This document shows positions 1-64,000 of a stretch of 64,000 bases of DNA, in pieces; position 1 is the stretch's first letter; each line of letters begins with the position of its first letter. Location of the stretch: contig NZ_JAANHS010000003.1 of NCBI RefSeq assembly GCF_011174775.1, positions 248,001 through 312,000 on the forward strand, read 5' to 3'. Origin of the DNA: Rhodobacter calidifons (GTDB lineage: Bacteria; Pseudomonadota; Alphaproteobacteria; Rhodobacterales; Rhodobacteraceae). The position numbers were made by a program, and so were the translations under genes. The notes under the pieces were generated by a model that did not search any database, was not told where the DNA came from, and saw only the letters and a list, made by a program, of their open reading frames with translations.

Positions 1-16
1 TGATGGTCCTAAGATT

Positions 17-47
17 TGAACCAATGGTGACAATAATGAACCGATGG
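17..47 (+). repeat. Pair of 11-bp direct repeats upstream of the TctC gene
   Basis: TGAACCAATGG at 17-27 recurs as TGAACCGATGG at 37-47, a 20-bp period that puts both on one face of the helix. A further GATGG at 2-6 may be the end of a third copy cut by the window edge. The second copy runs into the ribosome binding site of the first gene of the operon (ATG at 58). The position fits a regulator binding site for the operon; the regulator itself is not visible. Confidence 0.45.
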
Positions 48-57
48 GAGGTCGTCA

Positions 58-993
58 ATGCCGAAGTTCAAGCCTGCCCTGCTTGCCCTGCTTGCATCCA
101 GTGTCGCCGCACCGGCCCTGGCCGAATACCCCGACCGGCCGGTCAGCTTTGTCGTGCCCTTCCCGCCCGGCGACCTTGAGGACGTCCTGACCCGCATGAT
201 CGCCGAGGACTTCCAGGCGAAATACGGCGTCGCCGCGGCGGTGGTGAACAAGCCTTCGGAGGGCGGGCCCTTCCCCGGCGCGGCCGAAGTCGCGGCTGCC
301 CCGGCCGACGGCTACACCATCGGCTCATTCGTGGTGGACATCCCCGTGGTCGGCCCCGATGTCGGCGTCCCCGGCCTGAACCCCGACCCGTTCGAGCCGC
401 TGGGCATCTTCCTGACCTATCCCTTCGTCATCGCGACCTCGGCCGACAAGCCCTATTCCACGATGGCCGAACTTGCCGAACACTCGCAGTCCGACCCGCA
501 GCTTCTGGGCCATTTCGGCGCCTTCCTTCTGCCGACGCAGGCGACCTTTGCCGCGGCGAAGGAACTGGGCTTCGAATGGGGTGGCGAGGCGTCCGCAGGC
601 GCGCTGGACTGCAATTCGCTGGCCTCGGGCGACTTCGATGTCATCAACACGACGATCCAGCAGATTCTGCCCTGCCTTGACAGCGTGAAGATCCTGGCCA
701 CCGTCACCGAAGGGCCGATCTCGGTGGTGCCGGACGCGCCGACCCTGGCCTCGGTCGCGCCGGACCTGAACATCTCGCTGTGGAACGGGCTCTTTGTGCA
801 CAAGGACACGCCGGCCGATGTGCGCGAGAAGATCATCGCATCGGCGAAGGAAACCATGGCCTCGGCCCGTGCGCAGGAGCTGGCAGCGCAGACCGGCGCC
901 ATCGTCTACTGGATGGATGCCGAGGCAGCGAAGGCGCGCATCGCCTCGGACATTCAGGTGTCGGGCCGCATCGCCGGCATGCTGGAACAGTAG
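58..993 (+). CDS. Tripartite tricarboxylate transporter substrate-binding protein (TctC family)
   Basis: A 311-residue periplasmic binding protein that would capture the substrate and hand it to the TctB/TctA membrane pair. It starts with a Sec signal peptide (hydrophobic run, cleavage likely after PALA at about residue 22) and continues with the family opening YPDRPVSFVVPFPPG. The usual family motif is PGGxxD; here it is PGDLED. The ATG at 58 follows a good GGGAGG ribosome binding site. TctB begins 21 nt after the stop and TctA follows, so the three form one transporter. The family binds carboxylates, often citrate-like or aromatic acids; the substrate here is unknown. The downstream aminotransferase and kinase suggest an amino-acid-like or amino-alcohol-derived compound, which is inference. 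Confidence 0.9.
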   Translation: MPKFKPALLALLASSVAAPALAEYPDRPVSFVVPFPPGDLEDVLTRMIAEDFQAKYGVAAAVVNKPSEGGPFPGAAEVAAAPADGYTIGSFVVDIPVVGPDVGVPGLNPDPFEPLGIFLTYPFVIATSADKPYSTMAELAEHSQSDPQLLGHFGAFLLPTQATFAAAKELGFEWGGEASAGALDCNSLASGDFDVINTTIQQILPCLDSVKILATVTEGPISVVPDAPTLASVAPDLNISLWNGLFVHKDTPADVREKIIASAKETMASARAQELAAQTGAIVYWMDAEAAKARIASDIQVSGRIAGMLEQ

Positions 994-1014
994 GCGCCGG
1001 ACGGGATCGGCCGG

Positions 1015-1554
1015 ATGCGCGAAGGGCCCGAGGACCGCCCGCATGTCTTTCCCCAAGGCCGCCGGCCGGGAGAGATCCTGTTCGTGACGCTGACGATGGC
1101 AGTGGCGGTGGCGCTGCTGGCCGCGATCCCCTGGCAGACGACCTGGCTGCCGGGCAAGGGGCTGGCGGCGCAGCCGCGCTTCTGGCCCGCGCTGTCGCTG
1201 GGGGGCGTGGTGCTGTTCGGGTTGATGAATGCACTGTCGCGGCTGCGCGTGCCCCGCACGCCCGGCCGCTGGCAGGAGGCCGCGCTCTGGCTGCGCTCGC
1301 TGGAGTTCATCGGCTGGTACATGCTGTACGTCATTGCGATTCCGCTTATCGGCTACCTCGGCGCGACGCTGGCCTTCTGCACCGGGATCGCCCTGCGCAC
1401 CGGCTATCGCGGGCGCGCGGTCTGGATCGCGGCGGGCTTCGGCCTGTTCGTCGTCCTGTTCTTCAAGACCGGGATGAACGTGAAGATCCCCGCGGGCGCG
1501 ATCTACGACTTCGCCCCCGGCAGCCTGCGCTACATCCTGATCCGCTATTTCTGA
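1015..1554 (+). CDS. Tripartite tricarboxylate transporter small membrane subunit (TctB family)
   Basis: A 179-residue small membrane subunit with about four hydrophobic segments: VTLTMAVAVALLAAI, LSLGGVVLFGLM, FIGWYMLYVIAIPLIGYLG, and a C-terminal pair around AAGFGLFVVLFF. The order TctC-TctB-TctA is the standard one for this transporter class. TctB is poorly conserved, so the call rests on size, topology and position. The soluble N-terminus (about 20 residues, rich in charge) is likely cytoplasmic. The gene ends 7 nt before the TctA start, so translation is probably coupled. Confidence 0.85.
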   Translation: MREGPEDRPHVFPQGRRPGEILFVTLTMAVAVALLAAIPWQTTWLPGKGLAAQPRFWPALSLGGVVLFGLMNALSRLRVPRTPGRWQEAALWLRSLEFIGWYMLYVIAIPLIGYLGATLAFCTGIALRTGYRGRAVWIAAGFGLFVVLFFKTGMNVKIPAGAIYDFAPGSLRYILIRYF

Positions 1555-1561
1555 GGCGCCG

Positions 1562-3052
1562 ATGGAGAGCTTCCTTTCCGGCATCGAGCTTCTGGCCCGC
1601 TGGGACGTGATCGCCGCGCTGATCGTCGGTTCGATCGGCGGCGTTCTGGTCGGTGCCATGCCCGGCGTCGGCGCGGCGGTGGCCATCGCCATCGCCCTGC
1701 CAGTGACCTTTTCGCTGGAGCCCATCGTCGGGCTGACGCTGCTGCTGGGGATCTACGGATCCTCGATGTTCGGCGGGGCGATCCCGGCGATCCTGGTCAA
1801 CACGCCCGGAACGCCGGTGAACGCGCTGACCACCTATGACGGCTATCCGATGACCAGGCGCGGCGAGGCGCGGCGGGCGCTGAGCTTGGCCTATTCCGCC
1901 TCGTTCTACGGGGCCGTGCTGTCCATCTTCGCGCTGATCCTGCTGGCCCCCGTGCTGGCCAGGGTCGCGCCGATGTTCGGGGCACGGGAAATCTTCCTGG
2001 CGGCGCTTCTGGGCATCGTGCTGGTCGTCGTCACCCATCGCGGGCAGGTGCTGCCGGCGGCCATCCTCGCCTGTCTGGGCATCTTCCTGTCCACCATCGG
2101 GATCGAGCCCTCGGCCTATACCCAGCGCTACACCTTCGGCCAGTCCTGGCTGCAATCCGGCGTCGATCTGATCGTCGTGGTCCTTGGCCTTTTCGCCATC
2201 AGCCAGGCGCTGGTGCTGTTGATGAGCAAGGACAAGCGCGTCGCTCTGCCCCATGTCGAGAAGTCCGGCTTCTTCCGCCAGATGCGCGAGCTTTGGGTCT
2301 ATCGCCGCATCGCCTCGGTCGCCTCTGCCTTCGGGGTGGTCTGCGGCATGATCCCCGGCGTGGGCGAGTTCATGTCGCAATTCATGTCCTACAGCTATGC
2401 CCAGCGCACATCGAAGACGCCCGAGTTGTTCGGAAAGGGCAACCCCGAGGGGATCGTGGCGTCCGAGGCCGCAAACAACTCGGTCCCGGCGGCGGCGATG
2501 ATCCCGCTTCTGGCCCTGGGCATTCCGGGGGAAGAACTGACGGCGATGATGCTGGCGGTGTTCTATGTGCACAACGTGGTGCCGGGACCGCGACTTTTCG
2601 CCGAGCAGATGGACTTCATCTATGCGCTCTACATCAGCCTGTTCCTGCTGAACGTGATGGTGGTGGCGTTCCTGTTCTTCGCCACCCGCACGCTGATGAA
2701 GGTCATGCTGATCCCGAACCGTTTCCTGGGCATGATGATCCTGACCTTCAGCCTGATCGGCATCTACACGCTGCGCAATTCGCTGACCGACATCGCCATC
2801 GCATCGGCCTTCGGGGTCTTCGGCTTCATCCTCAAGCGGCTGGAATTGCCGACCTCGCCGATCATTCTGGGGATGGTGCTGGGCAAGCTGATGGAGGACC
2901 GGCTGCGCACCGCCATGGCCCGGGTGCGCGAGCCCTGGGATTTCATCGACCGGCCCATCGCCTTCGTCCTGTTCCTGATGATCCTCGCGGCCATCGGCGC
3001 GCAGGTCTGGACGGTGCTGAAGGCCCGCAGGCAAGGGGGTGCGGATGGCTGA
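1562..3052 (+). CDS. Tripartite tricarboxylate transporter large permease (TctA family)
   Basis: A 496-residue integral membrane permease, the usual size for TctA, with about 10-12 hydrophobic segments. Family marks include the early glycine-rich block GSIGGVLVGAMPGVGAA, the segment NTPGTPVNALTTYDGYPM, and the second repeat GMIPGVGEFMSQF with EAANNSVPAAAMIPLLALGIPG. It uses an ion gradient and the TctC receptor to import a carboxylate. The last codons overlap the start of the downstream aminotransferase gene by 8 nt, which ties transport to the following catabolic genes. Confidence 0.95.
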   Translation: MESFLSGIELLARWDVIAALIVGSIGGVLVGAMPGVGAAVAIAIALPVTFSLEPIVGLTLLLGIYGSSMFGGAIPAILVNTPGTPVNALTTYDGYPMTRRGEARRALSLAYSASFYGAVLSIFALILLAPVLARVAPMFGAREIFLAALLGIVLVVVTHRGQVLPAAILACLGIFLSTIGIEPSAYTQRYTFGQSWLQSGVDLIVVVLGLFAISQALVLLMSKDKRVALPHVEKSGFFRQMRELWVYRRIASVASAFGVVCGMIPGVGEFMSQFMSYSYAQRTSKTPELFGKGNPEGIVASEAANNSVPAAAMIPLLALGIPGEELTAMMLAVFYVHNVVPGPRLFAEQMDFIYALYISLFLLNVMVVAFLFFATRTLMKVMLIPNRFLGMMILTFSLIGIYTLRNSLTDIAIASAFGVFGFILKRLELPTSPIILGMVLGKLMEDRLRTAMARVREPWDFIDRPIAFVLFLMILAAIGAQVWTVLKARRQGGADG

Positions 3053-4322
3053 CCTGATCGCACGGCGCCGGGCGCTTCTGGGGCCCAATGTCCCGACCTT
3101 CTACGACGACCCGGTGCATGTGGTGCGGGGCGAGGGGGTCTGGCTCTGGGATGCCGAGGGGCGGCGCTATCTCGACTGCTACAACAACGTGGCGCATGTC
3201 GGGCATTGCAACCCGCGCGTCGTGCGGGCGATCTGCGATCAGGCGGCGACCCTGAACACCCACACGCGCTATCTGCACGAGGGCATCCTGGACTATGTGG
3301 AGCGCCTGACCGCGACCTTCGACGATCCGCTGACCACCGCGATCCTGACCTGCACCGGGTCCGAGGCGAACGACATCGCGCTGCGCATGGCGGAAGGTGT
3401 CACCGGCAAGCGCGGGATCATCGCCACCGATGCGACCTATCACGGCAATACCGCGCTGGTCAGCCATCTGTCGCGGTCGAACGTGCCCGAGGTGGGTTTC
3501 GGCCTCGGCCAGTATCTGCGCCATGTCGAGGCGCCCGACAGCTACCGCATCCCCGATCCCGACGGCCAGCGGTTCGCGGCGCAGGTGGAGGCGGCCATCG
3601 CCGATCTGGAACGGTCGGGCATCGGTTTCGCCGCGCTGATCCTGTGTCCCCTGTTCCTGAACGAAGGCTTCCCCACGCAGGCGGAAGGCTGGCTGCGCCC
3701 CGCCGCCGAAGCGGTGCGGCGCGCGGGCGGGCTGTTGATCTGCGACGAGGTGCAGTCCGGCTTCGGGCGCTCGGGCAGCCATTTCTGGGCGCATCAGCGG
3801 CAGGGCGTGGTGCCGGACGTGGTGACCCTGGGCAAGCCGATGGGCAATGGCCACCCGGTCGCGGGCCTGGTGACAACGCCCGGGATCATGGCGCGTTTCC
3901 GCAGCGCGTTCCGCTATTTCAACACCTTCGGCGGCAATCCCGTGTCCTGTGCTGCGGCGATGGCGGTGCTGGACGAGGTGCAGGAGCGCGACCTGCAAGC
4001 CAATGCCGCGCGGATCGGCCGGCTGGCTGCGGTCCGGCTGTCGGAGTTGCAGCAGAAGTATCCCGTGATCGGCGATGTCCGGCAATCCGGCATGGTCTTC
4101 GGTGCGGAATTCGTGCTGGACCGCGACACGAAGGCCCCCGCCTCGGCCTATGCCGACCGCGTGGTGAACCGGCTGCGCCAGCGCGGGGTGCTGTTGTCAA
4201 GGCTTGGCCGGCACAAGAACACGCTGAAGATCCGCCCGCCGATGCCCTTTGGCGAAGAGCATCTGGACCTTCTTGTCACCACGCTGGACGCGGTTCTGGC
4301 CGAAACGCCGGTGTCGGAATGA
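3045..4322 (+). CDS. Class III PLP aminotransferase, AGXT2L/phospholyase-like branch
   Basis: A 425-residue fold-type I PLP enzyme. The block RRYLDCYNNVAHVGHCNPRVV near the N-terminus and TCTGSEANDIALR resemble ethanolamine-phosphate and phosphohydroxylysine phospholyases (AGXT2L1/AGXT2L2) more than ordinary omega-aminotransferases. The PLP Schiff-base lysine is K264 in TLGKPMGNGHPVAG, and the cofactor Asp lies in LLICDEVQSGFGR. I chose the ATG at 3045, overlapping the TctA stop; a GTG at 3039 is possible. Its stop overlaps the start of an APH-fold kinase (ATGA), so a kinase plus phosphate-eliminating lyase pair is plausible: phosphorylate an amino alcohol, then remove phosphate and ammonia. 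A plain transaminase is the alternative. Confidence 0.85.
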   Translation: MADLIARRRALLGPNVPTFYDDPVHVVRGEGVWLWDAEGRRYLDCYNNVAHVGHCNPRVVRAICDQAATLNTHTRYLHEGILDYVERLTATFDDPLTTAILTCTGSEANDIALRMAEGVTGKRGIIATDATYHGNTALVSHLSRSNVPEVGFGLGQYLRHVEAPDSYRIPDPDGQRFAAQVEAAIADLERSGIGFAALILCPLFLNEGFPTQAEGWLRPAAEAVRRAGGLLICDEVQSGFGRSGSHFWAHQRQGVVPDVVTLGKPMGNGHPVAGLVTTPGIMARFRSAFRYFNTFGGNPVSCAAAMAVLDEVQERDLQANAARIGRLAAVRLSELQQKYPVIGDVRQSGMVFGAEFVLDRDTKAPASAYADRVVNRLRQRGVLLSRLGRHKNTLKIRPPMPFGEEHLDLLVTTLDAVLAETPVSE

Positions 4323-5278
4323 CCGATCCGCTGGCCGAGGCGCTGGCGCTCTGGGGCCTGGCCGGGGCCGACTGCACCTTCGTCGCCGGGCGCGAGAACC
4401 GGGTCTGGCGGGTCCGCTCGGCACGGGGTGACCACGCCCTGCGGCTGCGCCGACCCGGTTACCGCGACGAAGCCGAGCTTCGGTCGGAACTCGACTGGCT
4501 GGCGGCGCTGGACCGGGCCGGGTTGCAGGTGCCACGCCCCCTGCCCTCGCGGAGCGGGCGGCTGATGGAGCGGGTGGGCGCAGGCTTTGCCGATGTGCTG
4601 GGCTGGCTTCCCGGTCGCCCGCTGGGGCAAAGCCGCGTGCCGCTGGTGCTGGAGGACCGGACGGGCACCTATCGCGCGCTTGGGGCCGAGATCGCGCGGC
4701 TGCATGCCGCCTGCGACGCCTGGACGCCACCGCCGGGCTTTCGCCGCTGCCGCTGGGATGCCGAGGGTCTCGTGGGCGAGGCGCCGGTCTGGGGCCAGTT
4801 CTGGGACAACCCGACGCTGGACCCGGCCGACCGCACCCTGTTCCTGCGCCTGCGCGACGCGGCGCGGTCCAGGCTGGCGGGCACGACGGCGGATTTCGGC
4901 CTGATCCATGCCGATCTGGTGCGGGAAAACGTTCTGCTGGACGGCGGAACGATCCGCCTGATCGACTTCGACGACGGCGGCTTCGGCTATCGGCTGTTCG
5001 ACCTGGCCACAGTCCTCTTGAAGTCCCTGGACGAGCCGGATCACCCGGCCCTGCGCGCGGCGCTGATCGCGGGCTATCATGAGTTGCGGCCGCTGGACCT
5101 GTCGCTTCTGGACCTTTTCATCGCCTTGCGCGCGCTGACCTATGTCGGCTGGATCGTGCCCCGGATGGCGGAACCCGGCGGGGCCGCGCGCAACGCGCGT
5201 TTCGTGGCCGAGGCGCGCGCACTTTGCACGGGCTGGCTACAGGACAATACTGCACGCACAGGGGGAGGCGCGGCATGA
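4319..5278 (+). CDS. APH-fold small-molecule kinase (phosphotransferase family)
   Basis: A 319-residue member of the aminoglycoside/choline/hydroxylysine kinase fold. The catalytic loop LIHADLVRENVLLDGG gives HxDxxxxN, and IRLIDFDDGGFGYRLFDLA gives the metal-binding Asp and the following conserved segment. The N-terminal lobe has a basic strand HALRLRRPG in place of a typical ATP-lysine strand. It starts at 4319, overlapping the aminotransferase stop by 4 nt, and its own stop overlaps the next gene in the same way. Paired with an AGXT2L-like enzyme, the best guess for the substrate is an amino alcohol or hydroxylated amino acid, as for hydroxylysine kinase. A resistance role is unlikely in this setting. 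Confidence 0.8.
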   Translation: MTDPLAEALALWGLAGADCTFVAGRENRVWRVRSARGDHALRLRRPGYRDEAELRSELDWLAALDRAGLQVPRPLPSRSGRLMERVGAGFADVLGWLPGRPLGQSRVPLVLEDRTGTYRALGAEIARLHAACDAWTPPPGFRRCRWDAEGLVGEAPVWGQFWDNPTLDPADRTLFLRLRDAARSRLAGTTADFGLIHADLVRENVLLDGGTIRLIDFDDGGFGYRLFDLATVLLKSLDEPDHPALRAALIAGYHELRPLDLSLLDLFIALRALTYVGWIVPRMAEPGGAARNARFVAEARALCTGWLQDNTARTGGGAA

Positions 5279-6519
5279 CGAAAACCATCCTGGTCATCGG
5301 CACGTTCGACACCAAGGCGGACGAGCTTGACTATCTGATCGGCCGGATCAAGGCGCAGGGCGGCGCGGTGCTGGCGATGGATGTCAGCATCCTGGGCGAG
5401 GCGAAGGTTCCGGTCGATGTGACCAAGCACGAGGTGGCCGCAGCGGCGGGCGAGACCATCGCCGGCCTGATCGCGCTTGGCGAGGAAGGCGAGGCCTTCG
5501 AACGGATGAGCACGGGCGCAGCCGCCCTGACCCGGCGCCTCCATGCGGAGGGGCGCTTTGACGGCATGATCGCCCTGGGCGGCACCATGGGCACCGACCT
5601 TGCGCTGGATTGCGCCCAGGCCCTGCCGCTGGGGGTGCCGAAATACATCGTCTCGACCGTCGCCGGATCGCCGCTGATCGCGCCGGACCGGATGGCGGCG
5701 GATGTGCAGTTCATCCTCTGGGCCGGGGGGCTTTACGGGCTGAATCCGCTCTGCAGATCCTCGCTCAGCCAGGCGGCGGGGGCGGTGCTGGGCGCGGCGC
5801 AGGCGGTGGAGCCGCCCGCCTTCGACCGGCCGCTGATCGGGATGACCTCGCTGGGGTCGTCCTGCCTGAAATACATGAAGCGGCTGCACCCGGAACTGAC
5901 CCGGCGCGGCTATGACATCGCGGTGTTCCACACCACCGGCATGGGCGGGATGGCCTTCGAGCGGCTGGCCCTGGCCGGTCATTTCGCCTGCGTGATGGAC
6001 TTCTCGGTGCAGGAATTCGTCAACGCGGAAGGCGGCTCGCTGGTCAGCGCCGGGGCGGACCGGCTGACGGGCGCGGGGCGCAGCGGCACGCCGCAGATGG
6101 TGGCGCCGGGGGCGGCGGACATTCTGGACCTTGCGGGCTGGCAGGAGATGCCGGACCGCTTCCGCGACCGCCCCTGCCATGTGCACAACCGGCTGATCAA
6201 GAGCGTGGCCTTCACCCCCGACGAACGCCGCGCGCTGGCCGTCGCCATGGCCGAACGGCTGGCCGGGGCGAAGGGGCCGACCCATGTCTTCCTGCCCGCG
6301 GGCGGGATCGAAGAATGGGACAGGCCCGGCGAGGCCGCGCATGACCCCGAGGGCCTGGCCGGTTTCATCGCGGCGGCCGAGGCGGCGCTGCGCGGCCGGG
6401 TGGACCTGACCGTGCTGGACTGCCACATCAACGACGCAGCCTTCTGCGACGCGGTGCTGGCACGGCTGGACGCCTGGGTTGCCGCGGGGATCGTGCCGCC
6501 CGGTAAGGCCGCGGCATGA
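5275..6519 (+). CDS. Tm-1-like ATP-binding / UPF0261 family protein
   Basis: A 414-residue member of the UPF0261 (Tm-1-like ATP-binding domain) family. It shows the family opening ILVIGTFDTKADELDYLI, the central GMIALGGTMGTDLALDCAQ and KYIVSTVAGSPLI, and a C-terminal Rossmann-like half with FHTTGMGGMAFERL. The biochemical role of bacterial members is not settled. They are commonly followed by a TIM-barrel phosphoenolpyruvate-hydrolase-like protein, which is absent here; an SDR follows instead. The ATG at 5275 overlaps the kinase stop (ATGA) and is preceded by GGGGGAGG, so the start is secure. The gene belongs to the transporter-aminotransferase-kinase operon. Confidence 0.85.
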   Translation: MTKTILVIGTFDTKADELDYLIGRIKAQGGAVLAMDVSILGEAKVPVDVTKHEVAAAAGETIAGLIALGEEGEAFERMSTGAAALTRRLHAEGRFDGMIALGGTMGTDLALDCAQALPLGVPKYIVSTVAGSPLIAPDRMAADVQFILWAGGLYGLNPLCRSSLSQAAGAVLGAAQAVEPPAFDRPLIGMTSLGSSCLKYMKRLHPELTRRGYDIAVFHTTGMGGMAFERLALAGHFACVMDFSVQEFVNAEGGSLVSAGADRLTGAGRSGTPQMVAPGAADILDLAGWQEMPDRFRDRPCHVHNRLIKSVAFTPDERRALAVAMAERLAGAKGPTHVFLPAGGIEEWDRPGEAAHDPEGLAGFIAAAEAALRGRVDLTVLDCHINDAAFCDAVLARLDAWVAAGIVPPGKAAA

Positions 6520-7307
6520 GCGGGCGGTTCACCGGCAAGGTGGCGCTGGTCTCGGGCGGGAGCACCGGGATCGGGGCGGCAACCGCCCGGAGGCTGGCGC
6601 AGGAAGGCGCGCAGGTCGTGGTCATGGGCCGCCGGCAGGCGCAGCTTGCGGCGGTCGCCGGGCCGATCGGGGCCGCGGTCTGCACCGGCGATGCCGCCGA
6701 CCCAACCGGGGCTGCGGCGGCGGTCGCTCTGGCCTGCGACCGTTTCGGCGGGCTGGATGTCGTCGTCGCCAATGCCGGCGGCCACGGCTTTGCCACGCTG
6801 GCCGAGACCTCGGATGCCGACTGGGAAGCCGCCCGCCGGTCCAATCTCGACACGGCAGTGATCCTGCTGCGCGCGGCCTTGCCCGAGCTTCAGCGCCGCC
6901 AGGGCGCGATCGCGGTCACCGCCTCGATCGCCAGCCTTGCCGCTCCGGCCGGCGCCTTCGGCTATACCGTCGCCAAGCATGCCCAGATCGGCCTCGTCCG
7001 GTCCATCGCGCGGGATTTCGGGCGGCAGGGCGTGCGCTGCAATGCGGTCTGCCCCGGCTGGGTGACGACCGAGATGGCCGATGCCGAGATGGACGAGCTT
7101 TGCGCCCGGCAGGGCCTGGCCAGTCGCGAGGCCGCCTATGCCCTCGTCACCCGCGACGTGCCCCTTGGCCGCCCCGCGCATCCCGACGAGGTCGCGGCGG
7201 CGATTGCCTTCCTCTGCTCGGCCGATGCCGCGATGATCACCGGCGCGGTGCTGACGGTGGATGGCGGTTCAACCATCGTCGATGTCCCGACGCTCGCCTT
7301 CGGCTGA
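6516..7307 (+). CDS. Short-chain dehydrogenase/reductase (classical SDR)
   Basis: A 263-residue NAD(P)-dependent SDR. Glycine motif SGGSTGIGAATARRL lies near residue 13, the NAG-type motif is VVANAGG, the catalytic Ser sits in VTASIAS, and the Tyr/Lys pair in GYTVAKHA. After the dinucleotide-binding strand comes GRR rather than an acidic residue, which favours NADP(H), although this is only suggestive. It is the last gene of the operon, joined by an ATGA overlap, and would oxidise or reduce a pathway intermediate. Its 3' end overlaps the convergent EamA gene by 39 bp. Confidence 0.9.
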   Translation: MSGRFTGKVALVSGGSTGIGAATARRLAQEGAQVVVMGRRQAQLAAVAGPIGAAVCTGDAADPTGAAAAVALACDRFGGLDVVVANAGGHGFATLAETSDADWEAARRSNLDTAVILLRAALPELQRRQGAIAVTASIASLAAPAGAFGYTVAKHAQIGLVRSIARDFGRQGVRCNAVCPGWVTTEMADAEMDELCARQGLASREAAYALVTRDVPLGRPAHPDEVAAAIAFLCSADAAMITGAVLTVDGGSTIVDVPTLAFG

Positions 7308-8174
7308 GGCGGCGCGGGCATCCTGTTTGCGGGTCAGGGCAAAGACGCCCGATCCCACCACCAGCGCCGCACCGATCCAGGTGGCCAGGTCAGGACGTTC
7401 GCCGAACAGGACCATGGCCAGCACCATGGCGAAGACCAGCCGGGTATAGCGGAAGGGCGTCACGGCCGAGACCTCTCCGGTCCGCATCGCATGGCTCAGC
7501 GCGTGATATCCCAGCATGCCGAAGGCCGTGCCGGCCGCCAGCCGGGAAAGGTCGGCCAGGTCGGGCAGCCTGGCTCCGCCGCTGACCGCAAGCAGGATCG
7601 CCCCGGCCAGCGCCAGCATCGCAAAGCCCAGCGCGCCGAGCTGCCGGTTCGACAGGCCCTCCGGAGCAGCGCGCGTGGCCAGGTCGCGGCCGGCAAAGCC
7701 AAGAAGGCCGACCACCGCCAGCAGCGACAGGGCCGAGAATTCCGCCCCCGGCCGCAGGATGACCATGACGCCGGCAAAACCGGCCAGAACCGCCAGCCAG
7801 CGGCGAAGGCTCACCCTTTCGCGGAAGACCAGCGCCGCCCCGGCCACCACGACAAGCGGCGTGGCTTGCAGGATCGCCGAGGTGGTGGACAGCGCGGTCA
7901 GCGTGATGGCAAGACCGTAGAACAGCCGACCCGTCACCTCGAACGCGCTGCGGATCAGCATGGGGCGCGACAGGAAGGCGGCGGGCAGGATCGGCTCGCC
8001 CCGGCGCGCGGCCATGGCGGCGAAGACCAGCATCCCGCACAGGCCGATGCTGAACAGGACCTGGCCCAGCGGCAGCGCCGCAGCGGCGGCCTTGACGAAG
8101 ACATCCTCGACGGCGAAGCCCGCCATGGATACAGTCATGTAAAGCGCGCCGCGTTGGTTGTCGGTCAGCGCCAA
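7269..8174 (-). CDS. EamA/DMT-family transporter
   Basis: About ten hydrophobic segments in 301 residues make this a two-repeat EamA (drug/metabolite transporter) protein. I prefer the TTG at 8174 because it sits five bases after a strong GAGGAGG site and gives the usual family opening (LTDNQRGALYMTVSMAGF); a GTG at 8201 lies further upstream. The tail is charged (RKQDARAASAEGERRDIDDG). It lies downstream of a proline-racemase-family gene on the same strand, so amino-acid or cyclic imino-acid transport is possible. The 3' ends of this gene and the convergent SDR overlap by 39 bp. Confidence 0.85.
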   Translation of the reverse strand: MALTDNQRGALYMTVSMAGFAVEDVFVKAAAAALPLGQVLFSIGLCGMLVFAAMAARRGEPILPAAFLSRPMLIRSAFEVTGRLFYGLAITLTALSTTSAILQATPLVVVAGAALVFRERVSLRRWLAVLAGFAGVMVILRPGAEFSALSLLAVVGLLGFAGRDLATRAAPEGLSNRQLGALGFAMLALAGAILLAVSGGARLPDLADLSRLAAGTAFGMLGYHALSHAMRTGEVSAVTPFRYTRLVFAMVLAMVLFGERPDLATWIGAALVVGSGVFALTRKQDARAASAEGERRDIDDG

Positions 8175-8256
8175 GGCCGCCTCCTCGAGCCCTTCCGGCA
8201 CGCGTCGGTGGTCAGCGAGGAGTGGACGCAGTCCTCGACGAGCGGGTGCGGAAGCC

Positions 8257-9285
8257 TCACCGCGCGCCCCAGGTGTCGCTCAGCCGATAGCCCTGCGGCC
8301 AGGGATCGTCAGGGTCCAGCATGTGCTGGTGCACCCCGGTGATCCAGGCGCGGCCCGAGATTTCCGGCAGGATCGCGTCGATCTCGCCCAGCTTCGCGGC
8401 CCCGACGATCCGCCCCGCGAACTCACCCCCGATCAGCGACCGCGCCCGCAGCACCTCGCCCGGGCCGATCTGGCCCCGTGCGGCGAGGAGGGCAAGCCGC
8501 GCCGAAACCGCCGTCCCGGTGGGCGAGCGGTCGATCTTGCCGGGACGGATCGAGACGGCGTGCCGCGTCTCCCATCCGTCGGCGACGCGGACCAGCGGAC
8601 CGGCGAAAAGACAGAAAGAGAAATGCCGCCAATCCGGGTTTTCAGGATGGTGGAAGCCCAACTGTTCGTCGGCTGCCCTGGTGATCCGGACCCCCAGCCG
8701 CGCCATCGCATGGGCCTCATCCGGCGCATGTGTGAACCCGACCGCCTGGGCATCGACCACGACGAAACTGTCGGCCCCATAGGCCGTGTCCACCGTCAGG
8801 CGACCCAGCCCGGGGACATCCAGCGGCACGCCCAGCCGGTCGGCGAAGGACGGAAAATTGCGGACATGGATACGCTCGGCCTTTCCGGCGCGGCAATCGG
8901 CACGGACTGTCAAAAGCCCCCCAGGCGCTTCCAGGACCAGCTCCGTCACCGGCTCGGTCATCGGAATGATCCCGCAGTCCAGCAGCACGGTCGCCACGCA
9001 GATCGCGTTCGACCCCGACATCGGCGGGTTGTCCTCGGGCTCCATGATGATGAACCCCATCTGCGCGCGGGGGTTCTTGGGCGGCACCAGCAGGTTCACA
9101 TGCCGGAACACGCCGCCGCGCGGTTCGTTCAGGACGAAGTTCCGCAGGGTCTGGTCGCGCCAGAGCGCCTGGCGCATTTCCCACAGCGTCGCGCCGGGCG
9201 GAGGGGCGACGCCGCCGACGATGACATCGCCGACCTCGCCCTCGGCATGGGCCGAGATGACATGGATGGCCTTGATGCTGCGCAT
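8257..9285 (-). CDS. Proline racemase-family protein (hydroxyproline epimerase / 3-hydroxyproline dehydratase type)
   Basis: A 342-residue member of the proline racemase superfamily, which epimerises or dehydrates proline derivatives with two active-site residues. The first block is MSGSNAIC (Ser90) and the second [12 protein letters not shown] (Thr256). In racemases both positions are Cys; 4-hydroxyproline epimerases are Cys/Cys or Ser/Cys, and trans-3-hydroxyproline dehydratases Cys/Thr. A Ser/Thr pair has no thiol at either position, so function cannot be assigned confidently. I start at the ATG at 9285, since the upstream sequence is a palindromic repeat. The dapA gene precedes it and an EamA transporter follows. 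Confidence 0.8.
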
Positions 9286-9320
9286 GGGCGGACCTTGCTT
9301 GGGCTGGGCGGAAATGACAA

Positions 9321-9345
9321 GCGCCCCGCCGGTCGGACGGGGCGC
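9321..9345. terminator. GC hairpin between dapA and the racemase-family gene
   Basis: GCGCCCCG at 9321-9328 pairs with CGGGGCGC at 9338-9345 around a nine-base loop. It abuts the TTCGAA palindrome element at 9341-9393 and shares its outer bases, so the two structures would compete. It probably takes part in ending or attenuating dapA transcription. Confidence 0.4.
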
Positions 9346-9393
9346 AAATCTTTTCGAAAAGATTTGCAAATTCCTTCGAAGGAATTTGGCGCC
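9341..9393. repeat. Tandem TTCGAA palindromes with outer GC stem, copy 1
   Basis: Two perfect 22-bp palindromes abut: half-sites CAAATCTTTTC (9345-9366) and CAAATTCCTTC (9367-9388), each followed by its exact reverse complement. An outer stem GGCGC (9341-9345) / GCGCC (9389-9393) encloses them, giving a possible three-way junction. It lies directly after the dapA stop, and copies 2 and 3 also follow gene ends, so transcript termination or 3' end protection is likely. Confidence 0.75.
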
Positions 9394-10266
9394 TCAGATC
9401 AGCCCGGCGTGCTGCATCGCGGCCTTGATCCTGGCCTTGGTGCCGTCCGTCAGCCCTACCAATGGCAGGCGGACCTCTTCCGAACAGAGACCGAGCAGCG
9501 ACAGGCCATACTTCGCCCCCACAAGACCGGGCTCGATGAAGATCGCCTCGTGCAGAGGCATCAGCTTGTCCTGATACTCCAGCGCCTTGGCATAATCGCC
9601 GCGCAGGGTCGCCTCCTGAAACTCCGCGCAGAGACGCGGGGCAACGTTGGCGGTGACGCTGATGCAGCCCACCCCGCCATGCGCGTTGAAGCCCAGTGCC
9701 GTCGCGTCCTCGCCCGAAAGCTGGATGAAATCCGCCCCGCAGGCGGCACGCTGCTGGCTCACGCGTTCGATCTTGCCGGTCGCGTCCTTGACGCCGATGA
9801 TCCGGGGCAGTTTCGCCAACTGGCCCATCGTTTCCGGCGTCATGTCGATCACCGACCGGCCGGGAATGTTGTAGATGATGATCGGCAGCTGGCAGCAGTC
9901 GTGCAGCGCGGTGTAATGCGCGATCAGGCCGGCCTGCGTCGGCTTGTTGTAATAGGGTGTCACCACCAGAGCCGCATCCGCCCCGACCTTCTCGGCGTGG
10001 CGGATCAGGCTGATGCCTTCCACGGTGTTGTTCGACCCGGCGCCCGCGATCACCGGAACGCGGCCTGCGACGGCAGCCACGACCTCTTCGATCACCCTCT
10101 GGTGTTCCGCGTGGCTCAGCGTCGGGCTTTCGCCCGTCGTCCCCACCGGCACGATCCCGTGGCTGCCCTCGGCGATGTGCCAGTCCACGAGTTTCTTCAG
10201 CGTCACCAGATCGAGCTCGCCGTTCTTGAACGGCGTCACCAGGGCAGGAAGGGACCCTCTGATCAT
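9394..10266 (-). CDS. dapA: 4-hydroxy-tetrahydrodipicolinate synthase
   Basis: Condenses pyruvate with aspartate semialdehyde in the lysine/diaminopimelate pathway. The 290-residue length is standard. The protein opens with [10 protein letters not shown], has [14 protein letters not shown], the Tyr of TPYYNKP, and the Schiff-base lysine in [10 protein letters not shown] chose the ATG at 10266 because AGGAG precedes it and the opening fits the family. The close match to canonical DapA and the neighbouring slt and smpB favour the biosynthetic enzyme over a catabolic paralogue, even though a hydroxyproline-type enzyme lies downstream. The transglycosylase gene is divergent. Confidence 0.93.
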
Positions 10267-10400
10267 GACGCTTCTCCTGTGATGGGCGGGATTGCCCGAA
10301 ACCGGGTTCCTCTTAGCGGCTGGCAGACCCAAAGCCAAGTCTTGCGCGCTGACGCAAGTGTGGGTTGTCCACCGGCGCCGCGTCAGGCAGATTCAGCGGC

Positions 10401-12335
10401 ATGAGCAGCAGAACAATGATCCGGGCGCTGGTCCTGGCCCTTGGCCTCCAGACGCTTCCGGCGACAGCAGATACGACACAGGCGATGCGGACAGCGCTGG
10501 AGCTGGCCGCGGGAAAGGATTTCGACGGCGCGCTGGCCGTCGCGCCCTCGGGGGTCGGGCGCGACGTGATCGAATGGCAGCGCCTGCGGGCGGGCGGCGG
10601 GCGGCTGGGCGATTACGAGGCCTTCCTGCAACGCCGCCCGGACTGGCCGGGCCTGCCGCTTCTGCGCGAAAAGGGCGAAGAGGCCGTCGCGCGCTCGACC
10701 GATCCGGCCCGCATCATCGCCTGGTTCGAGGTCGGTCTGCCCGTGACCGGGCGCGGTGCCATCGCCTATGTCCGCGCGCTTCAGGCCCAAGGCCGGGCGG
10801 CAGAGGCCGAGACCGAGGCGATGCGAGCCTGGTCCAGGCTTGCCTTCTCGCCCGAGCAGGAAGCCGAGATGATCGGTCTTGCGCCCGAAGCGGTGGGTTT
10901 CGTCCATGAACTGCGTCTGGACACTCTCCTGTGGGAAGGCCGGACGAAAGAGGCGACGCGGATGCTGTCGCGCGTGCCCGAGGATCTTCAGGCCCTCGCC
11001 CGCGCGCGGATCGCGCTGCAAGAACAGGGCAAGGGTGTCACCGGCCTGATCGAGGCGGTGCCGAAAAGGCGCGCGGGCGATCCGGGCCTGGCCTATGACC
11101 GGTTCATCTGGCGGATGAAGAAGGATCTGTACGACGAGGCGACCGAGCTGATCCTCGAGCGTTCAAAATCCGCCGAAAGCCTCGGCCGCCCGCAGGCCTG
11201 GGCAGAACGCCGGGCGCTTCTGGCGCGCTGGCTGATGCGGCAGGGCCGCGCGAAAGAGGCCTACCGGGTCGCCGCGAACCACCATCTGCCGACCGACAGC
11301 GGTGCCTCGGCCTATGCCGATCTGGAGTTTCTGGCGGGCTTCATCGCGCTGCGGCGGCTGAACGATCCGGCGACAGCCGAAAGGCATTTCCAGCATCTCC
11401 TTGCCGGGGTTTCGACGCCGATCAGCGTGGCGCGGGCGCACTACTGGATCGGCCGCGCAGAAGAGGCGGCGGGGCGCGACGGCAGCGCCAGCTACCGGGC
11501 GGCGGCAAGGCACCAGACGGCCTTCTACGGGCTGCTGGCCGCCGAACGGCTGGGCCTGTCGCTGGACGCAGGCCTTCTCGCCCGGCCAGCCACCCCGGAC
11601 TGGCGCAGCGCCGGGTTCACCCGGTCCTCCGTGCTGGCTGCGGCCGAGCTTCTGCGCAAGGCCGGCGATCGCAGCCTGGCCAGGCGCTTCCTTCTGCACC
11701 TCGGCGAAAGCCAGGACGCGACGGGACTTGCCCAGATGGCCGACATGGCGCTGGCCTGGGGCGACCCGAACATGGCACTCCTGATCGCAAAACAGGCCGC
11801 CGAACGCGGGCTGATCCTGCCGCATGCCTATTACCCGATCCCCGATTTCGTGCCGGACGGGCTGAAGGTCAGCCGCGCGCTGGCCCTGTCCATCGCCCGG
11901 CGGGAAAGCGAATTCGACCCCACCGCCCGGTCCTCGGCCGATGCGCGCGGGCTGATGCAGGTCCTGCCCGGAACGGCCAGGCTGATGGCGGGAAAACTGG
12001 GCAAGGAGTTCGACGCAGGCAAGCTGACCTCGGACCCGGCCTACAACGTGACGATGGGCTCGGCCTATCTGGCCGAAATGGCGGCCGAGTTCGGCCCCTC
12101 GATCGCGCTGATCGCCTCGGGCTACAATGCCGGGCCAGGCCGCCCGCGGCGCTGGATCACCGAATTCGGCGACCCGAGGCGTCCCGACGTGGATGTCGTG
12201 GACTGGGTCGAGACGATCCCCTTCGCCGAGACGCGGACCTATGTGATGCGGGTGGCCGAGGGCGTGGTGATCTACCGGGCCAAGCTGAAGGGCGCGGTCG
12301 GGCCGGTCAGGATCACCAGCGAGCTGAAAGGCTGA
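10401..12335 (+). CDS. slt: Soluble lytic murein transglycosylase (Slt family)
   Basis: A periplasmic enzyme that cleaves peptidoglycan with formation of anhydromuramyl ends. The 644-residue protein has a signal peptide (MIRALVLALGLQTLPATA), a long alpha-helical superhelical domain, and a C-terminal SLT domain at about residues 490-610. In that domain RRESEFDP carries the catalytic Glu, followed by ARGLMQVLPGTA, YNVTMGSAYLAEM and ALIASGYNAGPGR. I chose the ATG at 10401; an ATG at 10416 would begin right at the signal peptide. It ends 6 bp from the convergent potassium channel gene. Confidence 0.92.
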   Translation: MSSRTMIRALVLALGLQTLPATADTTQAMRTALELAAGKDFDGALAVAPSGVGRDVIEWQRLRAGGGRLGDYEAFLQRRPDWPGLPLLREKGEEAVARSTDPARIIAWFEVGLPVTGRGAIAYVRALQAQGRAAEAETEAMRAWSRLAFSPEQEAEMIGLAPEAVGFVHELRLDTLLWEGRTKEATRMLSRVPEDLQALARARIALQEQGKGVTGLIEAVPKRRAGDPGLAYDRFIWRMKKDLYDEATELILERSKSAESLGRPQAWAERRALLARWLMRQGRAKEAYRVAANHHLPTDSGASAYADLEFLAGFIALRRLNDPATAERHFQHLLAGVSTPISVARAHYWIGRAEEAAGRDGSASYRAAARHQTAFYGLLAAERLGLSLDAGLLARPATPDWRSAGFTRSSVLAAAELLRKAGDRSLARRFLLHLGESQDATGLAQMADMALAWGDPNMALLIAKQAAERGLILPHAYYPIPDFVPDGLKVSRALALSIARRESEFDPTARSSADARGLMQVLPGTARLMAGKLGKEFDAGKLTSDPAYNVTMGSAYLAEMAAEFGPSIALIASGYNAGPGRPRRWITEFGDPRRPDVDVVDWVETIPFAETRTYVMRVAEGVVIYRAKLKGAVGPVRITSELKG

Positions 12336-12341
12336 GACGGA

Positions 12342-12782
12342 TCAGTCCTTGTGCCGCACTTCCAGCTGCGTCAGCCGGACCTGGCGCAGCGCCTCGACCA
12401 GAAGCGCGGTCAGCAGGCCAAAGCTGAGGAACCCGTTCACCGCCGCCATGGCCGCAAGGATGCGCCAGTCCTCCGGCGGCACCACATCGCCCAGGCCCAG
12501 CGTGGTAAAGGCGACCAGCGCGAAATAGGTGGCCTCCTCCAGGCTGGCAAAGGCCCCCAGCGTGAACATCGCAAAGGCCCAGATCCAGACACCCGCCGTC
12601 ACCACCGCCAGCACCCATAGACCGACCGCGACCAGCATCGCCAGAAGCTTCAGCCGCTGCGGCGGCCGCAGCAGCCAGGGATGGACCCGGCGGAACCCGA
12701 CTTCCAGGACCAGGGCCGCGCTGGCCATGACCAGAATGTTGAGGATCAGCAGAACCGACCCCAAGGCAATCTGTCCGAACAT
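12342..12782 (-). CDS. Small two-transmembrane potassium channel protein (Ion_trans_2 type)
   Basis: A 146-residue membrane protein with a pore loop carrying the selectivity filter TTLGLGDVVPP, the TxGxGD form found in prokaryotic K+ channels. Hydrophobic helices precede (IALGSVLLILNILVMASAALVL and LAMLVAVGLWVLAVVTAGVWIWAF) and follow (AAMAAVNGFLSFGLLTALLVEAL) the pore, so three or four membrane helices are likely, with no regulatory RCK domain. The pore preamble SLEEATYFALVAF fits the family. It is convergent with slt and divergent from smpB, 49 bp away. Confidence 0.85.
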   Translation of the reverse strand: MFGQIALGSVLLILNILVMASAALVLEVGFRRVHPWLLRPPQRLKLLAMLVAVGLWVLAVVTAGVWIWAFAMFTLGAFASLEEATYFALVAFTTLGLGDVVPPEDWRILAAMAAVNGFLSFGLLTALLVEALRQVRLTQLEVRHKD

Positions 12783-12831
12783 GTCGCCCCTTCTGGACTA
12801 AGCCTGCACCAAGGCTTATCTCACCGCGATC

Positions 12832-13311
12832 ATGGTGGCAAAGTCCGATCCGAACTCCAGGCTGATCGCCGAGAACCGGCGCGCGCGTTTCGATTACCAT
12901 ATCGAAAGCGACCTCGAGGCCGGCATCGTGCTTTTGGGCTCCGAGGTGAAGAGCCTGCGGCAGGGCGGCGCGAACATCGCGGAAAGCTATGCCTCGGTCG
13001 AGGGCGGCGAGCTGTGGCTGATCAACAGCTACATCGCCCCCTATCTTCAGGCCAGGACCTTCGGGCATGAGGAACGGCGGCGGCGCAAGCTTCTGGTTTC
13101 GAAGAAGGAACTATCGCGGCTGTGGTCGGCGGTGGGGCGCGAGGGCATGACCATCGTTCCGATGAAAATGTATTTCAACGACCGCGGCGTCGTGAAGCTG
13201 AAGCTTGGCATCGCCAAGGGCAAGAAGCTGGCCGACAAGCGCGAGACCAGCGCCAAAAGGGACTGGGAACGCGACAAGGCCCGGCTGCTGAAACAGAACT
13301 CCCGCGGCTGA
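12832..13311 (+). CDS. smpB: SsrA-binding protein SmpB
   Basis: Binds tmRNA and delivers it to stalled ribosomes in trans-translation. At 159 residues it is the normal length. Recognisable blocks are [49 protein letters not shown], and the basic C-terminal tail [19 protein letters not shown], which folds in the decoding centre. The start could be the ATG at 12832 or the GTG one codon later. The dapA-slt-smpB neighbourhood is typical of related Rhodobacteraceae. Confidence 0.97.
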
Positions 13312-13442
13312 ACTTGCACTGATCACGCATTCATTGCCGGATTCGCCGGTTTCTGGCAGTCTGTTCCTTAACGGACAGGAAGTCCGGGGGAAAAGCCGGG
13401 ACAACCCGGTCAGGGAACCGGCGAAGAGGGAAGGTAAGCGGT

Positions 13443-13727
13443 ATGGGTATGGAACTGATCATCCAGATCATTGCGGGCCTCATCGGCGGCAATGCGGCGG
13501 GTGCCGGGCTCAAGACTCTCAGTCTCGGGACGGCGGGCAACTCGGTCGCGGGCGCGGTCGGTGGCGGACTTGGCGGTGTTCTGATGGGCATGCTCGGCGG
13601 TGACGCCGGGGCTGCGGCTGCCAACCTGGACCTCGGTACGATCATCCAGTCTGTCGCGGGCGGCGGCATCGGTGGTGCCGTGCTGACGGCGATCGTGGGC
13701 ATGCTGAAGAAGGCCATGGCGAAGTAA
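13443..13727 (+). CDS. Small glycine-rich membrane-like protein, unknown function
   Basis: A 94-residue protein of low complexity rich in Gly, Ala and hydrophobic residues. It has two or three glycine-zipper-like stretches ([54 protein letters not shown]) that could form membrane hairpins or oligomers. There is no clear signal peptide and the C-terminus is basic (KKAMAK). A GGGAAGG site precedes the ATG. I do not recognise a named family. The 130-bp leader contains small hairpins, and a strong GC hairpin follows the gene. Confidence 0.7.
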
Positions 13728-13740
13728 TTCGCCCTGGAAC

Positions 13741-13758
13741 GGGGGCCCATGCGCCCCC
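13741..13758 (+). terminator. GC hairpin after the Gly-rich protein gene
   Basis: GGGGGC (13741-13746) pairs with GCCCCC (13753-13758) around a six-base loop, 14 bp after the stop codon. There is no U-tract, so termination strength is uncertain. Confidence 0.5.
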
Positions 13759-13818
13759 GCGCCGCTTGCGCCCCGTGCGCCCGCGCGGATATATCCTGGT
13801 CAACTCCGGGAGGCCCGC

Positions 13819-14682
13819 ATGACCCCATCGCCGCAGGATGACCCAAGGACGTTGGTCTCGACCGACTGGCTGGCCAGACACCTGCGCGACCCTGACCTGC
13901 GGGTGCTGGACGCCAGCTGGTACCTGCCGGCCGAGAACCGGGACGCCAGGGCCGAATACGCCGCCGCCCATATCCCCGGCGCGCGGTTTTTCGACATCGA
14001 CGAGATTTCCGACCAGCGGTCCTCCCTTCCCCACATGGCCCCCCCGCCCGAGAAGTTCATCTCCCGCATGCGCGCGATGGGCGTGGGCGACGGGCATCAG
14101 GTGGTGGTCTATGACGGCGCGGGGATCTTCTCCGCCGCCCGGGTCTGGTGGACCTTCCGGCTGATGGGCAAGACGGATGTCGCGGTGCTCGACGGCGGTT
14201 TCCCGAAATGGCAGGCCGAGGGGCGCGAGATCGAGGACATGCCCCCGGTGATCCGCGACCGGCACATGACGGTTTCCCGCCAGAACCATCTGGTCAAGGA
14301 CGTCACGCAAGTCGCCCATGCCGCCAAGCTGGGCGAGGCCGAGATCATCGACGCCCGCGCCGCCGCCCGGTTCAGGGGAGAGGCGCCCGAACCCCGTCCC
14401 GGCCTGCGCGCCGGCCATATTCCGGGGTCGAAGAACCTGCCCTTCACCGAGGTGCTGAATCCCGACGGGACGATGAAGCCTCCCGCCGAACTGAAGCGGA
14501 TTTTCCAGGCCGCCGGGATCGACCTGACGAAGCCTGCGATCACCACCTGCGGGTCCGGCGTGACGGCGGCGGTCCTGTCGCTTGCGCTGGAACGGATGGG
14601 GCACCGGAATCATGCGCTCTATGACGGGTCCTGGGCCGAATGGGGCATGTATGAGGATCTGAAGGTGGCGACCGGCCCCTGA
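13819..14682 (+). CDS. sseA: 3-mercaptopyruvate sulfurtransferase
   Basis: Moves sulfur from 3-mercaptopyruvate to acceptors. The 287-residue protein has two rhodanese domains. The N-terminal one is inactive and shows [11 protein letters not shown] and [15 protein letters not shown]; the C-terminal one carries the catalytic loop [10 protein letters not shown], whose CGSGVTA form marks mercaptopyruvate sulfurtransferases rather than thiosulfate rhodaneses. GGGAGG precedes the ATG at 13819. It is followed by an aromatic aminotransferase, and such an enzyme can generate mercaptopyruvate from cysteine, so the pairing may be functional. Confidence 0.92.
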
Positions 14683-14803
14683 CGCCTGCCAACGAAAAGT
14701 GGGAACCGGTTTTCGCGCCCGGCAGGCGACCACTTGCCTTCGCCGCTTGCCGTTGCCGTGGCGTTATGGCACTGGGCGGGCGTCCAGAACCCCGGGAAAT
14801 CCC

Positions 14804-15979
14804 ATGCTCGAAACGCTTCATCCCCAGCCGCAGGACAAGATCCTGCAACTCATCGCCATGTTCCGTGAGGACCCGCGGAGCAGCAAGATCGACCTTGGCG
14901 TCGGCGTCTACAAGGACGCAAACGGCCTGATCCCGGTGATGCGCGCGGTCAAGGCGGCCGAAAAGCAGCTGTGGGAGACGGAGACCACCAAGACCTACAC
15001 CGGCCTTGCGGGAGAACCGGCCTACAACGCGGCGCTGGTGAACATGATCCTCGGCGACGGCCACGCTGACCGCGCGGCCTCGGTGGCGACCCCGGGCGGG
15101 ACCGGCGCGATCCGGCAGGCGCTGGAACTGATCCGCATGGCGAACCCCAAGGCGCGCGTCTGGCTGTCGGCGCCGACCTGGCCGAACCATCCCTCGATCG
15201 TGAAATACCTGGGCATGACCGGGGTCGAGTATCGCTACTTCGATGTGGCCACCTCGGGCATCGACTTTGCCGGTCTGATGGCCGACCTCGAAGGCGTGGC
15301 GGCGGGCGATGCGGTGCTGCTGCACGGTTGCTGCCACAACCCCACGGGCGCGAACCTTGATGCGGACCAGTGGGATCAGGTGATCGCGCTTTTGCAACGG
15401 AAAGGTGCCGTGCCCTTCGTCGATCTGGCCTATCAGGGCTTCGGCGACGGGCTGGACGCCGATGCCGAGGCGACCCGCAAGATTGCCGCTGCCTTCCCCG
15501 AGGTGCTGATCGCCGCCAGTTGCTCGAAGAACTTCGGCATCTACCGCGAACGCACCGGCATCCTGATCGCGCTGACCAGCGCGGAGCGCAAGGCGGTGGT
15601 GCAGGGCAACCTGAACTTCCTGAACCGGCAGAACTACAGCTTCCCCCCCGACCACGGCGCGCGGCTGGTGACGATGATCCTCGAGGACCCCGCGCTGACC
15701 GCCGATTGGAAGGCCGAGTTGGAGGAGGTGCGCCAGAACATGCTGTCCTTGCGCCGGCAGCTGGCCGATGCCCTGCGCCGGGCGACGAACTCTGACCGCT
15801 TCGACTTCGTGGCGGCGCATCGCGGAATGTTCAGCCGCCTCGGCCTGACCGAGGCGCAGGTCAACCGCCTGCGCGAAGATCATGGCATCTACATGGTCGG
15901 CGACAGCCGCATCAACATCGCGGGGCTGAACGCGCAGACCGTCCCGGTTCTGGCCGCCGCCATCGCGCAGGTGATCTGA
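14804..15979 (+). CDS. Aromatic/aspartate class I aminotransferase
   Basis: A 391-residue fold-type I PLP aminotransferase of the AspC/TyrB family. Marks are KIDLGVGVYKDANG near the N-terminus, KTYTGLAGEPAYN, the HGCCHNPTGANLD segment, the Asp/Tyr of VDLAYQGFGDGL, the PLP lysine in SCSKNFGIYRERTG, and MFSRLGLTEAQVNRLR near the C-terminus. The family interconverts aspartate, tyrosine, phenylalanine and their keto acids. The ATG at 14804 gives the family start (MLETLHPQPQDKIL). Whether aspartate or aromatic substrates dominate cannot be read from the sequence. Confidence 0.9.
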   Translation: MLETLHPQPQDKILQLIAMFREDPRSSKIDLGVGVYKDANGLIPVMRAVKAAEKQLWETETTKTYTGLAGEPAYNAALVNMILGDGHADRAASVATPGGTGAIRQALELIRMANPKARVWLSAPTWPNHPSIVKYLGMTGVEYRYFDVATSGIDFAGLMADLEGVAAGDAVLLHGCCHNPTGANLDADQWDQVIALLQRKGAVPFVDLAYQGFGDGLDADAEATRKIAAAFPEVLIAASCSKNFGIYRERTGILIALTSAERKAVVQGNLNFLNRQNYSFPPDHGARLVTMILEDPALTADWKAELEEVRQNMLSLRRQLADALRRATNSDRFDFVAAHRGMFSRLGLTEAQVNRLREDHGIYMVGDSRINIAGLNAQTVPVLAAAIAQVI

Positions 15980-16026
15980 CCGGACCGCCAACCACAAGCC
16001 TCCCGAATCGGGACTCGCATCGGTCC

Positions 16027-16046
16027 GGTCCGGTTCACACCGGACC
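16027..16046. terminator. GC hairpin downstream of the aminotransferase
   Basis: GGTCCGGT (16027-16034) and ACCGGACC (16039-16046) form a perfect 8-bp stem with a TCAC loop, 48 bp after the stop. The rest of the 234-bp spacer up to the Hint gene turns AT-richer near 16130-16200, as expected for a promoter of that gene. Confidence 0.45.
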
Positions 16047-16213
16047 CGCGTCAGCGTCTCACCACGGTCGCCCCGCGCGGGGCTGCGCCCCCTTTGCCCC
16101 GGCCGCGACCTGCGCAAACGTTCGCCAGATGTCCAAATCTTTCCTTCTTTCAACCAGAAATTTACGTCACAGTCACAGGGTAAAGGTGACAGCTTGGTAA
16201 GAGGCAGCTCGAA

Positions 16214-17266
16214 ATGCCGACAACATTCAACGTCTTCCAGTTGGGCGTGCAGCCGATCATCGACCCCACGGAAGGCAATCAGGTCGCGGAAGATGCCTCG
16301 GCGCTGGTCGGACTGAGCTTTGGCACGATGTCGAACCCGCTGCTGAACACCGCGGCGGTGTTGACCCCCGGGTCGTTCAACGGCGGTACGGCCAATGTCT
16401 ACGACATGAACAACTCGTTGTCGAACGACACGTTCCGCATCAATGGCGGGCCGCTGCAAACCTTCGACGGCGCAGCGAACTACAACGCGACCATCACCTA
16501 TCTGGATGGCACCACGGCGACGATCACGGCCGTCATCTTCCAGGACACGGCGGGCAACACCTACTGGGCGCCGGAATTCTCGGCGAATGCCGACCAGGCG
16601 GCGATGGAGGCCAAGCCGATCCGCTCGCTGACGCTGGACAGCCTGAACGGCAACACGTTCACCGGCATGAACGCCATCCGCGAGACGTGGAACTACCTGA
16701 TCTGCTATGTGCGCGGCACTCGCATCCTTACCCCGGACGGCGAAAGGCCGATCGAGGATCTGCGCCCGGGCGACCTTGTGACCACGCGGGACAACGGCGC
16801 CCAACCCATCCGCTGGATCGGATGCAGCCGGGCTGCCGCGCGGGGCACGCTGGCACCCGTGCGCCTTGCGCGGGGGGCGCTTGGCCGGGGCCTGCCGCGG
16901 CGCGACCTCCTGGTGTCGCGTCAGCACCGCATGTTGCTTTGCAGCCCGGTGGTCGAACGGATGTTCGGCACGAAAGAGGTTCTCGTGCCTGCCGTCAAGC
17001 TGCTGGGCCTGGCCGGGGCCTCTTTGGAGGAAACCGGTGGGTCGGTGGACTATTTCCACCTGCTGACCGACCGGCACGAGATCATCTTTGCCGAAGGCGC
17101 ATCCAGCGAGACGCTGCTGACCGGGCCGGAGGCGCTGGAAGAGATCGAGACGCTCTTCCCAGGCCTGATCGACGCGGTCGCCAGCCCGGCCTGCAAGGTG
17201 GTGCGCGATGCCCGGATCGCCCGCCTGATCGCGCGCCATGACCGGCACCGGATGAGCTTTGTCTAG
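16214..17266 (+). CDS. Hint-domain protein (Hint_2 type)
   Basis: A 350-residue protein with an N-terminal beta-rich region (about 1-160, no signal peptide, many Asn/Thr/Gly) and a C-terminal Hint domain. The latter begins at Cys164 in ICYVRGTRILTPDGERPI and continues IEDLRPGDLVTT, QPIRWIG, VSRQHRMLL, and ends with HLLTDRHEIIFAEGASSETL. Hint folds carry out autoproteolysis in inteins and Hedgehog. In Rhodobacteraceae such proteins are often exported without a signal peptide by type I systems; the unlinked type I pair at 26369-29415 is a possible exporter, which is inference. The function of the N-terminal part is unknown. Confidence 0.85.
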   Translation: MPTTFNVFQLGVQPIIDPTEGNQVAEDASALVGLSFGTMSNPLLNTAAVLTPGSFNGGTANVYDMNNSLSNDTFRINGGPLQTFDGAANYNATITYLDGTTATITAVIFQDTAGNTYWAPEFSANADQAAMEAKPIRSLTLDSLNGNTFTGMNAIRETWNYLICYVRGTRILTPDGERPIEDLRPGDLVTTRDNGAQPIRWIGCSRAAARGTLAPVRLARGALGRGLPRRDLLVSRQHRMLLCSPVVERMFGTKEVLVPAVKLLGLAGASLEETGGSVDYFHLLTDRHEIIFAEGASSETLLTGPEALEEIETLFPGLIDAVASPACKVVRDARIARLIARHDRHRMSFV

Positions 17267-17344
17267 CCTCAACCCCGTTTTGCGCCGATAACCTCTGCAA
17301 GGGTGCCGAGTCCTGATGCGGCTCGGGGCGCAGGGAGAATCGCG

Positions 17345-18664
17345 ATGGCCAAGGCAGCAAGGCGGATCACGGCCGAAGAGGCGGCGGGGCTGGTCCGGTC
17401 GGGGATGTGGCTGGACTACGGCGCGGTGCTGGGCCAGCCCGACGCCTTCGACGAGGCCCTGGCGGCGCGGCTGGGCGAGGTGACGAACCTGCGGTTCCGG
17501 TCGGTCCTCACCGCCCGCCCCCGCGCCGTGCTGGAGGCGGACCCGGAGGCGCGGCATGTCCACTGGTTCTCGACCCACTTCTCCGGCTACGACCGCCGGA
17601 AGCATGACGCCGGGATGGCGCATTACCTGCCGGTGAACCTGGGCGAGGTCCCCGACTACTACCGCCGCTTCATCGACCCGCCGGACATCGTGGTCTTCAA
17701 GACCGCGCCGATGGATGAGAGGGGCTTCTTCAACTTCGGCCCGAACACGCTGTGGATGCGGGCCCTGGTCGAACGCGGCAAGGTCGTGATCGTCGAGGAG
17801 ACGCCGACGCTACCCTATGTGATGGGCGAAGGGACCGGGGTGCATGTCTCGGAGGTGGACTACATCATCCCGGGGTATGACCGCCCGATGGCCGAACTGC
17901 CGAAGGCACCGGCGACCGAGGTCGACAAGGCCGTGGCCCGGCTGATCGCGGCGGAGGTGGAGGACGGCGCCTGCCTGCAGATCGGGATCGGGGGGATGCC
18001 GAATGCGGTCTGTTCGCTCTTGGCGGAAAGCCCGGTTTCGGATCTGGGGATCCATACCGAGATGATGACGGACGGGATCGTGGACCTCTATCGGGCGGGG
18101 CGGGTGACGGGGGCGCGGAAGCAGCTGAACCCGGGGAAGATGGTCTGCACCTTCGCCTTGGGGGCGCAGTATCTGTACGACTTCATCGACCGGAACCCGG
18201 AGGTGGAGTTCCATCCGGTCGATTACACGAACCTTCCCCACACCATCATGCGGAACGACCGGGTGGTGTCGATCAACAACACGACCCAGATCGACCTGCA
18301 AGGCCAGGCGGCGTCGGAGACGGACGGGTTCCGGCATATCTCGGGCACGGGGGGGCAGTTGCAGTTCGTGCGGGGGGCCTATGGGTCGAAGGGCGGGAAA
18401 AGCTTCATGTGCCTCGCCTCGACCTACGAGAAGAAGGGGGAGCGGCGGAGCCGGATCGTGACGGCGCTGACCCGCGGCAACGTGGTGACGACGCCCCGGA
18501 CGGACATGATGTATGTGGTCACCGAATACGGGATGGTGAACCTGAAAGGCCGGTCGATTGCCGAGCGGGCGCGGGCGCTGATCTCGATCGCACACCCGGA
18601 TTTCCGGGAGGAGCTGGAGCGGGACGCCTGGGAGCACCGGCTGATCCCGCGGGGGTTCTTCTGA
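17345..18664 (+). CDS. Acetyl-CoA hydrolase / CoA-transferase family protein
   Basis: A 439-residue class I CoA-transferase/hydrolase of the 4-hydroxybutyrate or butyryl-CoA:acetate type. The segment ADPEARHVHWFSTHFSG is near the N-terminus. The conserved glutamate expected to form the CoA thioester lies in LGIHTEMMTDGIVDL, and GGQLQFVRGAYGSKGGKS and VTEYGMVNLKGRSI follow. The enzyme would transfer CoA between acids such as acetate and butyrate. ATG at 17345 follows GGGAG. The codon preference GGG/CGG becomes extreme toward the 3' end. It stands alone, with a terminator directly behind it. Confidence 0.85.
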   Translation: MAKAARRITAEEAAGLVRSGMWLDYGAVLGQPDAFDEALAARLGEVTNLRFRSVLTARPRAVLEADPEARHVHWFSTHFSGYDRRKHDAGMAHYLPVNLGEVPDYYRRFIDPPDIVVFKTAPMDERGFFNFGPNTLWMRALVERGKVVIVEETPTLPYVMGEGTGVHVSEVDYIIPGYDRPMAELPKAPATEVDKAVARLIAAEVEDGACLQIGIGGMPNAVCSLLAESPVSDLGIHTEMMTDGIVDLYRAGRVTGARKQLNPGKMVCTFALGAQYLYDFIDRNPEVEFHPVDYTNLPHTIMRNDRVVSINNTTQIDLQGQAASETDGFRHISGTGGQLQFVRGAYGSKGGKSFMCLASTYEKKGERRSRIVTALTRGNVVTTPRTDMMYVVTEYGMVNLKGRSIAERARALISIAHPDFREELERDAWEHRLIPRGFF

Positions 18665-18666
18665 AG

Positions 18667-18689
18667 CGCGCCGCGCGTGGCGCGGTTTT
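18667..18689 (+). terminator. Rho-independent terminator of the CoA-transferase gene
   Basis: CGCGCC (18667-18672) pairs with GGCGCG (18679-18684), followed by GTTTT. It starts three bases after the stop codon, which is the expected arrangement for intrinsic termination. Confidence 0.65.
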
Positions 18690-18771
18690 GCAGGCCTTGT
18701 GAATCAATGGGTTGGCTGTGGGCGTTCAGCGTTTGTTAACGCTTTGCGGGTGGGGGCGGTTGTCATATCGA

Positions 18772-18842
18772 GCGCCTTCGGCGCGAAGACTATTTGTCTC
18801 GCCGTTTTGTGTGAAGGACACAAAACGGCTCGGAGGCCTCCG
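18772..18842. repeat. Array of three hairpins in the 18665-18927 spacer
   Basis: Three inverted repeats follow each other: GCGCC/GGCGC around TTC (18772-18784), a perfect 12-bp stem GCCGTTTTGTGT/ACACAAAACGGC with a five-base loop (18801-18829), and the perfect palindrome CGGAGGCCTCCG (18831-18842). They lie between two convergent genes. A bidirectional terminator or an intergenic repeat family is likely; no gene was supported in this spacer. Confidence 0.55.
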
Positions 18843-18927
18843 GCGGGGATGTTTGGGGAAGGGAAAGCTGTGCGCGGTGCAAGGGGCTGAGGCGGTCTCT
18901 GCCTGAATGGCACAAGCTTGGCGTGCT

Positions 18928-19803
18928 CTACCGGCTTGCCTGCCAGGCGGCCAGCACTCCTGCGGTGGCGATCAGGGCCATGCCGGTGAAGCCCAGCGCG
19001 TCGGGCAGGTGCCGGAACACCAGCCAGCCAAGCAGCGTGGCGAAGGCGATGTGCATGTAGTTGACCGGGGCCAGGGTGGAGGCCGGGGCCTCGCGGTAGG
19101 CCGAGGTCAGGAGGAGATGGCCGACCGTCGCGCAGGTGCCGTAGAGGAGGATCAGGCCGATGTCGGGCAGCGTCGGCATCGTCTCGCCCCCGATCACCAG
19201 CGTCGCGCCCACGGACAGGACCGACCCCACCAGCGCGGTGTGGAAGAGAAGCGCCATCGTCGTCTCGGTCCGGGTCAGGATGCGGGTCAGGAGGTGGTAG
19301 CCGGTGCCGAGGACGGCGTTCACAAGGCAGAGCGCGACGCCCCAGGGGTCAAGCCCGCTGCCGGGGCGGGCGATTAGGAGGACCCCGGCAAAGCCGAGCG
19401 CGGCGCTGATCCAGCCGATCAGCGGCACCCGCTCGCCAAGGATCGGCCCGGAGGCGAGCATCAGGAGGACGGGGGTGATGTAGATCAGCGCCACCGTCTC
19501 GGCCACCGGCATCACGCGGAGGGAGAGGAGCATGGTGACGGTGGCAACGGCGAGGAGAGCGCCGCGCAACAGGACAAGGCCGGTGCGGTGCGTCGCCCAG
19601 ACGGCGCTGCGATGGCGGGGCCACATGGTGACAAGGACGAGGACGAGGTTGATGAGGTAGCGGGCGGAAAGGACCATCGTCGCGGCGTAGAGCATCGACA
19701 GGTGCTTGCCCAGGGTGTCTCCCGTCGCGAAGAGGAGCGTCGCCGCCACGACCAGCGCGACGCCCTTGAGCGGAGTTCCTGTTTGCGCGACGGCTGTGTC
19801 CAA
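18928..19803 (-). CDS. EamA/DMT-family transporter
   Basis: A 291-residue ten-segment EamA protein, e.g. VALVVAATLLFATGDTLGKHL at the start and AFATLLGWLVFRHLPDALGFTGMALIATAGVL at the end. The second repeat includes NAVLGTGYHLLTR and VNYMHIAFA. The start at 19803 is a TTG, chosen because it lies nine bases after the stop of the preceding small EamA gene and gives a complete first helix; the ribosome binding site is weak. Substrate unknown. Confidence 0.8.
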   Translation of the reverse strand: MDTAVAQTGTPLKGVALVVAATLLFATGDTLGKHLSMLYAATMVLSARYLINLVLVLVTMWPRHRSAVWATHRTGLVLLRGALLAVATVTMLLSLRVMPVAETVALIYITPVLLMLASGPILGERVPLIGWISAALGFAGVLLIARPGSGLDPWGVALCLVNAVLGTGYHLLTRILTRTETTMALLFHTALVGSVLSVGATLVIGGETMPTLPDIGLILLYGTCATVGHLLLTSAYREAPASTLAPVNYMHIAFATLLGWLVFRHLPDALGFTGMALIATAGVLAAWQASR

Positions 19804-19812
19804 TTGGGGGCG

Positions 19813-20244
19813 TCAGACTTTTACAGCCACGAGGACGGCACCTGCCGCGATCAGGACGACCCCGGCCCAGTTCACCGCTGACAGCCTTTCACCCAGGAAG
19901 ATCGCGGCGAAGATGGCGACGAGGACGACACTGAGCTTGTCGATCGGGGCCACGCGCGAGGCGTCGCCCAGTTTCAGCGCGCGGAAGTAGCAGAGCCAGG
20001 ACGCCCCGGTGGCGAGGCCCGACAGCACGATGGCGCCGAGCGTGGTCCAGGACACGCGGGCCGGGTTCTGCCACTGGCCCGTCGCGGCGACGATCAGCGC
20101 GAGGACAGCGAGGACGACGCAGGTGCGCAGAAGCGTGACAACATAGTCCGAGGGCAGGCCGCTGACGCCGATCTTGACGAAGATCGCGGTCAGCGCGGCG
20201 AAGGTGGCGGAGAGGACGGCCCAGAATTGCCAGGTGGTGGTCAT
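19813..20244 (-). CDS. Single-repeat (half-size) EamA membrane protein
   Basis: At 143 residues this protein has one EamA repeat with about five hydrophobic segments: FWAVLSATFAALTAIFVKIG, TLLRTCVVLAVLALIVAA, WTTLGAIVLSGLATGASWLCY, VVLVAIFAAIFLG, VVLIAAGAVLVAV. The motif YFRALKLGDASRVAPIDKLS is typical of the repeat. The ATG at 20244 has AGGAGA upstream and the reading frame ends cleanly, so this is a complete small gene rather than a truncated one. Half-size members are thought to work as dimers. It is nine bases upstream of a full-length EamA gene, with which it is probably co-transcribed. Confidence 0.8.
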   Translation of the reverse strand: MTTTWQFWAVLSATFAALTAIFVKIGVSGLPSDYVVTLLRTCVVLAVLALIVAATGQWQNPARVSWTTLGAIVLSGLATGASWLCYFRALKLGDASRVAPIDKLSVVLVAIFAAIFLGERLSAVNWAGVVLIAAGAVLVAVKV

Positions 20245-20323
20245 TGTCGCGTCTCCTGTCCCGATGCGGCCAGCCTAGGCCATTGCGCGCGGCGGGCCAA
20301 GGCGGCGCGACGGAAACGAGAGC

Positions 20324-20350
20324 GGCCCGCGGGGGAAGATCCCGCGGGCC
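20324..20350 (-). terminator. Strong hairpin terminator of glnK-amtB
   Basis: GGCCCGCGGG (20324-20333) and CCCGCGGGCC (20341-20350) form a perfect 10-bp stem with a seven-base loop, 55 bp after the amtB stop on the minus strand. Confidence 0.7.
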
Positions 20351-20404
20351 GTCCTGGTTCGGTGGCGGACAGGGAGGGAGGAGTGTCCGCCGCCGGGTCG
20401 TGCC

Positions 20405-21772
20405 TTACGAGTGGTAGGCCTGCTCGCCGTGGCTGGTGAGGTCCAGACCCTGGCGCTCGGTGTCGCTGTCCACCCGCAGGCCCATGGTCATGTCCACCAG
20501 CTTGAAGGCGAGGAACGCGACCACGGCGGACCAGACGATGGTGATCAGCACGCCCTCGATCTGGACCCAGAGCTGCGCGCCGATGGCGAAGTCGTCGCCG
20601 CCGGTGCCGCCGAAGGTCGAGGCGGTCAGCACGCCGGTCAGGACCGCGCCGACGATGCCGGCCACGCCGTGGATGCCGAAGACGTCCAGGCTGTCGTCGT
20701 ACTTCATCTTCAGCTTGACCACGGTGACGAAGAAGTAGCTGGCCAGCGTCGCAAGCACGCCCAGAAGGATCGCCCCCATCGGGCCGATGGTGCCGCAGGC
20801 CGGGGTCACGGCGACAAGGCCGGTGATGATCCCCGAGGCCGCGCCCAGCATGGACGCCTTGCCGCGCTGCACACTCTCGATCGCGCACCAGGCCAGCGTC
20901 GCGGCGGCGGTGCAGATGAAGGTGTTGATCATCGCCAGCGCCGCGCCGCCGTTGGCTTCAAGGTTCGAGCCGACGTTGAAGCCGAACCAGCCGACCCAGA
21001 GCATCGAGGCGCCGATCATGGTCATGACCATGGAATGCGGGGCCATGTTGTCCTTGCCGTAGCCCACGCGCGGGCCGATCACGATGGCGCCGACCAGCGC
21101 CGCGATCCCGGCGTTGATGTGGACCACGGTGCCGCCGGCAAAGTCGATGGCGCCCTTGCCATAGAGATAGCCCGCCCCGTCCCAGACCATATGGGCGATC
21201 GGGAAGTAGGAGAAGGTGCCCCAGAGGACCGAGAAGACCAGGATCGAGCCGAACTTCACCCGTTCCGCAAAGGCGCCGATGATCAGCGCGGGCGTGATCG
21301 CGGCGAAGGTCATCTGGAAGGCGATGAACAGGTATTCCGGGATGACGTAGCCGTCCGAGAAGGTCGCCGCCATGCTGTCGGCGGTGACGCCCGACAGGAA
21401 CAGCTTGCCCGTGCCGCCCCACCAGGGCGAGGTCGAGCCGCCGAAGGCGAAGGAATAGCCGTAGACGACCCAGACGATCATCATGACGCAGGCGATGGCG
21501 GTCGTCTGCATCAGGATCGACAGCATGTTCTTCGACCGCACCAGCCCGCCGTAGAACAGCGCCAGGCCCGGCAGGGTCATGAACAGGACGAGGACGGTCG
21601 AGATCATCATCCAGCTGACGTCGCCCTTGTCCATCACGGGGACGACCTCGGCGGCCGCTTCTGCGGCGGCTTCGGTCGCCTCGGCGGCGGCTTCCTGCGC
21701 CCGGGCGGGCAGGCTGGCGAAGAGCGCAGCGGACAGCGCGCCCAGGCCAGCGAGTTTCGATTGCATCTTCAT
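20405..21772 (-). CDS. amtB: Ammonium transporter
   Basis: A 455-residue Amt protein that conducts ammonium/ammonia across the inner membrane under nitrogen limitation. It has a signal peptide (LAGLGALSAALFASLPARA), an Ala/Glu-rich linker, then eleven helices. Marks include TLPGLALFYGGLVRSKN, WDGAGYLYGKGAIDFAGGTVVH with the periplasmic substrate region, GASMLWVGWFGFNVGS, and the conserved histidines in VVHINAG and DVFGIHGVAG. The ATG at 21772 gives the signal peptide. It sits 29 bp behind glnK on the same strand, the classical pair in which GlnK blocks the AmtB pore when nitrogen is plentiful. Confidence 0.96.
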   Translation of the reverse strand: MKMQSKLAGLGALSAALFASLPARAQEAAAEATEAAAEAAAEVVPVMDKGDVSWMMISTVLVLFMTLPGLALFYGGLVRSKNMLSILMQTTAIACVMMIVWVVYGYSFAFGGSTSPWWGGTGKLFLSGVTADSMAATFSDGYVIPEYLFIAFQMTFAAITPALIIGAFAERVKFGSILVFSVLWGTFSYFPIAHMVWDGAGYLYGKGAIDFAGGTVVHINAGIAALVGAIVIGPRVGYGKDNMAPHSMVMTMIGASMLWVGWFGFNVGSNLEANGGAALAMINTFICTAAATLAWCAIESVQRGKASMLGAASGIITGLVAVTPACGTIGPMGAILLGVLATLASYFFVTVVKLKMKYDDSLDVFGIHGVAGIVGAVLTGVLTASTFGGTGGDDFAIGAQLWVQIEGVLITIVWSAVVAFLAFKLVDMTMGLRVDSDTERQGLDLTSHGEQAYHS

Positions 21773-21801
21773 GTCAGGTGTTTCCCCTTTTCCCCCGCCG
21801 A

Positions 21802-22140
21802 TCACAGCGCGTCGTCATCGGTTTCGCCGGTGCGCACCCGCACAGCATGTTCAACGTCCAGGACGAAGATCTTTCCGTCGCCGATCTTGTCCGTCCTGGC
21901 GGTCTTCTGGATCGTCGCCACGACCTGATCGGACAGCGCATCGGAGACGACGATCTCCAGCCGGACCTTCGGCACGAAGTTCACGGCATATTCCGCGCCG
22001 CGGTAGATTTCGGTGTGCCCCGACTGGCTGCCGAACCCCTTGATCTCGGTCACCATCATGCCGCGCACGCCGATGGCGGTCAGCGCCTCGCGCACCTCCT
22101 CGAGCTTGAACGGCTTGATTGCTGCAATGATGAGCTTCAC
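21802..22140 (-). CDS. glnK: Nitrogen regulatory protein P-II (GlnK)
   Basis: A 112-residue PII signal protein, exactly the family length when the GTG at 22140 is used (KLIIAAIKPFKLEEVREAL opening, ribosome binding site GAGGGG). The T-loop IKGFGSQSGHTEIYRGAEY contains Tyr51, the uridylylation site, and the C-terminal region has KIGDGKIFVLDVEHAVRVRTGE. It senses 2-oxoglutarate, ATP/ADP and glutamine status and binds AmtB, encoded directly downstream. PII paralogues GlnB and GlnK are hard to separate by sequence; linkage to amtB supports GlnK. Confidence 0.95.
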   Translation of the reverse strand: MKLIIAAIKPFKLEEVREALTAIGVRGMMVTEIKGFGSQSGHTEIYRGAEYAVNFVPKVRLEIVVSDALSDQVVATIQKTARTDKIGDGKIFVLDVEHAVRVRTGETDDDAL

Positions 22141-22261
22141 GTGTTTCCCCTCTGTCTTTGGCAGGCACCCAGAGGTGGGCCCTTCGCCAGTCATGAGGCA
22201 GGCGAAGGCTGCGCATGCACAAGAAACGGTGGCCCTTCAGCGCCGCAGATCCGGGGATTGG

Positions 22262-22307
22262 TGCACATTTTTTGCACTTATTTCGACAATCGCCTGATTT
22301 TTAGGCG
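22262..22307. promoter_or_regulatory. Repeats in the glnK/PBP divergent promoter region
   Basis: TGCAC occurs twice with an 11-bp period (22262-22266 and 22273-22277) in an AT-rich stretch, followed by a CGCCT/AGGCG inverted repeat (22291-22307). TGCAC resembles an NtrC half-site, but the arrangement is direct rather than inverted. The glnK start lies about 120 bp away on the minus strand and the PBP start about 110 bp away on the plus strand. Confidence 0.3.
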
Positions 22308-22418
22308 CCTATCGAATGCGAATCGTGGCCTGCCCGACTTCGCTTTCCGGCAAATCCGGGATAATGTGCCCGCCAAACGGGCGGGAACGGCCCAGGCTGA
22401 CGATTGGCAAGGGCAGGC

Positions 22419-24725
22419 ATGGCAACTGGAAACCGGGGGCGCGGCCCCCTTGTGGCGGACAAGAGATACCCTTCGGCGCGCGCGGGCGCCTCTGCCGGTG
22501 CGGCGACCGGCGGACCACGAAAGCCTGCCCCGCCGAAAAGTCCGAAGGCGCCGCGCGGGCGGACGCGCCGCGGCCGGCCGGCGCGGCAGCACGGGCTGAT
22601 CATGGGCCTGTTCCTGGCGCTCTGGCGGGTGCTCTGGGGCCTTGTGTGGCGGACCACAGCCATCGGCCTTCTGGTCTACGGCGGGATCGTCGGCTACTTC
22701 TACGCCCAGTTGCCCGAGGTCGATGCCCTGATCGACGGCCGCGCCCGGGGTTCGGTGACCATGCTGGACCGCAACGGCGAGGTCTTTGCCTGGCGCGGCG
22801 AAACCTTCGGCATGGTGACGGCGGACAGCGTGGCGAAGGTCCTGCACGACGCCATCGTCGCGACCGAGGACAAGCGGTTCTACTGGCATCTCGGCATCTC
22901 GCCCCGCGGCATCGCCAGCGCGATCCGGATCAACCTGTCCGAAGGCCGCGGCGCCTTCGAGGGCAACGGGGGTTCGACCATCACCCAGCAGACCGCCAAG
23001 CTGCTGTGCCTGGGCGTGAAATGGGACCCGGCAGTCTGGAAGTCGGAAGCCGACTACGAGAAGGACTGCCGCAAGGGGGGCATCTGGCGCAAGCTGAAGG
23101 AAGTCCCCTTCGCCATGGCGATGGAGGCGAAATATACCAAGGAAGAGATCCTGACCATCTACATCAACCGCGCCTATCTGGGCGCGGGGGCGCGCGGCTT
23201 CGAGGCGGCGGCGCAGCGCTATTTCGGCAAGTCGGCGAAAGAGGTGAACGCGGCCGAGGCGGCGATGCTGGCGGGGCTGCTGAAGGCGCCGTCCACCTTC
23301 GCGCCGACGGCAAGCCTGGAACGCGCCCGGAGCCGGGCCGCGGTGGTCATCGGGCTGATGGAGGAGCAGGGCTATCTGACCAAGGCCCAGGCCGACGAGG
23401 CACGGGCCAATCCCGCGGTCCTGTCCAAGGCGGCCAGGCAGCGCGCCGGCGGCTATTTCGCCGACTGGGTGATGGAGACCACGCCCGACTACCTGGCGCG
23501 CGACACGACCGAGGATGTCATCATCGAGACGACGCTGGACCCCGACATCCAGCGCAAGGCGGAAGAGGCGCTGAAATGGGTCTTTGATACCAAGGTCAAG
23601 GCCGGGTCCGAGGCGCAGGCGGCCATCGTGGTGATGAGCGCGGACGGCGCGGTGCGTGCCATGGTCGGCGGGCGCAACGTGCCGAACGCGGGCGATTTCA
23701 ACCGCGCGACCCAGGCGCTGCGGCAGACCGGATCGACCTTCAAGCCCTTCGTCTATGCCGTGGCGATGGATCTGGGCTACAGCCCGATGGACCTGGTCGA
23801 GGACAGCCCGATGTGCATCTACACGCCCGGGTCGGGCGACTGGTGTCCGCAGAATTACGACCGCAAGTTCAAGGGCACCATCACGCTGACCCAGGCCCTG
23901 GCCGAAAGCCGCAACATCCCGGCGGTGCGGGTCTCCGAGGCGGTGGGCCGCGACCTGGTCAAGCGGGTGGCGACCGATTTCGGCCTGGCGCAGAATTTCG
24001 CCAACGGCCCCGCCCTGGCGCTGGGGGTGTCGGAATCGACGCTGATCGACATGACCGGCGCCTTCGCGGGCATCCTGAACGGCGGCTCGGCGGTTTCGCC
24101 CTACGGCTTGCAGGCGCTGAAGCTGAAGGGGATGGACGAGCCCCTGTTCGGCGCGGGCGGCGGCATCGGCGAGCGGGTGATCAGCGAGAAGGCGGCGCAT
24201 GCGCTGACCTACATGATGACCGAGGTGCTGAACGGCGGCACCGGCACCCGCGCGCGGCTGAAGGACCGCGAGGCCGCCGGCAAGACCGGCACCACGCAAA
24301 GCGCGCGCGACGCCTGGTTCGTGGGCTTCACCGCGGATTACGTCGTGGGGGTCTGGATGGGCTATGACGACAACCGGCCGCTGACCGGCGTCACCGGCGG
24401 CGGCCTGCCGGCCGAGATCTGGCACGAGGTCATGGTGCGGATCAACGAAGGCGTGCCGCCGAAGCCGCTGATCAAGGAGATCCCGGACAGCACCTTCGCG
24501 CCGATCGGCGAAGGCGCTGGCGAAGGCGCGATCAGCGCCGAGGACGTGCCCTATTTCGACGACCCCGACGCCCCGGTCTTCAACGGCCAGTTCTACGAGG
24601 ACCCGGTGACCGGCGAAAGCGTGCCGATCTACGAGGGCGTCCCGCCCCTTGGCGCGGTGATGGAGGGCCCGGTCCGCGATGACGACCTGGCCAGCCGGAT
24701 CGAAGCCCTGCTGAACGGCAACTGA
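22419..24725 (+). CDS. Class A penicillin-binding protein (PBP1A family)
   Basis: A bifunctional peptidoglycan synthase of 768 residues. A basic, Pro-rich cytoplasmic tail (about 60 residues) and one membrane anchor (IMGLFLALWRVLWGL to VYGGIVGYFYAQL) precede the GT51 glycosyltransferase domain with ATEDKRFYWHLGI, GGSTITQQTAK and KYTKEEILTIYINRAYLG. The transpeptidase domain has the SxxK serine in TGSTFKPFVYA, SRN in ALAESRNIPAVRV, and KTGTT. An insertion EADYEKDCRKGGIWRK sits inside the GT domain. It ends with an acidic tail. The ATG at 22419 follows AAGGG; a TTG at 22404 is less likely. Confidence 0.93.
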   Translation: MATGNRGRGPLVADKRYPSARAGASAGAATGGPRKPAPPKSPKAPRGRTRRGRPARQHGLIMGLFLALWRVLWGLVWRTTAIGLLVYGGIVGYFYAQLPEVDALIDGRARGSVTMLDRNGEVFAWRGETFGMVTADSVAKVLHDAIVATEDKRFYWHLGISPRGIASAIRINLSEGRGAFEGNGGSTITQQTAKLLCLGVKWDPAVWKSEADYEKDCRKGGIWRKLKEVPFAMAMEAKYTKEEILTIYINRAYLGAGARGFEAAAQRYFGKSAKEVNAAEAAMLAGLLKAPSTFAPTASLERARSRAAVVIGLMEEQGYLTKAQADEARANPAVLSKAARQRAGGYFADWVMETTPDYLARDTTEDVIIETTLDPDIQRKAEEALKWVFDTKVKAGSEAQAAIVVMSADGAVRAMVGGRNVPNAGDFNRATQALRQTGSTFKPFVYAVAMDLGYSPMDLVEDSPMCIYTPGSGDWCPQNYDRKFKGTITLTQALAESRNIPAVRVSEAVGRDLVKRVATDFGLAQNFANGPALALGVSESTLIDMTGAFAGILNGGSAVSPYGLQALKLKGMDEPLFGAGGGIGERVISEKAAHALTYMMTEVLNGGTGTRARLKDREAAGKTGTTQSARDAWFVGFTADYVVGVWMGYDDNRPLTGVTGGGLPAEIWHEVMVRINEGVPPKPLIKEIPDSTFAPIGEGAGEGAISAEDVPYFDDPDAPVFNGQFYEDPVTGESVPIYEGVPPLGAVMEGPVRDDDLASRIEALLNGN

Positions 24726-24840
24726 GGCGCGACGGCCGGCCTTGGGACGCGCTGGCAGAGGGCCGGGTCACGCCTTGCGGGCGCAGGGCCCGCAATGAGA
24801 AGACGAAGTCGCACGCGGAGCGGCGGGGCTGAGCGCCGGG

Positions 24841-25449
24841 TCAGAGCGTCTGGAGGTCCGCGATCAGCCGGTCGAGATCGCCCTTGCGCTGGTCCAGCAG
24901 CGCGCCCATTTCGGTGCGCTCGGAGGAGAGCATGTTCACGCCCTCGATGATGATGTTGAAGAACAGGCTCTTGCCGGCCTTGTCCGAGACATGCCAGCGG
25001 ACCTCGAAGGGGGCCTGACCCTTCAGGCGGGCCGTCGAGACGACCTCGAAATAGCTTTTCACCGCGCGGGCGCCGGCCACCTCGATCCGTCCGCCCTGGA
25101 ACTCGCGGAACCGGCGGCCGTATTTGCGACTGATATAGCCCTGGAAGGCGCTGGTATAGGCCGCCATCTGCGCCTTGGAGGCCGAACGCGCCGCCGTCCC
25201 CAGAACCGACCGCGCGATGGTGGGCACATCGGCATAGCTGGCGAAGAGCTTCTCGAAATCCTTCAGCATCGCGCTTTCGGACTTGCCGGAATTGATGATC
25301 CTGTTGACGTCGTCGACCGTCCTGACAACCAGATCCTTGGCCGCTTCGGCCGTGAGGGCCAGGGCCGGTCCGGGCAGCGCGGCAAGCGCCGCTGCGGCCG
25401 CAAGGCCGGCCGCGAAGGCCCGGCGCGAGAGGGGGATGTCAGTCTGCAT
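24841..25449 (-). CDS. mlaC: MlaC/Ttg2D-family phospholipid-binding periplasmic protein
   Basis: Carries phospholipids across the periplasm between the MlaA complex and the inner-membrane MlaFEDB transporter. The 202-residue protein begins with an RR-containing signal peptide (LSRRAFAAGLAAAAALAALPGPALA), possibly Tat-dependent. Family segments are FEKLFASYADVPTIARSVLG, YTSAFQGYISRKYGRRF and FNIIIEGVNMLSSERTEMGALL. The ATG at 25449 overlaps the mlaA stop by 11 bp, so the two are translationally coupled. The inner-membrane Mla genes are not in this window. Confidence 0.9.
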   Translation of the reverse strand: MQTDIPLSRRAFAAGLAAAAALAALPGPALALTAEAAKDLVVRTVDDVNRIINSGKSESAMLKDFEKLFASYADVPTIARSVLGTAARSASKAQMAAYTSAFQGYISRKYGRRFREFQGGRIEVAGARAVKSYFEVVSTARLKGQAPFEVRWHVSDKAGKSLFFNIIIEGVNMLSSERTEMGALLDQRKGDLDRLIADLQTL

Positions 25450-26227
25450 AGGGGTCCTCGTAGGGATCGATGAATGCGTCGTCGCCGGCGCCCTCCGCAC
25501 CGCCTGCCGCCTTGCCCCGCGCCAGCTGGAAGCGCCGGTTCTGAAGGTAGAGGAGCCGCGCCTGGGCATAGCTGTCTGCGCTGTCATATAGGACGGAATC
25601 CACCGTGGCCGAGAAGCGGTTGCGATCACCAAGCCGTGAGATGAGCCGGATGACGCGCGCCGCGTTGGCCTCGCGCACGGGCAGGGCGCGGCCCACGGGG
25701 TCGAAGACGGTGTCCACGACCATCCCCACCGCGTCGCGGGCGGTGGAGGGTCCGGCCAGCGGCAGTTCCAGATAGGGCCCCTCGCCCACGCCCCAGACAT
25801 GCAGGGTCTCGCCGAAGTCGGTCGGCTTGCCGGCAAGTCCGATGGCCGAGGAGAAGTCGAACAGCCCTGCCACGCCGAAGGTCAGGTTCATGCCCAGCCG
25901 CAGCGTGTTCTGCCCGGCATCGGCCAGGCGCAGCTGGAGGAGGTTGTTGGCGATGTCGCCCGGCAGGCCCAGCGTGTCGGCGAGGTTGTCGATGCCCTGC
26001 CTGACCGGCTCGGGCACAACGCCCACGCCCCTTGCCGCCGGAGCGACCAGGCTGCGGTCCACGGCCTTGTTGAAGCCGTGCACCGTGCGGTTTGCCGGTT
26101 CGAACGGGTCGTTGATCGCATCGCGGCCCGAGGGCGCACCGCAGGCGGCCACAAGCAGGCAGGCCGACATCACGAGGGCCGAAATCGGCGGGACCTTCCC
26201 GGAAATCAATGGAATGTTCAGACCCAT
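25439..26227 (-). CDS. mlaA: MlaA/VacJ-family outer-membrane lipoprotein
   Basis: Removes misplaced phospholipids from the outer leaflet of the outer membrane. The 262-residue protein has a lipoprotein signal with lipobox LVAAC (Cys near residue 29). It then shows the family core NDPFEPANRTVHGFNKAVD, VRQGIDNLADTLGLPGDIANNLLQ, FGVAGLFDFSSAIGL and DFGETLHVWGVGEGPYLELPLAGPS. The C-terminus is acidic (DPYEDPYAD). It is the first gene of a two-gene operon with mlaC and is divergent from the type I secretion ABC gene. Confidence 0.93.
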   Translation of the reverse strand: MGLNIPLISGKVPPISALVMSACLLVAACGAPSGRDAINDPFEPANRTVHGFNKAVDRSLVAPAARGVGVVPEPVRQGIDNLADTLGLPGDIANNLLQLRLADAGQNTLRLGMNLTFGVAGLFDFSSAIGLAGKPTDFGETLHVWGVGEGPYLELPLAGPSTARDAVGMVVDTVFDPVGRALPVREANAARVIRLISRLGDRNRFSATVDSVLYDSADSYAQARLLYLQNRRFQLARGKAAGGAEGAGDDAFIDPYEDPYAD

Positions 26228-26368
26228 GCCCCTACTGTCCGGCCTCGACGCAGCTTAGACTAGTGTCCGATCGCCGCAGGCCAAGCCATAAGTCCCCGTC
26301 CTGACCATGACAACGGTCAACCGTGGCAGATGCGCCGTCTGCGGCAGGAAGACGCCAGGGATGGACAG

Positions 26369-28120
26369 ATGTCGGACACCGCGACCCGGAACGCCGAAAC
26401 CCAGCCCGGACGGGCCGAACTGTCCGCCGCCCGCGCCGCCTCGCGCCAGGCCTTCACGACGGCGTTCCTGTTCTCGGCCCTCGTCAACCTGCTGATGCTG
26501 ACGGCACCGCTTTACATGTTGCAGATCTACGACCGGGTGCTGGTCTCGCGCTCGGAAGAGACGCTGCTGGCCCTGTCGATCCTGATGGCCTTCCTGTTCC
26601 TCATCATGGGCATTCTGGACTATGCGCGCGGGCGGATCATGGCCCGGGTCGGCGCGCGGTTGCAGGAAAGGCTGGACAAGCGCGTGCTGGCGGCGGCCTT
26701 CCGCCGCCTGACGGTCGCGCCGCAGGACCTGCCTGCCCAGGCCGCGCAGCGCGACCTGGATGCGCTGGCCCGGTTCTGGGCCTCGCCCGTGATCCTTGCC
26801 CTGTTCGACGCCCCCTGGGCGCCGCTGTTCGTGGCGGTGATCTTCGTCTTTCACCCCTGGCTCGGCTGGCTGGCCCTTGCCGGCGCCGTGGTGATCGTCG
26901 CGCTCAGCTGGCTGAACCAGCGGGCGACGGCGGGCCCGCTGCACGCGGCCAGCCATGCCGGCCTTGCCGCCGAACGCCAGGCCGAGAACCTGAAGCAGGA
27001 ATCCGAACTGGTGCAGGCGCTGGGGATGGCCGGGGCGGGCTTTGCCCGGCTGAAGGCCCGGCGCGACCTGGCGCTGGACGAAGGGCTGCGCGCGTCCGAT
27101 GCCTCGGGGCGCTATTCGGTGCTGATCAAGACCTTCCGGCTGTTCCTGCAATCGGCCATGCTGGGGCTTGCCGCCTGGCTGGTCCTGCAAGAGGAACTGT
27201 CGGCCGGCGCAATGATCGCCACCTCGATCCTGATGGGCCGGGCGCTGCAACCGCTGGAGCAGGCGGTCGGACAATGGGCGGTCGTCACCCGAGCGGGCCA
27301 GGCGCGGACCCGGCTGTCCGAGCTTCTGGCCAAGGCACCGCCGGTGCCGCCGCGGACCGAACTGCCGCGCCCGCAGGCCCTGGTCGAGGTGCAGGCGCTG
27401 ACCGTCGTCCCGCCGGGCGGGACCGCGCCGGTGCTGCGCAATCTCAGCTTCACCCTGCCGCCCGGCAAGGCGCTGGGGGTGATCGGGCCGTCGGGGTCGG
27501 GCAAGTCCTCGCTGGCGCGCGCGCTGACCGGGGTCTGGCCGCCCGCGGCCGGGCGCATCCGGCTGGACGGAGCGACGCTGGACCAGTACGACCCGGACCG
27601 GCTGGGCAGCTATATCGGCTATCTGCCGCAGCGGGTGACGCTGTTCGACGGCACCATCGCCGAGAACATCGCCCGCCTGCAACCGGGGGCCGAGGCCGGC
27701 GCGATCGTCGCCGCCGCCCGGGCCGCGGCGGCGCATGAGATGATCCTGAAGCTGCCGAACGGCTATGACACCCAGGTGGCCACGATGGGCAGCCAGCTGT
27801 CCGGCGGCCAGATCCAGCGCATCGGGCTGGCGCGGGCGCTGTATGGCGATCCGGTCCTGTTGATCCTGGACGAGCCGAATTCGAACCTTGACAACGATGG
27901 GTCGATCGCGCTGAACACGGCGATCCGCACCGCCAAGGCGCGCGGGGCCTCGGTCTTCATCATGGCGCATCGGCCGGCAGCGATCCAGGAATGCGACCTC
28001 TTGCTGGTCATGCACGAAGGGGCCGCCGCCGCCTTCGGTCCGCGCGACGCGGTGCTGCGCGAGGCGGTGAAGAACGCCGGCGACATCGCGCGATCGGCTG
28101 CGCCGGGGGGTGTGGCATGA
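26369..28120 (+). CDS. Type I secretion ABC transporter, permease-ATPase (PrtD type)
   Basis: A 583-residue half-transporter for type I protein export. The membrane domain (about 30-310) holds ALVNLLMLTAPLYMLQIYDRVL, the PrtD-type opening, with no N-terminal C39 peptidase domain. The ATPase domain has Walker A GPSGSGKSSLARAL, Q-loop YLPQRVTLFDGT, signature LSGGQIQRIGLARAL, Walker B VLLILDEPNSNLD and switch His in FIMAHRP. The ATG at 26369 is preceded by a weak site. The adaptor gene overlaps its stop (ATGA). No TolC gene or RTX substrate lies nearby, so the cargo is unknown. Confidence 0.9.
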   Translation: MSDTATRNAETQPGRAELSAARAASRQAFTTAFLFSALVNLLMLTAPLYMLQIYDRVLVSRSEETLLALSILMAFLFLIMGILDYARGRIMARVGARLQERLDKRVLAAAFRRLTVAPQDLPAQAAQRDLDALARFWASPVILALFDAPWAPLFVAVIFVFHPWLGWLALAGAVVIVALSWLNQRATAGPLHAASHAGLAAERQAENLKQESELVQALGMAGAGFARLKARRDLALDEGLRASDASGRYSVLIKTFRLFLQSAMLGLAAWLVLQEELSAGAMIATSILMGRALQPLEQAVGQWAVVTRAGQARTRLSELLAKAPPVPPRTELPRPQALVEVQALTVVPPGGTAPVLRNLSFTLPPGKALGVIGPSGSGKSSLARALTGVWPPAAGRIRLDGATLDQYDPDRLGSYIGYLPQRVTLFDGTIAENIARLQPGAEAGAIVAAARAAAAHEMILKLPNGYDTQVATMGSQLSGGQIQRIGLARALYGDPVLLILDEPNSNLDNDGSIALNTAIRTAKARGASVFIMAHRPAAIQECDLLLVMHEGAAAAFGPRDAVLREAVKNAGDIARSAAPGGVA

Positions 28121-29415
28121 CCGGCTCGCGGATCTCGATGCGCCGCCCGATGCTTCTAGGCCTGGCTGCGACCCTGGTTCTGGTTGCAGGCTTCGGGGTC
28201 TGGGCCACGACGACCCGCATCGCGGGGGCCATCGTCGCCCCGGGGCAGATCGAGGTCGAAAAGGACCGCCAGGTCGTCCAGCACCCGGACGGCGGCGTGG
28301 TCGAGGCGATCCTGGTGGCGGAAGGTGCGCGCGTGGCGGCGGGCGATCCGCTGTTGCTGCTGGACGGGGCGGCGCTGCGGTCGGAACTGGCCATCGTCGA
28401 GGGCCAGCTGACCGAGCTTTCCAGCCGTTCCGCCCGGCTGATCGCGGAACGGGACGGGGCCGCCGCGCCGGACTTTCCCGCCGAGATGCTGGCCCGGGCC
28501 GAAACCTCGCCCGATGTGGCGGCCCAGATCGACGGGCAGCTGCGCCTGTTCGAGGCCCGCGCGGCGACGCTGGCCGAACAGCGCGCGCTTCTGACCCGGC
28601 GGATCGACCAGATCCGGGCACAATCGAACGGGATCGCCGCGCAGCAGGCGGCGCTGGCCACCCAGCTTGACCTTATCGAACGCGAGCTGGCCTCGCAGCA
28701 GGGCCTGTTCGAGAAGGGTCTGGCGCAGGCCGGCACCGTGCTGGCGCTGCAACGCGAACAGGCGCGGCTGCAAGGGCAACTGGGAGAACTGGCGGCCGAT
28801 CTGGCGCGCACCGAGGATCAGGTGACCGAGATCGAGATCGAGATCTCCAGCCTCGCCACGCGCCGCCGCGAGGAGGCCACGGCCGAGCTGCGCCAGATCG
28901 GCCCGATGATCCTGGAACTGGCCGAGCGCCGGCGGGCGCTGGCCGAACGCATCGACCGGCTGGAGATCCGGGCGCCGGTGTCGGGGGTGGTGCTGGGCCT
29001 TCAGGTGACGACACCGCGCGCGGTGCTGCGCCCGGCCGATCCGGTGCTGTTCGTGATCCCGCAGGACCGCCCGCTGGTCATCACCGCCCGCATCGCGCCG
29101 ATCCACATCGACGAGGTCGCGGTCGGGCAGACGGCCGAGCTGGTCTTTCCCGCCTTCTCGGCCCGCGACACGCCGCATCTGAAGGGCCGGGTCACGCTGG
29201 TCTCGGCCGATGCGCTGACCGATCCGCAGACCGGCGTCACCTATTACCGGGCCGAGCTGCAACTGGACGAGGGCGAGCAGGCGCGGCTGGGCGACCGGGT
29301 GCTCTTGCCCGGCATGCCGGTCGAGGTCTTCCTTCAGACCGGGCGCCGGACGCCGCTGGCCTATCTGGTCAAGCCCTTCACCGACTATTTCGTCCGCGCC
29401 TTCCGCGAAAGCTGA
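28117..29415 (+). CDS. HlyD-family type I secretion periplasmic adaptor
   Basis: The membrane-fusion partner of the preceding ABC transporter, linking it to an outer-membrane channel. In 432 residues it shows one N-terminal membrane anchor (MLLGLAATLVLVAGFGVWATTT), the first lipoyl half (VQHPDGGVVEAILVAEGARV), a long coiled-coil hairpin (about 90-280, Glu/Arg/Ala-rich), the second lipoyl half (LEIRAPVSGVVLGLQVTT), and a beta-barrel end DRVLLPGMPVEVFLQTGRRT typical of PrtE/HlyD. It starts at 28117 with an ATGA overlap. The C-terminal YLVKPFTDYFVRAFRES is a family signature. Confidence 0.92.
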   Translation: MTGSRISMRRPMLLGLAATLVLVAGFGVWATTTRIAGAIVAPGQIEVEKDRQVVQHPDGGVVEAILVAEGARVAAGDPLLLLDGAALRSELAIVEGQLTELSSRSARLIAERDGAAAPDFPAEMLARAETSPDVAAQIDGQLRLFEARAATLAEQRALLTRRIDQIRAQSNGIAAQQAALATQLDLIERELASQQGLFEKGLAQAGTVLALQREQARLQGQLGELAADLARTEDQVTEIEIEISSLATRRREEATAELRQIGPMILELAERRRALAERIDRLEIRAPVSGVVLGLQVTTPRAVLRPADPVLFVIPQDRPLVITARIAPIHIDEVAVGQTAELVFPAFSARDTPHLKGRVTLVSADALTDPQTGVTYYRAELQLDEGEQARLGDRVLLPGMPVEVFLQTGRRTPLAYLVKPFTDYFVRAFRES

Positions 29416-29499
29416 CCCTGCCGGATTGTGCGGAAAATCTGCCATACTCGGACCTCATGGCACCGACTGACCCTTAAATGGCCACAAAGCTTGGGCTAG

Positions 29500-30507
29500 A
29501 TGCGATTCAACCAGGGCGAGTCGGCAGAGACCGGGGCAGAATTGGACCGAATTGTGGCAAGCGGGACGGCGATGATCGAGGGATTGCGCAACCGGCTGCG
29601 GCTGGGCGTCGTGATCGGCGCCGACAGCCGGGCGCGGGCCTATCTGTCGCGGGTCACGGCCGCCGGGGTCCGCGCCTTCCTGGTGATGATCCTGGTGGTG
29701 ATGCCCTCGATGATCCTGCCCGGCATCGGCACCGACACCAAGCAGAGCGTGGCGCTTGTCGCGCTGTTCGCGGGCGCGCTGGTGTTCTTCGAATACAATG
29801 CCGTCTATCCCAGCCTGATCGAGTTCCGCGACGGCGCGCCCTACAACCGCATCCGCTATCTGATGATGCTGACGGTCGTCGTCTTCCTGTCGGCCATCGT
29901 CGCCGATCTCGAGGCCTCGACCACGGTCACCCGGCTGTTCCACGCCCTCGGCCTGGTCATCGGTTCGGCGCTGGATTTCCCCTACTCGCCGGTGCGGCTG
30001 GCCAGCTACATGCTGGCCGATGACGCGACGCCCGCGCAGGTGGCGATGGTCAAGGTGGCGGCAGGCACGGCCTATATCGTGTCGCTCTTCTCGCTGGCGC
30101 TGTTCGTCATCGTCCTGAAGCTGGCCGGCTGGCCCTCGACCAAGAGCGCGTTCAACGTCTGGGTCAACCTGCCCACCTTCGAGCCGACGGCGGGCGGCGA
30201 TGTGGTGGACCGGCTGGTGCGCGATTCGCATGTCAATCTGGCGGTGGGCTTCCTGTTGCCCTTCGTGATCCCGGCCATGATCGCCGTGCTGACCCGCGGC
30301 ATCCCGGCCGAGACGCTGACCTCGCCGCAGACGCTGATCTGGACGATGGCGCTTTGGGCCTACATGCCGGCGGCCCTGATCATGCGGGCGGTCGCGATGG
30401 CGCGCATCGCCGACATGATCCGCATCAAGCGCGCGGCCAAGCTGGCCGTCCTGGGCGCGATCGAACCCTCGGCGCTGAACCGGGATGAGGACGAGGACGA
30501 TCTCTAG
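29500..30507 (+). CDS. Multi-pass membrane protein, unknown function
   Basis: A 335-residue protein with about six hydrophobic segments, including FLVMILVVMPSMILPGIG, ALVALFAGALVFFEYNAVYPSL split by charged loops, MMLTVVVFLSAIVADLE, SLFSLALFVIVLKLAGW, NLAVGFLLPFVIPAMIAVL and LIWTMALWAYMPAALIM. The C-terminus is cytoplasmic-like and acidic (DEDEDDL). I do not recognise a named family. The start is uncertain: the ATG at 29500 has no good ribosome binding site, and an ATG at 29572 is an alternative. Its 3' end overlaps the next gene by 23 bp, which suggests co-expression with the EEP-family protein. Confidence 0.7.
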   Translation: MRFNQGESAETGAELDRIVASGTAMIEGLRNRLRLGVVIGADSRARAYLSRVTAAGVRAFLVMILVVMPSMILPGIGTDTKQSVALVALFAGALVFFEYNAVYPSLIEFRDGAPYNRIRYLMMLTVVVFLSAIVADLEASTTVTRLFHALGLVIGSALDFPYSPVRLASYMLADDATPAQVAMVKVAAGTAYIVSLFSLALFVIVLKLAGWPSTKSAFNVWVNLPTFEPTAGGDVVDRLVRDSHVNLAVGFLLPFVIPAMIAVLTRGIPAETLTSPQTLIWTMALWAYMPAALIMRAVAMARIADMIRIKRAAKLAVLGAIEPSALNRDEDEDDL

Positions 30508-31567
30508 GGCGGTCGGCCTGTGCTGCGCCCTTTCGGTCGCGCTGGCCCTGCTGGCGGGACCTGCCGCCGCCGATCCCCTGCGCATCGCGACCTGGAACGT
30601 CGGTCTGGACCGCAGGGGTCCCGGGCTTCTGGTGCAGGACCTGGCCGAGGGCAAGGACCCGCAGGTCGCTGCCGTGGTCCGGGTGCTGGCCGCGCTGGAT
30701 GCCGATGTGGTCCTGCTGACCGTGGTGGATTACGACCGGGGCGGCGTGGCCCTTCGCCTGCTGGCCGACCGGCTGGAGGCGGCAGGCGCGCCCTACCCCC
30801 ACCGCCTTGCCTTCCGCCCGAACACGGGGATGCAGACCGGTTTCGACATCGACGGCAACGGGCGCCCGGGCGATGCGCGCGATGCGCAGGGCTTCGGGCT
30901 GTTCTCGGGTCAGGGCGGAATGGCCGTCCTGTCGCGGCTGCCCCTGGACGCGGCCGCAGCGCGGGACTTTTCGGCCTTTCTCTGGCGCGACCTGCCCGGC
31001 GGGCTGGGCGACGATCCGCCCGATCTGGCCGCGGTTCAGCGCCTGGCGACGACCGGCTTCTGGGACGTGCCGGTCCTGACCCCGGACGGCCCGCTGCACC
31101 TTCTGGCCTGGCACGCCACCCCCCCGGTCTTCGACGGGCCCGAGGACCGCAACGGCCGCCGCAACCATGACGAGGCGGCGTTCTGGCGGCTGTTCCTGGA
31201 GGGAAAGCTGCCGATGCCCCCGCCCGATGCGCCCTTCGTCCTGCTGGGCGATGGCAACCTGGACCCCGCCGATGGCGACGGGCTGCGCGAGGGGATCGGC
31301 AGCCTGCTGGCCCATCCCGCCCTTCAGGATCCCGCCCCGCGCGGCAGCCACGGCCGGACCGAGCCCGACCATGCCGGGGACCCCGCGCTGGACACGGTGC
31401 TTTACGCCGGTCTCGGCGGCCTGCGGCTGGATTATGTGCTGCCCGCGGCGGGGCTGGAGGTGACCGGCGCGGGCGTGCTCTGGCCGGCGTCCGATGATCC
31501 GCTCTGGCCCGACCTCGGGACCGCCTCGCGCCACTTTCCGGTCTGGGTCGATCTTGCGCTGCCCTGA
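30485..31567 (+). CDS. Endonuclease/exonuclease/phosphatase (EEP) family secreted protein
   Basis: A 360-residue protein with a signal peptide (AVGLCCALSVALALLAGPAAA) and the EEP fold. RIATWNVGLDRRG gives the first metal region, FVLLGDGNLDPADGDGL the GDxN motif, and RLDYVLPAAGLEV the C-terminal region, where the more usual ending is D-H. The equivalent of the final Asp-His pair appears as SRHFPVWVDL, so His is present. Substrates in this fold range from DNA to phosphoinositides. Periplasmic location is predicted. It overlaps the preceding membrane-protein gene by 23 bp. Confidence 0.8.
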   Translation: MRTRTISRAVGLCCALSVALALLAGPAAADPLRIATWNVGLDRRGPGLLVQDLAEGKDPQVAAVVRVLAALDADVVLLTVVDYDRGGVALRLLADRLEAAGAPYPHRLAFRPNTGMQTGFDIDGNGRPGDARDAQGFGLFSGQGGMAVLSRLPLDAAAARDFSAFLWRDLPGGLGDDPPDLAAVQRLATTGFWDVPVLTPDGPLHLLAWHATPPVFDGPEDRNGRRNHDEAAFWRLFLEGKLPMPPPDAPFVLLGDGNLDPADGDGLREGIGSLLAHPALQDPAPRGSHGRTEPDHAGDPALDTVLYAGLGGLRLDYVLPAAGLEVTGAGVLWPASDDPLWPDLGTASRHFPVWVDLALP

Positions 31568-31660
31568 GCCAGCGCGCGGCAGGACCGCCGCCTTCGCCGC
31601 TTGAAACTTCCGGGCCGAAGGGCTAGGGCCACGGCGACCCACCACCTTGCGGAGCACGTC

Positions 31661-32767
31661 ATGGCGAACCCGTCCCTTCTGATCCTGGCCGGCGACGGCA
31701 TCGGCCCCGAAGTCATGGCCGAAGTGAAGAAGATCATCGGCTGGATGGGGGCCAGGCGCGGCGTGCAGTTCGACGTGTCCGAGGACCTGGTCGGCGGCGC
31801 GGCCTATGACGCGCATGGCACCCCCCTGACCGATGCGACCATGGCCAGGGCGCAGGAGGTGGACGCGGTGTTGCTGGGGGCCGTCGGCGGGCCGAAATAC
31901 GACAAGCTGGACTTTTCCGTCAAACCCGAGCGCGGCCTTCTGCGCTTGCGCAAGGAGATGGACCTCTACTCCAACCTGCGCCCCGCGCAGTGCTTTGACG
32001 CGCTGGCCGATTTCTCCAGCCTGAAGCGCGAGGTCGTGGCGGGGCTGGACATCGTCATCGTGCGTGAGCTGACCTCGGGCGTCTATTTCGGCGAGCCGCG
32101 CGGCATCTTCAGGGAAGGCAACGAACGGGTCGGCATCAACACCCAGCGCTATACGGAATCCGAAATTGCCCGCGTGGCGAAATCGGCCTTCGAGCTGGCG
32201 CGCAAGCGGTCGAACAAGGTCTGCTCGATGGAGAAGGCCAATGTGATGGAATCCGGCATCCTCTGGCGCGAGGTGGTGCAGGAAGTGCACGACCGCGACT
32301 ATCCGGATGTGGAGCTGAGCCATATGTACGCGGATGCGGGGGCGATGCAGCTGTGCCGCTGGCCCAAGCAGTTCGACGTGATCGTGACCGACAACCTGTT
32401 CGGCGACCTTCTGTCGGACGCCGCCGCGATGCTGACCGGCAGCCTTGGCATGCTGCCCTCGGCCAGCCTGGGCGCGCCGATGGCCAATGGCCGCCCCAAG
32501 GCGTTGTATGAGCCCGTGCACGGGTCTGCGCCGGATATCGCGGGCCAGGGCAAGGCCAACCCGATCGCCTGCATCCTGTCCTTCGCCATGGCGCTGCGCT
32601 ACAGCTTCGACCTGGGCGCGGAAGCGACCCGGGTCGAGAAGGCGGTAGAGAAGGTGCTGGCCGATGGCGTCCGCACCGCCGACCTGATGGGGCCGGAAGG
32701 GGGCACTCCGGTCTCGACGGCGCAGATGGGCGATGCGATCGTCGCCGCGCTGGACGCGAGCCTCTGA
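31661..32767 (+). CDS. leuB: 3-isopropylmalate dehydrogenase
   Basis: Oxidatively decarboxylates 3-isopropylmalate to 2-oxoisocaproate in leucine biosynthesis, using NAD+. The 368-residue length is standard. Marks: [59 protein letters not shown], the active-site segment [17 protein letters not shown], the metal-binding [21 protein letters not shown], and [22 protein letters not shown] precedes the ATG at 31661. leuC and leuD are not adjacent in this window. Confidence 0.97.
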
Positions 32768-32816
32768 CTTTGTGACGCCGGGCCCCACCGGCCCCGGATC
32801 CTGAAAGGAAGCATCC

Positions 32817-33695
32817 ATGTCGCCCACAGGAAAGGGCCTTCTTCTGGGCCTGGGCGGCTTTGGGCTGTTCTCGGTCGCGGATGCCACGATCAAGCATCTG
32901 GGCGGCGCCTATCACGCGGTGCAGATCGTGGCCTTCGCCGGGCTTTTCACCCTGCCGCTGATCGGTCTGATCTGGCTGCGGACCCGCGCGCCGCTGCGCC
33001 CGGCGCATCCCTGGCTGATGGCGGTCCGGTCGCTGGCGCTGGTCGGCAACGGGCTTCTGGTGACCTATGTCTTCACCGCGATCCCGCTGGCCGAGGCCTA
33101 CGCGATCTTCTTCACCCTGCCGCTGGTCCTGACGCTGATGGCCTGGCCGCTGCTGGGCGACCGCGTCGATGCGGTGGGCGCGCTGGCGGTGGTCGTGGGG
33201 CTTATCGGGGTCATGGTGGCGCTGAACCCGGGGCGGGTTGCCTTCGGGATCGGGCATCTGGCGGCCGTCGCCGGGATGGTGCTGGCGGCGGTGCATTACC
33301 TGATCGTGCGCAAGGTGGGCGGGGTCGAGGCTCCGGTCGCGATGCTGCTGTATCCCGTTCTGGCGCAGACCGTCTCGGCCTTCCTGCTGTTGCCCGGCCG
33401 CTATCAGCCGATGCCGCTGGCCGATCTTGCGACCGTGGCCGGCGTCTCGGTCACCGCGATGGTGGGGACGCTTCTGATGTTCGCGGCCTACCGCGCCGCG
33501 CCGCCGGTGGTGGTGGCCCCGACGCAATACTCCCAGATCGCCTTCGCCGCCCTGTTCGGCGCGCTGTTCTTCGACGAGCCGATGTCGCCGGCAATCGCCA
33601 TCGGCATGGCGATCATCGCCGTGGCGGGCCTTCTGGTCATCGCCCGGCAGGACCGGCCGCACCCCGCCGCGCTGGCCGATCCGCAGCGCGGATAG
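32817..33695 (+). CDS. EamA/DMT-family transporter
   Basis: A 292-residue EamA protein with about ten membrane segments and two repeats. It begins KGLLLGLGGFGLFSVADATIKHLGG and includes AEAYAIFFTLPLVLTLMAWPLLGDRV and APTQYSQIAFAALFGALFFDE. A good AAGGAAG site precedes the ATG. The next gene is a clear paralogue in the same order and orientation (shared YQPMP, VVAPxQYSQI and LFFDE blocks), so they arose by tandem duplication. Substrate unknown. Confidence 0.87.
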   Translation: MSPTGKGLLLGLGGFGLFSVADATIKHLGGAYHAVQIVAFAGLFTLPLIGLIWLRTRAPLRPAHPWLMAVRSLALVGNGLLVTYVFTAIPLAEAYAIFFTLPLVLTLMAWPLLGDRVDAVGALAVVVGLIGVMVALNPGRVAFGIGHLAAVAGMVLAAVHYLIVRKVGGVEAPVAMLLYPVLAQTVSAFLLLPGRYQPMPLADLATVAGVSVTAMVGTLLMFAAYRAAPPVVVAPTQYSQIAFAALFGALFFDEPMSPAIAIGMAIIAVAGLLVIARQDRPHPAALADPQRG

Positions 33696-33803
33696 AGCCG
33701 GCCAAGGCCTTGCACCCGCCCGCGTTTCGGGTGAGACTGTTGCCGCTAACACAGGGCCCGACCGGCGCCCGGCCCCGGAACTCCTGACCCGGAACCTTTT
33801 GGA

Positions 33804-34769
33804 ATGTCCCCTACGCTTCGCGGTGCGCTTCTGTCGCTGGCCGCCTTCGCCTTCTATGCCACCCATGATGTCGTGGTGAAGTATCTGGGCGGGCATTACT
33901 CGGCCTTCCAGACCATGTTCTTCGCCGGGCTGATGAGCTTTCCGCTGATCACCATCCTGCTGCTCAGCGACCGGCGCGACGGCACGCTGATCCCGCGCCA
34001 TCCCTGGTGGACCGTGATCCGCACCGTCAGCGCCGTGGTGACGGGGGCGATGGGGTTCTACGCCTTTTCCGTCCTGCCCATGGCGACCTGCTATGCGATC
34101 TTCTTCGCCATGCCGCTGCTGATCACGCTGATGGCGATCCCGATGCTGGGGGAAAGGGTCGGCCTGCGCCGGGGCATCGCGGTCGTCGTCGGGCTTCTGG
34201 GGGTCATCATCGTCCTGCGCCCCGGCAGCGGCGAGGGCTTCTCGCTGGGGCATCTGGCCGCGCTGGGGGCGGCGACGACCGGGTCGCTGTCCTCGGTCAT
34301 CGTGCGCAAGATCGGGCGGGAGGAGCGGTCGGTCGTGCTGATGCTGTATCCGATGGTCCTGACCTTCATCGCCACCGGAGCGCTGATGCCGCTGGTCTAT
34401 CAGCCGATGCCGGTGATCGACCTGGCCCTGACCGCGGTGATGGCGCTTCTGGGCACCCTGGGCGCCCTGGCCTCGATCGCGGCCTACCGCATCGCCGCGG
34501 CCATCGTCGTGGCACCCATGCAGTATTCCCAGATCATCTGGGCCGCGCTTTACGGCTGGCTGTTCTTCGACGAATCCATCGATCTGTACACCGGCATCGG
34601 TTCGGCCGTCATCATCGCCTCGGGCATCTACATCGTCCTGCGCGAGGGCACGCCAGAGGTCAGCCAGAACCGCCCCGTGCTGGAGAACCGCTCGCGCTGG
34701 GAGATCGGCACCTTTCCCCGCATCTCGACCTGGCTGAAGCGGTTCGAAAGGGGCGGCGATCAGGCGTGA
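33804..34769 (+). CDS. EamA/DMT-family transporter, tandem paralogue
   Basis: A 321-residue EamA protein similar to the one ending at 33695 but with a 35-residue hydrophilic C-terminal extension (EGTPEVSQNRPVLENRSRW onward) that carries many charged residues and probably sits in the cytoplasm. Core segments are SLAAFAFYATHDVVVKYLGG, MATCYAIFFAMPLLITLMAIP and APMQYSQIIWAALYGWLFFDE. The 108-bp spacer from its paralogue may hold a separate promoter, since the ribosome binding site is weak. tRNA-Pro follows 47 bp downstream. Confidence 0.87.
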   Translation: MSPTLRGALLSLAAFAFYATHDVVVKYLGGHYSAFQTMFFAGLMSFPLITILLLSDRRDGTLIPRHPWWTVIRTVSAVVTGAMGFYAFSVLPMATCYAIFFAMPLLITLMAIPMLGERVGLRRGIAVVVGLLGVIIVLRPGSGEGFSLGHLAALGAATTGSLSSVIVRKIGREERSVVLMLYPMVLTFIATGALMPLVYQPMPVIDLALTAVMALLGTLGALASIAAYRIAAAIVVAPMQYSQIIWAALYGWLFFDESIDLYTGIGSAVIIASGIYIVLREGTPEVSQNRPVLENRSRWEIGTFPRISTWLKRFERGGDQA

Positions 34770-34816
34770 GCCCCCTTGCCAAAGCCGGGCTTAGGGTTTA
34801 ACCCGCAGCCCACGGT

Positions 34817-34893
34817 CGGAGCGTAGCGCAGTCTGGTAGCGCACCTGCTTCGGGAGCAGGGGGTCGGAGGTTCGAATCCTCTCGCTCCGACCA
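34817..34893 (+). tRNA. tRNA-Pro (anticodon CGG)
   Basis: A complete 77-nt cloverleaf. Acceptor CGGAGCG pairs with CGCTCCG, the D-arm is GCGC...GCGC, the anticodon stem is CCTGC/GCAGG with loop TTCGGGA (anticodon CGG), the T-arm is GGAGG TTCGAAT CCTCT, and the genomic ACCA end is encoded. It reads CCG proline codons, which are common in this GC-rich genome. No integrase or direct repeat of the 3' end was seen nearby. Confidence 0.97.
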
Positions 34894-34908
34894 AATTCCC
34901 GACAGTCC

Positions 34909-35811
34909 CTATGCGGAACGATTGGCCCAGGCCCGGGCGATGTAGGTCGCCGTCATCAGGTCCAGATGCGCGCCGCCGCCGTTCTTGGCGATGGTGATCT
35001 CGTCATCCGACCGGCGGGCGTAAAGCGCGGGGTCGTCGTAGAAATCGGCGATCACGTCGGCTTCGGTGATCGCGCCCGAAGCAATCGGGTCCATCAGTTC
35101 GCCGATGTGGTGAAGGGTGGTGGCGCGGCTGTCCACGAAGACCCGCGCGCGAGCCATGGCGGCGTCGTCCACCTCGCGCATCCCGGGCTTGTAGGCGCCG
35201 ATCAGGTCCAGGTGCTGGCCCGGTTGCAACCAGTCGCCCCGGATCAGCGGTTCGGTCGCCATGGTGGCGGTGCAGATCACATCGGCCGCCCGGACCGCCG
35301 TTTCCAGATCCTCGGCCACCGGCAGGCCCATCGCTTCGGCCGAGGCGCGCGAGCGGCTCCAGACGGTGAAGCGCGCCTCGGGGAACAGGGCGGAATAGGC
35401 TTCGACCATGCTGCGCGCCACCGCCCCGGCGCCGACGAGGAGGAAATTGCGCGCATCCTTCCGCGCGAGGCGTGAGGCGGACAAGAGGCTGTCGCCCGCC
35501 GTCTTCCATTTGGTGACCAGGTGGAAATCGACGATGGCCGTCAGCTCTCCGGTCGCGTCGTCGAACAGGGTCACGGCGCCGAAGATCGTCGGCACGCCGC
35601 GGGCGGCATTGCCGGGGAAGATCGTCGCCACCTTGACCAGCGCGCCCAGCCCGTCGATCCAGGCTGCGCGGTCCAGCAGCGTATCCTGACCGCGATAGAG
35701 GAACATGTCCCTGATCTCGGCCCGGGGCAGGCGGTGCCCGGCCTCGAAGGCGTCAAGCAGGCCCTGCCAGGACAGAAGCGCCTCGGCCTCTTTCGGAACG
35801 ATCTGGGTCAT
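34909..35811 (-). CDS. Ornithine cyclodeaminase / mu-crystallin family protein
   Basis: A 300-residue Rossmann protein of the ornithine cyclodeaminase family, which deaminates or reduces amino or imino acids with NAD(P). Segments are [21 protein letters not shown], the Lys of [21 protein letters not shown], the dinucleotide motif [46 protein letters not shown], and the C-terminal FYDDPALYA. The ATG at 35811 overlaps the upstream HAD stop by four bases. The family also includes ketimine reductases and other imine-reducing enzymes; the exact substrate is open. It is the last gene of an EamA-HAD-cyclodeaminase operon. Confidence 0.83.
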
Positions 35812-36431
35812 AGCCCTGCCTCTTCGTTGGTCAATAGTCCCTCGGCCACCAGTCGCGCGGCCCAGCCTTGCCAGCTTTCGAACTGATGCGTGCGCCAGCC
35901 CCGGCGGGCGGCGGCGGTGATGTTCTCGGCCTTGTCGTCGGTGAACAGCAGCCGGTCCGGAGCGATGCCGCAATCCTCTTCCACCGCCTGATAGATGCGG
36001 GGATCGGGTTTCGAGACCCGCAGCCGGCCCGAGACATATTCGCGGTCGAACTCGCCGAGGAAATCCAGCTTGGTCCGCGCCTCCTCGTAGGAGTAGCTGC
36101 CGAAATTGGTCAGGCAGAAGACCGGCACGCCCTTGCCCCGCAGCGCGCGGAGAAGGGCGATGGAGCCTTCGATGCGGGGGCTTGCCAGCTCGATCCAGCG
36201 GTCATACCACATGCGGATTTCGGCGGCCCAGTCGGGGTGGCGGTCGGCCCAGTCGTAGATCGTCTCGCGGAAGAGCGCGCCGTCGTCGATCAGCGCGTTC
36301 ATGCGGAACAGATCGACCTCGGCAAACAGTTGGCGGCGGCGGCCCTCGCCCAGAACCCGGTCGTAGAAGGCCTCGGGCTGCCAGCGGGTCAGCACATTGC
36401 CGATGTCGAAGATCACTGCCTCAGGCTGCAT
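35808..36431 (-). CDS. HAD-superfamily hydrolase, YihX/haloacid dehalogenase-like
   Basis: A 207-residue HAD phosphatase-like protein. Motif I is FDIGNVLTRW, with the nucleophile Asp but Gly in the +2 position where many phosphatases have Asp, as in YihX-type phosphatases and dehalogenases. Motif II Thr is in FCLTNFG, motif III Lys in SKPDPRIY, and motif IV is FTDDKAENI. A helical cap lies between motifs I and II. Substrates of YihX-like proteins include sugar phosphates. It overlaps the EamA gene upstream by 11 bp and the cyclodeaminase downstream by 4 bp. Confidence 0.85.
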   Translation of the reverse strand: MQPEAVIFDIGNVLTRWQPEAFYDRVLGEGRRRQLFAEVDLFRMNALIDDGALFRETIYDWADRHPDWAAEIRMWYDRWIELASPRIEGSIALLRALRGKGVPVFCLTNFGSYSYEEARTKLDFLGEFDREYVSGRLRVSKPDPRIYQAVEEDCGIAPDRLLFTDDKAENITAAARRGWRTHQFESWQGWAARLVAEGLLTNEEAGL

Positions 36432-37356
36432 CGCTTTTCCGTCTCAACACCGTTTCCCGCCAGATCACATAAAGGCCCGAGCCGCAGATCAGCGCAATCC
36501 CGACCCAGGACACCGCGTCGGGGAAGGTGCCGAAGACGACCAGCCCCCAGAAGATCGCCAGCGGCATCCCGACATATTCGAAGGGCGCGATCAGCCCGGC
36601 CTCGGAGGTGCGGTAGGCCTGCGTCACCATCATCCCGCCGATCCCCACCGACAGGCCGGTGGCCAGGAAGATCGGCCAGTCGTGCAGCGGCGGCCAGATC
36701 CAGGGACGGAAGAGGAAGGCCCGGATCCCGTCTTCGGTGGCCAGATGGCCGTCTCCGGCCCAGGCCCCCATCGCAAGGCTGACGAGGACAAAGCCAAGCT
36801 GGACATAGAAGGACAGCGTCATCGCGCTTTCGGTGCCGCCCATGTGGCGGGCCAGCAGGTTTCCGGCGGCGTAAAGGACGGCCGAGAACAGGACCAGAAG
36901 GGCTGCGGGCTGGATGACTCCGGCGCCGGGACGCAGCATGACGATGACGCCGACCATGCCGATGATGACGGCGGCCCAGCGCCGGGGGCCGACCTTTTCG
37001 CCCAGGAACAGGATCGACAGCAGCGTGATGACGATGGGGCTGACATAGGCCACCGCCACCGCATCGGCGAGGTCCATCACCGCAAGCCCGGTGAAGTAGG
37101 TGACGTTCGACAGCATGACGATGGCCACGCGCACAAGGTGCGTTGCGGGGCGATGCGTGACCAGCTGCGACCAGCCCCGGTCGGACCAGTGGATCACGCC
37201 CAGGATGAAGGCCATGGCGACGATGGCGCGGATCAGGATGACCTGATGCAGCGCATAGCCGCCCGACAGGAACTTGATCGAGACATCGTTGACCGAAAAG
37301 ATCAGCGTGCCGCCGATGGCGAAGAGGATGCCGGTCAGGGCGGGGGAACGGGCCAT
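36421..37356 (-). CDS. EamA/DMT-family transporter
   Basis: A 311-residue EamA protein with about ten membrane segments: GILFAIGGTLIFSVNDVSIKFLSG, VRVAIVMLSNVTYFTGLAVM, AVAVAYVSPIVITLLSILFLGE, AAVIIGMVGVIVMLRPG, and later FEYVGMPLAIFWGLVVFGTFP. First gene of a three-gene minus-strand operon with HAD and cyclodeaminase genes, so its substrate may be an amino acid handled by them, which is inference. Confidence 0.87.
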   Translation of the reverse strand: MARSPALTGILFAIGGTLIFSVNDVSIKFLSGGYALHQVILIRAIVAMAFILGVIHWSDRGWSQLVTHRPATHLVRVAIVMLSNVTYFTGLAVMDLADAVAVAYVSPIVITLLSILFLGEKVGPRRWAAVIIGMVGVIVMLRPGAGVIQPAALLVLFSAVLYAAGNLLARHMGGTESAMTLSFYVQLGFVLVSLAMGAWAGDGHLATEDGIRAFLFRPWIWPPLHDWPIFLATGLSVGIGGMMVTQAYRTSEAGLIAPFEYVGMPLAIFWGLVVFGTFPDAVSWVGIALICGSGLYVIWRETVLRRKSDAA

Positions 37357-37430
37357 GCGGCCACAGAAGCCGGGGGGCCGGGTTCCGTCTGTTCCGCCCG
37401 CGACATCAGGTGACGCAGGCAGGCCGGGGA

Positions 37431-37784
37431 TCAGGGGTTGGTCGCCGGGGCTTCGGTCGCCGGAACTTCGGGGGCGGGTGCTTCGGCCGCCGGGACTTCG
37501 GGGGCCGGGGGGGCTGCGGGGACCTCGGCCTGCGCAGCGGCGGCGGCGGTTGCCGCAGCGGCTTCAGTTGCGGCTTCCAGCTTCTCGCCCAGCTTGTCGA
37601 TCTGGGCCTGAAGCTCGGCCACCTGCTTTTCCAGCGCGGCCTTTTCGGCCTCCATCTTGTCCAGCGCGGCTTCCTTCACCTGAAGCCCGGCCTGAAGGGC
37701 GGTCACGCTCTGGCTCGACTGGTAGGCGTAGAAGCCGAGGATGGCGAGCGAGGCCAACAGAATGGCAAGGACCAGATTCTTCAT
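37431..37784 (-). CDS. Single-span membrane protein with coiled coil and Pro/Ala-rich tail
   Basis: A 117-residue protein with one N-terminal membrane segment (NLVLAILLASLAILGFYAY), an approximately 45-residue coiled coil (KEAALDKMEAEKAALEKQV continuing AELQAQIDKLGEKLEAATEA), an Ala-rich stretch, and a C-terminal tail of repeated APEVPA-like units. This looks like a periplasmic spacer or scaffold, with the tail perhaps crossing the cell wall. No named family recognised. The repeats of GAAGTTCCGG-like DNA suggest the tail length varies between strains. Confidence 0.75.
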   Translation of the reverse strand: MKNLVLAILLASLAILGFYAYQSSQSVTALQAGLQVKEAALDKMEAEKAALEKQVAELQAQIDKLGEKLEAATEAAAATAAAAAQAEVPAAPPAPEVPAAEAPAPEVPATEAPATNP

Positions 37785-37875
37785 CCGCAACTCTCCGACT
37801 GCGCCTGTGGTGGCGGCACCTGACCACAAGCGCCGCGGTCGCACAAGCGGGATGGTGCGAGACTCCGGGGGCCGG

Positions 37876-38361
37876 TCAGGCCGGGTCGGCGAAGACCTGG
37901 ACCCAGTAGTAGCGCAGCGCCGCCCGGTTGCCCCGGATCGGGCGGTCGTCGGCCTGATAGACAAGGGCGATCCCGGTCTCCTGCATCGTGCAGTCCAGCA
38001 TGTTGCGGCGGTGGCCGGGGCTTTTCAGCCAGCTTCGCACCACCTCGCCCGCCGATCTCTGCCCCGCCGCGATGTTTTCCGCCGCCGCGCGGTAGTCGTA
38101 GCCCTGCCGCCTGATCCGGCTGGAGAAGCGGCTGCCATCCTTGCCGGCATGGGCGAAGAAGTCCTGCTCGGCCATCGCCCTTGCATGGGACCGCGCCGCC
38201 GCCATCAGCTTCGGATTGGGCCTCAGCGGCCCGCAGCCCGCCTTGGCCCGGGCCGCGTTGACCGCCGACAGGACCGACTCGGCCGGCCCGGCCGCAAGCG
38301 GCGGTGCCAGCGCGACCGACAGTGCGATGAGAGCGGCGCTAGCCCAGGAAGGCCTGGGCAT
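37876..38361 (-). CDS. CAP/SCP-like domain secreted protein
   Basis: A 161-residue protein with a signal peptide (ASAALIALSVALAPPLAAG) and a CAP (PR-1-like) domain. The domain shows VLSAVNAARAKAGCGPLRPNPKL, AARSHARAMAEQDFFAH, the RQGYDYRAAAENIAAGQ block and WLKSPGHRRNMLDCTMQETGIAL, all characteristic. Two cysteines could form a disulfide. Bacterial CAP proteins are secreted and mostly without known substrate. I take the ATG at 38361, whose 5' end overlaps the esterase gene by 23 bp; a further-upstream ATG at 38415 would lie inside that gene. Confidence 0.87.
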   Translation of the reverse strand: MPRPSWASAALIALSVALAPPLAAGPAESVLSAVNAARAKAGCGPLRPNPKLMAAARSHARAMAEQDFFAHAGKDGSRFSSRIRRQGYDYRAAAENIAAGQRSAGEVVRSWLKSPGHRRNMLDCTMQETGIALVYQADDRPIRGNRAALRYYWVQVFADPA

Positions 38362-39169
38362 GGAAGGACACATGGTCCTCCATGAAGGTCGAGACGAAGA
38401 AATAGCTGTGGTCATAGCCCTTCTGCATCCGGAACGTCCCCCCCTGCCGCGCCGAGGCCATCGCTTCGGCCAGTGCTTCGGGGCGGAGCTTGTCGAGGAA
38501 CTGGTCGGACGTCCCCTGATCGACCAGCAGCGGCCCGTCGAATCCCCGGCGCCGCATCAGGAGGGTGGCATCATGCGCCGCCCAGGACGACTCGTCCGTC
38601 CCGAGATAGGCAGAAAACTGCGGACGGCCCCAGTCGCTGGACGTCGGGTGGCAGATCGGCGCGAAGGCCGAGGCGGATCTGAAACGGCCCGGAAAGCTCA
38701 TGGCGATGGTCAGCGCACCGTGGCCGCCCATGGAATGGCCGGTGATCCCCTGCACCTCTTCGGCCAGCGGGAAGGCGTTGAACAGAAGGCGCGGCAGTTC
38801 GTCGGTCACATAGTCCCACATGCGGAAATGCGGAGCCCAGGGTTTCCGGGTGGCGTTGACGTAGAAGCCCGCGCCCTGCCCCAGCGCGAAGTCGGGGTCG
38901 TTGGCGACGCCCTCGCCGCGCGGGGAGGTGTCGGGGAAGACCAGCGCGATGCCTGCCTCGGCCGCCCAGCGCTGTGCGCCGGCCTTCACCATCGCGTTTT
39001 CATGCGTGCAGGTCAGGCCCGAGAGGAACCACAGGAGCGGCACCGGCCCGTCCTCGGCCTGGGCGGGCAGGAAGAGGCCGAAGGTCATGTCGCAGGCGCA
39101 GGCGATCGAGGCATGGGTATAGACGCCCTGGACGCCGCCGAAGGCCCGGTTCTCGGACACGGTTTTCAT
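38339..39169 (-). CDS. fghA: S-formylglutathione hydrolase
   Basis: Hydrolyses S-formylglutathione to formate and glutathione, the second step of glutathione-dependent formaldehyde detoxification. The 276-residue esterase-D-type alpha/beta hydrolase has LLWFLSGLTCTHENAM, the segment FPDTSPRGEGV, nucleophile elbow GHSMGGHGAL (catalytic Ser), Asp in VDQGTSDQFL and His in GYDHSYFFVSTF. The partner adhC-type dehydrogenase gene is not in the window. The ATG at 39169 overlaps the AEC transporter stop by four bases. Confidence 0.93.
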   Translation of the reverse strand: MKTVSENRAFGGVQGVYTHASIACACDMTFGLFLPAQAEDGPVPLLWFLSGLTCTHENAMVKAGAQRWAAEAGIALVFPDTSPRGEGVANDPDFALGQGAGFYVNATRKPWAPHFRMWDYVTDELPRLLFNAFPLAEEVQGITGHSMGGHGALTIAMSFPGRFRSASAFAPICHPTSSDWGRPQFSAYLGTDESSWAAHDATLLMRRRGFDGPLLVDQGTSDQFLDKLRPEALAEAMASARQGGTFRMQKGYDHSYFFVSTFMEDHVSFHAQAFLG

Positions 39170-40101
39170 ATGTAGCCCCCCTGGCTGAGCAGCGCAATCA
39201 CGGCTGTCACCGTCAGGACCGAGGCGGCCGTGGACAGCAGGATCGCGGTGGAAACCCGTTGCGGCGCAACGCCGTAGTGCTGCGCCAGGATGAAGACGTT
39301 GCCCGCGACGGGCAAGGCGGCGGCGGCGATCATCACCCCCGCCGGATAGCCGGTGACGCCCAGCAGCCAGCAGGCCCCGGCCACGGCGGCGGGGTGCAGG
39401 ACCAGCTTGGCCAAGGACAGCCAGGCCGCGACCTCGATCCGTTCGGCCGAGCGGCCCGCCAGCGAGGCGCCGATGGCAAAGAGGGCGCAAGGCGTGGCGG
39501 CGGCGCCGAGGAGGGTCAGGAACTCGTTCGCCGGGGTAGGCAGTGCAAGGCCGGTCGCGCCCCAGGCGATGCCCAGGACGACCGAGACGATCATCGGGTT
39601 CTTCGCCAGTCCGGTGGCCAGGATGCCGAAGGTCTGCGCGCTGACCCGCCCGGCCCGCAGGCCCGTGATGATCATCGTCAGGATCGAGGAGAACACGATC
39701 AGATCCACGGCCAGAACCAGCAGCACCGGCCCGACCGCCTGCGGGCCAAGCAGCAGGGCCAGCATCGGGATGCCCAGGAAGCCCACATTGCCGATCACGC
39801 CGGTATGGGCCTCGAACACCGCTTCCTCGGCGCTGGTGCGGCGGGCAAGCGCGACGCCCGCGACAACCAGCCAGACGGTCGAGGTGGCCAGCAGGTAGGC
39901 AAAGACGAAGGGCCAGGAGAGGATCGCCGCCACATCCAGATTGGCGGAAAAGCCGAACAGCATCGCCGAGAGGGCGAAGTAGAACACGAAGCGAGTCAGG
40001 TAGGCCGTCGCTTCCTGAGAGAAAAAGCGGGTGCGCCCGGCGGCGTAGCCGAGGCCGATCACGGCGAAGAAGGGCAGGGTCTTCAGGAGGATCGCAAGCA
40101 T
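39166..40101 (-). CDS. AEC-family (auxin efflux carrier-like) transporter
   Basis: A 311-residue membrane protein with about ten segments, e.g. AILLKTLPFFAVIGLGYAAGR at the N-terminus and the internal pseudo-repeat. NVGFLGIPMLALLLG and KNPMIVSVVLGIAWG are family blocks, along with ALPVAGNVFILAQHYGV near the end. AEC members export malate, auxin-like or other carboxylates in bacteria. It is translationally coupled to fghA, so an acid produced in C1 metabolism, such as formate, could be considered, but this is speculation. Confidence 0.88.
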   Translation of the reverse strand: MLAILLKTLPFFAVIGLGYAAGRTRFFSQEATAYLTRFVFYFALSAMLFGFSANLDVAAILSWPFVFAYLLATSTVWLVVAGVALARRTSAEEAVFEAHTGVIGNVGFLGIPMLALLLGPQAVGPVLLVLAVDLIVFSSILTMIITGLRAGRVSAQTFGILATGLAKNPMIVSVVLGIAWGATGLALPTPANEFLTLLGAAATPCALFAIGASLAGRSAERIEVAAWLSLAKLVLHPAAVAGACWLLGVTGYPAGVMIAAAALPVAGNVFILAQHYGVAPQRVSTAILLSTAASVLTVTAVIALLSQGGYI

Positions 40102-40482
40102 GGCCGCAGAGGTGTCACGCAAGCGCGGAAAGGGCAAGGCTTCCGGCCGGGAATCGGTCGGCCGGCGACCGGCCCCGCCAGAAGGCGGCGGACCGGGGCC
40201 GGACCCGGCCCGATGTGGCAAAAGCGGGGCAAGGGGATCGCGCGGATTGTTTCTGCCGCAAAGGCCCTAATGGGGGTGGGGCGGGAAAACCCTACTACTC
40301 TTGGCTGTGCCGCCGGTCACACCAGACATCGAGCATCCCACCGGGTCTTCCCAGGGTTGTGCGATTGTGGCGAAAAAGGAACGAAATGGCTTCACGTTTT
40401 GGCCCAAGTCATTGGCTATCCACATGAGATGCCGCGCGTGCCTTTCGGGGGAAGGGCAAGGTGCGGGCAACCGGGAATTGCA
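40102..40482. other. 381-bp gene-free spacer upstream of the kinase module
   Basis: Divergent promoter region between the AEC transporter (minus) and the protein kinase (plus). The left third is very GC-rich with nested inverted repeats (for example CGGTCG/CGACCG near 40154-40174). The right two thirds are comparatively AT-richer, e.g. around 40290-40430, where the kinase promoter should lie. No protein of convincing composition is encoded and no defined binding site was recognised. Confidence 0.5.
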
Positions 40483-42132
40483 ATGAAAGCTGCCGCACTG
40501 AAGATCGACCGTGACGATGCAGGCCCAGGCTCCGAGGAGCTGCCCGCCGGCACGAAGCTGATGTTCGGCCAGTATACCATCAAGTCCTTCGTCAACAGCG
40601 GCGGCTTCGGGATCGTCTATCTTGCCATCGATTCGCTCAACCGCACCGTGGTCATCAAGGAATGTTTCCCGTCCAGTTTCTGCCGCCGCGTCGGGCTGAG
40701 GGTCGGCGCGCGGTCGCGGGCGCAGCAGGAGGATTTCCGCTCTGCCGTCCGGCAGTTCGTTCAGGAAGCCGTCACGCTGTCGCAGCTGCACCACCCCAAC
40801 ATCGTCAAGGTCCACCAGGTCTTCGAATGCAATGACACCGCCTACATGGCGATGGACCATATCGACGGCTACGACCTGTTGCAGACGGTCGAAGGCAGCG
40901 CGCCGCCGCTGCGCCCGAAGGAGATCATGTCGCATCTGATGGCGATGCTTGACGCCGTGGGCTATGTGCATGCCCAGGGCCTGCTGCATCGCGACATCTC
41001 GCCCGACAACATGATCGTGGACCCCGCGAAGGGTCAGCCGGTGCTGATCGACTTCGGCGCCTCACGCAAGGAAGTGACCCGGAAAAGCCGGGTGGTATCC
41101 GGCCTGCGCGTGGTCAAGGACGGCTATTCGCCGCAGGAATTCTACGTCACCGGCAGCACGCAGGCCCCGTGCAGCGATCTGTACGCGCTGGCGGCCAGTT
41201 TCTACCACCTGATCTCGGGCGAGACGCCCAGGACCTCGCAAGAGCGGCTGGCGGCGTTGGCCGGGCGCGAGGGCGATCCGCTGCGTCCGCTGGCCGGGCG
41301 CTTCCGCGGCTATCCGCCGGAATTCCTGCGCGCCATCGACAAGGCCATGGCGATCTTTCCGCGCGACCGGCTGCAATCGGTTGACGAATGGCGCGCGATG
41401 CTGGGTCTGCCGGCGCAGGCGGCCGTGGCAACGCCCGTTGCGGCGCCGAACCCGGCAGCCCCTGCCCCTGCGGCGATGGCGCCCAGGGCCGTGGTCGTTC
41501 CCGGGCCCGGGGTTGCGCCCGCAGGGCTGGCGGCTCGCTTCGCCGAAATCGCAAAGCCCCCGGCCGCACCCGAACCGCAGCCGGTCCTCGCGGACGGCAG
41601 CGCCCCGAGTGCCGGGACTGCGCCGGAGCCGGCCCCGGTCAGCCCGCCGCTGTGGCGCGAGGTCATTGCGGCGTGGCGGCGCTCGCCGGCCCTGCTGGGC
41701 GGGGGGGCCGTGGTCCTGCTGGCTCTGGTCGGCCTGCTGGCCCTGCCGAAGCTTTTGCCTGCGGACCGTGGGCCCGCACCCGAGGCGGCCCCTGCGATCG
41801 CGCAAGCCGCCGAGGCCGATGCCGCGCCGGTCCGGAACCTGACGGTGGTCAACGCGCTGCGGCTGCCGAACGGGATGACCTTCGAGATCAACGAAACCAC
41901 GACCGGAACGCAGACGGTGGTGGCCGAGATCCCGCCCGGGGTCGAGACCGATCTCAAGCCGGGCGACGTGCTGCTCATCTATTCCGCATCGGGTGAAATG
42001 CTGGGCACCGGCACCGCCCTGCGGGACATACTTCAGCGCGAGTTCGGTCAAGGGGTGACAACTTACAGTTTTGTGGTGCGGCGCGGTACGCGTACAGTGG
42101 ATGCAGGATTCCGGCTGGGGGTGGCCGGCTGA
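40483..42132 (+). CDS. Transmembrane Ser/Thr protein kinase with PDZ-like periplasmic tail
   Basis: A 549-residue Hanks-type kinase. The cytoplasmic kinase domain (about 30-300) has Gly-loop GGFGIVY, ATP lysine K59 in VVIKECFP, the helix-C glutamate near E95, catalytic HRDISPDN (D171, N176; the usual Lys two after Asp is Ser), and DFG at 190-192. After a Pro/Ala-rich linker, one membrane span lies at about 404-425 (LLGGGAVVLLALVGLLALPK). The final 100 residues contain DLKPGDVLLIYSASGEML and SFVVRRG, a PDZ-like pattern. It would sense an envelope signal and phosphorylate cytoplasmic targets. FHA and PP2C genes follow directly. Confidence 0.87.
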   Translation: MKAAALKIDRDDAGPGSEELPAGTKLMFGQYTIKSFVNSGGFGIVYLAIDSLNRTVVIKECFPSSFCRRVGLRVGARSRAQQEDFRSAVRQFVQEAVTLSQLHHPNIVKVHQVFECNDTAYMAMDHIDGYDLLQTVEGSAPPLRPKEIMSHLMAMLDAVGYVHAQGLLHRDISPDNMIVDPAKGQPVLIDFGASRKEVTRKSRVVSGLRVVKDGYSPQEFYVTGSTQAPCSDLYALAASFYHLISGETPRTSQERLAALAGREGDPLRPLAGRFRGYPPEFLRAIDKAMAIFPRDRLQSVDEWRAMLGLPAQAAVATPVAAPNPAAPAPAAMAPRAVVVPGPGVAPAGLAARFAEIAKPPAAPEPQPVLADGSAPSAGTAPEPAPVSPPLWREVIAAWRRSPALLGGGAVVLLALVGLLALPKLLPADRGPAPEAAPAIAQAAEADAAPVRNLTVVNALRLPNGMTFEINETTTGTQTVVAEIPPGVETDLKPGDVLLIYSASGEMLGTGTALRDILQREFGQGVTTYSFVVRRGTRTVDAGFRLGVAG

Positions 42133-42171
42133 CCCTGCGATAGCAGACACTCTGGACGGGGAGAAACCAAC

Positions 42172-43014
42172 GTGAAGTTCCTGCGCTCGATCTTCGGTGA
42201 AACGGATGAGACGGAGCCCGCACCCGCCACGGTCGAGGCTGGTCCGGATCCAGTACTGGCTGCCCTGGCAGAGCTGGAGGTGAAGCGGCTGCGCGAGGCG
42301 CTGGCCGCCGCCGCGCCCGCCCCTGCGCAGGCGGCCGAGCCCGCGCCGGCAGCCGCAGGCGAGGTGACGGTGGCGCGGCCGGTGCGCGTGGTGAAGGCAA
42401 AGGCACCGCTGCCCGAGGGCGTCGCCGCCCCCGCCCGCAGCATCTGGGACCTCGAGGACGAAGCCGCGAAGGCCCCCGAGGCAGCATCCGCATCGCCGGC
42501 GCGGCGGCCGACCCGGACAAAGACCCGCGTGCTTGGCTTCGAGGCCCAGCCAGCCGCCGTCGTGCCGCTGTTCGAAGGCGCCGGAGGCCTGCCGATCGCC
42601 GAGGCGACGCCCGCCCCCGGCAAGGGCTATGTGATGTTCCCGGTCGGATGGCTGGTCATCAAGGACGGCCCGGGCAAGGGGGCCTCCTTCGCCTTGTCCG
42701 AAGGCGTGTCGCAGATCGGCCGCGGCGCCGATCAGACCGTGTCGCTGGACTATGGCGACATGGCGATCTCGCGGCAGAACCACGCCGCCATTGCCTATGA
42801 CGGCAGGACGCACGAATTCCACATCGGCCATGGCGGCAAGTCCAACCTGGTGCGGCTGAACGGTCGCCCGCTTCTGTCAACCGAACCGGCACGGGACGGG
42901 GACGAGATCCAGATCGGCGAGACGACGCTGGTCCTCAAGGTTCTCTGCACGCCCGAATTCAACTGGTCGCGCTGCGAGGAAGAGGGGGACGAGCATGATA
43001 TGGCGATCGCGTGA
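42172..43014 (+). CDS. FHA-domain protein
   Basis: A 280-residue cytoplasmic protein. The first 150 residues are Ala/Pro-rich and probably disordered. The C-terminal half (about 165-265) is an FHA domain with GWLVIKDGPGKGASFAL, IGRGADQTVSL and SRQNHAAIAYD, where the Arg and Ser/His positions are those that recognise phosphothreonine. It lies 39 bp after the kinase gene and its 3' end overlaps the phosphatase gene by 20 bp. It is the likely kinase substrate and adaptor. FHA proteins paired with kinase and PP2C occur in type VI secretion loci, but no other type VI gene is seen here. Confidence 0.88.
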   Translation: MKFLRSIFGETDETEPAPATVEAGPDPVLAALAELEVKRLREALAAAAPAPAQAAEPAPAAAGEVTVARPVRVVKAKAPLPEGVAAPARSIWDLEDEAAKAPEAASASPARRPTRTKTRVLGFEAQPAAVVPLFEGAGGLPIAEATPAPGKGYVMFPVGWLVIKDGPGKGASFALSEGVSQIGRGADQTVSLDYGDMAISRQNHAAIAYDGRTHEFHIGHGGKSNLVRLNGRPLLSTEPARDGDEIQIGETTLVLKVLCTPEFNWSRCEEEGDEHDMAIA

Positions 43015-44056
43015 ACCCCGTTACGACGTCGCCTCGGGCATCAGCCAGGGCGCGCGGGACTATCAGGAAGACGCCATCACGGCCGATTTCCCGGTCGGGG
43101 CCGAGGCCGGCTTCGTGGTGCTGGCCGACGGCATGGGCGGCCATGCGGCGGGCGATGTCGCCTCGAAGATCGTGCTGACCGAGGTCTTCTCGGAGCTGAA
43201 GTTCCATTATGCCGATGTCCAGGCCTTCGAGCGTCGTGCGCCCGAAATCCTGCGCAACGTGGCCGACCTGGCCAACCAGACCCTGCGCGACCATGCCATG
43301 CACCATCCGGAAACCGCGGGCATGGGCGCGACGCTGGTCGTACCGGCCCTGGTCGAGAACCGGCTGTGGTGGATCTCGATCGGCGATTCGCCCCTGTTCC
43401 TGTTCCGGGGCGGGCAGCTGAGGCAGCTGAACGAGGACCACTCGATGGGTCCGCAGATCGACTACATGGTCGAGGCGGGACTTCTGGACGCCGAGGTCGC
43501 GGCAAACCATCCCGACCGGAACTGCCTGATGTCGGTGCTGATGGGATCGGCGATCGCGAAGGTGGACTGTCCGTCGCAGCCGCTGGAACTGAACGCCGGG
43601 GACATCGTGATCTGCGCCTCGGATGGCTTGCAGTTCCTGAGCAATGCGCAGATCGAGAAGGTGCTGACCCGGTATCGCAAGTCGCGTTCGACCGAGATTG
43701 CCGAGCGGCTTCTGGACGAGATTCATCGCCTTGCCGATCCCGATCAGGACAACATCAGTTTCACCGTCATCAAGGTCAACGACGCCTCGGTGCGCCCGAA
43801 GCCGGCCCGCGCATCGCAGGACTCGGTCGCCATCGCCCGACCGCGCGGCTTGACGAAGGCGGTCACGGACCCCGACCTGCTGCCGGTTCCCCCGCAGGAC
43901 GCGCCTCCGACCTTCGAGCCGAAGGAGGCCGCCGCCTTGGTCGGCACGGCCCTGGCCGAGCCCGTGGGCATCGAAGATGCCGCCGATGACGGGATCGAGG
44001 CGCCGGAAGCACCCGCTGTCGTCGTCGTGCCGCGCCGGTTCGCAGCGCTTGCCTGA
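42995..44056 (+). CDS. PP2C-type Ser/Thr phosphatase
   Basis: A 353-residue metal-dependent phosphatase that would reverse the action of the linked kinase. Motifs: GARDYQEDAITADF, VVLADGMGGHAAGDVASK with the metal Asp, GMGATLVV, WISIGDSPLFLFR, EDHSM, VICASDGLQFL and DPDQDNISFTVIKV with the final metal residues. The last 100 residues are a low-complexity, Pro/Ala-rich tail of unknown role (ending VVVVPRRFAALA). Its start overlaps the FHA gene, so all three genes form one operon. Confidence 0.92.
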   Translation: MIWRSREPRYDVASGISQGARDYQEDAITADFPVGAEAGFVVLADGMGGHAAGDVASKIVLTEVFSELKFHYADVQAFERRAPEILRNVADLANQTLRDHAMHHPETAGMGATLVVPALVENRLWWISIGDSPLFLFRGGQLRQLNEDHSMGPQIDYMVEAGLLDAEVAANHPDRNCLMSVLMGSAIAKVDCPSQPLELNAGDIVICASDGLQFLSNAQIEKVLTRYRKSRSTEIAERLLDEIHRLADPDQDNISFTVIKVNDASVRPKPARASQDSVAIARPRGLTKAVTDPDLLPVPPQDAPPTFEPKEAAALVGTALAEPVGIEDAADDGIEAPEAPAVVVVPRRFAALA

Positions 44057-44065
44057 TCCGGCAAG

Positions 44066-44134
44066 GGACGGAAGGGTCAAGGACGGAAGGGTCAAGGGCG
44101 GAAGGGTCAGGGGCGGAAGGGTCAGGGGCGGAAG
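44066..44134. repeat. 15-bp tandem repeat across the nitroreductase stop codon
   Basis: Four full units of GGRCGGAAGGGTCAR and a partial fifth run from 44066 to 44134. On the minus strand each unit encodes Pro-Phe-Arg-Pro-stop in frame with the nitroreductase, so its last codons plus stop codon are copied several times downstream. Confidence 0.75.
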
Positions 44135-44817
44135 ACGCTCATGATCCGGTCCAGCGGTTTCTTCCGCTTGGCCACTTCCGGGACGGTGGCGGTCTCGGCG
44201 GGATAGCCGACCGGCAGGATCATCACCGGCTTTTCGTGCTCGGGTCGCCCGCAGAGCGGCCCGAGGAACTTCATCGGGTTGGGCGTGTGCTCCAGGCAGA
44301 CCAGGCCCGCATGATGGATCGCGGTGATCAGGATGCCCGTGGCGATGCCGACGCTTTCGGGCACGTAATAGTTCTTGTAGCGCATCCCGTCCTCGGTCAT
44401 CCCGTAGCGCTGGGCGAAGACCACGATCAGCCAGGGCGCATCCGTCAGATGGGGCTTGGCGACGCCCGTCCCGATCGGCTCCAGCGCCGCCAGCCACTCG
44501 TCCCCGGCCCCGCCGGAATAGAAGGCGCGTTCCTCTTCCTCGGCGCCCTCGCGGATTCGCGCCTTCATCGCCGGATCGCCGATGGCCACGAAATGCCAGG
44601 GCTGGTGGTTCGCCCCCGACGGCGCCGTCCCCGCCGCCGCGATGCAGGCGGCGATGACGGCCTCGGGCACGGGCCGGGTGGAAAAGTCGCGCACCGAATG
44701 GCGCTTGCGCATGTAGGCCAGGAAGCGCTCTGCCTCGGCCAGCGCGTCATCGGGCTCTCGCTGCACCCGGTCGGGCAGCGGCAGCGCGCGGTAGGTCACT
44801 TCGCCCTTGCGATACAT
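44122..44817 (-). CDS. Nitroreductase-family flavoprotein, iodotyrosine deiodinase-like
   Basis: A 231-residue FMN-dependent nitroreductase-fold protein. RKRHSVRDFS and GTAPSGANHQPWHFVAI bind FMN. The later part closely follows the iodotyrosine deiodinase pattern: EEEERAFYS, VPESVGIATGILITAIHHAGLV, then GRPEHEKPVMILPVGYP and ATVPEVAKRKKPLDRIMSV. Deiodinases use a lid with conserved Glu, Tyr and Lys over the substrate; here the Glu and a Lys (TGVAKPHL) are present, whereas Tyr may be Phe or shifted by one residue. It might reductively dehalogenate halophenols or reduce nitro groups or quinones. Its start overlaps the mbfA stop, implying co-transcription. Confidence 0.8.
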   Translation of the reverse strand: MYRKGEVTYRALPLPDRVQREPDDALAEAERFLAYMRKRHSVRDFSTRPVPEAVIAACIAAAGTAPSGANHQPWHFVAIGDPAMKARIREGAEEEERAFYSGGAGDEWLAALEPIGTGVAKPHLTDAPWLIVVFAQRYGMTEDGMRYKNYYVPESVGIATGILITAIHHAGLVCLEHTPNPMKFLGPLCGRPEHEKPVMILPVGYPAETATVPEVAKRKKPLDRIMSVFRP

Positions 44818-45794
44818 CACCCGCCCCCGATCAGCACCCCGGCGGCAAAGACCAGAGCACCGCCGAGCACGACCTGCAAGGCCGCGCGCAAGAACGGGGT
44901 TTCCATGAACCTGTTCTGAATCCAGGCGATGGCCCAGAGCTCGACGAAGACGACGATGATCGCGATGGTCGTCGCGGTCCAGAAGTCGGGGATCAGATAG
45001 GGCAGCGCATGGCCCATGCCGCCGATGGTGGTCATCACCCCCGAGGCGATGCCGCGTTTCAGGGGGGAACCGCGCCCGGACAGGACGCCATCGTCATGCG
45101 CGGCCTCGGTGAAGCCCATGGAAATCCCGGCGCCGACCGCGGCGGCCGAACCGACCAGGAAGGTCGTCCAGGTGTCCTGCGTGGCAAAGGCGGTGGCGAA
45201 GATCGGCGCCAGCGTCGAGACCGAGCCGTCCATCAGCCCGGCCAGCCCCGGCTGCACCCAGGTCAGGATGAACTGGCGCCGGGCGGTGCGGTCCTCCTCG
45301 GTCCGGGTGTCTTCGGGCAGGTGGCTGTCCTCCAGCCGGTGGGCATGGTTTTTGTGGCTGGCCTCTGCGGCGGCCAGATCGCCCAGAAGCTTGCGGGTGG
45401 CCGCATCCTGGGTGCGGGCGGCGGCGCGCAGGTAGAAGTCATGCGCCACCTTCTCCATCGCCGCCGCCTCGCCGCGCATGGTTTCCAGCGAGAGCGACTG
45501 CGACAGCCATACCGGGCGGCGGGCGTAGAAGCCGGCGACATGCTCGCGCCGGATCAGGGGGATCACCTCGCCGAAACGCGCGCGGTGCAGGTCGATCAGG
45601 CGCCTGCGGTGGCCGTCCTCTTCCGCCGTCATGCCGTCGAAGACCGCCGCCGTGGCCGGGTAATCGGCGCGCAGCCGTTCGGCAAAGCTGCGGTAGATGC
45701 GGGCGTCGTCCTCTTCGGACGAGATCGCCAGCGCCAGGATCTCCTGTTCGCTGAGGTCGGAAAATCGGCGGCGGAAGGTCAGGGAGGACAGCAC
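44817..45794 (-). CDS. mbfA: Membrane-bound ferritin MbfA (erythrin-VIT1 fusion)
   Basis: A 325-residue protein that exports iron in Rhizobiales and Rhodobacterales. The N-terminal ferritin-like domain (about 1-165) has the di-iron ligand segments SSEEDDARIYRSF, TAEEDGHRRRL, and AAEASHKNHAHRLE. The C-terminal VIT1/CCC1 membrane domain has WVQPGLAGLMDGSVSTLAP, GSAAAVGAGISMGFTEAAHDDG and further membrane helices. The GTG start at 45794 is preceded by a TTAGAAT-containing dyad at 45808-45824 resembling an Irr (ICE) box, which would couple expression to iron or haem status. It is the first gene of an operon with the nitroreductase. Confidence 0.9.
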   Translation of the reverse strand: MLSSLTFRRRFSDLSEQEILALAISSEEDDARIYRSFAERLRADYPATAAVFDGMTAEEDGHRRRLIDLHRARFGEVIPLIRREHVAGFYARRPVWLSQSLSLETMRGEAAAMEKVAHDFYLRAAARTQDAATRKLLGDLAAAEASHKNHAHRLEDSHLPEDTRTEEDRTARRQFILTWVQPGLAGLMDGSVSTLAPIFATAFATQDTWTTFLVGSAAAVGAGISMGFTEAAHDDGVLSGRGSPLKRGIASGVMTTIGGMGHALPYLIPDFWTATTIAIIVVFVELWAIAWIQNRFMETPFLRAALQVVLGGALVFAAGVLIGGG

Positions 45795-45807
45795 GGGGGC
45801 ACCTTGA

Positions 45808-45824
45808 TCTGGAATGATTCTAAT
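45808..45824 (-). promoter_or_regulatory. Candidate ICE (Irr) box upstream of mbfA
   Basis: On the minus strand the 17 bases read ATTAGAATCATTCCAGA, close to the ICE-type inverted repeat built on TTAGAA/TTCTAA that Irr binds in Alphaproteobacteria. It ends 14 bases upstream of the mbfA GTG, so Irr bound here would block transcription or translation. The consensus is recalled, not searched. Confidence 0.5.
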
Positions 45825-45856
45825 CTATGCCGCTGGCCAGCACATGCAACGCGAAA

Positions 45857-45937
45857 TTCTGAACTTTCAAGTTCAGAATCGGCTTGCCAGAATGAACTGA
45901 TGAGTTTAGAAGCAAATCTGAACCGTAGAGTTCAGAA
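45857..45937. promoter_or_regulatory. Three 22-bp operators with TCTGAAC-N6-GTTCAGA geometry
   Basis: Operator 1 (45857-45878), 2 (45890-45911) and 3 (45916-45937) share the pattern TCTGAAC-N6-GTTCAGA; copies 1 and 3 are perfect in these 14 positions and copy 2 is degenerate (AATGAAC, GTTTAGA). The six-base spacers differ, which marks the half-sites as conserved. The sites lie between divergent mbfA and a small secreted protein followed by a TetR regulator, so TetR autoregulation is the simplest reading. Confidence 0.75.
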
Positions 45938-45948
45938 TGGAGATCGAG

Positions 45949-46122
45949 ATGAACCGCATCGCCCTTGCCCTTGCCGTCACCCTGTCGCTGGCGCTTCCTG
46001 CCGCTGCGCAGTCGCTGACCGTGCTTCTGCCCTCGCTCAGCTTCCCGACCGAACCGGTCACGCCTTCGACCAAGGGCTGCGAGGCGCCCGCCGCCGGTAC
46101 GACCTGCCAGCTGCCCGAGTGA
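45949..46122 (+). CDS. Small secreted protein (57 residues)
   Basis: A 57-residue protein. The first 23 residues are a signal peptide (RIALALAVTLSLALPAAAQ, cleavage after AAA). The mature part, about 34 residues, is Pro/Ser/Thr-rich with two Cys (KGCEAPAAGTTCQLPE) that could pair. The ATG at 45949 follows GGAG; an ATG at 45937 in the same frame overlaps operator 3. It resembles small exported peptides of unknown role. It lies 60 bp upstream of the TetR gene and should be the first gene under the control of the three operators. Confidence 0.65.
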   Translation: MNRIALALAVTLSLALPAAAQSLTVLLPSLSFPTEPVTPSTKGCEAPAAGTTCQLPE

Positions 46123-46181
46123 CCCTCGCCTCGCTTGCCGCGCCGGACCGCGATGATCTATGGTCCCTGTCAGGGGGGCCG

Positions 46182-46808
46182 ATGAACGTTGTGTCCGATC
46201 ACGGGGTCCGGCGCGGCCGGAAGTTCGACCAGGTGCTGGACGGCGCGCGGAAGGTGTTTCTGCGCGACGGGTTCGAGCGCGCCTCGGTTGACGACATCGC
46301 GCGCGAGGCGGGCGTGTCGAAGGCGACGATCTACGCCTACTTCCCCGACAAGCAGCTACTGTTCCTGGAAGTCGCGCGCTGCGAATGTCACCGCCAGACC
46401 GAGGAAGCCGAGGCCATGGTCGAGGGCGACGTGCCGGTGCGGGTGGCCCTGACCATCGCGGCCGAACGGATCGTCGCCTTCCAGCTGTCGGATTTCGGTC
46501 AGCGCATGTACCGCATCGTGGTGGGGGAAGGCGAACGATTTCCGGGGCTTGGCCGGCAGTTCCACGACTTCGGCCCCGGCCTGATCCATGCGCGGCTGGT
46601 GCATCACATGCAAAGCTATGTCGCGGGAGGCGCGCTTGAGATCGACGATGTCGATCTGGCGGCCGACCAGTTCGCGCAGCTGTGCAAGGCGTCGATCCAC
46701 GAGCGGCTGATGTTCGGGCTGGCCGAGACGATCACGCCCGATCTCGTCCACCGGACGGTGCACGGCGCGGTCGAGATGTTTCTGGCGCGCTACGGGACTG
46801 GCGCCTGA
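46182..46808 (+). CDS. TetR/AcrR-family transcriptional regulator
   Basis: A 208-residue repressor. The N-terminal HTH shows GRKFDQVLDGARKVFLRDGF, ASVDDIAREAGVSKATIYAYFPDK, the standard TetR recognition helix. The C-terminal ligand domain includes RMYRIVVGEGERFPGLGRQFHDFGP and ends with VEMFLARYG, in the style of TetR_C AefR-like domains. The ATG at 46182 follows GGGGGG. The upstream promoter carries three identical-geometry operators, so it probably represses itself, the small secreted protein, and possibly mbfA. Ligand unknown. A TTCGAA palindrome element follows. Confidence 0.9.
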   Translation: MNVVSDHGVRRGRKFDQVLDGARKVFLRDGFERASVDDIAREAGVSKATIYAYFPDKQLLFLEVARCECHRQTEEAEAMVEGDVPVRVALTIAAERIVAFQLSDFGQRMYRIVVGEGERFPGLGRQFHDFGPGLIHARLVHHMQSYVAGGALEIDDVDLAADQFAQLCKASIHERLMFGLAETITPDLVHRTVHGAVEMFLARYGTGA

Positions 46809-46812
46809 CGCC

Positions 46813-46864
46813 GGGCGCAAATCTTTTCGAAAAGATTTGCAAAATCCTTCGAAGGATTTTGCCC
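46813..46864. repeat. Tandem TTCGAA palindromes with outer GC stem, copy 2
   Basis: Half-sites CAAATCTTTTC (46818-46839) and CAAAATCCTTC (46840-46861) are each followed by their exact reverse complements. The outer stem is GGGC (46813-46816) with GCCC (46861-46864). The element lies between the convergent 3' ends of the TetR gene and folC. Confidence 0.75.
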
Positions 46865-48135
46865 TAACCGTTCTCGCGCAGCACCGTCCCCGCAAGGTAA
46901 AGCGAGCCGCAGATCAGCACGCGCGCCTCTGGCGTGGTCGCGCTGATTTCGGCCAGCGCCTCGGCAACGGACCCGGCCGTGACCGCGCTGATCCCGACCG
47001 CGCGGGCCGCGTCGCGGGTGGCCTCGGCGGGCAGGGTGTTCTTTTCGCCCGGGATCGACACCGCATGCAATCGCGTCACCTGCGGCGCAAGCGGCCGCAT
47101 GTAGCCGGTCACGTCCTTGGTGTTCAGCATGCCGCAGATCAGATGCGTCTCGCGCGCGGGCATCCGCGCCAGGGTCGCCGCCACCGCCTCGCCCCCCGCC
47201 GGGTTGTGACCACCGTCGAGCCAGAGCTCGACCTTCGGCGCCAGGTCCACCAGCGGCCCCCGGCGCAGGCGCTGCATCCGGGCGGGCCAGACGGCGCGCG
47301 TGACCGCAGCCTCGCAGGCGGCCTCGTCCCGGCCCAGAAGCCGCAGGGCGGCAAGCGCCGCGCCCGCGTTCTGCACCTGGTGCGGGCCGGGCAGGTTCGG
47401 CAGCGGCAGGTCCAGAAGCCCGGTCTCGTCCTGATAGACCAGACGGCCGCGATCCTCGGAGACGTGCCAGTGCTGGCCATGCGCCAGGACCGGCGCCCCC
47501 ATCCGCGCGGCCCGGGCCTCGATCACGGCAAGCCCCTCCTCGGTCTGCGGCCCGACGATCACCGGCACGCCGCGCTTGATGATCCCGGCCTTTTCGCCGG
47601 CGATCTTTGCGATCGTGTCGCCAAGGAAGGCCTCGTGATCCATCGAGACGGGGGTGATGATCGTCAGCCGCGGATGGTCCACCACATTCGTTGCGTCCAG
47701 CCGCCCACCCAGACCGACCTCGAGCAGCGTCCAGTCCGCCGGAGTGCGGGCGAAGGCCAGGAAGGCCGCGCAGGTGGTGATCTCGAAGAAGGTGATTTCC
47801 TCGGGGCCGTTCGCCCGGACGCATTCGTCCAGAAGCGCGGTCAGCGCGGGTTCCGAGATCAGCTCTCCGGCCAGCCGGATCCGTTCATGGAACCGCGCAA
47901 GGTGAGGCGAGGTATAGGCATGCACGCGGTCGCCGCCCGCCTCCAGCCCCGCCCGGATCATCGCCTGGGTCGAGCCCTTGCCGTTCGTCCCGGCCAGATG
48001 GATCACCGGCGGGATCCGGCGTTCGGGGTTGCCCAGCGCGGCCAGCAGCCGTTCGACGCGGCCCAGGGTCAGGTCGATGACCTTGGGATGCAGCGTCATC
48101 ATCCGGTCGAGGATGACATCCGAAGTCAGCGTCAC
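46864..48135 (-). CDS. folC: Bifunctional folylpolyglutamate synthase / dihydrofolate synthase
   Basis: Adds glutamate to dihydropteroate and extends polyglutamate tails on folates. At 423 residues it has the normal size, with the P-loop [15 protein letters not shown], the omega-loop region [30 protein letters not shown], the metal/substrate segment [28 protein letters not shown], and the C-terminal domain with [15 protein letters not shown]. The GTG at 48135 overlaps the accD stop (GTGA), so it is translationally coupled; accD-folC is a common pairing in Proteobacteria. Confidence 0.95.
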
Positions 48136-49061
48136 GCCTTGGCTTCCGCCTTTTCGGCCGGCGCGTCGGCAGGCTTCTCGGCCGGAGCCGCGAGGTCGCC
48201 CCTGATGGCCGGCGGCTGGCCGGTCAGCATGCGGATCAGCGTGACCAGTTCCTCTTTCAGCGCCTTCCGGTGCACCACCCGGTCCAGCATCCCGTGATCC
48301 AGCAGATATTCCGCGCGCTGGAAGCCCTCGGGCAGCTTTTCGCGGATGGTCTGTTCGATCACCCGGGCACCGGCAAAGCCGATCTGGGCGTTGGGTTCGG
48401 CGATCTGCACATCGCCCAGCATCGCATAGCTGGCCGTCACCCCGCCCGTGGTCGGATGGGTCAGGACGACGATATAGGGCAGCCGCGCCTCTTTCAGCAG
48501 CTGCACCGCGACCGTGGTGCGCGGCATCTGCATCAGGCTGAGCATCCCCTCCTGCATCCGCGCCCCGCCACTGGCGGAAAACAGCACCAAGGGCCGCTTC
48601 AGCTTTACCGCCCGCTCGGCCGCGGCGATGATCGCGTTGCCGACATACATGCCCATCGACCCGGCCATGAAGCTGAAATCCTGCGCGGCGGCGACAATGG
48701 GGGTGCGGCCGATCTCGCCCTCGGCCAACAGCATCGCGTCCTTCTCGCCGCTGGCCTTCTGGGCGGCCTTCAGACGGTCGGTGTATTTCTTCTGGTCGCG
48801 GAACTGCAACGGATCGACCAGCGGCTCGGGCACCTTGATCTCGGTGAAGATGCCGCCGTCGAACAGCGCGGCAAAACGCTGGCGCGGGCTGATCGTCATG
48901 TGGTGATCGCAGGTGCCGCAGACGTTCAGGTTCGCCGCAAGCTCGCGGTGGAACAGCATCGTCCCGCATTCCGGGCATTTGGTCCACAGGTTCTCGGGCA
49001 CCTCGCGGCGCGAGAACAGCGAGTTGATCTTCGGACGGACGTAGTTGGTGATCCAGTTCAT
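48132..49061 (-). CDS. accD: Acetyl-CoA carboxylase, carboxyltransferase beta subunit
   Basis: Forms the carboxyltransferase with AccA, making malonyl-CoA for fatty-acid synthesis. The 309-residue protein has a four-cysteine zinc ribbon at about 23-45 ([18 protein letters not shown] then NVCGTCDHH), then the crotonase-like core [53 protein letters not shown] and [13 protein letters not shown]. The C-terminus is Ala/Lys-rich ([15 protein letters not shown]), an extension common in Rhodobacteraceae. The ATG at 49061 starts [12 protein letters not shown]. Confidence 0.97.
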
Positions 49062-49197
49062 GCCGCGCCTGCTGCCCCTTCGCTTTGGCCTTCCGAGATA
49101 AGCCCCGACGTGCGGAATTGCAATCAGCCCAGGCTGGCACAGGCAGGTGAAACTTCTGCGTCGGCGGCCCGTTGCTTCGGGCGAGAGGGAGGACGCC

Positions 49198-49989
49198 ATG
49201 CCCGAGGGACCGCTGATCTACCGCCAACGCCTGACCACCCGGATCACCCACTGGCTCTGGGCCGTCAGCCTGTTCTTCCTGATGCTGACCGGCTTGCAGA
49301 TCTTCAACGCCTTTCCAAGCCTGCACATCGGCAAGGAGGCGGGATTCGACTATGACAATGCCATCCTCGAAATCGGCGCGCGCGAGGTGGGGGGCGAGGT
49401 GCAGGGCGTCACCCGCATCCTGGGCGCCGAGTTCGACACGACCGGTGTCCTGGGCCTGTCCGACGGCGAGGCGCGGGCCTTCCCGGCGGCGCTGACGATC
49501 CCGTCGAAGACAAGCCTGGCGACGGGCCGGATCATCCACTTCTTCTTCGCCTGGGTGCTGGTGGGGACCCTGGCCGTCTGGCTGGTGGCTTCGGCCCTGA
49601 ACGGGCACCTGCGCCAGCTGATCCCGAGCCGGGCCGACCTGCGCGCCCTGCCCCGGGACATTGCCGACCATGCCCGGCTGCGCTTTCACCACACCGGAGA
49701 ATATTCGGTGCTGCAAAAGCTGGCCTATGCCTCGGTCCTGTTCGTGGCGCTGCCGCTGATGATCCTGACCGGGCTTTCCATGTCCCCGGGCTTCAATGCC
49801 GCCGCGCCCTGGCTGCTGGAGGTCTTCGGTGGCCGCCAGACCGCGCGGACGATCCATTTCCTGACCATGGTCGCGCTGGTGGGCTTCTTCGCCGTCCACA
49901 TGGCGATGATCCTGCTGGCGGGCCCCTTGAACGAGATGCGGTCGATCCTGACCGGCTGGTATCGCACGGATGGAGGCAAGGATGCTTGA
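49198..49989 (+). CDS. Membrane cytochrome b (b561/formate dehydrogenase gamma type)
   Basis: A 263-residue diheme-type membrane cytochrome with four core helices. Histidines that could bind heme lie in [30 protein letters not shown], and [24 protein letters not shown] soluble loop of about 60 residues separates helices 1 and 2. It would move electrons between the quinone pool and the Moco lipoprotein encoded 8 bp into its own 3' end. GAGGGAGG precedes the ATG. The pair resembles the thiosulfate reductase cytochrome b/sulfite-oxidase-like arrangement. Confidence 0.87.
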
Positions 49990-50746
49990 CCGTCGCAAAC
50001 TGCTCCTCGGCTCTGCCGCCCTTGCCCTGTCCGGCTGCAAGGTCTTCGACAGCGCGACCGACCGCGACAGCGCCTTGCGCAATCTGTTCGCCAGCCACGA
50101 GGGCCTGACCCGCGCCGCCCAGCGCGCGGTGATCGGCGACCGGCTTGCGCCCGAGTTCTCGGAGGCCGACATCCGCCAGGGGCAGCGCCCGAACGGGTCG
50201 GTGAACCCGGACGGGGCGGAGTATCGGCGCATGGCGGGCACGGGATTCCGGGACTACCGGCTGACCGTGACCGGACTGGTCGACAGCCCGCAAAGCCTGT
50301 CGCTGGCGGACCTGACCGCGCTGCCCTCGCGCACGCAGATCACCCGGCACGATTGCGTCGAGGGCTGGAGTTGCATCGCCAAATGGCAGGGCGTTCCGCT
50401 GGGCACGGTGCTGAAGCTGGCACAGCCGAAGCTCACCGCACGTTATGCCGTGTTCCAGTGCTTCGATGCCATCGAACGCAGCCTGTCGGGCGAGGTGTTC
50501 TATTACGAAAGCATCGACCTGATCGACGCCTTCCATCCGCAGACGATCCTGGCCTATGCCATGAACGGCGCACCCCTGCCGGTGGCGAATGGCGCGCCCT
50601 TGCGGCTGCGGGTGGAACGCCAGCTGGGCTACAAGATGGCCAAATATGTCCATACGATCGAGCTGGTGGACAGTCTGGCCAGCCTGGGCTTCGGCAAGGG
50701 CAGCTACTGGGCCGACCGGGGGTATGAGTGGTACGCGGGGATATGA
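49982..50746 (+). CDS. Molybdopterin-dependent oxidoreductase, Tat lipoprotein (sulfite oxidase fold)
   Basis: A 254-residue periplasmic Moco protein of the sulfite oxidase/MsrP superfamily. The signal [18 protein letters not shown] combines a twin-arginine motif with a lipobox (Cys19), so it should be exported folded and anchored. The Moco cysteine is the first one in RHDCVEGWSCIAKW; the conserved block FYYESIDLIDAFHPQTILAYAMNG and LGYKMAKYVHTIEL follow. It overlaps the cytochrome b gene by 8 bp. Substrate may be an oxidised methionine, sulfite or S/N-oxide; it is shorter than MsrP. Confidence 0.88.
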   Translation: MLDRRKLLLGSAALALSGCKVFDSATDRDSALRNLFASHEGLTRAAQRAVIGDRLAPEFSEADIRQGQRPNGSVNPDGAEYRRMAGTGFRDYRLTVTGLVDSPQSLSLADLTALPSRTQITRHDCVEGWSCIAKWQGVPLGTVLKLAQPKLTARYAVFQCFDAIERSLSGEVFYYESIDLIDAFHPQTILAYAMNGAPLPVANGAPLRLRVERQLGYKMAKYVHTIELVDSLASLGFGKGSYWADRGYEWYAGI

Positions 50747-50799
50747 GGGCCCAAATTTCTTCGAAGAAATTTGCAAAATCCTTCGAAGGATTTTGGCCC
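50747..50799. repeat. Tandem TTCGAA palindromes with outer GC stem, copy 3
   Basis: Half-sites CAAATTTCTTC (50752-50773) and CAAAATCCTTC (50774-50795) are each followed by their reverse complements. The outer stem is GGGCC (50747-50751) with GGCCC (50795-50799). It fills the space between the convergent 3' ends of the Moco gene and map. Confidence 0.75.
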
Positions 50800-50800
50800 C

Positions 50801-51610
50801 TTACCCCCAGGTCGGGTGGAACTTGCCCGCCGGAGAGAGGGTGAATATCTCGCAGCCCGTGGCCGTGACCCCCACCGAATGTTCGAACTGCGCCGAAAGC
50901 GACTTGTCGCGGGTGACCGCCGTCCAGTCGTCGGCCAGAACCTTCGTCTCGGGGCGGCCCAGGTTCACCATCGGCTCGATGGTGAAGAACATGCCTTCCT
51001 CCAGCACAGGACCGGACCCGGGGCGGCCATAGTGCAGCACGTTCGGCGGCGCATGGAACACCCGGCCGAGGCCGTGGCCGCAGAAGTCGCGCACCACGCT
51101 CATCCGCTGCGCCTCGACATAGGACTGGATCGCGTGACCGATGTCGCCGAAGGTATTGCCCGGCTTTACCGCCGCAATCCCGCGCATAAGGCCCTCATGC
51201 GTGACCTCGATCAGCCGCTCGGCCTTGCGCGCCAGCTGACCCGCCACATACATCCGGCTCGTGTCGCCATACCAGCCGTCCACGATCACCGTGACATCGA
51301 CGTTCAGGATATCGCCGTCCATCAGCACCTTCGGCCCCGGAATCCCGTGGCAGACGACATGGTTCACGCTGATGCAGGAGGCGTGCTTGTAGCCCTTGTA
51401 GCCGATGGTGGCCGAGGTCACGCCACGGCGGCGGATTTCCTGGGTGATGAAGTCGTCGATGGCGCCGGTCGTCGTCCCGGGCACCACCAGGGGCGCCACC
51501 GCGTCCAGGATCTCGGCCGCGACCCGACCCGCGGCGCGCATGCCGACGAAGTCCGCATCCTCGTAGATGCGGATACCATCCTTGGTGATCCTGGCGCGCG
51601 CGTCGTCCAC
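50801..51610 (-). CDS. map: Methionine aminopeptidase, type I
   Basis: Removes N-terminal methionine from nascent proteins. The 269-residue protein shows SCISVNHVVCHGIPG, metal Asp pair in GDILNVDVTVIVDGWYGDTSRMYV, the His of FCGHGLGRVFHAPP, and Glu ligands in FTIEPMVNLG and SAQFEHSVGVT. No ATG fits the N-terminus; I use the GTG at 51610, after AGGAAG, which gives VDDARARITKDGIRIYE as in related species. The ATP/metal requirement follows the family. The 3' end is convergent with the Moco gene. Confidence 0.95.
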   Translation of the reverse strand: MDDARARITKDGIRIYEDADFVGMRAAGRVAAEILDAVAPLVVPGTTTGAIDDFITQEIRRRGVTSATIGYKGYKHASCISVNHVVCHGIPGPKVLMDGDILNVDVTVIVDGWYGDTSRMYVAGQLARKAERLIEVTHEGLMRGIAAVKPGNTFGDIGHAIQSYVEAQRMSVVRDFCGHGLGRVFHAPPNVLHYGRPGSGPVLEEGMFFTIEPMVNLGRPETKVLADDWTAVTRDKSLSAQFEHSVGVTATGCEIFTLSPAGKFHPTWG

Positions 51611-51725
51611 TATCGTCTTCCTGGCCCCTACATAAGGCCCCGTGGCGGAATTGGCCAGAGGCCGGGGTTTGAAAGCCCGCCTCGCCCGGCTATACCTTCT
51701 GCACCGGAGAACGAGAGGAAGCGCG

Positions 51726-52445
51726 ATGACCAATCCGACCGCAGCCATGCTGGTGATCGGCGACGAGATCCTGTCCGGCCGAACGCGCGAGTCCAACATG
51801 CATTACCTGGCGGGAGAGCTGACCCGGATCGGCATCGCCCTGCGCGAGGTGCGCGTCGTTGCCGATGTGCATGCCGACATCGTGGCCGCCGTGCGCGAGC
51901 TGTCGGCGCGCTATGCGCATCTGTTCACCAGCGGCGGCATCGGCCCGACGCATGACGACATCACCGCCGACGCGGTTGCCGAGGCGATGGGCGCCAGGAT
52001 CGGCCCCCGCGCCGATGCCATGGCGCTGCTTCAGGCGCATTACGACCGCGCCGGGCTGCCCTTCAACGAGGCGCGGCAGCGGATGGCGCGCATCCCGGAC
52101 GGTGCCACGCTGATCGAAAACCCGGTCTCCGCCGCGCCGGGCTTCACGCTGGGCAACGTGCATGTGATGGCGGGGGTGCCGAACATCTTTCAGGCCATGG
52201 TCGCCTCGGTCCTGCCCGGGCTGACCGGCGGCCCGCCGCTTCTGTCGCAATCCCTGCGCGTCAACCGGGGCGAGGGCGAGATCGCCGAAGCCTTCGGCGC
52301 GCTGGCGGCCGAGTTCCCCGACCTGTCCATGGGCTCCTACCCGTTCATCCAGAACGGAGCACATGGCACGAACCTGGTGGTCCGGGGCACCGATCCCGCC
52401 CGGATCGACGCCGCCATGGTCCGCCTGACGCAGCTGTTCGGATGA
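51726..52445 (+). CDS. Molybdopterin-binding domain protein (CinA N-terminal type, COG1058)
   Basis: A 239-residue stand-alone MoCF-fold domain. It begins AAMLVIGDEILSGRTRESNM and has FTSGGIGPTHDDITADAVAEA, RMARIPDGATLIENPVSAAPGF and the VMAGVPNIFQAM block. Full-length CinA has an added C-terminal pyridine-nucleotide deamidase domain, which is missing here. GAGAGGA precedes the ATG. The last bases overlap the GNAT gene start (ATGA). The fold is shared with MoaB/MogA, but linkage to molybdenum use (the Moco gene is 1 kb away) may be coincidental. Confidence 0.9.
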   Translation: MTNPTAAMLVIGDEILSGRTRESNMHYLAGELTRIGIALREVRVVADVHADIVAAVRELSARYAHLFTSGGIGPTHDDITADAVAEAMGARIGPRADAMALLQAHYDRAGLPFNEARQRMARIPDGATLIENPVSAAPGFTLGNVHVMAGVPNIFQAMVASVLPGLTGGPPLLSQSLRVNRGEGEIAEAFGALAAEFPDLSMGSYPFIQNGAHGTNLVVRGTDPARIDAAMVRLTQLFG

Positions 52446-53137
52446 CGCCGGACCGGCTGGCAGAGGTCCTCGAGGCCACTTGGCCGCCGCTTCGGCGCTG
52501 GCAGGTCGGACCCTTCACGCTGCGCGACGGGGCGGGCGGGGGCAAGCGCGTCTCGGCCGCAAGTTGCGAGGGGCCCTTCACCGAGGCTGATCTGACCGCG
52601 GCCGAGGCGGCGATGGCCCAACCCCTGATGCTGGTCCGCGCGGGCGATGCCACGCTGGACGCGGCACTGGATGCGCGGGGCTGGCGTCTGGTCGATCCCG
52701 TGGTCGCCTATGCCGCCCCGGTCGCCGGACTGACCGCCGTCTTGCCGCCGCTGGCCGCCTTCCCGCACTGGCCACCGCTGGAGATCGCCTGCGCGATCTG
52801 GGCCGAGGGGGGCATCGGCCCGGCCCGCGTCGCGGTGATGGAACGGGCCGCCGGCCCGAAAGCAGCGATCCTTGCCCGCAGCGGCGACCGTCCGGCCGGG
52901 GTGGCCTTCGTCGCCTGCCACGGGCCCGAGGCGATGCTGCACGCGCTGGAGGTCCGCCCCGCCCTGCGCCGGCAGGGCGTGGGGGCAACGCTCATGCGGG
53001 CCGCAGCGAACTGGGCGCAGACCCATGGCGCGACCCGGCTGTCGCTGGTGGTCACCCGGCAGAACTCCGCCGCCTGCGCGCTGTACGCCCGCCTTGGCAT
53101 GACGGTCGCGGGGCAGTATCATTACCGGACGAAATGA
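52442..53137 (+). CDS. GNAT-family N-acetyltransferase
   Basis: A 231-residue protein with a GNAT domain in the C-terminal half. The acetyl-CoA binding part is EVRPALRRQGVGATLMRAAANW (the RxxGxG/A loop) followed by LSLVVTRQNSAACALYARLGM and a final YHYR. The first 100 residues resemble a degenerate first GNAT repeat. It is coupled by ATGA to the CinA-N gene. Substrate unknown. Confidence 0.85.
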   Translation: MTPDRLAEVLEATWPPLRRWQVGPFTLRDGAGGGKRVSAASCEGPFTEADLTAAEAAMAQPLMLVRAGDATLDAALDARGWRLVDPVVAYAAPVAGLTAVLPPLAAFPHWPPLEIACAIWAEGGIGPARVAVMERAAGPKAAILARSGDRPAGVAFVACHGPEAMLHALEVRPALRRQGVGATLMRAAANWAQTHGATRLSLVVTRQNSAACALYARLGMTVAGQYHYRTK

Positions 53138-53158
53138 TCGCGGAAAGCGACCCGGGCA

Positions 53159-54103
53159 GTGCCGAAGGCGATCCTTCCCCTCATCCTCCTTGCGCTGGCG
53201 AGCCCGGCGGCAGCCCTGACGCTGAAGCTTCCGGCCGAGGTGCTGGACCAGGAGGTCCGCAGCGAAAGTCCCGGCAGCTATGCCCTGCCCACGGGCCCCT
53301 TCGACGGAACCGGCGTGCCCTCACGCGTGGTCGAGGGGGCGCTGGACCAGCGCGCCCTGCGGCTTGCCGCGCCCGGGCAGACCACGCTGGCGATCCTGGC
53401 CCCGCTGCGCGAGCAGGTCGTCGCCGCGGGCTATGAGGTGATCTTCGAATGCGACGCGCGCCGCTGCGGCGGTTTCGACTTCCGCTTCGGCACCGACGTG
53501 ATGCCCGAGCCGGACATGCATGTGGACCTTGCCGATTTCCGCTTTCTTTCGGCGGTTTCGGGTGACGAGGCGGTGTCGATCCTGGTCAGCCGCAGCGCAG
53601 GCGCCGCCTATGTGCAGATCACCCGCGTGACCGAGGCCCCCCTGACCACGGCGCCGGCACCGGCCGTGGTGGCCTTGCCGGACCCGACCGCACCAACCGT
53701 TTCCGAACCCCTGGACCCTGCCGCCGCCGCCATCAGGGCGGCTCTGGATCAGGCCGGTTTCGCCGTGCTGGACGATCTGGTCTTCGCCAGCGGCGCGGCG
53801 GCCCTGGCCGAGGGCGATTATGCCTCGCTTGCCGCAGTGGCGGCCTGGCTGCAAGCCAATCCCGGCGCGACCATCGCGCTTGTCGGCCATACCGATGCTT
53901 CGGGCAGTCTGGCCGCCAACATCGCCCTGTCGGAACGGCGGGCACAGTCGGTGGTCGATGCGCTGACCCGGACCCATGGCACGGACCGCACCCGGGTGAC
54001 GGCAAAGGGCGTCGGCTACCTGGCCCCGCGCGCCACCAACCAGACCGAAGAGGGGCGCCAGAAGAACAGACGGGTCGAGGTGATCGTCACCTCGACCCGT
54101 TGA
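53159..54103 (+). CDS. OmpA-family outer-membrane protein (peptidoglycan-binding C-terminus)
   Basis: A 314-residue protein with a signal peptide (KAILPLILLALASPAAA), a distinct N-terminal domain of about 150 residues (beta-rich, GYEVIFECDARRCGGFDFRFG with two Cys), a linker rich in Ala/Pro/Thr, and a C-terminal OmpA domain. The last has IALVGHTDASGSLAANIALSERRAQSV and GVGYLAPRATNQTEEGRQKNRRVEVIV, which bind diaminopimelate. The start is the GTG at 53159; no ATG fits. The N-terminal domain I do not recognise. Confidence 0.87.
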   Translation: MPKAILPLILLALASPAAALTLKLPAEVLDQEVRSESPGSYALPTGPFDGTGVPSRVVEGALDQRALRLAAPGQTTLAILAPLREQVVAAGYEVIFECDARRCGGFDFRFGTDVMPEPDMHVDLADFRFLSAVSGDEAVSILVSRSAGAAYVQITRVTEAPLTTAPAPAVVALPDPTAPTVSEPLDPAAAAIRAALDQAGFAVLDDLVFASGAAALAEGDYASLAAVAAWLQANPGATIALVGHTDASGSLAANIALSERRAQSVVDALTRTHGTDRTRVTAKGVGYLAPRATNQTEEGRQKNRRVEVIVTSTR

Positions 54104-54157
54104 TGCCCGGTCCAGAGGGGGCGGACCAGAGGCAGATTCGCCTTTTCCGGCCGAGGC

Positions 54158-55063
54158 CTACCAGTTGTCGGGCCCCTTGTCGGCGTAGCGCCGCGCGAGG
54201 AAGTCGATGAAGGCGCGGACCTTCGGCTGGGTGAACCGGCCCGGCGGATAGACGGCATAGATCCCCAGCACTTCGGTCGGCAGCCCCGGGATCGCTTCCT
54301 CGACCAGGCCCTGACGCATCGCGTCGGCATAGAGGAAAGAGGGCAGGTAGGCGATGCCAAGGCCCGAGATCGCGGCGTTCAGCAGGCTTTGCCCGTCGTT
54401 CACCGTCAGCCAGCCGACCGAGCGCACCTGCCGCTTTTCACCCGAGGGCGCGGTGATCTTCCAGACATTGCCGTTGGCCTGATTCGAGTAGTGCAGCAGC
54501 TTGTGATCGTTCAGATCGTCGATCTTCTGCGGCCGCCCGAATCGCTGGAAGTAAGACGGCGCGCCGATCATCCGCTTGGTCGTCTCGGTCAGCTTGCGGG
54601 CGCGCAGCGACGAATCCTCCAGCTCGCCGACGCGAATCGCCATGTCGAAGCCTTCGGAGATCAGTTCGACATAGCGGTTGTTCAGGACCATGTTCACCGT
54701 GATGTCGGGATATTCCAGCAGGAAATCCCCGAGAATCGGCGAGAGCAGATTCACCCCGAAATCGGTGGCCACCGACACCCGCAACAGGCCCGACGGCGCG
54801 GATTGCATCGACGTCACCAGCGCGTCGGCCTCGCCCGCGTCGTTCAGCACGCGGCGGGCCCGGTCGTAGTAGGCCAGGCCGATCTCGGTCGGGCTGACAC
54901 GGCGGGTGGTGCGGTTCAACAGGCGCGCGCCCAGCCGGGCCTCAAGCGCCGAGACATGTTTCGAGACGGCAGACTTGGAAATCCCCATCTTCTTGGCTGC
55001 ATCGGTGAAGCCGCCCTGATCCACCACCGTGGCAAAGGCCTCCATCTCTGTCAGTCGATCCAT
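54158..55063 (-). CDS. LysR-family transcriptional regulator
   Basis: A 301-residue LTTR with N-terminal HTH (MEAFATVVDQGGFTDAAKKMGISKSAVSKHVSALE, given here as two parts: positions about 6-40) and ligand-binding domain with GLLRVSVATDFGVNLLSPI, DMAIRVGELEDSSL and GLGIAYLPSFLYADAMRQG. The recognition helix SKSAVSKHVSALE is typical. The ATG at 55063 gives the family start. The divergent EF-hand gene, 367 bp away, is a candidate target along with its own promoter; three palindromes lie in the spacer. Confidence 0.92.
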   Translation of the reverse strand: MDRLTEMEAFATVVDQGGFTDAAKKMGISKSAVSKHVSALEARLGARLLNRTTRRVSPTEIGLAYYDRARRVLNDAGEADALVTSMQSAPSGLLRVSVATDFGVNLLSPILGDFLLEYPDITVNMVLNNRYVELISEGFDMAIRVGELEDSSLRARKLTETTKRMIGAPSYFQRFGRPQKIDDLNDHKLLHYSNQANGNVWKITAPSGEKRQVRSVGWLTVNDGQSLLNAAISGLGIAYLPSFLYADAMRQGLVEEAIPGLPTEVLGIYAVYPPGRFTQPKVRAFIDFLARRYADKGPDNW

Positions 55064-55430
55064 AGTGTCCTCTTGGGAACAATCACGCCGTTTGTGACAG
55101 ACAGGTTTCACAAGGAAATCGGGCAGGAAGGCGGCAATCGCGCGACCGATCCGGGGTATTGTGGGGGATCGTTCGGGACAGGGAAACGGCGGGGATCGCC
55201 TCGCCTTCGGCCAAGTTTCGCCGGAAGGGTGAATCCGGGCAGGCAAGGAAAGGGCCTGACACCGGCCATGGGCGGAAAAATGTTCCCTCATGAGGGAGAT
55301 TTCAGCGGCAAAGCGTTGCCATGGCGCGGGATTTTCCCGCGGATATGGAACACGCTCCCGGAACCCCTTAGCTAACCCTCGGCGCAGGAAATCCTGCGTC
55401 GCACAATCATGGGTAGAAAAGGAGACTTCC
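55064..55430. promoter_or_regulatory. 367-bp divergent spacer between LysR and EF-hand genes
   Basis: No supported gene. It contains three inverted repeats: the perfect 14-bp palindrome TCCCTCATGAGGGA (55284-55297), CGCGGGA-N3-TCCCGCG (55325-55341) and CGCAGGA-N2-TCCTGCG (55383-55398). The last lies 33 bp before the EF-hand ATG and may be a 5' leader hairpin. The region from 55064 to 55280 shows no defined structure. Confidence 0.5.
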
Positions 55431-55691
55431 ATGAAACGCCTTGCAATCCTGCTTGCGCCGGTCGCTTTCGCCTCGGTCGCCCTGGCCCAGACCACCCTTC
55501 CCGAGGGCACGGATGCCGACGGCAACGGCACCTGGTCGCTGGCCGAGCTTCAGGCGGTCTGGACGGATCTCACCGAGGAGGGCTTCAAGGGAATCGACAC
55601 CAACGCCGATGGCGAGGTCGATGCGACAGAGCTTCAGGCCGCGCTCGACGCGGGCGTGATCGCCCTGCCCGGGGCATCGTCGGGCGGCTGA
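55431..55691 (+). CDS. Small secreted EF-hand protein
   Basis: An 86-residue exported protein. The signal peptide is RLAILLAPVAFASVALAQ. The mature part has two EF-hand calcium loops, DADGNGTWSLAE and DTNADGEVDATE, each with the expected Asp/Asn at 1, 3 and 5, Gly at 6, and Glu at 12. It likely binds calcium in the periplasm. A strong AAAGGAG site precedes the ATG. It may be controlled by the divergent LysR. Family members of this size in Rhodobacteraceae are mostly uncharacterised. Confidence 0.85.
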   Translation: MKRLAILLAPVAFASVALAQTTLPEGTDADGNGTWSLAELQAVWTDLTEEGFKGIDTNADGEVDATELQAALDAGVIALPGASSGG

Positions 55692-55699
55692 CGCGAAGC

Positions 55700-55762
55700 C
55701 TCGTCGTTCGCCTTCGTCTCCGCCCCGCCCCCCCTGCGAGGAGGGGCGAAGGCACCGACGAG
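55700..55762. terminator. Long bidirectional hairpin between EF-hand gene and fadH
   Basis: CTCGTCG...GCCTTCG (55700-55716) can pair with CGAAGGC...CCGACGAG (55747-55762) around a GC-rich loop, which itself holds CGCCCC/GGGGCG. It lies between two convergent genes. Confidence 0.55.
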
Positions 55763-55768
55763 CCCCGC

Positions 55769-57793
55769 CTACAGCCTGGCCGCCAGGCGCGCGGCCTGAT
55801 CGATCGCGCGCTTGGCATCCAGTTCCGCCGCCACATCGGCCCCGCCGATCCGATGGTGGGGGATGCCGCGCCGGTCCAGTTCCGTGCTGAGCCGGCGTTC
55901 CGGCTCTTGCCCCGCGCACAGCACCACGGCATCGACCGCAAGAAGCTCCGGCTGCGTGCGGTCCGGCCCGTGGCTGATCCACAGCCCTTCGGGCGTGATG
56001 CGTTCATAGTTCACCCCGCCCTGCATCCGGACCCGTTTCATGGCAAGGCTCGCCCGGTGAATCCAGCCCGTCGTCTTGCCAAGGCCCCGCCCCGGCTTTT
56101 CCGCCTTGCGCTGCAACAGATACACCTCGCGCGCGGGTGGATGCGGTTTCGGCCCCTCGGGGGCCAGTCCGCCGCGATCCTGCCATGGCGCCGACACGCC
56201 CCATTCCGCGCGCCAGAGACCGGGGTCCAGCGTCGGGCTGACGCCTTCGTACACCAAGGTCTCGGCCACGTCGAAGCCGATCCCGCCCGCGCCGATGATC
56301 GCGACCCGCTGCCCCACCGGCGCGCCGGTCAGCACGTCGATATAGGACAGGACCTTCGCCCCCGGCTCGACCGGAATCCCCGGATCGCGCGGGGTGACGC
56401 CCGTGGCGATGACCACCTCGTCAAAGCCCGCCACGTCGTCGGCCGTGGCCTCGTGCCCCAGCCGCAAGGTGATCCGCGGCGCGGTCAGCATGGTCGCGAA
56501 CCAGTCCACAAGCCCGTGGAATTCCTCTTTCCCCGGCACCTGTTTCGCCAGGTTCAACTGACCGCCCACCCGATCCGCCTTGTCGAACAGCGTCACCTCG
56601 TGACCCCGCCCCGCCGTCACGATGGCCGCCATCATGCCCGCCGGCCCCGCCCCCACGACCGCCACGCGCTTCGGCGTCTCGGCGGGCGCATAGACCAGCT
56701 CGGTCTCATGGCAGGCGCGCGGGTTGACGAGGCAGGAGGTCAGCTTGCCGCTGAACGTATGGTCAAGACAGGCCTGGTTGCAGGCGATGCAGGGCGCGAT
56801 CTCGCGCGCGCGCCCGTTGGCCGCCTTCGCGATGAAATCGGCATCCGCCAGCCAGGGCCGCGCCATCGACACCATGTCCGCGGCCCCCTCGGCCAGCAGC
56901 CTTTCCGCCACCTCGGGCGCGTTGATCCGGTTCGAGGTGATGACCGGAATCCCAACCTCGGGCCGCAGCCGCGCGGTCAGATCGGCAAAAGCCGCCCGGG
57001 GAACCGAGGTGGCAATCGTCGGCACCCGCGCCTCGTGCCAGCCGATCCCGGTGTTGAGGCAGGACGCCCCCGCCGCCTCCACCGCCCGGGCCAGTTGCAC
57101 GACCTCGTCCCAGGTCGAGCCGTCCGGCACCAGGTCGATCAGCGAGATGCGGTAGACCAGCACCGCCCCCGGCCCCATCGCCGCGCGCACCCGGCGCACG
57201 ACCTCTACCGGCAGGCGCATCCGGTTCTCGTAGGACCCGCCCCAGCCGTCGGTCCGGCGGTTGGTGTGGGTGACCAGGAACTGGTTCAGGAAATACCCCT
57301 CGGACCCCATCACCTCGACGCCGTCATAGCCTGCCTCGATGGCCCGCGCGGCGGCTGTGGCGATGTCGCTGATCTGCTTCCCGATCCCCTCCTCGTCCAG
57401 TTCGCGCGGCGGGAAGGGGGAAATCGGCGACTTGATGGCCGAGGGCGCCACGCAGTCCTTGCCGTAGGCATAGCGCCCGGCATGCAGGATCTGCATGGCG
57501 ATCCGCCCGCCCTCGGCATGGACGGCATCGGTCACGCGCCGGTGGTTGGCGATGTCGGTGGCGGAAAACAGCCCCGCCGCGCCGGGGAACACCCCGCCCT
57601 CGCGGTTGGGCGCCATGCCGCCGGTGACGATCAGCCCCGCCCCGCCGCGCGCCCGCGCCGCATAGAAGGCCGCGACGCGGCCCCAGTCGCCCGTCTCCTC
57701 CAGCCCCGTGTGCATCGAGCCCATCAGGCTGCGGTTTCGCAGCGTCACCCCCGACAGCGTGATCGGCGACAGCAGATGCGGATAGTGGGTCAT
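55769..57793 (-). CDS. fadH: NADPH-dependent 2,4-dienoyl-CoA reductase
   Basis: Reduces 2,4-dienoyl-CoA in beta-oxidation of unsaturated fatty acids. The 674-residue protein matches the E. coli enzyme in size and layout. The FMN barrel has RNRSLMGSMHTGLEE, ILHAGRYAYGKDCVAPSA, YDGVEVMGSEGYFLNQFL and NTGIGWHEARVPTIAT. The 4Fe-4S cysteines are in CIACNQACLDHTFSGKLTSC near residue 334. FAD/NADPH domains follow with VAVVGAGPAGMMAAI and VAIIGAGGIGFDVAE. The closing part KTTGWIHRASLAMKRVRM also matches. The ATG at 57793 fits the family. Confidence 0.95.
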   Translation of the reverse strand: MTHYPHLLSPITLSGVTLRNRSLMGSMHTGLEETGDWGRVAAFYAARARGGAGLIVTGGMAPNREGGVFPGAAGLFSATDIANHRRVTDAVHAEGGRIAMQILHAGRYAYGKDCVAPSAIKSPISPFPPRELDEEGIGKQISDIATAAARAIEAGYDGVEVMGSEGYFLNQFLVTHTNRRTDGWGGSYENRMRLPVEVVRRVRAAMGPGAVLVYRISLIDLVPDGSTWDEVVQLARAVEAAGASCLNTGIGWHEARVPTIATSVPRAAFADLTARLRPEVGIPVITSNRINAPEVAERLLAEGAADMVSMARPWLADADFIAKAANGRAREIAPCIACNQACLDHTFSGKLTSCLVNPRACHETELVYAPAETPKRVAVVGAGPAGMMAAIVTAGRGHEVTLFDKADRVGGQLNLAKQVPGKEEFHGLVDWFATMLTAPRITLRLGHEATADDVAGFDEVVIATGVTPRDPGIPVEPGAKVLSYIDVLTGAPVGQRVAIIGAGGIGFDVAETLVYEGVSPTLDPGLWRAEWGVSAPWQDRGGLAPEGPKPHPPAREVYLLQRKAEKPGRGLGKTTGWIHRASLAMKRVRMQGGVNYERITPEGLWISHGPDRTQPELLAVDAVVLCAGQEPERRLSTELDRRGIPHHRIGGADVAAELDAKRAIDQAARLAARL

Positions 57794-57903
57794 GCGGGCC
57801 TCCCTTGCGGGGCGCAGAATGGCGAAGCGCGGGCGCGGCGTCACCCGGAACGCGACGTAACATCGGGGGCTTCCCCCCTCCCCGGTGGGGCGGATGGGCT
57901 GGT

Positions 57904-59277
57904 CTAAAGCACCACGACCTGCGCCGGGTCCAGCAGCCAGGGCGCGATGATCCCGCAGGTGTCGGCCAGCGGCAGCAGGCTTTCCGGCACGTCCATGCCG
58001 ATCACCCGGGTCATGAAGGCAGCCCGCGCCGCGCAACGGCGGACGAGATTGGGATGCCGCCGCGCCAGATCCTCGCGCAGGGCGTCGTCGGCGATGACAT
58101 AGCCGTCCTCCATCCGGGTCGAGCCCCAGGCGGGATGCGCCGGGATCACGTCCATCTGCATCGCCATGCCCGAGGCAAGCGGGATCCCCGACCCCGGCAT
58201 GATCGGCGAGGACATCCATTCGTCCAGCCCGATCAGATGGCCGGGGTTCAGCGTGATGCCGAAATGGGCCGGCAGGCGGTCGTGGATCATCGACCAGACC
58301 GCGCCCCCCGCCACGCCGGGCCGCATCATCGCGCACCAGTCCGACATGGCCTGCGCATAGGGGAAGACGAACTCTTCCAGATAGCCCGCCGCGCCGGGGG
58401 GCAGGTCGTCCGGCCCCCGCGCCATCCAGCCCGCCCGGCAGATGTTCGACCCCCAATGCGCGATGTTGAAACTGGCGGGCACTCCGCGCCGGATCCGGTC
58501 CCCCACCGGCCCCGACAGCCCCGGCGTGTCGCCCATCGCAAAGGTGACATGGCAGCCCAGGGGCAGCCCGCCGATCCGCGCGGCCTCGACCGCGGCGAAA
58601 TCGGTCATGCCCTCCTGCAGGGCAAACACCATCCGCTTCAGCGCCGAGGCGGCCATGTGGTTCGAAAACTCCAGCCGGGCGATGTCGTCGGCCCCGACCC
58701 GGGCGCGCAGGCCATGGGCGGGATGCATGAAAAGTGCGGTCGCGTTTTCCACCCGCCCCGCCCGGTCGCGCAGCGGGTCGGCCAGAAATGCCGGGACGTC
58801 CAGCGCCAGGGCAGGGTCGGCACCCGGCGGCAGTTCGTCGGCCCCGTACCACTTCCACCCCACCGCGCCCACGGTCGCGCCGGGCGGAATGACCTCGTCC
58901 AGCCAGTCCCACAGCCGCCTTGACCCGCGCGGCTGGCTGGGCAGCGAGAGGGACGCGCAAAGCCCCGTCCGCACCCGCCCCGCCGCGACCAGCGGCGAGA
59001 CGGCGGCATAGGCCAGGCACTCGTTCCCCGCGAGCAAGAGCGCATCGCCCGCCGTCACGACCAGCACCGCCTCTTCGAAGCGCGGATCGAAGCCGGTCAG
59101 CCAGTGCAGGTTGGCCGCATGTTCCCGGTCGCCATAGATCACCAGCGCCGCATATCCCGCCAGCCGCATCGCCTCCCGGACGACCGCCAGCCGCGCCTCG
59201 GCCTCCTCTGGCGCAAAGGCGGGCGGCAGGTCGGGCGTTCCGTTGTCCGGCCAGTCCAGGCGTTGCAGTCTGGTCAT
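57904..59277 (-). CDS. M24/creatinase-fold protein lacking two metal ligands
   Basis: A 457-residue protein with a creatinase-type N-terminal domain (GYAALVIYGDREHAANLHWLTG) and a pita-bread C-terminal domain. In active M24 peptidases two Asp residues sit in the first two ligand strands; here that region reads RRGVPASFNIAHWGSNICR, with none. The His equivalent (NPGHLIGLDEW) and a late RMEDGYVI Glu are kept. Creatinase has also lost metals, so a C-N hydrolase is possible. GAGGGA precedes the ATG. Downstream lies fadH, 110 bp away. Confidence 0.78.
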   Translation of the reverse strand: MTRLQRLDWPDNGTPDLPPAFAPEEAEARLAVVREAMRLAGYAALVIYGDREHAANLHWLTGFDPRFEEAVLVVTAGDALLLAGNECLAYAAVSPLVAAGRVRTGLCASLSLPSQPRGSRRLWDWLDEVIPPGATVGAVGWKWYGADELPPGADPALALDVPAFLADPLRDRAGRVENATALFMHPAHGLRARVGADDIARLEFSNHMAASALKRMVFALQEGMTDFAAVEAARIGGLPLGCHVTFAMGDTPGLSGPVGDRIRRGVPASFNIAHWGSNICRAGWMARGPDDLPPGAAGYLEEFVFPYAQAMSDWCAMMRPGVAGGAVWSMIHDRLPAHFGITLNPGHLIGLDEWMSSPIMPGSGIPLASGMAMQMDVIPAHPAWGSTRMEDGYVIADDALREDLARRHPNLVRRCAARAAFMTRVIGMDVPESLLPLADTCGIIAPWLLDPAQVVVL

Positions 59278-59298
59278 GTCATTCCCTCCGCTGCGCCG

Positions 59299-59385
59299 CG
59301 CTCGTCGCGCAATGTGTGGCTTCACGCGACCGCCCCCCGAGGAGGCCACGAAGTGACCGATGAGGCAAGCCTTGCGCGACGAGCG
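59299..59385. repeat. 14-bp perfect inverted repeat upstream of the SRP RNA gene
   Basis: CGCTCGTCGCGCAA (59299-59312) and TTGCGCGACGAGCG (59372-59385) are exact reverse complements 59 bases apart, with smaller complementary segments (GTGGC/GCCAC) inside. It lies between divergent M24-type and SRP RNA genes. Confidence 0.5.
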
Positions 59386-59426
59386 ACTTCCTTGCGAATC
59401 CCGTCGCCCCCGCCTATATCCACCTT

Positions 59427-59525
59427 CGAGAGGTTGGCGCGGGCAGGCGCCTCGCCAACCCGGTCAGGTCCGGAAGGAAGCAGCCGTAACGAGCCCCGCT
59501 TGGGTCGTTGTCCAGCCTCTCACCT
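59427..59525 (+). ncRNA. ffs: Signal recognition particle RNA (4.5S)
   Basis: A 4.5S RNA of about 99 nt. The conserved loop GGTCAGGTCCGGAAGGAAGC is followed by AGCC GTAACGAG, which is the hallmark of the SRP RNA tetraloop and Ffh-binding site. The ends GAGAGGTTGG and CCAGCCTCTC pair with one wobble. It is located upstream of dnaX as in many Rhodobacterales. The exact ends are approximate. Confidence 0.93.
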
Positions 59526-59526
59526 C

Positions 59527-59544
59527 CTGCCCGCGACCGGGCAG
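59527..59544 (+). terminator. Hairpin after SRP RNA
   Basis: CTGCCCG (59527-59533) pairs with CGGGCAG (59538-59544) around CGAC, directly behind the RNA. There is no U-tract. Confidence 0.4.
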
Positions 59545-59547
59545 CGC

Positions 59548-59658
59548 ATGACCGATCCCCTTCGCACCTTCCGCAAGCTGGCCCCGGCCAATCTTCTGGC
59601 CAATGCGCGGCTGCACCAGGCTTGCGCGGCGCTGGACCCGGCCGAGCGGATGCGCTGA
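59548..59658 (+). pseudogene. Possible N-terminal remnant of a DinB-family protein
   Basis: A 36-codon frame, beginning with ATG at 59548, reads TDPLRTFRKLAPANLLANAR then LHQACAALDPAERMR. This resembles the start of DinB-like damage-inducible proteins in related bacteria. A stop follows immediately and no reading frame after it continues the family. So a broken gene between the SRP RNA and dnaX is the better reading; chance similarity cannot be excluded. Confidence 0.3.
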
Positions 59659-59863
59659 TCCGGCATCGCGGGCCAGAACACCGCGTTGCGGCGTGCTGGT
59701 TCCGGGCTGGCCGGCATCGGCCGCATCCCGTCCTTCGGCCGCCGCCACCGGATCTTTTGCGCAGACTGTCGGCGCGACCTTGCGGCCCCGCCGGGAACCC
59801 GCCTTGAAGGTGGACCTTCCGCCCGCCGCCGCCTAATCTGCCCCCTGACGTCACGAGGGGTCC

Positions 59864-61630
59864 ATGTCCGATCAGCCGTCCTACCAGGTCCTTGCCCGCA
59901 AGTATCGACCCGCCACCTTTGCCGACCTGATCGGGCAGGAGGCGATGGTCCGCACCCTGAAGAACGCCTTCGCCGCCGACCGGATCGCGCATGCCTTCGT
60001 GATGACCGGCGTGCGGGGGGTCGGCAAGACCACCACCGCCCGCATCATCGCCAAGGGGCTGAACTGCATCGGACCCGACGGCACCGGCGGCCCCACCACG
60101 GAACCCTGCGGCCAGTGCGAACCCTGCCGCGCCATCGCCGAGGGCCGTCATGTCGATGTGCTGGAGATGGACGCGGCCTCCCGCACCGGGGTCGGCGACA
60201 TCCGCGAGATCATCGACTCGGTCCATTACCGGGCCGCTTCGGCGCGGTTCAAGGTCTATATCATCGACGAAGTCCACATGCTGTCCACCGCGGCCTTCAA
60301 CGCGCTGCTGAAGACGCTGGAGGAACCCCCGGCCCATGTGAAGTTCATCTTCGCCACCACCGAGATCCGCAAGGTCCCGGTCACCGTCCTGTCGCGCTGC
60401 CAGCGGTTCGACTTGAAACGCATCGAGCCCGAGGTGATGATGGCCCATCTGGCGAAGGTGGCCGAACTTGAAGGTGCGAAGCTGGCGCCAGAGGCGCTGG
60501 CGCTGATCACCCGCGCCGCCGAAGGCTCGGTCCGCGACGCGATGAGCCTGATGGATCAGGCCATCGCCCATGGTGCGGGGGAAACCACCGGCGAACAGGT
60601 GCGCGCCATGCTGGGGCTGGCCGACCGCGGCCGGACGCTGGACCTGTTCGATCTGATCATGCGGGGCGACGCGGCCGCCGCGCTGGCCGAACTGTCCGCG
60701 CAATATGCCGATGGCGCCGATCCCATGGCCGTCTTGCGCGACCTGGCCGAGATCACGCACTGGATTTCCGTCATCAAGATCAACCCGGCCTCGGCCGAGG
60801 ATCCGACCACTCCGCCGGACGAACAGGCGCGCGGGCTGGACATGGCCGGCCGCCTGCCGATGCGGGCGCTGACGCGGATGTGGCAGATGCTGCTGAAGGC
60901 GATCGAAGAGGTGGCGCTGGCTCCGAATGCGATGATGGCCGCCGAGATGGCGGTGATCCGGCTGACCCATGTCGCCGACCTGCCCGACCCGGAGACCCTG
61001 GTGCGCAAGCTTCAGGACAGCCCGCGTCCCTCGCCCCTGCCCGGAGGCGCACCGGCGGGCGGCGGCACGGGGATCGGCAACGGGGGCGGGTCGGTCCATG
61101 CGCCGCGCCTGACCCCGGCGCAGGCGGCGCCCTACCATGGCCCGACCATGACCGCCGCCGCTCCGCTGCTGGCCGAAGCCCAGGTGCAGGTCTACGCCAG
61201 CTTCGAGGCCGTCGTCGAACTGATCCGGCAGAAACGGGACATCCTGCTGCTGAACGAGGTCGAGACCGGCCTCCGCCTTGTCCACTATGCCCCCGGACGG
61301 ATCGAGTTCGAACCCGCCCCCGGCGCGAAACCCGACCTTGCCGCCCGGCTGAGCCAGCGCCTGCAAGCCTGGACCGGCGCGCGCTGGGGCGTCTCGGTCG
61401 TGGCCGCGGGCGGCGCGCCGACGATCGCCGAACAGCGCGACCGGGAACTGGCCGAGGTCCGGGCCGAGGCCGAAGGCAACCCTCTGGTGCAGGCCATCTT
61501 CGCGGCCTTCCCCGGCGCGCGGATCGCCGAGGTCCGCGCGCCCGAGACGCTGACGGCCGCCGCCGCCGAAGCCGCCCTGCCGCTGGCCGAAGCCGAAACG
61601 GACGACGACTGGGATCCGTTCGAGGAATGA
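59864..61630 (+). CDS. dnaX: DNA polymerase III subunit gamma/tau
   Basis: The clamp-loader ATPase of 588 residues. It starts QVLARKYRPATFADLIGQE, with Walker A TGVRGVGKTTTARI, a zinc-binding region around NCIGPDG...CGQCEPC, Walker B KVYIIDEVHMLST, sensor FIFATTEIRKVPVTVLSRCQ, and RDAMSLMDQAIA. The C-terminal domain binds the polymerase (about 370-588). No A-rich slippery sequence was seen, so only the full-length product is predicted. The stop overlaps the next gene (ATGA). Confidence 0.96.
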   Translation: MSDQPSYQVLARKYRPATFADLIGQEAMVRTLKNAFAADRIAHAFVMTGVRGVGKTTTARIIAKGLNCIGPDGTGGPTTEPCGQCEPCRAIAEGRHVDVLEMDAASRTGVGDIREIIDSVHYRAASARFKVYIIDEVHMLSTAAFNALLKTLEEPPAHVKFIFATTEIRKVPVTVLSRCQRFDLKRIEPEVMMAHLAKVAELEGAKLAPEALALITRAAEGSVRDAMSLMDQAIAHGAGETTGEQVRAMLGLADRGRTLDLFDLIMRGDAAAALAELSAQYADGADPMAVLRDLAEITHWISVIKINPASAEDPTTPPDEQARGLDMAGRLPMRALTRMWQMLLKAIEEVALAPNAMMAAEMAVIRLTHVADLPDPETLVRKLQDSPRPSPLPGGAPAGGGTGIGNGGGSVHAPRLTPAQAAPYHGPTMTAAAPLLAEAQVQVYASFEAVVELIRQKRDILLLNEVETGLRLVHYAPGRIEFEPAPGAKPDLAARLSQRLQAWTGARWGVSVVAAGGAPTIAEQRDRELAEVRAEAEGNPLVQAIFAAFPGARIAEVRAPETLTAAAAEAALPLAEAETDDDWDPFEE

Positions 61631-62088
61631 TCCGGCAGGCGACACGGGACGATGCGGCCCTGATCGCGCGGCTGAATGTCCATGTCCAGGCCTGGCACGC
61701 CGCGCATTACCCCGAAGCCTTCTTTCCCGACCCCGATCCTGCCGCCCTTACCGCCTGGTTCGCCGACCGGCTGACCGACCCGGCCTGCACCGCTTTCCTG
61801 GCCGGCGACCCGGCGACCGGCTATGCGCTCTGCACGCTTCAGACGCGCGAGCCTTCGGTCCTTTCGCCCGGCTATCGCCGCCTGATGGTCGATCAGATCG
61901 CGGTCGCACCCGAGGCGCGGCGTCAGGGCCAGGGCCGCGCGCTTCTGGCGGCGGCCCGCCGGCTGGCCCGCGACCTGAGGGCCGAGGAGATCCTGCTCGA
62001 CACCTGGGACGCCAACGCCGATGCGCATGCGTTTTTCCGCGCGAACGGCTTCAGACCCCGCCGAATGCTGTTCCGCGCGATACCCTGA
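61627..62088 (+). CDS. GNAT-family N-acetyltransferase
   Basis: A 153-residue GNAT enzyme. It starts IRQATRDDAALIARLNVHVQ and has the acetyl-CoA loop VAPEARRQGQGRALLAAARRLA, then LDTWDANADAHAFFRANGFRP, typical of the family. It overlaps the dnaX stop by four bases and is followed by ybaB, so it sits within the dnaX-ybaB-recR cluster. Target unknown. Confidence 0.9.
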   Translation: MIRQATRDDAALIARLNVHVQAWHAAHYPEAFFPDPDPAALTAWFADRLTDPACTAFLAGDPATGYALCTLQTREPSVLSPGYRRLMVDQIAVAPEARRQGQGRALLAAARRLARDLRAEEILLDTWDANADAHAFFRANGFRPRRMLFRAIP

Positions 62089-62142
62089 CCTTGCGTTGGA
62101 CGACCCGGACCCGTATCTCGAAGGAAACAACAGGAGACTGAC

Positions 62143-62496
62143 ATGCTGAAGGGTCTGGGCGCATTGGGCGGGCTTGGCGACATGGCCAAGATGATGAAGG
62201 CCGCGCAGGAAATGCAGACGAAGCTGGCCGAGGTGCAGGAAGAGCTTTCCCGCACCATCGTCACCGGCGAGGCCGGGGCCGGGCTGGTCAAGGCGCGCGC
62301 CACCGCGAAGGGCGAGGTGACGGGGCTCGACATCGACCCCTCGATCCTGGTGGCGTCGGAGAAGGAGATGGTCGAGGACCTGATCCTCGCCGCGATCCGC
62401 GACGTGCAGGAACGCGCCCGCGCCCGCAACGACCAGGAGATGAACAAGCTGGCCGAGATCATGGGCATGCCGCCGGGCATGAAACTGCCCTTCTAG
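62143..62496 (+). CDS. YbaB/EbfC-family nucleoid-associated protein
   Basis: A 117-residue DNA-binding protein of the YbaB/EbfC family. It starts with LKGLGALGGLGDMAKMMKAAQEM and has the core KLAEVQEELSRTIVTGEAGAG and LVKARATAKGEVTGLDID, ending in Met-rich KLAEIMGMPPGMKLPF. The family binds DNA and is usually encoded between dnaX and recR, as here. AGGAG precedes the ATG, and recR begins 3 bp after its stop. Confidence 0.95.
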   Translation: MLKGLGALGGLGDMAKMMKAAQEMQTKLAEVQEELSRTIVTGEAGAGLVKARATAKGEVTGLDIDPSILVASEKEMVEDLILAAIRDVQERARARNDQEMNKLAEIMGMPPGMKLPF

Positions 62497-62499
62497 GAC

Positions 62500-63096
62500 A
62501 TGGCCGACGAAACCGGCATCGAGGCGCTGATCGCGCTGATGGCCCGGTTGCCGGGTCTCGGCCCCCGGTCGGCGCGGCGGGCGGTGCTGGTCCTGCTGAA
62601 GAAGCGCGCGCAGCTGATGGCCCCCCTGGCCCAGGCGCTGGCCGAGGTGGCGCTGGCGGCCAAGGACTGCCGGATCTGCGGCAACATCTCCACCGCCGAG
62701 ATCTGCCCGATCTGCGCCGATCCGGCGCGGGCGACCGGCGAGATCTGCGTGGTCGAGGATGTGGCCGATCTCTGGGCGATGGAACGCGGCAAGGTCTTTC
62801 GCGGGCGCTATCACGTTCTGGGCGGCACGCTTTCGGCGCTGGACGCGGTGGGGCCGGAGGACCTTGGCATCCCGCGCCTCGTCGCCCGGGTGGCGGACGA
62901 GGGTATCCGCGAGGTGATCCTGGCGCTGAACGCCACCGTCGATGGCCAGACCACCGCGCATTACATCGCCGACGCCCTGGCCGGGACCGGGGCGCAGATC
63001 ACCACCCTGGCCCAGGGCGTGCCCATCGGCGGGGAACTGGACTATCTCGACGACGGCACCATCGGCGCCGCCCTGCGCGCCCGCCGCCGGCTCTGA
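62500..63096 (+). CDS. recR: Recombination mediator protein RecR
   Basis: Helps load RecA at gaps with RecF and RecO. The 198-residue protein has the N-terminal helix-hairpin-helix ([18 protein letters not shown]), a four-Cys zinc motif ([21 protein letters not shown]), and the Toprim domain with [33 protein letters not shown] and the C-terminal [21 protein letters not shown]. It ends 91 bp before the convergent HAD gene. Confidence 0.97.
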
Positions 63097-63123
63097 CCGC
63101 ACCGCTCCTCGGTGACTTCCCCC

Positions 63124-63158
63124 CTCGTCGCTGCCTGCCGTCGCTGCCTGCCGACGAG
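63124..63158. terminator. Hairpin with 13-bp direct repeat between recR and HAD gene
   Basis: CTCGTCG (63124-63130) pairs with CGACGAG (63152-63158), and between and across them TCGCTGCCTGCCG occurs twice in tandem (63128-63140, 63141-63153). It lies between convergent genes. Confidence 0.4.
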
Positions 63159-63186
63159 AAGCCGAAGGCGCACAAGGAGGCGTCGT

Positions 63187-63843
63187 TCAAAGGCCCAGCA
63201 AGTCCGGCAGGTCCGCCATCCGGTGAAACAGCGGCACGCCCAGCGCCGTCAGCTGCCGTGCCGTCACCGTGTCCGGCCCATGGCCCGCATAGCCCAGCAC
63301 CCGCATCCCCGCCGCCAGCCCGGCCTGCGCGCCCGAGGCGCTGTCCTCGATCACCACGCAGGCCTTGGGGTCCGCCCCGCAGGCCGCCGCCGCGCGCAGA
63401 TAGACATCGGGCGCAGGTTTCGGCGCCCCGATCTCCTGCCCCGACAGCACCGCGCGGAACCGGCCCGTCAGCCCGTGCTGGCCCAGCGTGATCCGCATCT
63501 TGCGCATCGACCCGTTCGAGCCCACCGCACAGGGCACTCCGGCTGCCTCCAGCCGGTCCAGCAGCGCCACCACGCCGGGGATCAGCGGCACCCCGGCGGC
63601 CATCATCGCATACATCCGGTCGTAGAACCGGGCCACCCAGTCCTCGGGCAGGTCGGCCCCGGCCGCCCGCGCGCGCCGGGCCACCATCTCGACCGTGCCG
63701 CCGACGAAATCCGCCTCGAAGGCCTCGGGCGTCAGCGGCAGCCCATGCGCGGCCAGGTCCTTCAGGAACAGGTCGAAGGTCATCCCCTCGCTGTCGACGA
63801 CCACCCCGTCGCAGTCGAACAGCACGGCTTGCGGTCGCGTCAT
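63187..63843 (-). CDS. HAD-superfamily phosphatase, beta-phosphoglucomutase/Gph type
   Basis: A 218-residue HAD hydrolase. Motif I LFDCDGVVVDSEGMT has both Asp residues of DxD, the cap follows, motif II Ser is in AVGSNGSMRKMRI, motif III Lys in GAPKPAPDVYL, and motif IV is VVIEDSASGAQAGLAAGMRVLGY. This pattern is typical of small sugar-phosphate phosphatases. Its ATG overlaps the rsmD stop by four bases. Confidence 0.88.
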   Translation of the reverse strand: MTRPQAVLFDCDGVVVDSEGMTFDLFLKDLAAHGLPLTPEAFEADFVGGTVEMVARRARAAGADLPEDWVARFYDRMYAMMAAGVPLIPGVVALLDRLEAAGVPCAVGSNGSMRKMRITLGQHGLTGRFRAVLSGQEIGAPKPAPDVYLRAAAACGADPKACVVIEDSASGAQAGLAAGMRVLGYAGHGPDTVTARQLTALGVPLFHRMADLPDLLGL

Positions 63844-64000
63844 CCCGGGGCTCTCAGCAAGGTCACGATCGTGTCGCCATACTTGCGCCGGTCGGCAAGC
63901 GCGAACCCCTCCGGCACGGCGGGAGGCGCGCCCTCCTCCCAGACCACCATCGCACCGGGCGCCAGCCAGCCGCCGCCCAGCGCCGCCGCCAGCGCCGCCG
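63840..64000 (-). CDS. rsmD: 16S rRNA methyltransferase RsmD, C-terminal fragment (window edge)
   Basis: The last 52 residues and stop of a minus-strand gene are inside the window. The frame reads GAMVVWEEGAPPAVPEGFAL then ADRRKYGDTIVTLLRAPG, which matches the C-terminus of RsmD, the enzyme that makes m2G966 in 16S rRNA. The rest lies beyond the edge. The stop overlaps the HAD start (ATGA). Confidence 0.8.
   Translation of the reverse strand, partial: AALAAALGGGWLAPGAMVVWEEGAPPAVPEGFALADRRKYGDTIVTLLRAPG

What the first reader, a model, noticed from the sequence alone, without database searches (positions are those of the whole stretch)
58..7307. Uncharacterised catabolic operon: carboxylate transporter, phospholyase-like aminotransferase, APH-fold kinase, Tm-1-like protein, SDR
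Seven genes run in one direction; from TctA onward neighbours overlap by 4-8 nt. The aminotransferase resembles amino-alcohol-phosphate phospholyases and the next gene is a hydroxylysine/ethanolamine-type kinase fold. That predicts a route: uptake, phosphorylation of an amino alcohol or hydroxylated amino acid, elimination of phosphate and amine, then oxidation by SDR. The Tm-1-like protein lacks its usual partner, so this set may define a new use for it.
Basis: partly seen in the sequence, partly recalled or inferred. Interest (0 to 1): 0.7.

Follow-up and report, generated by a model that had tools for sequence, protein, structure and literature searches.

The report
Aromatic-amine catabolism operon with phospholyase
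This bacterial operon looks like part of a modular gene island for eating aromatic amines such as tyramine, dopamine and probably their hydroxylated cousins (octopamine, noradrenaline), in which a kinase and a phosphate-removing lyase known from ethanolamine breakdown seem to have been put to a new use.

Summary
The seven co-directional genes are real, at the stated places, with 8/4/4/4-nt overlaps. The aminotransferase-like protein is closer to two solved amino-alcohol-phosphate phospholyases (384 and 348 bits) than to any other solved class-III enzyme (180); its partner's best solved match is an aminopropanol kinase. A kinase-phospholyase pair is well supported. The substrate guess changes. 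The operon is half of a divergent unit (IclR, aldehyde dehydrogenase, HAD hydrolase, amine transaminase), and many relatives sit beside homoprotocatechuate (hpa) or homogentisate ring-cleavage genes, DOPA-decarboxylase-like genes or N-demethylase-like genes. In 394 genomes the pair's lyase (AT) and HpaD lie within 20 kb in 16 of 54 genomes holding both (0.6 expected), and the Tm-1-like gene co-occurs with HpaD (104 of 130). Best reading: an aromatic-amine catabolic island, the pair serving beta-hydroxylated phenethylamines (octopamine/noradrenaline type). The Tm-1-like protein belongs to the core, not to the pair; its nearest solved relative binds acetovanillone. The aromatic context is well supported; the exact substrate is inferred.

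The parts
58..993 (+). TctC, solute-binding protein of a tripartite tricarboxylate transporter
   Evidence: PF03401 56 bits over cut-off 27; ORF
1015..1554 (+). TctB, small membrane subunit
   Evidence: PF07331 41 bits over cut-off 29.1; start codon not certain
1562..3052 (+). TctA, large membrane subunit
   Evidence: PF01970 428 bits
3045..4322 (+). class-III PLP enzyme, probable amino-alcohol-phosphate phospholyase (here called AT); PLP lysine K264
   Evidence: PDB 5g4i phospholyase 384 bits, 6tor ethanolamine-phosphate phospho-lyase 348 bits, next best 180 bits; NCBIfam best PRK06148, below its cut-off; K264 invariant in 15 orthologues
4319..5278 (+). APH-fold small-molecule kinase, probable amino-alcohol kinase; HADxxxxN and DFDD motifs invariant
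   Evidence: PF01636 101.5 bits; PDB best 6ef6, E 9.7e-32, titled aminopropanol kinase, fold TM 0.83; invariant H197, D199, N204, D216, D218, D219 in 26 sequences
5275..6519 (+). UPF0261 / Tm-1-like protein, core member of the aromatic-amine clusters; possible aryl-binding or aryl-OH-phosphorylating protein (inferred)
   Evidence: PF06792 and PF23189 over cut-off; NF002676 560.9 vs cut-off 556; AF2 model pLDDT 92.6, best PDB match 9mpy, UPF0261 protein with bound acetovanillone
6516..7307 (+). SDR oxidoreductase; possible ketone/alcohol interconversion of the amino alcohol (inferred)
   Evidence: PF13561 176 bits; PDB best 2,3-butanediol dehydrogenase E 3.4e-37

Best explanation
The operon is one half of a divergent unit (the other half, upstream of the window, is IclR regulator, aldehyde dehydrogenase, HAD hydrolase and amine transaminase) that belongs to a modular island for aromatic-amine catabolism. 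Core: an uptake system (TctCBA here, an APC permease elsewhere), the second aminotransferase (AT2) turning phenethylamine-type amines (tyramine, dopamine) into arylacetaldehydes, and the aldehyde dehydrogenase giving arylacetates, which go to homoprotocatechuate or homogentisate ring cleavage. The kinase-phospholyase pair in the window is an added entry for beta-hydroxylated phenethylamines (octopamine, noradrenaline, after N-demethylation synephrine): the kinase phosphorylates the benzylic OH, Ar-CH(OH)-CH2-NH2 to Ar-CH(OPO3)-CH2-NH2; the PLP enzyme eliminates phosphate and the enamine hydrolyses to ArCH2CHO + NH3, the same aldehyde. The SDR may make or invert the carbinol. Shown by sequence: enzyme families, kinase motifs, linkage statistics. 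Inferred: every reaction and the substrate.
For: AT closer to phospholyases than to transaminases; kinase within 300 nt of AT in 75 of 80 named loci and elsewhere in the locus in 1 more. HpaD within 20 kb of AT in 16 of 54 genomes holding both, 0.6 expected. AT within 20 kb of the Tm-1-like gene: HpaD in 30 of 35 genomes; AT not so linked: 24 of 82; no AT: 67 of 277. At least one of HpaD-H, homogentisate genes, AADC or the FAD monooxygenase in 29 of 80 named loci. Gene orders differ: hpa genes between Tm1 and AT-APH on one strand in L119; between AT and APH in L162; Agrobacterium plasmid with IclR-Tm1-HAD-AT2-AT-APH then hpaR and the hpa operon. DOPA-decarboxylase-like gene (7xin 344 bits for the L125 copy) in 6 of 80; one core cluster without AT (L223, 2963-17608) joins AADC, AT2, ALDH, Tm1, hpa genes and HpaB over cut-off. 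DMGDH-like gene in 12 of 80. AT2's best solved match is an omega-transaminase, 415 bits. Own genome has hpaF-E-D-G-H.
Against: No substrate or activity is known. In the window's genome the hpa operon is on another contig (C3); the immediate neighbour is the homogentisate set. 51 of 80 named loci show none of the ring-cleavage, AADC or FAD-monooxygenase genes in the fetched stretch (some stretches are short). TctCBA transporters usually carry carboxylates (recalled). Tm1-ALDH-AT2-hpa clusters also occur without the pair, so the pair is accessory and the beta-hydroxy step is deduced from enzyme chemistry. A clade of the same AT-APH pair beside arfB (7 of 131 AT rows) has none of the searched aromatic genes in the fetched loci and is nested among the others in a quick tree, so the substrate may not be aromatic. 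31 of 131 rows had neither Tm1, hpa nor arfB in the locus; 7 rows of the 131 are distant paralogues. Co-occurrence tests are not corrected for phylogeny.
Confidence: 0.55

Rival explanations
1. The pair acts on a small, non-aromatic amino alcohol (ethanolamine, 1-amino-2-propanol) or hydroxylated amino acid (hydroxylysine, 4-amino-3-hydroxybutyrate), and its place beside aromatic genes reflects shared mobility or regulation.
For: Closest solved relatives are ethanolamine-phosphate and aminopropanol enzymes; TctC and APC transporters fit small amino acids (recalled); the arfB clade has no aromatic neighbours in the fetched loci.
Against: Recurrent linkage to arylacetate ring cleavage in several gene orders, in Rhodobacterales and Rhizobiaceae; the AT group linked to Tm-1 tracks HpaD (30 of 35 vs 24 of 82).
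Confidence: 0.25
2. The class-III enzyme is an ordinary transaminase for an aromatic or other amine and the APH-fold protein phosphorylates something else (for example the aromatic hydroxyl).
For: Class-III enzymes with known function are mostly transaminases (PMC8154272, section 13 read); the cluster is amine-related.
Against: Gap of about 170-200 bits between the phospholyases and other solved class-III enzymes; a separate amine transaminase (AT2) is already in the unit; kinase within 300 nt in 75 of 80 loci.
Confidence: 0.08
3. The pair has the proposed lyase chemistry but on an aromatic beta-hydroxy amino acid (phenylserine, beta-hydroxytyrosine), imported as a carboxylate by TctCBA, before or without decarboxylation.
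For: Carboxylate-type transporter; decarboxylase genes in some clusters.
Against: Class-III enzymes generally act on amino groups not next to a carboxylate (PMC8154272); the decarboxylase was seen in only 6 of 80 named loci and not in the window's own locus.
Confidence: 0.1

Closest known systems
Ethanolamine-phosphate phospho-lyase family (PDB 5g4i Arthrobacter, 6tor human; organism of 5g4i recalled)
   Same: Highest sequence similarity over nearly the whole length (384 and 348 bits); class-III PLP fold with conserved lysine
   Different: Context is aromatic ring cleavage; substrate untested; dedicated kinase gene next to it
Aminoacetone/aminopropanol microcompartment pathway of Mycobacterium smegmatis (kinase PDB 6ef6; organism and pathway recalled)
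   Same: Kinase is the best solved match; same logic of SDR, amino-alcohol kinase, phospholyase, aldehyde dehydrogenase (pathway layout recalled)
   Different: No shell protein (PF00936) found in the genome; aromatic neighbours, TctCBA transporter, Tm-1-like protein
Tyramine/dopamine catabolism to homoprotocatechuate (hpa/hpc pathway; recalled)
   Same: hpa genes, AADC-like gene, amine transaminase, ALDH and in one locus HpaB
   Different: Transaminase rather than amine oxidase as entry (inferred); added kinase-phospholyase and UPF0261 protein
Acetovanillone / hydroxyacetophenone catabolism (Hpe pathway PMC9618137; Saro_1862 UPF0261 structure 9mpy)
   Same: UPF0261 protein next to a HAD hydrolase in an aromatic setting
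   Different: No biotin carboxylase here; the Rhodococcus kinase HpeHI is related to CreHI and phenylphosphate synthase, not described as UPF0261

Membership tests
Amino-alcohol-phosphate phospholyase (ETNPPL-like class III) | Closer in sequence to characterised phospholyases than to class-III transaminases | tested here: met
   384 and 348 bits vs 180 for dialkylglycine decarboxylase and 173 for the best GabT in the PDB
Amino-alcohol-phosphate phospholyase (ETNPPL-like class III) | PLP-binding lysine conserved | tested here: met
   K264 invariant in 15 sequences; that it is the PLP lysine follows from the alignment to class-III enzymes and recall
Amino-alcohol-phosphate phospholyase (ETNPPL-like class III) | Releases phosphate and ammonia from a phosphorylated vicinal amino alcohol | not testable with these tools
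   Needs enzyme assay
Aminopropanol-kinase-like APH enzymes | APH fold and catalytic motifs; nearest to 6ef6 | tested here: met
Aminopropanol/aminoacetone microcompartment | BMC shell proteins | tested here: not met
   PF00936 not found in own genome; control rings in 2 of 14 genomes
Homoprotocatechuate meta-cleavage | HpaD over the curated cut-off in the same genome | tested here: met
   Own genome 400.4 bits vs 321.4; 20 of 22 chosen genomes; control over cut-off in 3 of 14
4-hydroxyphenylacetate route via HpaBC | HpaB (PF03241) present | tested here: not met
   0 of 22 incl. own, control 4 of 14; wider set 13 of 57: 7 of 40 with Tm1 + HpaD, 6 of 17 with HpaD only
Tm-1-like UPF0261 + TBST pair | Both UPF0261 domains over cut-off | tested here: met
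Tm-1-like UPF0261 + TBST pair | TBST partner (PF09370) in the genome | tested here: not met
   not found in own genome; found in 1 of 22 genomes searched
[quoted passage not shown]
   AT 198 bits vs cut-off 525

The most novel reading that the evidence does not exclude
The UPF0261/Tm-1-like protein is an aryl-OH kinase and the HAD hydrolase its matching phosphatase: the phenolic or catecholic OH is phosphorylated while the side chain is worked on, so that turning the benzylic OH of octopamine-type amines into a leaving group does not give a quinone methide and arylacetaldehydes do not condense with amines; the kinase-phospholyase pair then acts on the ring-phosphorylated amine. This would give bacterial UPF0261 proteins a function and a doubly phosphorylated route for octopamine and noradrenaline.
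Probability: 0.18. Interest if true: 0.82.

Novelty: new variant of a known kind. Interest (0 to 1): 0.62.

Why it matters
It would assign genes to bacterial breakdown of octopamine/noradrenaline-type amines (enzyme activities were described decades ago; recalled, no paper read), extend the small group of class-III PLP lyases to aromatic substrates, and tie the uncharacterised UPF0261 family to aromatic catabolism by co-occurrence, genome context and a ligand-bound structure. Each point is directly testable with a few purified proteins. The islands occur in marine Rhodobacterales and on rhizobial and Agrobacterium plasmids (record titles), so they bear on degradation of animal and plant signalling amines.

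Tried and rejected
Early idea that the substrate is 4-amino-3-hydroxybutyrate or carnitine-derived (from the N-demethylase-like neighbours in L036): dropped when hpa, homogentisate and AADC genes were found beside other orthologues. It survives only within the first rival.

Idea that HpaB absence proves a catechol substrate: weakened. 0 of 22 in the first set, but 7 of 40 Tm1+HpaD genomes in the second set have HpaB, one of them inside the cluster (L223). Comparison 7 of 60 vs 6 of 17, p = 0.03; the 60 are the 40 plus 20 of the first set, which was chosen by me, not drawn.

Apparent APH-Tm1 gene fusion in L131: an artefact of my coordinate extension; a stop codon separates them.

Idea that HpeHI (hydroxyphenylethanone kinase) is a UPF0261 protein: the paper relates HpeHI to CreHI and phenylphosphate synthase and does not hold the word UPF0261. 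Whether Saro_1862 phosphorylates acetovanillone could not be read here (the SYK-6 paper that I recalled is not held).

Literature: UPF0261 (5 papers listed), phospholyase + hydroxylysine + kinase + bacteria (1), Tm-1-like + operon (2), phospho-lyase + ethanolamine + aminotransferase (11), phospholyase + Arthrobacter aurescens (0), octopamine + phenylethanolamine + lyase + Pseudomonas (3), aminopropanol kinase + microcompartment (0), Tm-1-like ATP-binding (0), two sets of biogenic-amine and homoprotocatechuate terms (79 found, 30 listed; one found, 20 listed). No listing (titles and starts of abstracts) describes this cluster. Open-licence papers only. Read further: PMC8154272 (abstract, sections 13 and 18, passages), PMC9618137 (abstract, passages), PMC5028733 (passages).
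Full report
OBSERVATION. The window begins at base 248001 of contig C33 of a 3.62-Mb draft genome. Seven + strand genes fill 58-7307 and from tctA onward overlap by 8, 4, 4 and 4 nt, which fits translational coupling. Reading 8 kb further upstream (L002) shows that the operon is half of a divergent unit: on the minus strand an IclR-type regulator, an aldehyde dehydrogenase, a HAD-type hydrolase and a second class-III aminotransferase (AT2) (families), then MarR, maleylacetoacetate isomerase and homogentisate dioxygenase genes, and further on fumarylacetoacetase-like, metallo-beta-lactamase-fold and FAD-monooxygenase genes (L213). MarR, MAI, HGD, FAH and MBL were named by eye at first; the HGD, MAI, FAH and MBL names agree with the annotation of the similar set in L239. 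The FAD monooxygenase passes NCBIfam PRK08132.

THE PAIR. The class-III PLP enzyme (AT) matches two solved phospholyases best: 5g4i at 384 bits and ethanolamine-phosphate phospho-lyase 6tor at 348 bits, against 180 bits for the next enzyme. NCBIfam's best models are PRK06148 and PRK06149, long models in which AT matches the C-terminal part, below their cut-offs; the kinase matches the N-terminal part of PRK06148 weakly. K264 is invariant in 15 orthologues. The APH-fold protein's best solved match by sequence is 6ef6 (E 9.7e-32), and by fold (AF2 model, pLDDT 96.3) again 6ef6, titled microcompartment-associated aminopropanol kinase (TM 0.83). Its HAD and DFDD motifs are invariant in 26 sequences. 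The kinase lies within 300 nt of AT in 75 of 80 named loci; in L162 it is 5 kb away, and in L161, L166, L171 and L172 none was found at >=40% identity. No microcompartment shell protein was found in the genome. Activity itself was not testable.

CONTEXT. In 101 relatives (own genome included) an AT match at E <= 1e-60 was found in 48 genomes; many of these are paralogues of about 50% identity or less. In a family sample of 394 genomes AT at E <= 1e-140 occurs in 117, the Tm-1-like protein (Tm1) at E <= 1e-60 in 130 and HpaD at E <= 1e-100 in 121. The tool scored only the best few candidates per genome, so copies can be missed. Places were copied by hand into a script and recounted. Tm1 and HpaD co-occur in 104 genomes (26 Tm1 only, 17 HpaD only, 247 neither; odds ratio 58). 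AT and Tm1 lie within 20 kb in 35 of 66 genomes holding both, Tm1 and HpaD in 22 of 104, AT and HpaD in 16 of 54; 0.75, 1.19 and 0.62 would be expected by chance placement in 3.5 Mb. When AT is linked to Tm1, HpaD is in 30 of 35 genomes; when AT is not linked, in 24 of 82, near the level of genomes without AT, 67 of 277. None of these tests corrects for phylogeny, though the 394 genomes come from 393 genera.

GENE ORDERS. I compared 131 AT rows (124 of the orthologous group, 7 distant paralogues; 12 loci taken for duplicates left out): Tm1 is in the locus of 86, at least one hpa gene in 35, arfB in 7, none of these in 31. The arrangements differ, so one inherited accident does not explain them. 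In L119 the order on one strand is TctC-B-A, ALDH, Tm1, HpaF-E-D-G-H, AT, APH; in L162, a bin titled Granulosicoccaceae, HpaE-D-G-H lie between AT and APH. On an Agrobacterium plasmid IclR-Tm1-HAD-AT2-AT-APH is followed by hpaR and the hpa operon through hpaI, with an APC permease and an aldehyde dehydrogenase upstream. HpaD, HpaB and HPPD representatives pass their curated cut-offs; the HpaH representative is just below (342 vs 351.5) and the HpaF and HpaG ones are well below theirs. The AADC representative matches DOPA decarboxylase 7xin best at 344 bits, but passes no NCBIfam cut-off. Locus L223, without AT, holds GabD, HpaH, HpaG, AADC, HpaD-E-F, HpaR, Tm1, ALDH, IclR, AT2 and HpaB within 2963-17608, which reads as tyrosine or tyramine to homoprotocatechuate. 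The Sinorhizobium fredii plasmid L239 holds AT2, HAD, TctCBA, ALDH, DMGDH-like (73%), Tm1 and OYE-like (67%) genes and the homogentisate set, without AT-APH.

HOW IT MOST LIKELY WORKS. Shown: families, motifs, linkage. Inferred: an uptake system brings in an aromatic amine. AT2, whose best solved match is an omega-transaminase at 415 bits and which passes NCBIfam PRK07481, a model without named function, makes the arylacetaldehyde from amines without a beta-hydroxyl. Where the amine carries a beta-hydroxyl (octopamine, noradrenaline; synephrine after N-demethylation in the DMGDH/OYE variants), the kinase phosphorylates it and the PLP enzyme eliminates phosphate; hydrolysis of the enamine gives the same arylacetaldehyde. 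The aldehyde dehydrogenase, nearest to PuuC/KauB-type enzymes and below every NCBIfam cut-off shown, makes the arylacetate, which enters the hpa or the homogentisate route. The own genome carries hpaF-E-D-G-H on contig C3 (L214). In the same genus the gene sets can lie in one island: G007 C74 with AT at 48404 and HpaD at 66281, and G019 C10 with AT at 61831 and HpaD at 78974.

THE TM-1-LIKE PROTEIN. It is part of the core, not of the pair: it occurs with TctCBA or APC permease, ALDH, AT2 and hpa in loci without AT, and G020 of the same genus has AT2, ALDH and Tm1 but no AT at E <= 1e-140. Its AF2 model (pLDDT 92.6) matches 9mpy best (E 2.9e-29, TM 0.52, the two domains lying differently), whose title is Saro_1862, a UPF0261 domain protein with bound acetovanillone. 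Relatives of that protein at 67% and 53% identity lie in operons of Tm-1-like protein, biotin carboxylase parts and HAD hydrolase on Sphingobium and Pseudomonas plasmids. The Rhodococcus acetovanillone pathway has a kinase, a carboxylase and a phosphatase (PMC9618137; abstract and passages read). So UPF0261 may stand in the kinase's place and HAD in the phosphatase's; this is inference, and the Rhodococcus kinase is of another family. The TBST partner of Tm-1 (co-evolution reported in PMC5028733, passages read) is not found here.

AGAINST. The window's own cluster borders homogentisate, not hpa. HpaB is absent from 22 chosen genomes but present in 7 of 40 further Tm1+HpaD genomes, so whether the ring is a catechol from the start is open. 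The arfB clade (7 of 131 rows) carries the same pair without the searched aromatic neighbours and is nested in the tree (FastTree, local supports only). 31 of 131 rows had none of Tm1, hpa or arfB; 51 of 80 named loci lack ring-cleavage genes in the fetched stretch.

NOVELTY. Kinase-phospholyase pairs are known for small amino alcohols, and aromatic-amine routes to homoprotocatechuate are known (both in part recalled); their combination, and UPF0261 in the same unit, appeared in no listing of ten searches of an open-licence library. Hence a new variant of a known kind, with one bolder reading left open.

Noticed in passing
L048 (G000:C5), APH 7873-8895 and AT 8892-10205: Second kinase-phospholyase-like pair in the window's genome (AT 47%, APH 27-28% identity to the window's), beside moaA- and phoU-like genes (names by eye); related AT genes of about 47-51% identity occur in many genomes of the genus.
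   Followed up: partly
L039-L044, L207: AT (with APH where the stretch reaches it) next to arfB-like, and in some PiT- and NUDIX-like, genes (names by eye), with none of the searched aromatic genes: possibly the same chemistry in housekeeping use.
   Followed up: partly
L093, L098-L100, L103, L111, L123, L133, L143, L145, L146, L160, L162, L188, L194, L202, L205, L206, L216: P450, glutamine-synthetase-like, class-I amidotransferase and ferredoxin-like genes, in varying sets, beside the clusters; could be gamma-glutamyl protection of an amine during a P450 step (ferredoxin by eye).
   Followed up: partly
L036, L118, L138, L140, L142, L147, L149, L151, L155, L174, L177-L179, L184, L239: Variants with a DMGDH/GcvT-like FAD protein and, in some, a FadH/OYE-like protein around Tm1: likely N-demethylation of methylated aromatic amines; one (L239) is on a plasmid typed conjugative, with homogentisate genes.
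   Followed up: partly
L215 10919-15517 (G007:C74): Second Tm1 copy (64% to the window's) with DMGDH-like and IclR-like genes right behind hpa genes, roughly 20 kb from the first cluster.
   Followed up: no
L236 4936-10321, L237 8983-14465: UPF0261 + biotin carboxylase + HAD operons on Sphingobium and Pseudomonas plasmids, probably hydroxyacetophenone catabolism (function inferred).
   Followed up: partly
G004:C31 8441-9699 (L047): AT orthologue split over two overlapping frames in a draft genome; sequencing error or pseudogene.
   Followed up: no
window 7269-8201 (-), 8257-9369 (-), 9394-10338 (-), 10365-12335 (+): Neighbours downstream: EamA transporter; proline-racemase-like, DapA-like and lytic-transglycosylase-like proteins (by eye).
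   Followed up: no
plasmid hits: 44 of 114 plasmid records with a close Tm1 relative are Pseudosulfitobacter; the 28 such rows listed are plasmids of about 210.9 kb with 57.8% identity each, so near-identical records.
   Followed up: no
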